Shown here piece by piece: positions 1 to 24,149 of a DNA stretch of 24,149 bases. Where the stretch lies: IMG/VR virus record IMGVR_UViG_3300042503_002058, positions 1-24,149 of that record. The stretch is one strand, 5' to 3'. The position numbers and the translations under genes are program-made. This DNA comes from a virus. Positions within the stretch are counted from its first letter, which is position 1. Every line of letters starts with the position of its first letter. The notes beneath the pieces were generated by a model. It was given only the letters and a program-made list of their open reading frames with translations, ran no database searches and had not been told where the DNA came from.

Positions 1-768
1 ACCAGTGGCTCCTGTTGCTCCAGTTGTTCCATTCGTACCAGTGGCTCCTGTTGCTCCTGTTAAACCAGCGGGTCCAGGTGCTCCAGACAAGCTTACACTC
101 CAACTATTATATGTTCCAGAACCTGTAATTGTTGTTACATTTACAATCAATGTTGTACCAGAATAACTTGTAACAGATCCTTCCATTTTATTAGAAGAAT
201 CAAAAGAAACTATTACAGATTGTCCTATACTATAAGCAAGACCACTATCAACAGTGAATGTTTTTGATCCTGTGGCTATGCTTGTATTAGTAGTTGATGT
301 TGTAGTATATTTGTCTCCTGCTAAACCAGTGGTTCCTGTTGCACCTGTATTTCCTTGTGCTCCAGTTGGTCCTACTATACCAGTGTTTCCAGTAGCACCA
401 GTTTGGCCTGTATTTCCTTGAGCACCTGTTGGACCGACATCACCTGTATTTCCTTGTGCTCCAGTTTGACCTGTTGCTCCTGTGTTTCCTGAACCCGTAG
501 GACCAGTTGATCCATCATTACCAGTTGCGCCAGTGTTTCCTTGCGAACCTGTTTGGCCAGTATTTCCTTGAGCACCTGTTGGTCCTACTATACCTGTATT
601 TCCTTGTGCTCCAGTTGGTCCTACTATACCAGTGTTTCCTTGTGCTCCAGTTGGTCCTACTATACCAGTGTTTCCAGTAGCACCAGTTTGGCCAGCACCA
701 GTTGCTCCTGTTGAACCTGTTGGTCCTGTAGACTGAGTAATTGGATATTTTTCAGATAATAAAGCCAT
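1..768 (-). CDS. Collagen-like tail fibre protein, C-terminus cut by window edge
   Basis: Reading the minus strand from the ATG at 768 gives an open frame of 256 codons to base 1 with no stop, so the gene continues past the left edge. After a short head ([13 protein letters not shown]), residues about 14-147 are Gly-X-Y triplets built on a 12-residue unit of the type [12 protein letters not shown]. Residues about 148-236 form a non-collagen module (GDKYTTTS... to ...[10 protein letters not shown]) of a kind I recall from phage fibre proteins, and Gly-X-Y triplets then resume. By analogy this is a trimeric fibre or adhesin at the virion surface. It is the last visible gene of the minus-strand tail block. 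A GATAAATA box lies 8 nt before the ATG. The exact attachment point and receptor are unknown. Confidence 0.85.
350..670. repeat. Identical 36-bp repeats in fibre gene
   Basis: The 36-bp stretch at 599-634 is repeated exactly and in tandem at 635-670, and again at 350-385. Each copy encodes one 12-residue collagen unit. The third copy extends into a match of about 59 bp (350-408 against 635-693), offset by 285 bp, which is 95 codons and so in frame. Confidence 0.85.
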
Positions 769-776
769 GTTCTAAA

Positions 777-784
777 TATTTATC
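777..784 (-). promoter_or_regulatory. Late-promoter-like box GATAAATA
   Basis: On the minus strand GATAAATA lies 8 nt before the fibre ATG at 768. It differs from the T4 late box TATAAATA at the first base. The longer string GATAAATATT is also found before the fibre gene starting at 6041. Function is inferred from this match and from the gp55 homologue encoded at 18346-18966. Confidence 0.35.
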
Positions 785-792
785 ACTTTATA

Positions 793-1131
793 TTATAAAT
801 TATCCTTAATATAGATAACTCTATTAAGTTTTTTACCGTCATTGAAAGATATAATCATTTCAACGTAGCCATTTTCTAAATTTATATTTTTTCCTTGATA
901 ATTTTCTCCTAAATTTTGGGATTCTACATAAAGTTCTTCGACTAAACTTAATGCACTTTCCGTGTTTAAATTTTCACCTTTTGATATAACAAAACCAGAA
1001 CTAGAATGAACCAAAGTATATAAACTTGTATCTAATTCTTCATTATAATTTAAATTTAATACAACTAATTCATTAGTTTGATTATTCAAATAAACATTTG
1101 CATATTGATCATATATTTCTACGTTTTTCAT
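793..1131 (-). CDS. Small protein of unknown function in tail-fibre block
   Basis: This encodes 112 residues from the ATG at 1131 (MKNVEIYDQYANVYLN). The frame extends upstream to a TTG at 1161, but that would overlap the protease gene, so I chose the ATG, which sits 2 nt after the protease stop. The composition is acidic and Asn-rich, with alternating beta-type stretches and no signal peptide or membrane segment. I do not recognise a family. Its place between a virion-type protease and a fibre gene suggests a small virion or fibre-assembly protein, which is inference only. Confidence 0.7.
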   Translation of the reverse strand: MKNVEIYDQYANVYLNNQTNELVVLNLNYNEELDTSLYTLVHSSSGFVISKGENLNTESALSLVEELYVESQNLGENYQGKNINLENGYVEMIISFNDGKKLNRVIYIKDNL

Positions 1132-1133
1132 AA

Positions 1134-2357
1134 TTAAATAACGGTTAATCCTGTCTGCCAATATCTTTTTCCATTTTCTATAACAAACGGTTCTGATGAT
1201 TTTCCTTCTACATATTTAACTCTTTCATTTCCCAAATTTGTTAAAGCGGTGGTTTGACCATCCCATGCTGTTAATTGTAAAGTAGAACAAATATTATCGA
1301 TGCGACATGCATACGATGGACTATTATCTCCTAAATCTGAACCAGCAAAAGTTAAACCAACCACTTTCCATGCGCTTAAAGATTGACTTTCGGGGTTTAT
1401 TAAAGCACAAACAGCACTACCCGAATCTCCACCACTACTAGCAACAGTAAATGTTCCTCTATAAGTTAAACATGATGTAAAATTTAAAATATTTCCACTA
1501 AAATTAACACCTACAGAAACTCCAACTTGAGTAGCAGTAAGAGAACACGATTCAGAACCCCAAGGTATAGAACCTGGCCATCCAACAGGACCAGTTGTTG
1601 CACCTGATTTAAAAATTGGATTTTTATTTATGACCAAATTATCAATTTCAGAGGTAGTGGCAAATTCAAGATTTCCATAATTTAAATTTAATTGTTTAAA
1701 AGATGTAAGTGTGTTTACTCTACTTGAATTTGTTATGGCTACAACTGCTGCATCAATTGTGTTTCCACTTGCTAAAAGCGGAACATACCTTTTTAATTTC
1801 ATTGTAGATTGATTTGACCAAGGGAAAGCTTGGTATACTGTTGTTTGTCTATTGCTAAAACTTGAAGACAATAAAGATGCGTCTCTTTCTGTATAAGCAG
1901 CAACGTGTGCATTTGTTAATGCAACAAGAGTATTGTCGGTGAGATCTTTACAGATAAGTCCCATAGTTCCTGTAAATGCACTGTTTCCTAAATTTAATGG
2001 ATTATCTATTGATATTCTTGTTCCACCAATATATGTTGTTCGAGATGATCTATGTAATGAAACTGGTTCAATGGAATCGCTAATAGTATAACAAGATGGA
2101 TATGCTACAGCTTGTGGAATTTGAACAACATCGGTATTAATAATGGTTCCATCTTCTGTTGTTATTGTTGATGGTAAAATTTCATTTTGCGGAATAGATG
2201 ATAATGGTTTTTTTTCAGTAACACCAAAAACTATAGAAAGTTCGTCTGTTAATTTTCCATCAACTTCTTTAAATCCATAACCAACCGAATGAACATATTC
2301 TGGAGTTTCTGCTAAAAGCTTTTGTGTTAATTTTTCTATATCTTTAATGTTATTCAT
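1134..2357 (-). CDS. Trypsin-fold serine protease in the tail cluster
   Basis: The 407-residue product carries a full chymotrypsin-type triad: His151 in TNAHVAA, Asp202 in NTIDAAVVAI and Ser312 in GGDSGSAV. The N-terminal part (residues 24-80, including SVGYGFKEVDGKLTDELSIVFGV) resembles the leader region of bacterial trypsin-like proteases of the Nal1-related type. There is no secretion signal, so the protein probably acts as part of the particle or on phage proteins in the infected cell. The start is the ATG at 2357, overlapping the previous gene's end by 8 nt; an upstream TTG at 2366 is less likely. It lies between a LamG-like fibre-tip protein and a small unknown gene, so roles in fibre maturation or in cleaving host surface protein are both possible. 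The fold is confident; the substrate is unknown. Confidence 0.85.
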   Translation of the reverse strand: MNNIKDIEKLTQKLLAETPEYVHSVGYGFKEVDGKLTDELSIVFGVTEKKPLSSIPQNEILPSTITTEDGTIINTDVVQIPQAVAYPSCYTISDSIEPVSLHRSSRTTYIGGTRISIDNPLNLGNSAFTGTMGLICKDLTDNTLVALTNAHVAAYTERDASLLSSSFSNRQTTVYQAFPWSNQSTMKLKRYVPLLASGNTIDAAVVAITNSSRVNTLTSFKQLNLNYGNLEFATTSEIDNLVINKNPIFKSGATTGPVGWPGSIPWGSESCSLTATQVGVSVGVNFSGNILNFTSCLTYRGTFTVASSGGDSGSAVCALINPESQSLSAWKVVGLTFAGSDLGDNSPSYACRIDNICSTLQLTAWDGQTTALTNLGNERVKYVEGKSSEPFVIENGKRYWQTGLTVI

Positions 2358-3057
2358 AAGACACAAAAGTTGTAAATGTTGATGCTGGTATTGTACTAAT
2401 AGGTTCGTCTATTTTATAAACTTTTATACTGTTAAAATATAAATCATTGTTTGGTGCTCCTTCAGTACCTGAAATATAAAATTTAAAACCTCTAATATTA
2501 CTATAACCGTTACGTGTTATATCATTTTCAGTATATGTGGTTGTTCCTAATGTAACAGAATAACTATAAGAATTAAAATTAGTTTTTTTCAAAACAATCT
2601 TTGCAACCATTGTTGGGGAATAATCTTGACCTGTGCTTACTCCATTTATAATATAATTTCCCAATCCCCCTCCACCAACATTAAAATTAAAAACTTCTTG
2701 GGACCAGCCAGCATCATTATAAGCACTAAATCCTTTGTTACCATTTCTAAAATTTACAGAAATAGCTGCGGATAATGCATATCCTACCGATAAATTTGCA
2801 GGAAGGTTTCTTCTTACATCAATAAAATTACTTCCTGCTCCATTACCATATAATCCAAAAGAAGAACCGTTTGTATCTATTAAGCCACCAAATGAAGGTC
2901 CAATAAACGCACCCGCATTACCTGTTGATGTAAAATCCCAAGCATCAAAACCATATCCAAAATTAGATGCACCAGCGAAAGAACCTCCGTAATTAATGGC
3001 GCGATCTTCACCTATTAAAGAGTTTGATCCTGCTAAAGATCCCGAAAATACTCTCAT
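2350..3057 (-). CDS. Glycine-rich LamG-like surface or fibre-tip protein
   Basis: This encodes 235 residues from the ATG at 3057 ([12 protein letters not shown]). The ATG overlaps the stop of the collagen-like gene upstream as TAATG, which fixes the start and suggests translational coupling. The sequence is rich in Gly, Asn, Ser and aromatics. The pattern GFDAWDFTSTGNAGAFIGPS ... SSFGLYGNGAGSNF ... VNFRNGNKGFSAYNDAGW resembles concanavalin/LamG-type beta-sandwich domains of secreted bacterial proteins, remembered rather than searched. Coupling to a collagen-like fibre gene makes a receptor-binding tip or fibre-associated adhesin the natural guess. It ends 8 nt inside the protease gene. Confidence 0.75.
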   Translation of the reverse strand: MRVFSGSLAGSNSLIGEDRAINYGGSFAGASNFGYGFDAWDFTSTGNAGAFIGPSFGGLIDTNGSSFGLYGNGAGSNFIDVRRNLPANLSVGYALSAAISVNFRNGNKGFSAYNDAGWSQEVFNFNVGGGGLGNYIINGVSTGQDYSPTMVAKIVLKKTNFNSYSYSVTLGTTTYTENDITRNGYSNIRGFKFYISGTEGAPNNDLYFNSIKVYKIDEPISTIPASTFTTFVSYE

Positions 3058-4160
3058 TATGATATATCTCCAAAAAGACTCCAATCATTGGCAGATAATT
3101 TAACCACAGTTGCAACAGAATTTTGTGCTCTTATGCTGCGTTTATTTTCTGCACTTCTTAATGTTACTCCGTTTGCAGCAGATAATGTAACTGTTCCTAT
3201 ATTTAAACGAAGTATGCTAATTTGTGTTCCGTTACTAAAATTAACAGAATTATCATTTGGAACAGTTAATGTAATTGCACTAGGAGAATTAGCAGTGATA
3301 AATTCACTACTATCAGTTAATTGAAATGATCTAGTTGAAGTGACTGTATCCAGTGTCAGCGTTGCTGGTGCAAATGTTAATCCTGAATATGGAATAAATT
3401 TCCAACCAACTACAATATTTGTATAAATTAAAGAAAAGTTTCCTGATACATCACAAATTAAATCTTCTGCAACGCCGTCAATATTACTCCCATTTCTTTC
3501 AATTGTTAAATTATTAGAACCATATTTTTCAAAAGTAATATTAATAAATGCACCAGTTAAAGGATTTAATGGGAGTGTTGCTGTAATTGGTGTTGTATAT
3601 GTATTAAAAATAAAACCTTCATTAGAACTTAAAAGCGTATTATTTGTTTCTATTGATACATAATCAAACGATGATCCAGTTTGTCCTGTTGTGCCAGTTG
3701 CTCCTGTATTTCCTGCTCCAGTTGCTCCTGTATTTCCTTGCGATCCTGTTGGTCCTACTATACCAGTGTTTCCTTGAATACCAGTTGGGCCAGTATTTCC
3801 TTGTGTTCCTGTTGGTCCAACATCACCAGTATTGCCTTGAACTCCTGTTGGACCAGTATTTCCTTGTGTTCCTGTTGGTCCAACTATTCCTGTGTTTCCT
3901 TGAATACCAGTTGGACCTGTTGATCCTGTATTTCCTGAGCCAGTTGGTCCTGTTAAACCTGTGTTACCTTGAGTACCTGTTGGTCCTATTAAACCAGTAT
4001 TTCCTTGTGCTCCAGTTGGTCCGACTAAACCAGTATTACCTTGTACTCCTGTTGGTCCTGTTAAACCAGTATTACCTTGTACTCCTGTTGGACCAACTGA
4101 ACCAGTAGGTCCAGTAAAACCTATGTTTTGTATTGGATATAAATTTGAAAGTGTAATCAT
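3057..4160 (-). CDS. Collagen-like tail fibre protein
   Basis: The 367-residue product has a 13-residue head, then Gly-X-Y repeats over about residues 14-162 dominated by a 12-residue unit (GPTG-x-QGNTG-x-x). A globular module follows at about 165-262 ([14 protein letters not shown] to [11 protein letters not shown]), then a second beta-rich domain to the end ([16 protein letters not shown] ... [10 protein letters not shown]). The 165-262 module is closely similar to residues 349-446 of the neighbouring fibre protein at 4170-6041, showing duplication or exchange within the cluster. The start is the ATG at 4160, 9 nt after the upstream stop, with a CATAAATA box 6 nt before it. A trimeric fibre is the likely structure. 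Confidence 0.85.
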
Positions 4161-4166
4161 ATTTTT

Positions 4167-4174
4167 TATTTATG
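4167..4174 (-). promoter_or_regulatory. Late-promoter-like box CATAAATA
   Basis: The minus-strand CATAAATA ends 6 nt before the ATG at 4160 and overlaps the stop codon of the upstream fibre gene. It matches the T4 late box in seven of eight positions. A TSS about 6 nt downstream would leave essentially no leader. In AT-rich DNA a single match could be chance. Confidence 0.3.
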
Positions 4175-6041
4175 CTAATTTTGTTATGATAATATCTGGT
4201 GGTGTTGAAGTTGTTTGGTTTGGTGGAGCAGGATCAACTAAAACATCTCTAAGAGATGGGAATGGTCCACCATTAGGTATCGGTGGAACTAAACTAGTTC
4301 CATTATGTTCAACTTGTAACCAAATTCTAGTATCATCTTGAGTTACGTTTAACAATGCATTTCCAAATAAAATTTGATCTTGTGAAACTGTTCCACTTTG
4401 AAAATCTACGATTGATTGGACTTTTACTGGTGTTGCGTATCCAGTAGAAGGTTCATTTTTCCAAAGTGAAACCATTAATTGCAAACCGTTTTGTAAATCA
4501 TACAAGTGAAGGTTAGAATTAATCATATAATAACCAGTTTTTTTGATGGTAATGTATTGTGCTCCTAAAATGCCAGGATTCGTAATTCCACCAAATATTT
4601 CTGGATCTGTATTAACAACTGTTGTTGTAAATGGTATTCTACTAGTACCAGTTAAATTTGTAAGAAGAGTATTCCAAACAGCTTTATAAATTTTAATAGT
4701 TGGGTTTGTTAATCCTGAATATGGAATAAACCTCCATCCAATAGATGATGTTGTGTAAACCAAAGAAAAATTACTTGATACATCAACACCCAAAGCACTA
4801 GCAGCAGAATTTATATTACTACCATTTCTATTGATAGTTAATAGATTCCCTGGTTGAATCGTTGCTGTTATATTAATAAAATCACCAATTGCGGGACTTA
4901 AAGGTAATGTTGCAGTTAATGGACTACTTGTTGTATCAAAAATATAACCAGCATTCGATGAAAGTGTTCTATTTAATGTAATTGATGTATAATTAAAATT
5001 TGAACCAGTAGCTCCCGTTGGTCCTGTTGCACCAGTTTGTCCTGATCCAGTTGGTCCAGTTGGACCTGTTACACCAGTTGCACCTGTTGATGCTATTGCT
5101 AAAATTAAAGATTGATTGCCAGTAAATGATGTTGTTGAATTTATTAAAGTAACAGGAAATGTAACAAAACTATTATCAGCTATAATTGGTGCTGCATTAA
5201 TTCTCCATCTTTGAAAATTTGCAGAATTATTTCTATCTTGAATAACTATTATATCATTTTGTTTAAGTAAACCTAAAAATATGTCAACATCAACAAGATT
5301 TTCTGTTAAGTGACTTGCATGGATTTGTGTTGCATTTGCCTGTGTTAAAGCATTCCATCGAATATAACCAGGATTTGGTGGTGTTATCGTTGTACTAACG
5401 TCTGCTTTATATTCATAAAATGATGTGGATTGTCCTGCTGCTCCTGTTGGTCCTGTGGCTCCAGCTATTCCAACGCCTGTTGCTCCTGTTGCTCCAACTG
5501 GCCCAATTGGACCTGTTGTTCCTGCAACAGCATTTTGCCAATTTGAAGATAATGAACTAACAATCGAATATGTAGTTTGCCAATTAGCAGAAAGTTGTTT
5601 TAAATCGGTTCCTTGATAATTCCAAGTTGTTCCTGCGTTATTTTGTACAGTTATAAATGTGTTTTGCCAATTAGCAGATAATTGTTTTAAATCTGTGCCT
5701 TGATAGTTCCAGTTTGTTGCAGAATTTGCTTGAACAATATTATAGGTTTCTCCACCAGAACCCCATGTTGCAGAATTAGCCAGAACATTAGTATATGTTG
5801 ATTGCCAATTTGATGAAAGTGCTTTTAAATCAGTTCCTTGATAGCTCCATGTTGCTCCAGAATTTTGTCTAACTAAAGAAAACCCCTGATATCCCCTTGG
5901 TTCAGAAGCATAAATTAAATCAATTATGTTTTGAAAACTGGTTTTAATTTCTGCGGTAGCATTACTTTTATAACCTACTAAAAAATCACCTGTAAGTGGA
6001 ATTTGTCTAAGTTCAAATTGTGTAAAATTCCTTTGTGCCAT
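4170..6041 (-). CDS. Large modular tail fibre with collagen segments and C1q-like end
   Basis: The product is 623 residues. The head (1-55) starts MAQRNFTQFELRQIPLTGDFLVGYK, which may be a baseplate-binding region. Next come three near-copies of YQGTDLKQLSANWQ (67-80, 113-126, 142-155) and a fragment at 164-169, giving an Asn/Trp-rich repeat region. Short collagen stretches lie at about 175-203 and 319-347. They flank a domain at 207-316 (YEYKADVSTTITPPNPGYIRWN...). Residues 349-446 are the module shared with the fibre at 3057-4160. The C-terminal part (about 450-623) contains KKTGYYMINSNLHLYDL and DTRIWLQVEHNG, resembling C1q/TNF-type trimer heads. It directly follows gp15, so a long or proximal fibre is plausible. 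Confidence 0.85.
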   Translation of the reverse strand: MAQRNFTQFELRQIPLTGDFLVGYKSNATAEIKTSFQNIIDLIYASEPRGYQGFSLVRQNSGATWSYQGTDLKALSSNWQSTYTNVLANSATWGSGGETYNIVQANSATNWNYQGTDLKQLSANWQNTFITVQNNAGTTWNYQGTDLKQLSANWQTTYSIVSSLSSNWQNAVAGTTGPIGPVGATGATGVGIAGATGPTGAAGQSTSFYEYKADVSTTITPPNPGYIRWNALTQANATQIHASHLTENLVDVDIFLGLLKQNDIIVIQDRNNSANFQRWRINAAPIIADNSFVTFPVTLINSTTSFTGNQSLILAIASTGATGVTGPTGPTGSGQTGATGPTGATGSNFNYTSITLNRTLSSNAGYIFDTTSSPLTATLPLSPAIGDFINITATIQPGNLLTINRNGSNINSAASALGVDVSSNFSLVYTTSSIGWRFIPYSGLTNPTIKIYKAVWNTLLTNLTGTSRIPFTTTVVNTDPEIFGGITNPGILGAQYITIKKTGYYMINSNLHLYDLQNGLQLMVSLWKNEPSTGYATPVKVQSIVDFQSGTVSQDQILFGNALLNVTQDDTRIWLQVEHNGTSLVPPIPNGGPFPSLRDVLVDPAPPNQTTSTPPDIIITKLA

Positions 6042-6044
6042 ATA

Positions 6045-6935
6045 TTATTGAATATTTATCAAAATAGATTCATCAAATGTCATTAAAATTGTTCCATCTA
6101 TAGCAATAATTGCATTTTCCAAGATATTTTCATCTGGTATCTGTCCTGTAATAGGATCAACATATTGACCTTCTGGTAATTGGGTTCCATAATATGTTTC
6201 CCAAGGACCAAAAACATCTTCAAAGCTTTGAATAAGTGACTTGGCTGGATCATCAACCAATAACATTCCATCGTTATATACAGATTGTATTGTATAAATT
6301 TTATTGATTGTTTCATCCATTTTCTTAAACAACCACCCTTTAATAGTAAAAGAAGTATCGGCAGTAATTCTAAAAGATTGTGTTGGTTGTAAATCTACTG
6401 GATAATTTAAATTTATGTTTCCACCCCATAAAATTTCAGATCTAATCTCATAAGGTATAGAAGATTCTGAAATTGCAGGAAGTTTCCAAGAAATAATAAT
6501 GTATGGATCACAATAAGGTATAAAATTAGTAACAATTTGATCCATGTCCGATTGATATTTTGTTACAATCGTCATGTTTACATTGATATTAATTGGAACT
6601 GGTTGAAGAACTGTTTTTATATAAGATCCGCTACCATCTTTAGGGTTATATGCTACACTAAACCCTTGGTTTTTATTAAAAACACGATTATTATCTCTAG
6701 AAATTCCAGAAATATTAACAGCTATTACTGGAACAGTAATACCGCCTGGTGCTGGTGTGGTTAAAAAATTAAATACTCTTTGTTTTGGAGCATAGACATA
6801 ACGAACTTTATGTCCTTCTAACGGAGCTACAACATTTTTATCTTTATCATAGCGTTTAATAATAACATCATTAAATGCCGAGACAAATTGCTCTAAAAGG
6901 GTTTGAATTTCCCAAGCAAATGTATAATTTTTCAT
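6045..6935 (-). CDS. gp15: Tail sheath stabiliser and completion protein, gp15-like
   Basis: The 296-residue product matches T4 gp15 in its diagnostic blocks: an N-terminal stretch with FVSAFNDVIIKRY, then RVFNKNQGFSVAYNP, MTIVTKYQSDMDQIVTNFIPY (T4 has IFTRYEDDMFQIVEQILPYF) and SFTIKGWLFKK before the C-terminal tail. In T4, gp15 forms a hexameric ring that caps the tail tube and sheath and joins the tail to the head. I start at the ATG at 6935; a TTG two codons upstream (6941) is less likely. The length is close to T4 gp15. It opens the structural block, with the fibre gene 3 nt downstream. The identification marks this as a contractile-tailed phage. Confidence 0.85.
   Translation of the reverse strand: MKNYTFAWEIQTLLEQFVSAFNDVIIKRYDKDKNVVAPLEGHKVRYVYAPKQRVFNFLTTPAPGGITVPVIAVNISGISRDNNRVFNKNQGFSVAYNPKDGSGSYIKTVLQPVPININVNMTIVTKYQSDMDQIVTNFIPYCDPYIIISWKLPAISESSIPYEIRSEILWGGNINLNYPVDLQPTQSFRITADTSFTIKGWLFKKMDETINKIYTIQSVYNDGMLLVDDPAKSLIQSFEDVFGPWETYYGTQLPEGQYVDPITGQIPDENILENAIIAIDGTILMTFDESILINIQ
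6053..6060 (-). promoter_or_regulatory. Late-promoter-like box GATAAATA
   Basis: The minus-strand GATAAATA lies 11 nt before the ATG at 6041, in the last codons of the gp15 gene. The ten bases GATAAATATT are identical to those before the fibre start at 768, which supports a shared signal. Confidence 0.35.
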
Positions 6936-6942
6936 TCCCAAC

Positions 6943-6950
6943 TACTTATA
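6943..6950 (-). promoter_or_regulatory. Late-promoter-like box TATAAGTA
   Basis: The minus-strand TATAAGTA lies 7 nt before the gp15 ATG, in the 36-nt gap after the 84-codon gene. It differs from TATAAATA by one base. The same octamer occurs before the holin-like gene. Confidence 0.35.
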
Positions 6951-6971
6951 GAGTAGAAAGGAATTAAATTG

Positions 6972-7226
6972 TTATATTTTTTCGGGCATTAAAGATTTAA
7001 TTAATTCAAAATCTATGTTTTTACGAATGCATTTACAAATTTGATATGCTAAAGTATTGTGATCTCTTCCTAGATGACCCCTACCATAACATTTTTTACA
7101 ATTTTTGGTTTGGTTTTTAACCAAAGGAATATGTCCTGCATCTAAATGTTTAATATCTTTTTCTGGAAAATCAAAAAAAACACCAGAATAAACACTATAA
7201 ACTAGTTTTTTGTTAATCGTTTGCAT
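6972..7226 (-). CDS. Small CxxC/CxC protein, unknown
   Basis: The product is 84 residues with a cysteine cluster in its middle: NCKKCYGRGHLG (C-x2-C-x-G-x-G, as in DnaJ-type zinc modules), followed after about 17 residues by ICKC. Four cysteines in this layout could bind one zinc ion. The N-terminal part (YSVYSGVFFDFPEKDIKHLDAGHIP) is not recognised. The ATG at 7226 overlaps the upstream gene's end by 14 nt, so the two are probably translated together. It ends 36 nt before gp15. A small zinc-binding accessory protein is the most that can be said. Confidence 0.75.
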   Translation of the reverse strand: MQTINKKLVYSVYSGVFFDFPEKDIKHLDAGHIPLVKNQTKNCKKCYGRGHLGRDHNTLAYQICKCIRKNIDFELIKSLMPEKI

Positions 7227-7569
7227 CTATTAAGATAATACTATTCCAAAACTTATTTGTCGAGCTTTTTTTTGGATATATAATTAAATTCGTTTCAATA
7301 TCTGGAGCATATTTTGCAAGTGTTTTTATTCTATAATCAAAATAAATTAAATTATCTTTTTTGTGAAATTCAAAATCAAAAGGAATTGGTATTTCGATTT
7401 TTTCATCTTTTTTCTTTTGCGTGTGCATAACAAAAGTAATATAAAAGTTTTTTTGATAAAATAAAATTAATTTTCCTTGTTTAAATAATTTGTTTTTAGC
7501 TTCTATACGAATATTTTTTTGTAAAAGAAATTTACAAGCATTTTCTAAAGCTGTACCTGAAATACTCAT
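7213..7569 (-). CDS. Hypothetical phage protein, 118 residues
   Basis: The product is basic and beta-rich, with LFKQGKLILFYQKNFYITFVMHT in the first half and FDYRIKTLAKYAPDIETNLIIY in the second. It has no membrane segment or signal peptide. I cannot name a family. The ATG at 7569 comes 1 nt after the stop of the 128-residue gene, and the end overlaps the next gene by 14 nt, so it is in one operon running from the clamp-loader-like gene towards gp15. Confidence 0.75.
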   Translation of the reverse strand: MSISGTALENACKFLLQKNIRIEAKNKLFKQGKLILFYQKNFYITFVMHTQKKKDEKIEIPIPFDFEFHKKDNLIYFDYRIKTLAKYAPDIETNLIIYPKKSSTNKFWNSIILIDAND

Positions 7570-7570
7570 T

Positions 7571-7957
7571 TTATTTGTCCATGAATGCGGCTTTTTGACC
7601 CGCAGACATTTTTCCTATAACTTTATTAAAGTATTCCCAAAACTTTTTTTGTCCTGCATCTTTTGTGGGAATAGCGACAACAATATCAACAGATTCTACT
7701 GGTATATTTCTATAGTCTTGCATCATTATATCCCAAACAGTCAAAAGTCCTTTTGATGCTGCATTGTATATTGGAGCATAACGAGCAGGACGAAAGTTTA
7801 AAATTTTTTTTCCTTCATCGGAATTTAAAAGTTTACCGTCCAAAGTACACAACATTCTTCTTGTTGGTGAATATCTTAGTTTGTTTCTGCGAACAAATTT
7901 AAGTTCAACAACGTTTTGTAAACAAACTTTTCTTAATCCAGTTATACTTAAAGCCAT
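7571..7957 (-). CDS. Conserved T4-type phage protein of unknown function
   Basis: This 128-residue product has a pattern I associate with a small protein found in many environmental T4-type phages: LRKVCLQNVVELKFVRRN, then PTRRMLCTLDGKLLNS, then LLTVWDIMMQDYRNIPVESVD, and a C-terminal FWEYFNKVIGKMSAGQKAAFM. The first half, with an ELKFxRR strand followed by RRMLCTL, resembles small SH3-like DUF2693-type proteins, but that link is a guess. It has no transmembrane segment. It lies 10 nt after the GroES-like gene and 1 nt before the next gene. The function is unknown. Confidence 0.8.
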   Translation of the reverse strand: MALSITGLRKVCLQNVVELKFVRRNKLRYSPTRRMLCTLDGKLLNSDEGKKILNFRPARYAPIYNAASKGLLTVWDIMMQDYRNIPVESVDIVVAIPTKDAGQKKFWEYFNKVIGKMSAGQKAAFMDK

Positions 7958-7967
7958 TATTAATCAT

Positions 7968-8345
7968 TTACTCAGGCTCGCAAACGCCAAAAATTCTTGC
8001 TTCGTTTAAAAACACAATATGTTTTAAACCATTCATGTTTGCAACTTGGATACCTTTATCATTTGGGAAAATGATTGTATCTCCTGTTTTGACTGTTTTG
8101 CAATCAGGACCAGCTATTAATACTTTGGCTAAACGCCATGTAAAATTTACAGTATTAATTGGAACCCATAATGATCCTCTTTTTACTTCGGTTCCATCTT
8201 CATTAACATCGATATATTGACACATTAATATATCGTCTAAAACTTTGGTTAGTTTCCAACCATCCAAATTTAAATCGTTTCCAAGATAATTGTCTAATTG
8301 AACTTTTCCTTTAATTACATCTTCTTGTTTTGGTCTTGCTATCAT
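7968..8345 (-). CDS. GroES-like co-chaperonin
   Basis: The 125-residue product lines up with GroES after a 32-residue N-terminal extension. DDILMCQYIDVNEDGTEVKRGSLWVP (37-62) corresponds to the first strands and the base of the mobile loop. LAKVLIAGPD...VKTGDTIIFPNDKGIQV (72-101) matches GroES VLAVGNG...VKVGDIVIFNDGYGVK. KHIVFLNEARIFGVCE (108-123) matches the terminal VLIMSESDILAIVE. In T4, gp31 replaces host GroES so that GroEL can fold the large capsid protein gp23; a similar role is likely. Residues 56-70 would be the GroEL-contacting loop. It lies between the gp62-like gene and a conserved unknown gene. Confidence 0.7.
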   Translation of the reverse strand: MIARPKQEDVIKGKVQLDNYLGNDLNLDGWKLTKVLDDILMCQYIDVNEDGTEVKRGSLWVPINTVNFTWRLAKVLIAGPDCKTVKTGDTIIFPNDKGIQVANMNGLKHIVFLNEARIFGVCEPE

Positions 8346-8354
8346 ATGTTATCT

Positions 8355-8732
8355 TTAATTACTTTGTGTATTTAATTGTTCAATAGATGTTTCAAAAAAT
8401 TCTATCTCTCTAACCGAACATTCTAACCTATCCGCAATATTTCTAATATCATCAATATTATCTTCAGCTTCTTTGTTTTTCTTTTTAATATAGTTGATTC
8501 GTCCTCCATGTTTAGGTAAAACTTTGTGGTAAAAAGAACCAAAATCAAAACTTTTTAAAACTTTCCCCCATCGGTTGCTGGTAGAATTTACTATTAAACA
8601 CATTTGAGGATTTGCCATTGATATCCATCTATTCAATAAAAAATATGATGGTTCATATTCTTTTGGTTTGTCTTTTCTGTTTTTTAAAACCCAATTCAAA
8701 AAATCAAAAAGTCTAGAATCTTTGTTTTTCAT
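8355..8732 (-). CDS. gp62: Clamp-loader small subunit, gp62-like
   Basis: The 125-residue product resembles the small clamp-loader subunits of environmental T4-type phages. RLFDFLNWVLKNRKDKP (7-23) leads into YEPSYFLLNRWISMANPQMCLIVN (26-49), the conserved block with PF/YxxNRxxS. A helical end follows, DIRNIADRLECSVREIEFFETSIEQL (95-120), like the lae-l-vs-reve segment. In T4, gp62 pairs with gp44 to load sliding clamp gp45. T4 gp62 is about 187 residues, so this is a short form like those in marine relatives. Its start overlaps the glycosyltransferase stop as ATGA. No gp44 or gp45 is visible here, so the call rests on the motif pattern. Confidence 0.65.
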   Translation of the reverse strand: MKNKDSRLFDFLNWVLKNRKDKPKEYEPSYFLLNRWISMANPQMCLIVNSTSNRWGKVLKSFDFGSFYHKVLPKHGGRINYIKKKNKEAEDNIDDIRNIADRLECSVREIEFFETSIEQLNTQSN

Positions 8733-9412
8733 TTAATATATTTTTTTTTAAAAATTTCCGAGCTTTTTTTCCAAGACTCACTATTCATACTATCTCCTAA
8801 ACCATAGTGAGTAACTTTAATCGGATAAACTCCCATTTTCAATTTATTTTGATTTGCTCTAATACAAAAACTCATATCATAATGATGAAAATCAAAACTT
8901 TCATCAAATTTTGTATTTGTTTCTAACAATCTTTTTACATTTACAGCAATAAAAAGACCATCAATTATAAGTGCTCTGGAATTTGAAGGACCAAAAACGG
9001 TTGTCCACGAATTTTTATCTTTTGAATGTGCAACTTCTCCTACCATATCTTCTCTGTTGCACATAAGATGCCAAGCCATTATAGGACTAGAAAGGTTACA
9101 CTTTTTCGAACCTGCTAATCCAACAATATCGTATTTTTCAAATGCTATTGTTAGTTTTTCTTCCCAAAACAAGTCATCTATTATTACATCATCATGCACA
9201 AAAATAATTTTTTCATCTTTATGTTTTTCGTTAATAAACTGATTATAAACTTTTGGCAATCCTTCTTTATTTTCAAAAATAACAGTGTATTTGATATTTT
9301 TTAATGTGGTCATTTTATCTATAAATAAAGCCATTTGACTTTTTTCTCTAAAATCGTCACCACATTTAGGTGTTGCAATAACAAAATGGTAATTATTTGA
9401 AGATTCAGACAT
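8729..9412 (-). CDS. GT-A glycosyltransferase (family-2-like)
   Basis: This encodes 227 residues from the ATG at 9412 (MSESSNNYHFVIATPK). A longer frame to 9466 adds a hydrophobic stretch but would overlap the divergent gene, so I prefer the internal ATG. The fold markers are a nucleotide-sugar entry strand (YHFVIATPKCGDDF), an HDD metal-binding motif at 73-75 in IIFVHDDVIIDD, then DIVGLAGSKKC, GEVAHSKDKN, a DGLFIAV block (151-157) and FHHYDMSFCIRA. This resembles bacterial glycosyltransferases of the PF13712 type. The acceptor could be phage DNA, phage proteins or host surface sugars. It heads the minus-strand operon through the gp62-like and GroES-like genes. Confidence 0.75.
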   Translation of the reverse strand: MSESSNNYHFVIATPKCGDDFREKSQMALFIDKMTTLKNIKYTVIFENKEGLPKVYNQFINEKHKDEKIIFVHDDVIIDDLFWEEKLTIAFEKYDIVGLAGSKKCNLSSPIMAWHLMCNREDMVGEVAHSKDKNSWTTVFGPSNSRALIIDGLFIAVNVKRLLETNTKFDESFDFHHYDMSFCIRANQNKLKMGVYPIKVTHYGLGDSMNSESWKKSSEIFKKKYIK

Positions 9413-9433
9413 AGATAAGAGTAAATATATCAT
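9406..9433 (+). promoter_or_regulatory. Possible sigma70-like promoter, CAGACA-N16-TATCAT
   Basis: CAGACA (9406-9411) and TATCAT (9428-9433) are 16 nt apart, and TATCAT ends 8 nt before the ATG at 9442. The layout equals that of the primase promoter (16-nt spacer, 8 nt to ATG), which is the main argument, since the -35 match is only four of six. The AT-rich divergent gap may also serve the minus-strand gene. Confidence 0.3.
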
Positions 9434-9441
9434 ATATACAC

Positions 9442-10023
9442 ATGAAAGCAAAGAAAAAAAGTCCAAAAACTACTATTGCAAAAGATTGTTGCTGCCAAAA
9501 AAAAGAAAAAAATCGTATTTTGCAAAATAATATGAGTAAAAAAACTATTGATTTGTCCAGCTACGATCCATTTGCTGCTCGTTTTATTGTTGCTTTGCTT
9601 AAAGAACAAGAAGATATTGTTGCTTCCGAAGAACAACCAAAATCTCCAGAAGAGTTTACTCCAGAAAAGAATCAAGAAGACTTTCAAAACTCTTTAGAAT
9701 CAGAAACTAACCCTGAACAATTCGATGTAGAGGGTACTCCAACTGAAATGACAACTGATACAATCAATTCTATTAGAAGTTGGTCGAGTAAATTGGATGA
9801 TTTTGCTTCATTTTTAAATGATCCTTCGTCTGAATCTTTGCATAAAATTTTAGCTGATGGTGATAGAGCAGGTAGTTTGCTTCGTGGTGTTACTAGAAAA
9901 GCTTCTGATAGCATTACTCGTATTGCTGGTGAAGTAGAAAAGTTAAAAGAAATTCTTAATACCTACATTATCACTGCTCCTAAAAAACTTCGTGATACTG
10001 AACAGCTTAAAGCTGGTGGTTAA
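9442..10023 (+). CDS. Hypothetical T4-type phage protein, plus-strand singleton
   Basis: The product is 193 residues. Residues 1-30 are very basic (MKAKKKSPKTTIAK) with a CCC run. After a second ATG (9532, MSKKTIDLSSYDPFAARF) comes an acidic Glu/Gln/Pro-rich linker (about 60-100), then a helical domain, WSSKLDDFASFLNDPSSESL ... LRGVTRKASDSITRIAGEVEKLKEILNTYI. I recall similar domains in unassigned virion-type proteins of environmental T4-type phages but cannot name a role. I give the longer start because promoter-like boxes sit 8 nt before it; the 9532 ATG (163 residues) is a real alternative. It stands alone on the plus strand and converges on primase, sharing the TTAA stop region. Confidence 0.75.
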   Translation: MKAKKKSPKTTIAKDCCCQKKEKNRILQNNMSKKTIDLSSYDPFAARFIVALLKEQEDIVASEEQPKSPEEFTPEKNQEDFQNSLESETNPEQFDVEGTPTEMTTDTINSIRSWSSKLDDFASFLNDPSSESLHKILADGDRAGSLLRGVTRKASDSITRIAGEVEKLKEILNTYIITAPKKLRDTEQLKAGG

Positions 10024-10976
10024 AAAGTATTTTTGACAAAAATATCATAAGATATTTCGTCTAACTCTTCTAAGATTGCCATTTCGTTTATATCTTTATA
10101 AGGCATTCTGTCTGGCCAATTAAAAACTTTCTCTTTTCTTCTTAAAAGTTGTTCTGTTTTTTCTTTTGCTGCACTATCAAATGCTGGATTATCCAAAACC
10201 CATATTTTTTCATGAAACGGAAATTCGCTTAATTGTGTTTTTTGTAAATCAGATAAAGTAAGTCCTGCTGTACCAACCGAATTTTTAACAAACATAGCAT
10301 CTATTGGACCTTCAAATATAAAAATGTAATTTAAATCATTATCGATTTTATCTATTCCAAATAACGTTTTATCTGCTCCTTCTTTCCCCAAGTATCTAGG
10401 TTCTGTATTATCTAAACTTCTAGTTTGATAGAACGGTATTTTTTTATTACGATCATAGAATGGTATACATAATCTATTTTTGTGATAAAAATCAGTTAAA
10501 GAAATGTATAAAGATGATGGTTTATTAATTGCTGATTCTATCCTTCTATCTTTTACATAAGACAAAGCTTTTTTGAAAAAACTATTGGAACCAAAATACT
10601 TTTGTTGGATCTCATCAAAAATATTGATTGAATCGTGTGGTAAAGTTAAAATGTTTTTAGTATATTTCTTCTTAATTTCAATTTTTTTTGTTACATCTAT
10701 TGAACTTGTTTTTGATTGTATCTCACTAAAAATTTCATCTTTACTTAAACCGCTTGTAATCTGAATCCAAGAATATGCAGACCATGTTTTAGAGCAATTA
10801 AAACAATGAAAAGTATTTGTTTTTGGATAAAAAAACAATCTTTTCTTCTTTCCCAAGCTTTTACCCTCTCGACAAACTGGACAGCCAGCATTATAAGTCC
10901 CATCATGCTTTCTAAAGGTAGGATCTATTGAGTAAGAATAAAACTTACTCAGCACGTATGTTTCTGGAATAACCAT
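10020..10976 (-). CDS. gp61: DNA primase with zinc finger and TOPRIM, gp61-type
   Basis: The 318-residue product starts with a zinc-binding domain: CPVC at 32-35 and CFNC at 58-61 within KTNTFHCFNCSKTWSAYSWI, the DnaG/CHC2-type pattern. The catalytic TOPRIM region follows, with IFIFEGPIDAMFVKN (EGxxDA glutamate motif) and KIWVLDNPAFDSA (acidic pair). In T4, gp61 makes the short RNA primers for lagging-strand synthesis together with helicase gp41. The length fits phage primases. The gene has its own strong-looking promoter and ends within a TTAA shared with the opposing gene. T4-type primase is the best reading; a Toprim primase of another lineage is the alternative. Confidence 0.85.
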   Translation of the reverse strand: MVIPETYVLSKFYSYSIDPTFRKHDGTYNAGCPVCREGKSLGKKKRLFFYPKTNTFHCFNCSKTWSAYSWIQITSGLSKDEIFSEIQSKTSSIDVTKKIEIKKKYTKNILTLPHDSINIFDEIQQKYFGSNSFFKKALSYVKDRRIESAINKPSSLYISLTDFYHKNRLCIPFYDRNKKIPFYQTRSLDNTEPRYLGKEGADKTLFGIDKIDNDLNYIFIFEGPIDAMFVKNSVGTAGLTLSDLQKTQLSEFPFHEKIWVLDNPAFDSAAKEKTEQLLRRKEKVFNWPDRMPYKDINEMAILEELDEISYDIFVKNTF

Positions 10977-10984
10977 CTTTTATG

Positions 10985-11012
10985 ATTATACACGAATAAC
11001 ACAGCCTGACAA
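10985..11012 (-). promoter_or_regulatory. Sigma70-like promoter of primase, TTGTCA-N16-TATAAT
   Basis: On the minus strand TTGTCA (11012-11007) and a perfect TATAAT (10990-10985) are separated by 16 nt in the 43-nt gap upstream of primase. Only 8 nt separate TATAAT from the ATG, so the mRNA would have almost no leader and no room for a Shine-Dalgarno site. Early or middle expression by host RNA polymerase is expected. Confidence 0.55.
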
Positions 11013-11019
11013 GTTTTAA

Positions 11020-11670
11020 TTATGGTTGAATTGTTGCTGGAACTATGTCGGAAATCAAACTTTGGTCTTCTCCATAACATTTTCCTGATTCTGTTATATA
11101 CAATTCAGTCATTTTAATACGTTCCTCTGGACTTCCGAATATTTCAATTATCGCTGGACAATCGTTAGATGGGAAAACTCTTCCATCACCACGATGATAA
11201 GACTCTTGAAATGCTTTAAATATTGTATCAACCTCTTCTCGATAAATTGGATCTGTTTCTCTGGTTCCATTATCTTCAATTTTGATAGGAGATATTTTTG
11301 TTAAAGGGATAAAAAACAAAACATCATATAGTTTTAAAGTTTCTCTAATTAAAATCCTTTGTTGGTCCAAACATTTTTCTGATAATTTGTCATTTAAATG
11401 AAGCCAAGTTGAATATGCCAAAACATCCAACACACAACGATCAAAAATTACAAAATCTTCTTTAGAATATTTTACAATTTCATCAACCAAACAATTCAAA
11501 ATTGCAGTTTGGCTTTCTTCGTTTCCGTCTTTGCTATGGGGCAAATTTTTTTCTTTTAATAACTTTCTATATTCACTATCAACCAAATTATACATTGGCC
11601 ATTTTTTTAAAAAATCTTGTATATAAGTTGTTTTACCTGTGTTTGCGGTTCCAATAACTGCTATTTTCAT
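11020..11670 (-). CDS. P-loop ATPase/kinase, NadR-like AAA family
   Basis: The 216-residue product begins with a Walker A loop, GTANTGKTT (7-15), at the very N-terminus. FVIFDRCVLDVLAYS (73-87) resembles the DRxxxD segment of nucleoside or ribosylnicotinamide kinases. Later come TKISPIKIEDNGTRETDPIYREEV, a likely Arg-containing lid, and a helical end. The layout fits the NadR-like AAA_28 or deoxynucleoside-kinase-type phage proteins, so phosphorylation of a nucleoside or NAD precursor is plausible. The substrate cannot be set from sequence. It overlaps the upstream gene as ATGA and ends 43 nt before primase, so it belongs to the nucleic-acid metabolism group. Confidence 0.7.
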   Translation of the reverse strand: MKIAVIGTANTGKTTYIQDFLKKWPMYNLVDSEYRKLLKEKNLPHSKDGNEESQTAILNCLVDEIVKYSKEDFVIFDRCVLDVLAYSTWLHLNDKLSEKCLDQQRILIRETLKLYDVLFFIPLTKISPIKIEDNGTRETDPIYREEVDTIFKAFQESYHRGDGRVFPSNDCPAIIEIFGSPEERIKMTELYITESGKCYGEDQSLISDIVPATIQP

Positions 11671-11954
11671 ACTAATTCTATTTTTTCCTTTCTGATTTCT
11701 GGGAACATTTTTATAATTTCTTCTGTTTGTTCGTCATTATAATCTACATCTTTACTTTCGTATAAGTAAACATTTTCTAATAAAACATCTGGATAATTTG
11801 TTCTAATTTTTTTAGCAACATCTAACATTTTTGTGTTGTCTTCTTTATACCAATTAGCAACAATATCAACGGATGAACTAAAAAGCAAAGTTTCTAAAAT
11901 CGTTGATAAATCTTCTTTTGATAAAGAATTTAAATTATAAGTTATATTATTCAT
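11667..11954 (-). CDS. Hypothetical protein, 95 residues
   Basis: A small acidic protein (MNNITYNLNSLSKEDLSTILETLLFSSSVDIVANWYK...). It appears mainly helical, with no cysteines or membrane segment. I do not recognise it. It ends with an ATGA overlap into the P-loop kinase-like gene, so the two are likely coupled. A promoter-like pair (TTGATT-N16-TAAAAT) lies 7 nt upstream, and the 44-nt gap before it ends the operon that starts at the lysis genes. Confidence 0.75.
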   Translation of the reverse strand: MNNITYNLNSLSKEDLSTILETLLFSSSVDIVANWYKEDNTKMLDVAKKIRTNYPDVLLENVYLYESKDVDYNDEQTEEIIKMFPEIRKEKIELV

Positions 11955-11961
11955 AATAACT

Positions 11962-11989
11962 ATTTTACTAGTTATTAATAATAAATCAA
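11962..11989 (-). promoter_or_regulatory. Possible sigma70-like promoter, TTGATT-N16-TAAAAT
   Basis: On the minus strand TTGATT (11989-11984) and TAAAAT (11967-11962) are 16 nt apart, and TAAAAT ends 7 nt before the ATG at 11954. Spacer and distance to the start match the primase promoter. The -35 box is weak (four of six). Confidence 0.4.
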
Positions 11990-11998
11990 ATATTAATA

Positions 11999-12358
11999 TT
12001 ATGCAAAGTCGCTATTTGGAACTTTTTGTGGATTTGTATCTACGTTAGTTGGCGATAAAAGTTTTGAAAGTGTATCAACAACTGCTTTTGCTGTTGCATC
12101 ATCAACAACAGGACCAATGCCTCGAATTTCATTTACTACGTCAGTAGCTAATTCTGGATTATCTTTAGAATAAAAAACTTGTAATGCTGTAGCTAATTTT
12201 CTAATGTCATCATTTGATACGATGGGAAGCTCTGATGCTTCTTTTGGGATAGCCATTTCTTCTGGTGTAGCTTCTAGTGGCGAATCTAATTCTTCTTGTT
12301 CAAGAACAATTCCTAATGGTCCACAAGTTTGTTTTAAAAGATCTGAAAATTTACTCAT
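11999..12358 (-). CDS. Hypothetical protein, 119 residues
   Basis: An acidic protein (MSKFSDLLKQTCGPLGIVLEQEELDS...) with a Pro/Glu-rich linker at about 25-45. A helical domain follows, NDDIRKLATALQVFYSKDNPELATDVVNEIRGIGPVVDDATAKAVVDTLSKLL, and a polar tail. No family is recognised. It lies 4 nt after the 83-residue gene at the end of the lysis operon. The helical segment could be a protein-binding domain. The function is unknown. Confidence 0.75.
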   Translation of the reverse strand: MSKFSDLLKQTCGPLGIVLEQEELDSPLEATPEEMAIPKEASELPIVSNDDIRKLATALQVFYSKDNPELATDVVNEIRGIGPVVDDATAKAVVDTLSKLLSPTNVDTNPQKVPNSDFA

Positions 12359-12362
12359 ATGT

Positions 12363-12614
12363 TTATTTACACTTGTTTTTTTGAAAATCGAGAAGTTCTT
12401 TTAATGCATCTTGAAAAGATAATGGAACAACTTCATCTTTAGGTGCTTGTTGTACTTCTTCTTTTGGCATAATGCTACGCATTTTATTGAAAACATCATT
12501 TTCCAGTTGTCTAATTGTTGGATCTTTTTCAATCTGTGGAAAATCTCCACCAACTTGTAACATGCTAACTGGACTTTTTTTAATTTTTGTAGAATATACT
12601 TGTGATAAATCCAT
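12363..12614 (-). CDS. Small hypothetical protein downstream of endolysin
   Basis: This encodes 83 residues from the ATG at 12614 (MDLSQVYSTKIKKSP). The frame stays open to 12716 inside the endolysin gene, but the internal ATG comes 4 nt after the endolysin stop and fits the packing seen elsewhere. The product is polar, with DPTIRQLENDVFNKMRSIMP and a helical C-terminus (SFQDALKELLDFQKNK). No family is recognised. It is co-transcribed with the endolysin by position. Confidence 0.7.
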   Translation of the reverse strand: MDLSQVYSTKIKKSPVSMLQVGGDFPQIEKDPTIRQLENDVFNKMRSIMPKEEVQQAPKDEVVPLSFQDALKELLDFQKNKCK

Positions 12615-12618
12615 TTTT

Positions 12619-13326
12619 TTATAAGAGTGCGGCTTGGAAATGCATCCAATCATAATTTCTAGCTCTTCCCAAGCTAACCCAACCTTCAGATTCAACGATT
12701 TTCCAAAATTCTTCATATTCTGGTTTACTAAATGTTGCTTTTGGTTTAGCCCATTTTAACTGGTTATTATCTGGATCTAAATCAATAGCTGCTCCCCATG
12801 AGTGAATTGACCATGCTGAACCACCGCGCATTTTTCGAACATTTAAACAACCACCAAAATTATCCAATCTAAGTCTGGACACATCTTTTTGGCCATAGCT
12901 TTGTAAAGTTTTTTCAAAAATTGTATATAATGACTTAGCTACTTTTTGATGACAGGTTATTTTACTTAAAGTTGTGTTTTTATCCCATGCAAGCTTTAGT
13001 TTATATGGAACTTCTAATTTAGTTTGATTCTCTCCCACTGGACCATAAAAATTAACCATTGATGTATAACTTTGTTTAGGCCATTTTTGTGATAGAGGAG
13101 TATTTTCACTAATGTTTGTGATGAATTTCCATGTTTTGGGACCAACAACACCATCTGGTTTTAACCCGTTTTTTGTTTGGAATTTTAAAGTTTCTCTTTC
13201 GGTTTCTGGGCCAAATGCACCATCCACATAAGGAATTTTATAACCAGCAGATTGTAAAAACATCTGCCATTGTTTAACATCTTCACCGAAACTGCCTCTT
13301 TCTATTGGTTTTTTGTCACTTGTCAT
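12619..13326 (-). CDS. Endolysin: peptidoglycan-binding domain plus M15 (VanY-like) peptidase
   Basis: The 235-residue product has two domains. Residues about 7-70 form a PG_binding_1 domain (GSFGEDVKQWQMFLQSAGY, VDGAFGPETERETLKFQTKNGLKPDGVVGPKTW). Residues about 105-232 form a D,D-carboxypeptidase / L-alanyl-D-glutamate peptidase-type domain, with the zinc site SIHSWGAAIDLD (His175, Asp182) and WMHF (His229). It would cut the peptide stems of host peptidoglycan at lysis. There is no signal peptide, so it depends on a holin. The ATG at 13326 overlaps the holin-like gene's end by 11 nt. Confidence 0.9.
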   Translation of the reverse strand: MTSDKKPIERGSFGEDVKQWQMFLQSAGYKIPYVDGAFGPETERETLKFQTKNGLKPDGVVGPKTWKFITNISENTPLSQKWPKQSYTSMVNFYGPVGENQTKLEVPYKLKLAWDKNTTLSKITCHQKVAKSLYTIFEKTLQSYGQKDVSRLRLDNFGGCLNVRKMRGGSAWSIHSWGAAIDLDPDNNQLKWAKPKATFSKPEYEEFWKIVESEGWVSLGRARNYDWMHFQAALL

Positions 13327-13798
13327 AACTTAAAGCCCAATCTATAGGAGCATATGAAGGATCGTCTTTATAAATTTCAGCATATTTTATTGTTTGCTCA
13401 GTAATAATTTTTTGATCAATTTTTTCTACACTTTTTATTGTTTGAAAAGATGATTCTGTTGAAGAATCGCTATTATATTTCAAATCAACAACAGCTTGAA
13501 CACCCAAATATGCCGCAATAATAACAGCCAACACTTCAATTGTTTTTGTAAAAATTGTCACATAACCACTTATCAATTCTGTTCCATTTTGTGGAAGTAA
13601 AAATAAGATTGCTACACTTGCAAAATAAAAAAAACACAAACCTAAAAAAGAAGTAAAAACTATAAAGAATTTTCGAGAAGCAAAGTGGTTTGCTTTTCGC
13701 ATTTCTTCTCTTAATTGTAGAGGTGTATTGGGTGGCACTGTACCGCTACTTAAAAAAGCATATACATTTTTAAAGGTATTTGTTATAGAGGTCCACAT
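13316..13798 (-). CDS. Putative holin with two membrane segments
   Basis: The 160-residue product has two hydrophobic segments, about 44-68 (FFIVFTSFLGLCFFYFASVA...) and 78-103 (ending AVIIAAYLGVQAVV). It has a polar N-terminal region of about 43 residues and a charged C-terminal tail of about 55 residues. The tail contains the helical SVEKIDQKIITEQTIKYAEIY. Its place directly before the endolysin, with an 11-nt overlap, makes it the best holin candidate. It is not T4 holin-like (T4 t has one segment and a large periplasmic domain). A membrane anchor for another lysis protein is possible. A TATAAGTA box lies 18 nt upstream. Confidence 0.65.
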   Translation of the reverse strand: MWTSITNTFKNVYAFLSSGTVPPNTPLQLREEMRKANHFASRKFFIVFTSFLGLCFFYFASVAILFLLPQNGTELISGYVTIFTKTIEVLAVIIAAYLGVQAVVDLKYNSDSSTESSFQTIKSVEKIDQKIITEQTIKYAEIYKDDPSYAPIDWALSYDK

Positions 13799-13816
13799 TT
13801 TGAATGTCTTTACTGA

Positions 13817-13824
13817 TACTTATA
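13817..13824 (-). promoter_or_regulatory. Late-promoter-like box TATAAGTA
   Basis: The minus-strand TATAAGTA lies just after the stop of the coiled-coil membrane protein gene and 18 nt before the holin-like ATG at 13798. It is identical to the box before gp15. Confidence 0.3.
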
Positions 13825-14364
13825 TCAGAAAAACATCCAAACAGCACCAAATGCCATGACCGCTCCAGCGATAGGCAAAGCAAAAGCATATGCAGCATAA
13901 ACAGGAGGAACGAGTCTCATACAGTACATTCCAAGCATAGCCCCAAACAATCCTGCAACAATTGCAGCAATATTTTTTAATCGATGATATCTTTTGATGG
14001 TTTTTGTGTATTTGTCCATCCATTCAAATGCTTGATTTTGTTGTTCAATACCCCACTCTTTGAGAAGATCTGCATTTTTTTGAACTTCCAATGTTTTTTC
14101 AAATCCTTTTTTAACTTCTTTATTTGCTTGATCTAAATTATTTTTTAATTTTTGATTTTCTTCTTTAGCAACTTTTAACTCAGTGTTTAGTTCTTTAATA
14201 ACTTCTTTGGCTTGCTGTAAAGACGTTGTAGAAACTTTGTTTGTTACAACAGCCACTGGTGTTGGTTTTGGAACAGGTGTAGCTTTTGGTTTTGGTTTCC
14301 AAAATTGACCAAATGATAAATTACTTAAAGCAAAAAATATAATTAAAAAAATGTATGGTTTCAT
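13825..14364 (-). CDS. Coiled-coil membrane protein of the lysis cassette
   Basis: The 179-residue product starts with a likely cleaved signal (MKPYIFLIIFFALSNLSFGQ). A Pro/Lys-rich linker follows (22-37), then a long heptad-like coiled coil (about 48-120, LNTELKVAKEENQKLKNN...). Two C-terminal hydrophobic segments lie at about 131-149 and 153-178. A secreted coiled coil next to a small lipoprotein, a holin and an endolysin recalls spanin pairs that fuse inner and outer membranes. The two C-terminal membrane segments are unlike classical Rz, so the spanin call is only a hypothesis. The start overlaps the lipoprotein stop as ATGA. Confidence 0.7.
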   Translation of the reverse strand: MKPYIFLIIFFALSNLSFGQFWKPKPKATPVPKPTPVAVVTNKVSTTSLQQAKEVIKELNTELKVAKEENQKLKNNLDQANKEVKKGFEKTLEVQKNADLLKEWGIEQQNQAFEWMDKYTKTIKRYHRLKNIAAIVAGLFGAMLGMYCMRLVPPVYAAYAFALPIAGAVMAFGAVWMFF

Positions 14365-14639
14365 TGGATTGGCTTAATAACTGTTTTATTTTGTGATGAT
14401 GCTTGCTCTTTTTCAATTTGCTCTAATAAGGCGTCGAGTTTTTCTGCAAGAGACAAAGCTTTATTGATACTATTCGCTACTTTTGTGTTTGATTCTCCTG
14501 CTTGGACTAATTCTTCTTTGGTTTCTGTCAAAGATTCTATAACTTGATTTGTTGACACACTTGGAGGTAATACTTTCTTTTTTTCTAAAGAAGAACATCC
14601 AATTATAAGGAGAGACGCGATTATTATAAAATAAATCAT
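14361..14639 (-). CDS. Small lipoprotein with coiled coil, possible o-spanin-like
   Basis: The 92-residue product has a short hydrophobic leader ending in a lipobox (LLIIGCSS, Cys15), so the mature protein would be a lipid-anchored periplasmic peptide of 78 residues. The rest is helical and charged (IESLTETKEELVQAG, INKALSLAEKLDALLEQIEKEQ). A lipoprotein encoded directly before another secreted coiled-coil protein fits a lysis pair and implies a Gram-negative host. A perfect TATAAATA box lies 8 nt before the ATG, so the cassette is probably expressed late. Confidence 0.75.
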   Translation of the reverse strand: MIYFIIIASLLIIGCSSLEKKKVLPPSVSTNQVIESLTETKEELVQAGESNTKVANSINKALSLAEKLDALLEQIEKEQASSQNKTVIKPIQ

Positions 14640-14647
14640 ATGATATA

Positions 14648-14655
14648 TATTTATA
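14648..14655 (-). promoter_or_regulatory. Late promoter box TATAAATA, perfect T4 match
   Basis: The minus-strand TATAAATA ends 8 nt before the lipoprotein ATG at 14639, at the head of the lysis cassette and after a 148-nt gap. It is the only octamer here identical to the T4 late consensus. Late expression of lysis genes is expected. Confidence 0.5.
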
Positions 14656-14787
14656 TCGTTTTTTTATGTTTTCTATGAAATATTAATAATAAACATTATT
14701 TAAATAAATTATATTGTTTTTATTAAATTGAATAAAAAAAGAAATCTTAAAGACGACATCTTATTTTATCCACGACCAACCAGATTG
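14656..14787. other. AT-rich non-coding gap between operons
   Basis: No start-to-stop frame of note is seen here. On the minus strand, after the stop at 14788, a short 4-bp hairpin (AAGA-TGTCG-TCTT) is followed by a T-rich run. It could be a weak terminator for the upstream operon. The stem is too short to call firmly. Confidence 0.3.
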
Positions 14788-15285
14788 TCAAGAGGATAGA
14801 TTCAATTTTTTTAATTTCTTTTGTAAAAATTCTTCATCTTCACCATTTGGAAGCAAACACGGAATATCTTGAAACGAACCTTTTATTCTTTGAAAAAGTC
14901 TAATATCTTCATTTTTATCTTCAAAAAAATTTGGTAAATCTTTTTTACATATTCTTTTGCAAGATTTTATAAACTTTTTAGGATCTTCAAAAAATTGTTC
15001 CCAAATTTTTAAATTTTCATTTTCTCTATAAAAACAAATGAGTGAACAATTAATTTTTTTGGAACATTGTAAAAAACAATCAACATCAGTTTTAATTTTA
15101 TTCTGAAGATATTCTTTTACAATTGATGTTTTAAATTTTACTTTATTATCACCATCAAACAAATTCCATTCGTAAAGATGGTCAACAGTATTTGCTGCCA
15201 ATGATTCCAAGTATTCAAAAACGTCCAATATCAGAATGTTTTCTTTAAGGTAATATATTAGATATTGGTTTTTATTTCTGTTCAT
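14788..15285 (-). CDS. Hypothetical protein, 165 residues
   Basis: The product (MNRNKNQYLIYYLKENILILDVFEYLESLAANTV...) is Lys-, Phe- and Cys-rich, with seven cysteines. These include QCSKKINCSLICFY (about 73-86) and SCKRICKK. A helical middle section contains LKIWEQFFEDPKKFIK. I recognise no family. The start codon at 15285 lies inside the 3' end of the tandem Cys3His gene (14-nt overlap) and within the right arm of a 9-bp hairpin, so translation probably depends on ribosomes finishing the upstream gene. It is the last gene before the 148-nt gap. Confidence 0.75.
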   Translation of the reverse strand: MNRNKNQYLIYYLKENILILDVFEYLESLAANTVDHLYEWNLFDGDNKVKFKTSIVKEYLQNKIKTDVDCFLQCSKKINCSLICFYRENENLKIWEQFFEDPKKFIKSCKRICKKDLPNFFEDKNEDIRLFQRIKGSFQDIPCLLPNGEDEEFLQKKLKKLNLSS

Positions 15286-15820
15286 CAGATTTGTCTGATG
15301 AAATTATAACATCTACTAATATTTCTTCAATTATTTCTTGTGGTAAACTTAAATTAGCATGTCTCAGAGTTTCTGATATTTTGCTATATTCTTCTGACAA
15401 TCTATTTTTGATTTCAAAAGCTTTGATATGCTGTTCTTTGGTCAATTTTGCAAAAGAAGGCTTTGATTGAAGATTTAAAGATTCCAATAAAGGTTGGCTT
15501 ACCGTTGAAATGATATTACAAACTCGTTTATAAAATCTTTTGAGAGGCGAATTGTAATCTTGCTCATTTTGATTGTTTAAATTTTCATACAAATATTTCA
15601 AAATTACAGATTTTTCTGATTGTTCTTTGACAGTTAAAAGATACTCTGGTCCTCTGACATGGATTTTACCAAAAGGATTGAATAGACAGCCAGTTCCGAG
15701 CGATCTAGAGCCACAATAAATGCATTTATGGGGATCTCCAAAGATTACATGGGTGTTGGATGGAGAAAAAAGACAAGGTCTTCCATACGTAGTTGAGTTA
15801 CAATAAATACAATTCCCCAT
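15272..15820 (-). CDS. Tandem Cys3His zinc-motif protein
   Basis: The 182-residue product opens with two related motifs: C4-x2-C7-x8-C16-x7-H24 (CIYCNSTTYGRPCLFSPSNTH) and C33-x2-C36-x8-C45-x8-H54 (CIYCGSRSLGTGCLFNPFGKIH). Both share CIYC, a Gly before the third Cys, CLF and a Pro before the His, so each probably binds one zinc ion. I recall similar short motifs in uncharacterised phage and bacterial proteins. The rest (about 60-182) is helical, Ser- and Leu-rich, with no catalytic pattern I know. Spacing differs from classical CCCH RNA-binding fingers, so nucleic-acid binding is a guess. It sits 6 nt after the GIY-YIG-like gene. Confidence 0.8.
   Translation of the reverse strand: MGNCIYCNSTTYGRPCLFSPSNTHVIFGDPHKCIYCGSRSLGTGCLFNPFGKIHVRGPEYLLTVKEQSEKSVILKYLYENLNNQNEQDYNSPLKRFYKRVCNIISTVSQPLLESLNLQSKPSFAKLTKEQHIKAFEIKNRLSEEYSKISETLRHANLSLPQEIIEEILVDVIISSDKSDEQK
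15281..15302 (-). promoter_or_regulatory. Hairpin enclosing a start codon
   Basis: A perfect 9-bp inverted repeat (15281-15289 and 15294-15302) with a 4-nt loop. In the minus-strand mRNA the right arm TCTGATGAA contains the ATG of the 165-residue gene. The left arm lies in the last codons of the upstream gene. It could hide the start until the upstream ribosome opens it. Confidence 0.5.
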
Positions 15821-15826
15821 AATCTT

Positions 15827-16252
15827 CTATATAATTACCTTATTTTTAAAATTGTTTGGTGCTTTTCCAATTCTGACATTAATAATACCATTATAATAAT
15901 TAGATCTTAATAATACTTCTTTATCAATTTGTTCTTTGATTTCAAAATACGCCAACTCCCATTTAGAATCACAGGTTTTGATTATTTTAAATTCAAAATT
16001 GTCTTTTCCGTATTTTTCAATGTCTTCATTTAATTCTTTCGAAGAACTGGTATAAGATTTCCAATCAGATTCGATACTTGAAATTCTTTTTCTTTTAAAA
16101 CCTTTTAAAGGTTTTCTTTTAAGTCGCATAAAACATTGCTTTTTCCCAATATATTTTTTATTGGTAGCTTTGTTTGTAATCTCATAAATAAATCCAAACG
16201 TAGATTCGTCTATAGATACATTTTCATTTAAAATCCAATGTCCAGTATCCAT
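15827..16252 (-). CDS. GIY-YIG-like endonuclease, Seg-related T4-type protein
   Basis: The 141-residue product has GFIYEITNKATNKKYIGKKQ at 20-39, the two-strand GIY-YIG signature in the form FIY-YIG. KPLKGFKRKRISSIESDWKSYTSSSKEL (48-74) follows, then YGKDNFEFKIIKTC (81-94), ELAYFEIKEQ (99-108; candidate catalytic Glu) and YYNGIINVRIG. The protein matches a compact Seg-type nuclease common in environmental T4 relatives, not found inside an intron here. It could be a free-standing homing-type nuclease or a phage repair nuclease. Its ATG shares bases with the upstream stop (TAATG). Confidence 0.8.
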   Translation of the reverse strand: MDTGHWILNENVSIDESTFGFIYEITNKATNKKYIGKKQCFMRLKRKPLKGFKRKRISSIESDWKSYTSSSKELNEDIEKYGKDNFEFKIIKTCDSKWELAYFEIKEQIDKEVLLRSNYYNGIINVRIGKAPNNFKNKVII

Positions 16253-16509
16253 TATAAATCTTTTTTAGGTAAATTTCTGCGAATTATAGGAAACTTTGAT
16301 TTGGGTGTTTTTTTCTTTTTTGCTCTTTTATTGGGCTGTGCAACAGCCATTGAAGTTTTGATATCAGAGCTATAACCACCAGCAGGATTAATTGAAGTTG
16401 GGTTTGTTATTTCTGCTCCTGCTTGTGGAGAACCAAAAACGCCACCAGCACCAGCAGCATTTACATTTTCCATTACAGTATCAATTAAAGTTTGAAATTT
16501 TTTAAACAT
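16252..16509 (-). CDS. Small conserved T4-type phage protein, unknown
   Basis: The 85-residue product starts MFKKFQTLIDTVMENVNAAGAGGVFGSP. A Gly/Ala/Pro-rich middle follows (to about 60), then a highly basic tail (NKRAKKKKTPKSKFPIIRRNLPKK). I recall small proteins with this AAGAGGVFG block in many environmental T4-type phages, function unknown. The basic tail could bind nucleic acid or a virion protein. It is divergent from uvsY across a 23-nt gap, and its KFQT peptide is also present in UvsY, encoded by the two arms of an inverted repeat. Confidence 0.7.
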   Translation of the reverse strand: MFKKFQTLIDTVMENVNAAGAGGVFGSPQAGAEITNPTSINPAGGYSSDIKTSMAVAQPNKRAKKKKTPKSKFPIIRRNLPKKDL

Positions 16510-16519
16510 AAGTTATAAT
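16492..16519 (+). promoter_or_regulatory. Sigma70-like promoter of uvsY, TTGAAA-N16-TATAAT
   Basis: TTGAAA (16492-16497) and a perfect TATAAT (16514-16519) are 16 nt apart and 13 nt before the uvsY ATG. The boxes lie partly in the start of the divergent gene and overlap the inverted repeat. It would drive the uvsY-uvsW-55-47 operon. Confidence 0.45.
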
Positions 16520-16527
16520 ATTTTATA

Positions 16528-16535
16528 TACTTATG
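16528..16535 (-). promoter_or_regulatory. Late-promoter-like box CATAAGTA
   Basis: The minus-strand CATAAGTA lies 18 nt before the ATG at 16509, the same distance as TATAAGTA before the holin-like gene. It has two mismatches to the T4 late box and overlaps the uvsY start, so it is a weak candidate. Confidence 0.2.
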
Positions 16536-16931
16536 GAGTTGTTTATTAAATTTCAAACTGAAATCAAAGAAGATACTCAAATTGATCAAATCAATATATT
16601 AGAAAAGCAGCTAATGCTTCCTGCAATTAAGCATAAATGGGTTGCTAGACTAATCGAACAAAAGAAAAACAAAGCTATTTTAGAGAAAAAAAGAAAAGAC
16701 ATCAAAGAAGAAGTTTTAAAAGCTCTAACAAAAGATGGTTTACCATCAGGAATACCTAAAGCAGCTTTAAATTCAAAGGTAGAATCATCAGAAGCTATTA
16801 AAAAAATTGATGATGAGATAGAACAAACAGATCTAATAATAGAATACTTAGAAAAAGTAGAAAAGATTATGAGTTCTATTACCTTTGATATTAGCAATGC
16901 TGCAAAAATAATGGTTCTTGAAACTACTTGA
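16533..16931 (+). CDS. uvsY: Recombination mediator UvsY-like
   Basis: The 132-residue product fits UvsY in size (T4: 137) and pattern. It has an N-terminal TEIKEDTQIDQINILEKQLMLPAIKHKWVARL resembling T4 LKKDVFIDSTKLQYEA...SKWLNK. A charged helical middle (KKNKAILEKKRKDIKEEVLKAL) follows, and then a C-terminal helix pair (EQTDLIIEYLEKVEKIMSSITFDISNAAKIM), where T4 has YWGILLDFCSGALDAIKSRGF. UvsY loads the UvsX recombinase onto gp32-covered single-stranded DNA. The adjacent uvsW, joined by a TGATG overlap, strongly supports the call. It opens the right-hand operon behind a promoter-like pair. Confidence 0.8.
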   Translation: MELFIKFQTEIKEDTQIDQINILEKQLMLPAIKHKWVARLIEQKKNKAILEKKRKDIKEEVLKALTKDGLPSGIPKAALNSKVESSEAIKKIDDEIEQTDLIIEYLEKVEKIMSSITFDISNAAKIMVLETT

Positions 16932-18349
16932 TGTTAACGATCACCACAAACAATAAGCAAGGAATAATCACAGGAGATATTTTGGGACTAAGTCTTCTTC
17001 GTGAGAACTTTTCAATTGCAAACCCTGCTTATCGATCAAATAAAAGATTTATAGCTTCCAGATTATACGCAATTACTCCATCTGGAAAATTTGAAATTGG
17101 ATTGTTAAAAAATATTATTAATTTTTTAGATAAAGAACACATTCAATATACAATTGAATCCAATATTAAAAACTTATTTAATGTTGGATTTGAAAATCCA
17201 GTTTTAGAAACTTTAAATATTCCTTATAGAGATTACCAGAAAGAATCTATTTTTAATTGTTTAAGCCAAGGTAGAGGGGTTGTTATTATCCCAACAGCAG
17301 GAGGAAAAACGTTAGTAATGGCAGGATTAATTAAGAGTTTAAGGGAAAATTTAAAAGATCCAACTGCATTGTGTCTTGTATTAGTTCCGTCTTTGCAATT
17401 GGTTGAACAAACATCAGCAGATTTTACTTCTTATGGTTTAGAAAACGTCACAAAATGGTCTGGTGACAATCAACCAGATTTTGATGCATCAATCATAGTA
17501 GCAGGAACTCAAATTTTATTAAGCGAAAAAACAGATTTAAGTATTTTAAATGATGTTAAAATCTTAATTATTGATGAAACGCACGGTTTGCGTAAAGGAA
17601 ATGAAATTAATAAAATTTTTAATTTAATTCAGACAAATTATCGTTTTGGTTTTACTGGAACAATGCCAACATCATTAATTGACCAGTGGAATATTATAGG
17701 AAAAACAGGTCCTATTGTTTTTGAACAAAAAACACAAAATTTAAAACAACAAAATTATGTTTCAAACTTTAAAATTACTATTTTAAAAATTAAACACAAC
17801 GAACTTCCTCGATTTGCAGTTAATAGTTTGACTCCTGCTAGTGCTTACAATCAAGAAATTGATTTTTTAATCAATCATATTAGAAGAAACGAAATAATAT
17901 CCAAATTAGCTTCTAGGTTAGATAAAAATACAATTATCATGGTTGATAGAATAGATCATGGTATTAGTTTAGAAGCAAACTTAAAACAAATCTGCCAAGA
18001 AGTAAAAAAAGATGTTTATTTTATAAGAGGTTCAACAGATATTGAAGAAAGAGAGCAAATTCGAAAACTAATGGAAACCAAAAACAATATAGTAGTTGTA
18101 GCTATTTCAAAAATATTCAGCACAGGCATTAATATTCCAAATTTGCATAATATAATTTTTGCATCTGCTGGAAAAGCTAAAATAAAAATTATGCAATCAA
18201 TAGGAAGAGCATTACGATTACATCCAACAAAAACATTAGCTCACATATTTGATGTTGCAGATAACACAAAGTATGGTAAAATCCATGTCGAAGAAAGAAT
18301 AAAACTTTACAACACAGAAAAATATAATTTTGAAATTAAAAACATATGA
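16931..18349 (+). CDS. uvsW: DNA helicase UvsW (SF2, branch migration)
   Basis: The 472-residue product has all main SF2 motifs: the Q-like RDYQKE (100-105), Walker A PTAGGKT (121-127), DETH (215-218), FTGTMP (241-246), FSTGINIPN (396-404) and QSIGRALR (422-429). The N-terminal 95 residues correspond to the UvsW DNA-binding extension. T4 UvsW is 503 residues with the same layout and unwinds R-loops and branched recombination DNA, shifting the phage from origin-dependent to recombination-dependent replication. I use the ATG at 16931 (TGATG overlap with uvsY); a TTG at 16928 also lies in frame. The stop overlaps gp55 as ATGA. Confidence 0.9.
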   Translation: MLTITTNNKQGIITGDILGLSLLRENFSIANPAYRSNKRFIASRLYAITPSGKFEIGLLKNIINFLDKEHIQYTIESNIKNLFNVGFENPVLETLNIPYRDYQKESIFNCLSQGRGVVIIPTAGGKTLVMAGLIKSLRENLKDPTALCLVLVPSLQLVEQTSADFTSYGLENVTKWSGDNQPDFDASIIVAGTQILLSEKTDLSILNDVKILIIDETHGLRKGNEINKIFNLIQTNYRFGFTGTMPTSLIDQWNIIGKTGPIVFEQKTQNLKQQNYVSNFKITILKIKHNELPRFAVNSLTPASAYNQEIDFLINHIRRNEIISKLASRLDKNTIIMVDRIDHGISLEANLKQICQEVKKDVYFIRGSTDIEEREQIRKLMETKNNIVVVAISKIFSTGINIPNLHNIIFASAGKAKIKIMQSIGRALRLHPTKTLAHIFDVADNTKYGKIHVEERIKLYNTEKYNFEIKNI

Positions 18350-18966
18350 AAACAAAAAAAAACTCCAGAAGATATAAAAAAGCATTTAAAGAAGAAGATG
18401 ACGATGATTTAGATTTAGAAATTATTGAAAATTTAGATCATCCTCTTTTAGATGATTCTTATAATGAAGAAGATTCAGATTCTGATGAATCTGAAGAAGA
18501 AGAAGAAAGTAAAACGGCAGATGTTAAAAAAAATAAAAAAGCAGATAAAGCTAAATTTTATGTAGAGCCTAAAAAATTCGATGAAGAAATTATGCTTTAT
18601 TATGGAAACGGAATTATAAGCAATGAATTAGCCGAAATGATTAGCAAAATTTCTAATAAATTAAGCTACGCTCCAAACTTTATTAATTATAGTTATAGAG
18701 AAGAAATGGTTGGAGATGGAATCATTCGCATGATGAAAGCGTTAATAGCTAAAAAATATAATCATGTAAAAGGAACAAATCCTTTTTCGTATTTTACAAG
18801 AATAGCCTTTAATGCTTTTAGAAATCGAATTAAAAAAGAAAAGAAAATCCACGAAACACATGAGAAATACAGAAGAGAACTGATGAACATGTCAGAAAAT
18901 TACAATAATCTTCTTAAAAATAACAATATCCGCATTATGAAAGAAAGAGACAGACTTTTCGAATGA
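18346..18966 (+). CDS. gp55: Late-transcription sigma factor, gp55-like
   Basis: The 206-residue product aligns with T4 gp55 from about residue 80. ISNELAEMISKISNKLSYAPNF...YREEMVGDGIIRMMKAL matches T4 AIMLIAEGLSKRFNF...WKQEMIADGIEASIKGL, and NPFSYFTRIAFNAFRNRIKKEKK (145-167) matches [23 protein letters not shown]. In T4, gp55 directs RNA polymerase to late promoters and binds the sliding clamp. Residues 14-58 form an acidic extension (EEDDDD, SDSDESEEEEE) not present in T4. The C-terminus is about 40 residues shorter, ending RDRLFE, with at best a degenerate form of the T4 clamp-binding SLDFLYE. It overlaps uvsW and gene 47. Confidence 0.85.
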   Translation: MKTKKNSRRYKKAFKEEDDDDLDLEIIENLDHPLLDDSYNEEDSDSDESEEEEESKTADVKKNKKADKAKFYVEPKKFDEEIMLYYGNGIISNELAEMISKISNKLSYAPNFINYSYREEMVGDGIIRMMKALIAKKYNHVKGTNPFSYFTRIAFNAFRNRIKKEKKIHETHEKYRRELMNMSENYNNLLKNNNIRIMKERDRLFE

Positions 18967-20000
18967 TGTTAAAAAATTCTAAAATTGGTTGTTTTTCAGA
19001 TATTCATTTAGGAATTTATCATGACGATAAAACTTGGCATGATATTATTTTAAAATTTGCTAAATGGGCTTCAGATTTTTATAAAAAAAACAACATTAAA
19101 GATATTTTTATACCAGGAGACATATTTCACAATAGAAACGAAATTGGTGTTGAAACATTACACATAGCAAAACAGTTTTTTGATTATTTTAAAGATTTTA
19201 ATGTTTATATATCGGCAGGAAACCATGATAGTTTTTTAAAACACGAAAGTATTATTAATTCAATTAGTATTTTTGATGGGTGGAACAATATAAAAATCAT
19301 AGATAAAGAATGTTTAACTGTTAATACAGAAAACAAAAAAATATGTTTTGTGCCTTGGGGAACACCAATCGATGAAATTCCTAATTGTGATATTATTTTT
19401 GGACATTTTGAAATTAATTCTTTCTACATGAACAATTATAAAGTTTGCGAAAAAGGTATTAATTCATCTGATTTGTTTAAAAAATCCAAATTTATAATAT
19501 CCGGTCATTTTCATAAAAAAGATTTTCGAGAATATAAAAATGGTAAAATTTTATACGTTGGAAGTCCGTATCAACAAAATTTTGGAGATGTTTTAGATGA
19601 AAGAGGCATTTACATTATTGATCTAGATACAGAAAATTATGTTTTTTATAAAAACAATATTTCTCCAGAGCATATTAAAATTAATATCAGTGATTTAGTC
19701 GAAAATAAAATTGATGAAACAAAAATAAACAAAAATATTATTAAACTAATAATCGATAAAAATATTGATCACGATAAGATTATATCTTATAAAGATAATG
19801 TTTTTAAAAAAACACCTTTAATTTTTAAAACTGAATATCAAATATCAGAAGATTTAAACACAAACATATCAACTGACCAGTTTTCATTTGATGAAAATAA
19901 CTTCTTAAAAGATATTGAAGAATATTTAAACAAAACAGATATTGAGCATAAAAAAGAAGTTGTAGAATATCTAAAAGAGTTGTATAATTCATTAGTATGA
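18963..20000 (+). CDS. gp47: Recombination nuclease subunit gp47 (Mre11/SbcD-like)
   Basis: The 345-residue product has the full metallophosphoesterase set: SDIHLG (12-17; Asp13, His15), PGDIFHNR (51-58), AGNHDS (85-90), FGHFE (146-150) and SGHFHK (180-185), followed by GSPYQQNFGD. T4 gp47 (339 residues) pairs with the ATPase gp46 to resect DNA ends for recombination-dependent replication. The start is at 18963 (ATGA overlap with gp55); the ATG at 18966 is equally possible. In T4, gene 46 follows; here a glycosyltransferase-like gene follows by an ATGA overlap, and gp46 is not visible in the window. Confidence 0.9.
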   Translation: MMLKNSKIGCFSDIHLGIYHDDKTWHDIILKFAKWASDFYKKNNIKDIFIPGDIFHNRNEIGVETLHIAKQFFDYFKDFNVYISAGNHDSFLKHESIINSISIFDGWNNIKIIDKECLTVNTENKKICFVPWGTPIDEIPNCDIIFGHFEINSFYMNNYKVCEKGINSSDLFKKSKFIISGHFHKKDFREYKNGKILYVGSPYQQNFGDVLDERGIYIIDLDTENYVFYKNNISPEHIKINISDLVENKIDETKINKNIIKLIIDKNIDHDKIISYKDNVFKKTPLIFKTEYQISEDLNTNISTDQFSFDENNFLKDIEEYLNKTDIEHKKEVVEYLKELYNSLV

Positions 20001-20770
20001 ATAAAGAAGAAATAGGCATAGGAATTTTGGACGTTTATAGCTCCGCAGATTTAACAAATTGCTTTAATTCAATTCCTGATGAATTTAAAAACCAAAAAAA
20101 TTTATTAGTTGTTTCTGATACCAAAAACAAAAACGATATTGATTATCCTGTAACTAAAATTGGAACAGGAATTCAAATGGCATCATTAAGAAATTGGATT
20201 TTAGGACAATTTAGATCTAACGGAATTAAACATATTTTTTTAATTAATTCTAATCAAATTATTAAAAATTCAAATCTTTTTGAAGATGTTATCACAAAAG
20301 CAGAAATTTTTGGAACATGGTTTATGTCAGGACCAGAAAAAATAGCTGTTACTTTGGAAGATGATAAATTTAAAAATTCTTTAACTTTATCAACTAGCTT
20401 AAACAGTGATTTTATTTATATCTATTCGGGAATTATAAACAATATAGGATATTTTGATGAAAAATATTTTAACACCAAAGAATTAGATGTAGTAGATTAT
20501 ATCATTAAAATGAGAGAGAAGAAAATATATCCTCCTAATCATTTTTATCCAATGATTTCCGATGGTGTTGAATCTTCTAGTAGTAAAATTGAAAAAAACA
20601 ATTACACCGAAACTTTAAGCAATGATAAATCCGTTCAAATGTCTTATGGTTACTTTTTTTTCAAAAACAAATATATACCAAAACAAAACGAACCAGCAGC
20701 AGTTTCTCAAGAAGAATTAATAAATTCTATGGAAGAAATTCAGAAAAATTATGGGAAAAAATCTGAATAA
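19997..20770 (+). CDS. Glycosyltransferase-like protein lacking the DxD motif
   Basis: The 257-residue product resembles the GT-A proteins encoded next to it. EIGIGILDVYSSADLTNCFNSIP (5-27) parallels IGIGITTYNSENYFESLYNSLP in the gene at 21548. KHIFLINSNQIIK (78-90) lies where the neighbours have HIFLMEDDIEI and HIFIIEDDMII. The acidic EDD is replaced by NSN, so metal-dependent transfer may be lost; it may be a binding or partner protein. The rest includes a Phe/Tyr-rich patch (GYFFFKNKYIPKQN). It overlaps gp47 as ATGA and the next gene by 20 nt. Confidence 0.6.
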   Translation: MNKEEIGIGILDVYSSADLTNCFNSIPDEFKNQKNLLVVSDTKNKNDIDYPVTKIGTGIQMASLRNWILGQFRSNGIKHIFLINSNQIIKNSNLFEDVITKAEIFGTWFMSGPEKIAVTLEDDKFKNSLTLSTSLNSDFIYIYSGIINNIGYFDEKYFNTKELDVVDYIIKMREKKIYPPNHFYPMISDGVESSSSKIEKNNYTETLSNDKSVQMSYGYFFFKNKYIPKQNEPAAVSQEELINSMEEIQKNYGKKSE

Positions 20771-21575
20771 TGTAGGTTGTGCAATTATTACATGTGATAG
20801 ATTAGACTTTTTTAAAAAAAGTTATCAGTCATTATTAGCATGTAAAGATCTTGGCATTCATATAGTTGTTGTAAACGATGGTAATGAAAAACTACCAAAT
20901 GATATTGAAAATGTAATAGAAACTGGTGGTAAAAAAGGAGTTGCTATAGCTAAAAATTTAGGTTTAAAGTTTTTTTTAGATAAAAACTTAGAACATATAT
21001 TTTTAATGGAAGACGATATAGAAATTTTAAATAACAAAATTTTTGAATTATATATTAATGGTCAAGAATCTACAGGAATTAAACACTTTAACTTTGGTTT
21101 GCACGGAAATCATAATTTAGATTATCTTGGTCGCCCTAATATCAGAAAAACAATAAACTATCCTAATAATACAAGAATAAATCTATACCCTAATTTACTG
21201 GGTGCTTTTAGCTATTATCATGTAGACACATTAAAAGAAGCAGGATTGATGGATGAAAGCTTTTATAATGCTTTGGAGCATGTCGATCATACATACCAAA
21301 TCCTTGAAAAAGGATATCATCCACCCTTTAGATGGTTTGCTGATGTAGAAGGTTCTAGTGCATATCTTAAAGATATTGTTCCTGATCACCAACAAAGCAA
21401 AATTAGAAATGAATCAGATTTTCAACAAACCTTTAAAAAAGCATTAGATACTTTTATATCTAAAAATGGTTTTAGTGTTGTTCAAGGATACGGACCATCA
21501 GAAAAACTTTATTCCGAAAAAGATTGTTTAGAAAATCTAAAAGAGATATGGAAATTTTATCAAACGAAAAAATAG
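20751..21575 (+). CDS. GT-A glycosyltransferase (family-2-like)
   Basis: The 274-residue product has the entry strand NNVGCAIITCDRLDFFKKSYQSL (6-28), VVVNDGN (39-45), KKGVAIAKNLGLK (61-73) and the metal-binding EHIFLMEDDIEI with EDD at 87-89. The later block YNALEHVDHTYQILEKGYHPPF, with FRWFADVEGSSAYL, is shared in form with the next gene (PFWWFADLANSDDF). It should transfer a sugar from a nucleotide donor; the acceptor (phage DNA base, fibre protein or cell wall) cannot be told. It overlaps the gene before by 20 nt and the gene after by 28 nt, giving a tightly coupled set. Confidence 0.75.
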   Translation: MGKNLNNVGCAIITCDRLDFFKKSYQSLLACKDLGIHIVVVNDGNEKLPNDIENVIETGGKKGVAIAKNLGLKFFLDKNLEHIFLMEDDIEILNNKIFELYINGQESTGIKHFNFGLHGNHNLDYLGRPNIRKTINYPNNTRINLYPNLLGAFSYYHVDTLKEAGLMDESFYNALEHVDHTYQILEKGYHPPFRWFADVEGSSAYLKDIVPDHQQSKIRNESDFQQTFKKALDTFISKNGFSVVQGYGPSEKLYSEKDCLENLKEIWKFYQTKK

Positions 21576-22363
21576 GAATAGGAATAACAACTTATAACTC
21601 TGAAAATTATTTCGAGTCTCTTTATAATTCTCTTCCGCTTTCAAAAATTGATGAATTGGTTGTTGTAAATGGAGGAAATCCTTATCAAAAATCATATTCT
21701 GCTGATTGGATTCAGCATCGAAAAAATAGATTTCCATCCACATGTAGAAATGATTGTATAACCTTTCTTTTAAACAAAAACTGTGAACATATTTTTATTA
21801 TTGAAGATGATATGATCATAAAAAACGAAAACATATTTGATGTATACATCAAAACATCAAAAATTTCTGGATTGAAATATTTTTCTTTTGTTAGTATGAG
21901 CGAAAAGGCAGGGTTACCACATCAAAGAACACCAAGAATGACTGTTGGGTATTCACCAGAAATAGCAATATCCTTTTATGAAAACATGTGTAATGAATTT
22001 ACATATCATCACAAAAGTAGCTTTTTACAAACTGGTCTTTATGATTCAAAAATGAGAGATTTATTTGATGCAGATAGAGTTTACAGAGATAGTCTTTACA
22101 ATAAAAACGTATCTCCTTTTTGGTGGTTTGCTGATCTTGCAAATTCTGATGATTTTATCATGAACAATCCAGATGCAAGTAGTAGATTGCAAGATACCAA
22201 CCGACCTGACGGATCAAGATCTGATTTTATTCACGACACATTAAAATATTTTCAAGATAAACACGGTATACCTATTAATAGCGTACCTTTAAAATCAAAA
22301 GAAGAAGTTATAGAATTTTTAAAAAAAATAAAAAATGAATGTACAATTAATACACAAAGCTGA
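21548..22363 (+). CDS. GT-A glycosyltransferase (family-2-like), paralogue
   Basis: This encodes 271 residues from the ATG at 21548 (MEILSNEKIGIGITTYNSENY). An in-frame TTG at 21524 is less likely, and AAAGAGAT before the ATG gives a weak ribosome-binding site. It has LVVVNGGNPYQKS (37-49), CRNDCITFLLNKNCEHIFIIEDDM (EDD at 86-88) and PFWWFADLANSDDFI. It is clearly a paralogue of the gene at 20751 in layout. The acceptor is unknown. The two paralogues may add successive sugars. The end overlaps the methyltransferase gene by 29 nt. Confidence 0.75.
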   Translation: MEILSNEKIGIGITTYNSENYFESLYNSLPLSKIDELVVVNGGNPYQKSYSADWIQHRKNRFPSTCRNDCITFLLNKNCEHIFIIEDDMIIKNENIFDVYIKTSKISGLKYFSFVSMSEKAGLPHQRTPRMTVGYSPEIAISFYENMCNEFTYHHKSSFLQTGLYDSKMRDLFDADRVYRDSLYNKNVSPFWWFADLANSDDFIMNNPDASSRLQDTNRPDGSRSDFIHDTLKYFQDKHGIPINSVPLKSKEEVIEFLKKIKNECTINTQS

Positions 22364-23012
22364 AGAAATTGTTGTTAAAAATTTAGGACATTGCTCTAAC
22401 TTTAAACAATCAGATTTAAAACTTTCTGAAGAAGGAAAAAAGTTTTGGATCAATCATGATGTTGCTCGACTTCCATCAACATATTATTTTAACAAATATG
22501 TTAAAGAATTTAATTTATTTTCAAAAAAACTTTTAACTTTTGGAGGACAAGATGATATTGAAGTCAAACTTTTACCTCACGAAACTTGGGTCAACTGTGA
22601 TTATTGGGCAAATAAAAATGATGATGTCGAAGATTTATCTAAATCGAATTTAGATAAAGACTTTGACTTTTGTTTGATTAATCAAGCTTTTGAACATTTA
22701 ACTGATATTGAAAGCTCTATTAAAAATATCAAAGACCATTTAAAAACAGATGGAATTCTATATTGTAATTTTCCAGTTTTAAATATTCCACATGCTGAAC
22801 CATACTTGTTTTTTACTGGTATAACTGTTCGTTATATTGTTTATCTGTGTCTCAAACATAAATTTCAAATTTTAACGTGTGGTCAATGGGGTAACCAAGA
22901 GTACATTGAATTTATTTATAAAAATTTAACTTGGCCAGATTATACACAAATCAATTTAGATACGGATATTAAAAAGCCTTGTATAGGTTGGGTTTTGGCT
23001 AAAAAAGCATGA
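22335..23012 (+). CDS. SAM-dependent methyltransferase-like protein
   Basis: The 225-residue product has a class I methyltransferase-like core. SKKLLTFGGQDDIEVKL occupies the motif I position, where the usual GxGxG is degenerate, and VNCDYW is next. Then comes FDFCLINQAFEHLTDIESSIKNIKDHLKTDGILYCNFP, the typical D-x-I/V...EH motif with a strand-forming LKTDGxLYxxxP. The rest has an aromatic stretch (LFFTGITVRYIVYLCLKHKF). Its place between sugar-transfer genes suggests methylation of a sugar or of the glycosylated product. An atypical motif I leaves it uncertain whether it binds SAM. It overlaps the genes on both sides (29 and 4 nt). Confidence 0.65.
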   Translation: MNVQLIHKAEEIVVKNLGHCSNFKQSDLKLSEEGKKFWINHDVARLPSTYYFNKYVKEFNLFSKKLLTFGGQDDIEVKLLPHETWVNCDYWANKNDDVEDLSKSNLDKDFDFCLINQAFEHLTDIESSIKNIKDHLKTDGILYCNFPVLNIPHAEPYLFFTGITVRYIVYLCLKHKFQILTCGQWGNQEYIEFIYKNLTWPDYTQINLDTDIKKPCIGWVLAKKA

Positions 23013-23785
23013 AAATAGCAATAGGAATTAATATATTTGGAGAAAATAAAAGACAAACCTTTTGTATTGATGTTTTAAAAAAACTTAAAGACAAATTTAA
23101 TAATAAAATTTCACTATATAACATTACTTTTAAAAACGAGTTAAACAAAGATTCTAGTTTTATCCATCTGCCATTTTTAAAACAAACAGCAGAAGATATT
23201 ATTGAAGGATCTATATCAAAAAAACCCACCACAAAACAATTTTTTGATATTTTATCTCAACAAAATTGTGATTATTTTATATTTTTAAATAGTGATATTT
23301 TGCTATCACCAAAATTTATTGATTTAATATCAAAACAAGATTATGAAACATATTGCGTTTCACGACATGATACATTACCAATCGAATCTATCGATAAAAT
23401 TGTTCCATATCGTATTGAAATTGCTGGTTTTGATGTTTGGGCTATTAAAACTGATTGGTGGAAACAAAACCATCAACATTTTAAAGATTATGTTTATGCA
23501 GAACATTTGTGGGATGTAGATTATACACTAACTATGTATAATAATAGTTCTTGTTTACTTTGTAATAAAGAATTTTATGCTGCTCACGAAAAACATGAAT
23601 TAAATTGGAATGAACAATCATTAGAAGCTAGATATAATTCTTCATTATGGGAAAAAACTTGTTATACGTCTAATTGGAAAGAGTTTATTTACGAAAACTT
23701 AGTTAAAAGACTTCCATATGGACAATTTTTAGAACCACTGTATAATGAAATAGAACTAGAAAAAAAGTATCTTAAAATTAAATAA
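23009..23785 (+). CDS. Glycosyltransferase-like protein with NSD motif
   Basis: The 258-residue product has a GT-A-like start (MKIAIGINIFGENKRQTFCI) and KQFFDILSQQNCDYFIFLNSDILLS, with NSD at 94-96 in the position of DxD. The middle, VPYRIEIAGFDVWAIKTDWW, and HLWDVDYTLTMYNNSS (about 166-181) resemble acceptor-site blocks of GT-A enzymes that keep a His/Asp-rich loop. It differs from the two EDD paralogues, so it is probably a separate family. The start overlaps the methyltransferase stop as ATGA. A function in the same glycan pathway is inferred from position. Confidence 0.6.
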   Translation: MKIAIGINIFGENKRQTFCIDVLKKLKDKFNNKISLYNITFKNELNKDSSFIHLPFLKQTAEDIIEGSISKKPTTKQFFDILSQQNCDYFIFLNSDILLSPKFIDLISKQDYETYCVSRHDTLPIESIDKIVPYRIEIAGFDVWAIKTDWWKQNHQHFKDYVYAEHLWDVDYTLTMYNNSSCLLCNKEFYAAHEKHELNWNEQSLEARYNSSLWEKTCYTSNWKEFIYENLVKRLPYGQFLEPLYNEIELEKKYLKIK

Positions 23786-23790
23786 GCACT

Positions 23791-24149
23791 ATGAACATAT
23801 ACACCGTTTTTACTGAATCTCATCGATCATTATTTGAAAATTACATGTTCAAAACACTACCCTTTGATTCTAGATTAGAACTTAGAGTTTTATTTAAAGA
23901 ACAAACATGCAATGCTGAATTTAGAAGCCAAGGATGGAAAGATACAATGTATTATAAAGTTCGTTGTTTTATCCAAGCCGCATATGAAATAAAAGATGGT
24001 GAATATTTTATATTTTGCGACCCAGACATTCAATTTTTTAAACCTTTTTATGATGATATTTTAAAAGAAGTAGACGGTTATGATGCAGCATTTCAAAATG
24101 ATTATGGTGGAGGTGTTAATACTGGTTTCTTTATAATGAAATCTACACC
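23791..24149 (+). CDS. Glycosyltransferase, 3' end cut by window edge
   Basis: The frame opens at the ATG at 23791, 5 nt after the previous stop, and stays open for 119 codons to the window end. MNIYTVFTESHRSLFENYMF is followed by YYKVRCFIQAAYEIKDGEYFIFCDPDIQFF, with a DPD metal-binding motif at 77-79, then FQNDYGGGVNTGFFIMKS. This order (YK...I...D-x-D-ixff...NTGffxxk) matches nucleotide-diphospho-sugar transferases of the PF03407 type. It is the best-motif member of this set and continues off the right edge. Confidence 0.75.
   Translation, partial: MNIYTVFTESHRSLFENYMFKTLPFDSRLELRVLFKEQTCNAEFRSQGWKDTMYYKVRCFIQAAYEIKDGEYFIFCDPDIQFFKPFYDDILKEVDGYDAAFQNDYGGGVNTGFFIMKST

Follow-up and report, generated by a model that had tools for sequence, protein, structure and literature searches.

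Promoters abutting the start codon predict leaderless or nearly leaderless mRNAs at operon heads in a clade of uncultivated T4-like phages

It is highly probable that in a clade of uncultivated T4-like phages the promoters at operon heads abut the start codon and the mRNAs of the first genes are leaderless or nearly so. This reading rests on what we observed in the DNA, namely the motifs and their positions, the absence of Shine-Dalgarno cores, the partition of the motifs between gene classes and their conservation. The first-pass annotation of a single fragment had proposed one promoter layout at which operons start with leaderless mRNAs. Instead of one layout we found two classes of promoters, sigma70-like at early and middle genes and of the T4/gp55 type at late genes. 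The proposal of leaderless starts at operon heads was itself strongly supported genome-wide in the relatives of the phage, except that short leaders are predicted for uvsY and for a second group of late genes.

Results

The phage fragment and its relatives

The window, i.e. the whole stretch of 24,149 bases that was analysed, is a complete IMG/VR record (IMGVR_UViG_3300042503_002058) and represents a fragment of an uncultivated T4-like phage with 30% G+C. It encodes a primase, UvsY, a UvsW-type helicase and a gp55-like late sigma factor, together with a gp47/SbcD-like subunit and a tail sheath stabiliser. No cultured phage was close to the window, the best protein identities being about 28-34% among the matches listed. 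In the UvsW tree, which represents a single gene and in which T4 forms a long branch, the window, its relatives and two distant contigs from gut MAGs were split with full support from T4, cyanophages, pelagiphages and Cr30. When bacterial and archaeal genomes were scanned using a UvsW profile, two distant relatives emerged and no others; the MAGs containing them belong to different phyla, one to Paludibacteraceae and the other to Lachnospiraceae, and the binning evidence for the host conflicts. tRNAs and tmRNAs were found, without a match to a host, and the Rfam search of the window gave no matches.

With the gene caller used, the window has only 11 gene heads, and no significant excess of promoter motifs was detected in it: TTGA was present at 1 of the 11 heads (0.5 in shuffled sequence) and TAAATA also at 1 (0.1 in shuffled sequence). 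The genomes of relatives were therefore brought in to decide, comprising six large genomes (129-226 kb) and 119 related loci. T4, Syn9, HTVC008M, Cr30, Melnitz, Mosig and P-SSM2 (200 of 252 kb) were used as controls. The gene caller was simple, accepting only ATG starts and taking the first ATG.

Two promoter elements are positioned at the heads of genes

Motif discovery by expectation-maximisation, which was given no position information, uncovered two promoter elements among 540 gene heads. The first was the T4-type late motif nATAAATATt, the starts of which peaked at -13 to -16 before the ATG. The second was a -35 motif, TTGA, located mostly 33-36 nt before the ATG with a peak at -35/-34. 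Both elements were positioned as expected for transcription starting on the ATG. At same-strand heads TTGA was concentrated at -34 to -36, with 61 occurrences over these three positions, each of which had an expectation of 1.85. When divergent heads were aligned on the ATG, A occupied position -10 in 67% and T position -1 in 67% of them; the preference for T at -1 was set aside as weak, because tightly spaced genes show it too.

A genome scan against a shuffled background, of the kind that the first-pass annotation had suggested for -10 hexamers, revealed clear enrichment in the genomes of all six relatives. TTGA at -38 to -33 was present at 12-36 heads per genome compared to 1.8-5.0 after shuffling (4-8 times commoner), and TAAATA at -19 to -10 was present at 14-30 heads compared to 1.4-3.3 (7-12 times commoner). 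The shuffles preserved dinucleotides, and positions lying 30 nt more upstream provided a further control. Counting one head per gene family, we observed TTGA at 70 of 281 heads (11.3±2.6 shuffled) and TAAATA at 75 of 281 (7.8±2.5 shuffled), and the placement of both motifs was also visible within single genomes, whose genes are non-redundant. In T4 and Syn9 the shuffle comparison revealed enrichment of neither TTGA nor TAAATA at those positions. Moreover, 46-57% of the heads in each of the six genomes carried one of the two layouts, compared to 1-3% in T4 and Syn9. By the exact-word motif criteria used, which miss variants, about half of the heads were without either motif.

Both layouts were concentrated at operon heads and not at tightly spaced genes. 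Among close same-strand junctions, 114 of 584 were 4-nt overlaps, a frequency compatible with the overlap coupling that had been proposed for genes inside operons.

The two motifs also followed gene timing. Homologues of T4 late genes carried 30 late and 6 early motifs, and homologues of T4 early and middle genes carried 0 late and 20 early motifs. The Fisher P of 2.9e-10 for this association is overstated, as orthologous heads recur and are non-independent, and the counts per family are more reliable. Most simply, the late class would represent gp55-type promoters and the early class sigma70-like promoters.

Geometry of the early and middle promoters

When early-type heads were anchored on the -35 element, 98 of 111 had a good -10 element, with a spacer mode of 16-17 nt. 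The anchor was preset at -38 to -33, and the test thus shows a matching -10 element at the right spacing, the position of the anchor being separately supported by the shuffles. The distance from the -10 element to the ATG had a mode of 6 nt (45 of 98), and the resulting consensus was cTTGA[C/T][A/T]-N16/17-TATAAT followed, at a modal distance of 6 nt, by the ATG. The early class therefore has the TTGACA/TATAAT-like boxes and the 16-18 nt spacer of sigma70-type promoters. The usual length of the discriminator is 6 nt, and a -10 element with a mode of 6 nt from the ATG would thus place the start site on the A of the ATG. The implied early leaders ranged from -1 to 4 nt, with a mode of 0 (54 of 133).

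Geometry of the late promoters

The late box of T4 comprises 8 bp and begins at -13 (PMC2988020); with this geometry transcription would start on the ATG when the gap is 5 nt, and the commonest gaps, 5-8 nt, correspond to predicted leaders of 0-3 nt. With the de novo motif nATAAATATt, the clade possesses the TATAAATA-type 8-bp box at the -10 position that defines T4-type late promoters. TAAATA was located 5-9 nt from the ATG in 16-33 genes per genome of the relatives, and mostly 20-29 nt from it in T4, Syn9, P-SSM2 and Melnitz. Most of the implied late leaders were 0-3 nt long, and leaders of 7 nt formed a second peak (23 of 145).

The TAAATA promoters are presumably read by the gp55-like late sigma factor encoded in the window at 18346..18966 (+; phrog_234, E 9.8e-26), a homologue of which was present in 10 of 10 relatives scanned. 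The T4-type sliding-clamp domain PF09116 was found in T4 and HTVC008M but not detected in ten relatives, where it may be too diverged. The sliding clamp of T4 (gp45) activates late transcription. As the clamp domain was undetected in the clade although gp55 is present, late activation may differ from that of T4.

Shine-Dalgarno cores are near background

Shine-Dalgarno cores were present at 2-10% of heads in the relatives, which is near background (2-13% in control regions), and at 6-13% of tightly spaced genes. In the controls they were found at 71% (T4), 40% (Syn9) and 61% (HTVC008M) of heads. We infer leaderless initiation from the lack of a Shine-Dalgarno site and from the placement of the main promoter classes, which would start transcription on the AUG or no more than about 3 nt from it; the promoters of uvsY and of the gene at 9442 are placed farther away.

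Promoters in the window

The four pairs of hexamers described in the first-pass annotation are all present in the sequence with the claimed spacing. The T4 gp61-like DNA primase gene (10020-10976; PHROG phrog_47 DNA primase, E 8.9e-36), with its start codon at 10974..10976 (-), is preceded by the -10 element TATAAT at 10985..10990 (-), 8 nt from the ATG, and by the -35 element TTGTCA at 11007..11012 (-), with a 16-nt spacer between the two. This promoter is genuine, its position being conserved among primase orthologues: of 24 orthologous heads, nearly all keep a TTGA/TTGT-type element near -35, even though the remainder of their sequence has diverged. The same applies to the gene at 11954 (-), a small early gene to which no function was assigned. 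Its -10 element TAAAAT (11962..11967, -) is located 7 nt from the ATG and its -35 element TTGATT (11984..11989, -) a 16-nt spacer farther upstream, and most of 33 orthologous heads have TTGA or TTGC near -35 amid sequence that has otherwise diverged.

The gene at 9442 (+) fared differently. The pair CAGACA-N16-TATCAT occurs 8 nt before its ATG as described, but a sigma70 promoter at this site was ruled out, because most orthologues keep TAAATA instead. This late-promoter core lies at 9422..9427 (+), 14 nt from the ATG. The hexamer CAGACA, for its part, shares bases with what is probably the start codon (ATG at 9412, minus strand) of the neighbouring divergent gene. The gene is predicted to belong to the late class and to have a leader of about 9 nt. 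Thus, of the three heads for which near-zero leaders had been claimed, those of the primase gene and the gene at 11954 are genuine and conserved, and that at 9442 was misread.

At uvsY, the -35 element TTGAAA (16492..16497, +) is located within the start of the divergent gene 16509, and the -10 element TATAAT (16514..16519, +) lies 13 nt from the ATG at 16533, as had been described. Orthologues keep TTGAAA/TATAAT, and the gap to the ATG is variable. The spacing at uvsY predicts a short leader of about 7 nt and not a leaderless mRNA.

T4-type late motifs near five further ATGs, all on the minus strand, had been missed in the first-pass annotation. TAAATA at 12364..12369 (-) is 5 nt from the ATG at 12358 (predicted leader 0), and TATAAATA at 14648..14655 (-) is 8 nt from the ATG at 14639 (predicted leader about 3 nt). 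TAAATA was also found 8 nt from the ATG at 768 (777..782, -) and 6 nt from the ATG at 4160 (4167..4172, -), both belonging to collagen-like repeat genes, and 11 nt from the ATG at 6041 of a structural-type gene (6053..6058, -).

Discussion

From the arrangement of these motifs we infer the 5' ends, the sigma factor usage and the mechanism at the ribosome. The host RNA polymerase would read the sigma70-like promoters of early and middle genes, and polymerase carrying the phage gp55-like sigma factor would read the late nATAAATA, whose usual distance to the ATG is 5-8 nt. In most transcripts the first gene would have a leader of 0-3 nt, or of about 7 nt in the second late group. Translation of the first gene would begin with the recognition of a 5'-terminal AUG, and downstream genes would be translated via overlap or short-gap coupling. 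The IF3 C-terminal domain was not found in the relatives, so there is no phage-coded IF3 to account for leaderless translation.

Ordinary mRNAs with short, AT-rich leaders and no Shine-Dalgarno sequence, which ribosomes ignoring that signal would translate as in Bacteroidota, are an unlikely explanation of the layout. The scarcity of Shine-Dalgarno cores both at heads and at tight genes, the late group with a leader of about 7 nt and the occurrence of one distant relative in a Paludibacteraceae MAG would suit such mRNAs, and Shine-Dalgarno sequences go unrecognised by Bacteroidia ribosomes according to one report (PMC9976891). However, the modal promoter spacing leaves no room for a leader, and the other gut relative comes from a Lachnospiraceae MAG, with the conflict in binning. 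Bacteroidota promoters have TTTG at -33 and TAnnTTTG at -7. The promoters found here are instead TTGA/TATAAT, and the motifs detected were TTGA and ATAAATAT, plus AACAGAAC in a gut relative.

The ATG-adjacent motifs occupy the usual position of ribosome signals, but it is very improbable that they act in translation and are not promoters, as the early class has a -35 box at 16-17 nt, the motif of the late class corresponds to the T4 gp55 box and tracks late genes, and both motifs are concentrated at operon heads and not at tight genes. We likewise give little credence to the idea that the start codons were miscalled and that the real starts lie downstream on leadered mRNAs. The first ATG was called as the start, and such annotation errors occur in Deinococcus-Thermus (PMC12340547); however, the called ATG is where the N-termini of orthologues mostly align. 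Under the same caller, moreover, the TAAATA of T4, Syn9 and other controls stays mostly 20-29 nt upstream, and the enrichment extends beyond frame-linked distances. The caution that AT-rich DNA easily places promoter-like hexamers before any ATG holds for the window alone, but as an explanation for the clade chance has a negligible probability and is already refuted, since the signal was not reproduced by dinucleotide shuffles, further-upstream positions or AT-rich T4-like controls (same caller) and held in the per-family counts.

T4 is the standard textbook example of phage mRNAs that have leaders and depend on Shine-Dalgarno sites. The clade resembles the T4 late promoter system (gp55/gp33/gp45) in the TATAAATA-type 8-bp box, in possessing a gp55-like sigma factor and in the association of the box with late genes; it differs in that the core lies mostly 5-9 nt before the ATG with no Shine-Dalgarno sequence, whereas in T4 a Shine-Dalgarno sequence stands between core and ATG, and in that the T4-type clamp domain was undetected in its members. 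In phiYS40, a Thermus myophage, most middle and late mRNAs are without leaders (PMC3594737). The likeness to the clade drawn here is one of leaderless transcripts, and in the clade both the early/middle and the late promoters abut the ATG, the late ones being of the gp55 type. In Deinococcus-Thermus, leaderless mRNA was shown experimentally to arise from a -10 element located a few bp upstream of the ORF (PMC12340547); that system differs in involving cellular genes and a TANNNT motif with no -35 element required. Given these two precedents, the leaderless layout itself is already known, and it is its T4-like form that differs. No report of leaderless T4-like phages was found in the literature searched, the search having reached few of the subscription journals. 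In the Pelagibacter phage HTVC008M, TAAATA precedes the ATG of 12 genes by exactly 5 nt, as in the clade, but with Shine-Dalgarno cores at so many of its heads the layout is not genome-wide.

T4 relatives with both promoter types at the AUG would exhibit a genome-wide fusion of the start signals for transcription and translation, and the geometry of the polymerase would set translation starts. In practice, the layout can serve to locate true starts and operon heads and to tell early from late classes when a T4-like phage is uncultivated; for HTVC008M, which is cultured, it makes a prediction that can be tested.

It is a real possibility, though one we advance tentatively, that a deep uncultivated T4-like branch including the gut contigs of 239-376 kb largely dropped Shine-Dalgarno leaders, its early, middle and late operons being leaderless with several promoter types at the same distance from the AUG. 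If true, this would indicate selection for leaderless translation in infection, perhaps aided by a phage-modified ribosome. A bS21-like protein is encoded by 4 of 9 relatives scanned, and the phage bS21 matched ribosomal structures weakly. In the two distant gut-MAG T4-like contigs (376 and 239 kb), no Shine-Dalgarno excess was found, and 44 and 52 TAAATA sites, respectively, were located 5-9 nt from an ATG. The 239-kb contig also has an early element, AACAGAAC, at -25 of about 32 heads, upstream of an ATG-adjacent TATAAT.

Late and early promoters in T4-like phages

In the cultured T4-like Pelagibacter phage HTVC008M (L206-L213, W03), which served as a control, the gap between the late-class TAAATA box and the ATG was exactly 5 nt at 12 genes (for example at positions 6280, 7562, 18392 and 49760). 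Because of this spacing, we predict from the sequence that the late mRNAs of these 12 genes would be leaderless. Attempts to predict middle and late promoters in pelagimyophages have been reported as unsuccessful (PMC7029224). The gp55-like sigma factor, the presumed reader of the late class, was present in all ten relatives of the window phage (G001-G010), and the T4-type clamp C-terminal domain (PF09116) was not detectable in any of them.

Among the early promoters, the element AACAGAAC was located at -25 of about 32 gene heads in the 239-kb gut contig (L276-L287), with TATAAT adjoining the ATG, and similar sites were also present in the 376-kb gut contig (L257-L275). Early promoters at several sites in two relatives (G002:876, 1803 and 225022; G008:397) were almost identical to one another, reading TTGACACCTCCTCCTAAAGCATATAGA...ATG and carrying CCTCCT inside the spacer. 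At 16252-16533 of the window, uvsY and 16509 are divergent genes separated by a gap of 23 nt, and the promoter elements of each gene extend into the start of the other.

Other genes of the window and its relatives

Short genes in G001, G003, G004 and G006 matched ribosomal protein bS21 (PF01165) over the curated cut-off; the IF3 C-terminal domain was searched for in the relatives and not found. tmRNA genes were located at G001:65196-65653 (minus strand) and G010:7028-7454 (plus strand); the tag frame predicted for the latter is unusually long (33 aa). Proteins of about 330 aa containing VDIIVGLAWGDEGK (G007:17381, plus; G008:166490, minus) resemble adenylosuccinate synthetase, as recognised only by eye, and are possibly PurZ-like. 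Two minus-strand window genes with collagen-like GxTG repeats (1-768 and 3057-4160) probably encode fibre-type proteins.

Follow-up and report, generated by a model that had tools for sequence, protein, structure and literature searches.

A block of glycosyltransferase (GT)-like genes lying between genes 47 and 46 was found to be a trait of a whole lineage, made up of large, uncultivated aquatic phages related to T4, not a peculiarity of the contig in which it was first seen. The DNA analyzed, called the window here, was the whole 24,149-nucleotide stretch of IMG/VR record IMGVR_UViG_3300042503_002058. The block was characterized by its gene content, order, and overlaps, by modelled fold and motif state, and by the selection on its first two genes, GTa and GTb. 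Judged from the genes alone, it is best read as a conserved-core, variable-arm cassette that would make glycans for virion proteins, with a probability of approximately 0.5.

Table 1. Features of the window, with coordinates, strands, and the basis of each assignment.
Feature	Coordinates	Strand	Basis
uvsY-like gene, operon start	16533..16931	+	position and conserved synteny in relatives
uvsW-like helicase	16928..18349	+	phmmer with T4 uvsW; synteny
gene 55, late sigma factor	18346..18966	+	phrog_234 9.8e-26
gene 47, SbcD/Mre11-like subunit	18963..20000	+	phrog_100 1.9e-64
GTa, GT-like without the usual acidic motif (INSN)	19997..20770	+	phrog_2456 2.3e-7; model; fold matches
GTb, GT2-like transferase, invariant EDD	20751..21575	+	phrog_2456 1.5e-20; model; fold matches
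GTc, GT2-like transferase, EDD	21524..22363	+	phrog_2456 4.2e-14
SAM methyltransferase	22335..23012	+	Methyltransf_11 3.6e-5, above Pfam cut-off
GTd, MGAT4-like transferase, N[SNT]D motif	23009..23785	+	PF04666 0.0026, below cut-off
GTe, PF03407-like transferase, DPD, incomplete	23791..24149	+	PF03407 0.012, below cut-off
GTx, extra GT between gp61 and gp15, outside the block	8729..9466	-	PF13712 1.2e-10
Collagen-like, Thr-containing G-X-Y fibre-like proteins, candidate glycan acceptors	1..6041	-	G-X-Y runs

In the window, ORF calls and profiles placed five GT-like genes and one methyltransferase-like gene 3' of gene 47 on the same strand (Table 1), in agreement with the sequence-only reading of this DNA. 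The genes overlap one another or, at the GTd/GTe junction, are separated by 5 nt, and the ATGA coupling of gene 47 to the first block gene was confirmed as a 4-nt overlap. GTc was called from a TTG at 21524, and an in-frame ATG at 21548 is a possible alternative start. The last gene, GTe, runs off the contig end at 24149, and gp46 is absent from the window, whose contig stops there. GTx is a separate minus-strand gene and was not within the block as first delimited; a relative was present near gp61 in 10/10 large contigs of related phages.

The gene order uvsW-55-47-[GTs]-46-43-uvsX-41 was found in all ten of these uncultivated phage contigs, which measure 107-226 kb, with 47-to-46 gaps of 4,326-12,156 bases (median 9,258). 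Related loci were also surveyed, using the best 80 of 88 in one survey and the best 80 of 101 in another. Among 64 surveyed loci with gene 47, GTa was present in 62 and GTb in 62, and the order uvsY, uvsW, 55, 47, GTa, GTb was kept in 56/56 loci holding all six genes. Thus, the block is not a chance arrangement. gp46 was present in 10/10 large contigs and in 32 of the 64 loci; gp47 k-mers marked 12 of these 32 as near-duplicates, which were dropped, and the 20 distinct intervals that remained showed gaps of 4,326-12,973 bases (median 8,954) with gp46 on the same strand. The other 32 loci stop 1-11,578 bases past gene 47, and ten of them extend >11.5 kb past it without gp46 showing. One of the ten, L042, belongs to contig G004, in which gp46 lies 12,156 bases after gene 47. 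As some loci end before gp46, the locus-based gap figures lean short. Since 47-[GTs]-46 was found in 10/10 contigs, gp46 is displaced rather than lost, and its absence or replacement was ruled out for the lineage. The block therefore occupies the site where gp46 would follow gene 47, as had been proposed, and gp46 was found downstream of it in relatives, 4.3-13.0 kb beyond gene 47 on the same strand. The sequence-only reading had named the presence of gp46 elsewhere, together with evidence of action on host sugars, as a refuter; gp46 is elsewhere only in a weak sense, being further along the same operon. For the phage of the window, gp46 is predicted approximately 4-13 kb from gene 47.

No report of a GT block between genes 46 and 47 was found in the literature searched, which covered few subscription papers. 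A megablast search with a single 11.6-kb piece from contig G001 returned no close cultured relatives, and each of the 2817 phage records that matched gp47 did so at <60% identity. The bS21 phage clades were rejected as an affiliation, as PF01165 was present in only 2/10 contigs and the terminase and capsid genes, where a contig showed both, lay far apart.

The overlap between gene 47 and GTa measures exactly 4 nt in 68/80 loci, a count made on unthinned loci with near-duplicates included. The structure model of GTa is confident (pLDDT 93.4) and GT-like, with fold matches, and no Pfam match was obtained. The metal-motif position was x-S-N in 33/34 orthologs in an alignment of all 33 sequences and the window, which has INSN, and the gene is under purifying selection (median dN/dS 0.126, 27 pairs). 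GTa may be a non-catalytic partner in glycan synthesis. The overlap, the x-S-N state, and the purifying selection would also suit a protein outside glycan synthesis that has come to serve the gp46/gp47 nuclease, either structurally as a partner or as its regulator, the glycans being made from GTb onwards. This alternative is improbable: 4-nt overlaps are commonplace in this operon, and a 4-nt overlap likewise joins T4 gene 47 to the gene after it. Moreover, GTa sits 0.4-1.4 kb from gene 47 in 6/80 loci and still adjoins GTb in four of the six, and in L068 GTb directly follows gene 47 without GTa.

GTb was modelled with pLDDT 94.0, also with fold matches, and the GTa and GTb models resemble GT-A enzymes. 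Sequence analysis placed GTb, as GTa, under selection. The EDD motif was present in 33/33 GTb sequences (32 of 48 non-redundant loci and the window) and 22/22 GTc sequences, N[SNT]D in 25/25 GTd, and DPD in 16/16 GTe. GTb matched PF00535 at 0.014, below the Pfam cut-off, and GTc had no Pfam match. The methyltransferase of the window had no best-hit relative in the surveyed loci and no match in the ten contigs, being found only in this contig.

The 47/46 interval was then described by a Pfam scan of 199/208 ORFs from the 20 distinct intervals, in which matches to GT2, GT7, GT47, GT25, FucT, FkbM, GDP-Man dehydratase, DegT, and FdtA were obtained. The nine unscanned ORFs comprised six on the minus strand and three short ones on the plus strand, and two of the nine have hydrophobic stretches. 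A hydrophobic 19-mer was detected in 4/208 interval ORFs, with at most two each, and the controls T4 imm, 55.8, 47.1, MacB, and UacT (1.84) were positive. No flippase, polymerase, or initiating transferase was found among the families listed (25 of 36 and 25 of 33), and no multi-spanning transferase of the membrane O-antigen (Gtr/Wz) type was seen in the 208 ORFs; a membrane-bound surface-antigen pathway was not seen in these sequences.

These results bear on the main rival, in which the enzymes would remodel cytosol-made LPS or capsule units during infection, blocking the adsorption of other phages or freeing progeny. The mixture of GDP-mannose dehydratase, DegT, FdtA, FkbM, and fucosyltransferase resembles O-antigen loci, and capsule and wall-teichoic-acid transferases were among the PDB fold matches listed. 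Similar genes were read as host-surface modifiers by the authors of PMC7029224 and PMC9723584, who preferred a host-LPS role for GTs in other aquatic phages. However, the scarcity of membrane-type enzymes and the lack of the three pathway functions among the families listed argue against it, as does the rarity of GTb in bacterial genomes, where at least four relatives were found among 92 pattern matches in 84,980 species scanned, all four loci coming from MAGs. Soluble GTs are able to act on lipid-linked units, and host machinery could supply the missing membrane enzymes. A host-surface target was considered possible, if somewhat doubtful.

The sequence-only reading had favored a DNA or virion target, and its DNA half was not supported. 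Decoration of phage DNA bases against restriction, as by T4 a-gt and b-gt, would agree with a GT block within the replication operon, and T4 also has a GT gene adjoining gene 47, a-gt, on the opposite side from the block. QueD/QueE-like genes beside uvsX and gp46 in 2/10 contigs (G004 and G006) hint at 7-deazaguanine bases there, and ScoobyDoobyDoo gp232, of the PHROG family of GTb, also matches phrog_842, the beta-glucosyl-HMC-alpha-glucosyltransferase family, at 1.4e-4. Nevertheless, this target is most improbable. The thymidylate-synthase/hydroxymethylase (PF00303) and C5-methylase (PF00145) families were absent in 10/10 contigs, which may be incomplete, with T4 gp42 detected as the PF00303 control and a positive control for PF00145; DNA decoration is disfavored for this reason, as these searches revealed no known route to the precursors of glycosylated DNA. 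T4 gp42, a-gt, and b-gt gave no phmmer match at E 1e-4 in the ten contigs (nor a-gt and b-gt in the window), no GT of the window matched phrog_842 with an E value of 1 or less, and T4 GTs were absent from the 50 fold matches listed for GTa and GTb. T4 glucosyltransferases have the GT-B fold, whereas the present models are GT-A-like. PF12851 (TET/JBP dioxygenase) was found in 0/11, and its positive control was equally without signal. The argument from co-expression with recombination and late-transcription genes was weak, because T4-type late promoter motifs TATAAATA were at chance level (the window has 4 matches where 5.3 are expected, and the plus strand of the block has none) and GT relatives lie away from gene 47 in other phage lineages. 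Such a promoter was accordingly rejected for the block.

The preferred virion-protein reading draws on a comparison with mycobacteriophage Che8, in which we take gp108-gp110 to be the makers of the capsid glycans and the acceptor tails to be Ser/Thr-rich. A 425-aa interval GT of the relatives matched phrog_8858 (2e-32) and a GT7 domain in relatives matched phrog_1721 (2e-7), these two being the best-scoring families for gp108 and gp109 of Che8, so that the PHROGs of these proteins are common to two interval GT families. Che8 likewise has a phage-encoded GT cluster with one protein carrying a methyltransferase domain. No match to the Che8-like families was found among the GTs of the window, whose block ends with the contig, and GTb showed no significant similarity to Che8 GTs. 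In contrast to the 47/46 junction, the Che8 GTs lie near the genome end, and the present cassette has more genes together with nucleotide-sugar enzymes. Glycans have been reported on Che8 capsids (PMC11256854), whereas here they are predicted from the genes. Glycans on mycobacteriophage capsid and tail tube are also reported in PMC12619734.

Candidate acceptors were sought among the virion proteins. A Ser/Thr-rich capsid or tail-tube end was not found, the S+T fraction of the last 40 residues being 0.00-0.17 in nine gp23 and 0.12-0.20 in ten gp19. The portal tails had S+T of 0.20-0.33 in 7/8 portal proteins, and the portal tail may be inside the head. Two window ORFs beside gp15, with other ORFs intervening, carry G-X-Y runs with 30 and 35 Thr, and PF01391 matched ORF 4170-6041 at 0.0006, below the cut-off. 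Such collagen-like, fibre-like proteins may be glycan acceptors. Thr-rich collagen-like or Thr/Pro/Ser-rich proteins were found in the window and 5/10 contigs, and no collagen-like or mucin-like proteins were found in the other five. The control was partial (T4 99 kb, S-SSM4 61 kb, RB49 11 kb, and Che8 14 kb), with none over the thresholds. A universal collagen acceptor was rejected, as PF01391 was present in only 3/10 contigs. The block is placed among replication genes rather than virion genes, which counts against the virion reading.

Other aquatic T4-related phages also carry several GTs. Moraphages, as described in the accessible part of PMC12619734, are large phages of aquatic habitats that are related to T4 and have four GT orthogroups in their core genome; their shared set includes uvsW, PhoH, and exonuclease subunit 2 (gp46). 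PhoH was found in 9/10 of our contigs and GTs in 10/10. The same part of that source places no GTs at a 47/46 junction and lists ClpA and lysyl-tRNA ligase with an occurrence of 24 each, whereas, in this comparison with a published description, ClpA (N-terminal part) and LysRS were found in 0/10 contigs by phmmer with E. coli queries. Pelagimyophages, which are T4-like and likewise aquatic, carry several GTs as well as sugar enzymes; unlike the present block in the recombination operon, their GTs lie in the structural/tail-fibre region and in small scattered clusters (PMC7029224).

In the preferred reading, the genes would form a cytosolic cassette for glycan assembly that the phage encodes and that is fixed between genes 47 and 46 in this T4-related lineage; its sugars, acceptor, and reaction order are inferred. 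In the conserved proximal core, GTa (coupled to gene 47) and GTb are followed either by GTc or by a GT2-GT7 protein of two domains, and this core probably uses nucleotide sugars to begin and extend a sugar chain. The variable distal set, consisting of other GTs, methyltransferases, and sometimes GDP-mannose dehydratase and aminotransferase, would alter the chain tip. The chain would most likely be O-linked to virion proteins, perhaps at the Thr-rich repeats of fibres or at the portal tail, which contains Ser, Thr, and Pro. As a bolder and rather unlikely extension, the junction may be a 'phage serotype' locus, in which the GT core is fixed and begins with a catalytically dead enzyme tied to the recombination nuclease gene, and in which the arms are swapped among phages by the surrounding recombination system, giving each phage its own virion glycan.

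To our knowledge, phage-made virion glycans have been described mainly for mycobacteriophages. Because of its fixed place between two recombination genes, the cassette is easy to find and test. If the virion-protein reading is true, sugar-coated virions would be common in water, as the lineage was seen in many metagenome contigs. Moreover, it would partly explain the 'LPS genes' of aquatic phages and would provide a source of many soluble GTs.

The block of glycosyltransferase (GT)-like and methyltransferase-like genes that the sequence-only reading had placed after gene 47 was present among the ORFs of the window. On the plus strand of this single virus record (24,149 bases, the last ORF continuing past its end), uvsY, uvsW, 55, and 47, with short overlaps, were followed by GTa, GTb, GTc, a methyltransferase gene, GTd, and GTe, the last being incomplete at the contig end. 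Among the PHROG profiles, one glycosyltransferase family, phrog_2456, took in GTa, GTb, and GTc. The methyltransferase gave a Pfam match above the cut-off, GTb, GTd, and GTe gave matches only below it, and GTa and GTc gave none. The methyltransferase found no match in ten uncultivated phage contigs of 107–226 kb (G001–G010).

A gp47 search for relatives yielded 16 loci, and a GTb search yielded 88, of which the best 80 were kept. Among 64 loci with gene 47, GTa and GTb were each present in 62, and the order uvsY-uvsW-55-47-GTa-GTb was kept in 56 of the 56 loci holding all six genes; the remaining eight lacked some gene, mostly at a contig edge. In one locus, L068, whose gene 47 had 38% identity, GTb came immediately after 47 without GTa. 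In relatives, gp46 was found downstream of the block by phmmer with the S-SSM4 and RB49 proteins; half of the 64 loci (32, of which 20 are distinct) showed it, on the strand of 47 and 4,326–12,973 bases past that gene. The median of 8,954 bases is biased short because the other 32 loci stop 1–11,578 bases after 47. The 47–46 gap is 443 bases in T4, with two small genes inside, 241 bases in S-SSM4, and 1,396 bases in RB49. When the ten large contigs were read whole, all had the order uvsW-55-47-[GTs]-46-43-uvsX-41, with gaps of 4,326–12,156 bases (median 9,258). Thus, in this lineage the cassette forms a constant part of the recombination and replication operon.

The 20 distinct intervals between 47 and 46 held 208 ORFs in 81 clusters, 49 of which were singletons. 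GTa occurred in 20/20 intervals, as did GTb (19 by clustering; the L022 copy, overlapped by a longer frame, was added from the locus survey). A protein of about 493 aa, with GT2 and GT7 domains in the member scanned, and a 425-aa-type GT were each found in 16/20. In the 199 ORFs covered by the Pfam scan, GT2 (40), GT7 (16), FkbM methyltransferase (15), GT47 (6), and GDP-mannose dehydratase (5) were counted, with FucT, GT25, DegT, and FdtA at 1–2 each. Judged by gene content, the layout is that of a conserved core with variable arms.

Among 80 loci kept from those matching a GTa alignment (near-duplicates included), GTa lay within 200 bases of 47 in 73, the overlap being exactly 4 bases in 68, and 403–1,447 bases away in six; in one, cut by the contig end, no gene 47 was visible. 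The predicted GTa model (pLDDT 93.4) best matched TarS, TarP, and B4GALNT1 in the PDB (11–13% identity, TM-scores about 0.4–0.6), which are GT-A enzymes. GTa is a maintained protein that has probably lost metal-dependent catalysis, because its motif position read x-S-N in 33 of 34 orthologs (x being D or E in 3 of the 33) and H-S-D in one, and its median dN/dS was 0.126 over 27 pairs (GTb, 0.103 over 32; pairs not independent). The other GTs carried EDD (GTb, 33/33; GTc, 22/22), DPD (GTe, 16/16), N[SNT]D (GTd, 25/25), or HDD (GTx, a separate GT, 10/11). The GTb model (pLDDT 94.0) resembled B4GALNT1, chondroitin polymerase, and polypeptide GalNAc transferases at TM-scores of about 0.5; such predicted matches indicate fold, not acceptor. 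GTb matched ScoobyDoobyDoo gp232 at 3e-24 and had no significant match to the Che8 GTs.

Modification of phage DNA by the GTs is a fair idea because T4 a-gt adjoins 47, on the opposite side from 46. However, PF00303, a profile that finds T4 gp42 and T4 thymidylate synthase, and PF00145, whose control worked, were each found in 0/10 contigs, and phmmer with T4 gp42, a-gt, and b-gt gave no match there. PF12851 was also without a match, but its control was equally silent. In favour of a DNA target, QueD/QueE-like genes occurred in two of the ten contigs (G004 and G006). On the same side, in L081, from another lineage, GTP cyclohydrolase, PTPS/QueD, and a QueE-like gene (read from a weak 4Fe-4S match) lay less than 7 kb from the GTs, and gp232, of GTb's family, weakly matched phrog_842 (1.4e-4), a family whose transferases act on glucosylated HMC-DNA. 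Therefore, a modified base is possible in some of these phages.

Action on host surface sugars would fit the gene mix, which resembles O-antigen loci, and the authors of PMC7029224 and PMC9723584 assign such phage genes to this role. Yet only four of the 208 interval ORFs had a hydrophobic 19-residue stretch, so multi-spanning transferases, flippases, and polymerases were not seen among them; host machinery could provide these membrane functions.

For the acceptor of the sugars, we infer a virion protein at about even odds. Che8 gp108, gp109, and gp110, presumably the enzymes making the Che8 capsid glycans, matched phrog_8858, phrog_1721, and phrog_854, respectively. The relatives' 425-aa interval GT matched phrog_8858 (2e-32) and the GT7 part of their 493-aa protein matched phrog_1721 (2e-7); the window's own GTs, in a block incomplete at the contig end, matched neither. 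In the window, GTx fell in the region from gp61 to gp15; it was near gp61 in all ten contigs and at most 8 kb away from gp15 in seven of them. Collagen-like, Thr-containing repeats adjoined gp15 in the window and G001, collagen-like proteins occurred in G006 and G007, and Thr/Pro/Ser-rich proteins in G003 (four) and G002 (one); five of ten contigs had neither type, a G010 collagen-like run with one Thr being left out of the count. Portal protein tails had 20–33% Ser+Thr in 7/8, and Ser/Thr-rich ends did not stand out in nine gp23 (0–17%) or ten gp19 (12–20%). The gp20 (portal) C-terminal tails of G001–G007 were rich in Ser/Thr/Pro/Glu, and T4 gp20 has no such tail. Capsid glycans have been reported for Che8 (PMC11256854), and C-terminal glycans on capsid and tail tube for mycobacteriophages (PMC12619734).

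Coordinates of individual features in the window and related loci
Record	Position	Strand	Feature
Window	8729–9466	-	GTx
Window	1134–2366	-	Among collagen-like fibre genes; trypsin-like serine protease look, by eye; sole Pfam match NAL1_N, 0.0085, below cut-off
Window	11020–11670	-	AAA_28 kinase-like gene; relative about 2 kb or less from gp61 in 10/10 contigs
L023	4811–5977; 6668–7540		uvsW in two ORFs separated by about 0.7 kb, as though an inserted element had interrupted it
G003	162411–172424; 29333–33172; 72436–73851; 38134–39501		Mucin-like, Thr/Pro/Ser-rich long proteins (up to 3337 aa); one of the G003/G002 set encoded between the gp20 and gp15 genes
G002	140191–141819		Mucin-like long protein, same set
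L081	3023–8268		Other lineage; GTs near QueD/QueE-like and deoxynucleoside-kinase-like genes, with GTP cyclohydrolase; suggests, with L076, 7-deazaguanine DNA bases
L076	6503–8636		Other lineage; GTs near QueD/QueE-like and deoxynucleoside-kinase-like genes
L208	9986–10816		Candidatus Nitrotoga MAG contig; GTb relative sharing 57% identity with the window's GTb and 86% with the GTb of phage locus L155; its neighbours look chromosomal (by eye, UmuC-like and LexA-like); may have been acquired from such a phage, may hint at a host, or may be a binning artefact

Moraphages, which are large aquatic phages, have four GT orthogroups in their core genome, and the paper describing them (PMC12619734) suggests that the GT targets may be DNA, host, or virion. 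PhoH is common to them and nine of the ten contigs, whereas the moraphage genes ClpA and LysRS occurred in 0/10, so the contigs may or may not belong to that lineage. In the literature searched, we found no account of a cassette of GTs placed between genes 46 and 47. The cassette would be a variant of phage-encoded glycan synthesis, already a known activity, and the new points are where it sits, a leading GT that overlaps gene 47 and lacks the motif, and an arrangement of core plus arms.
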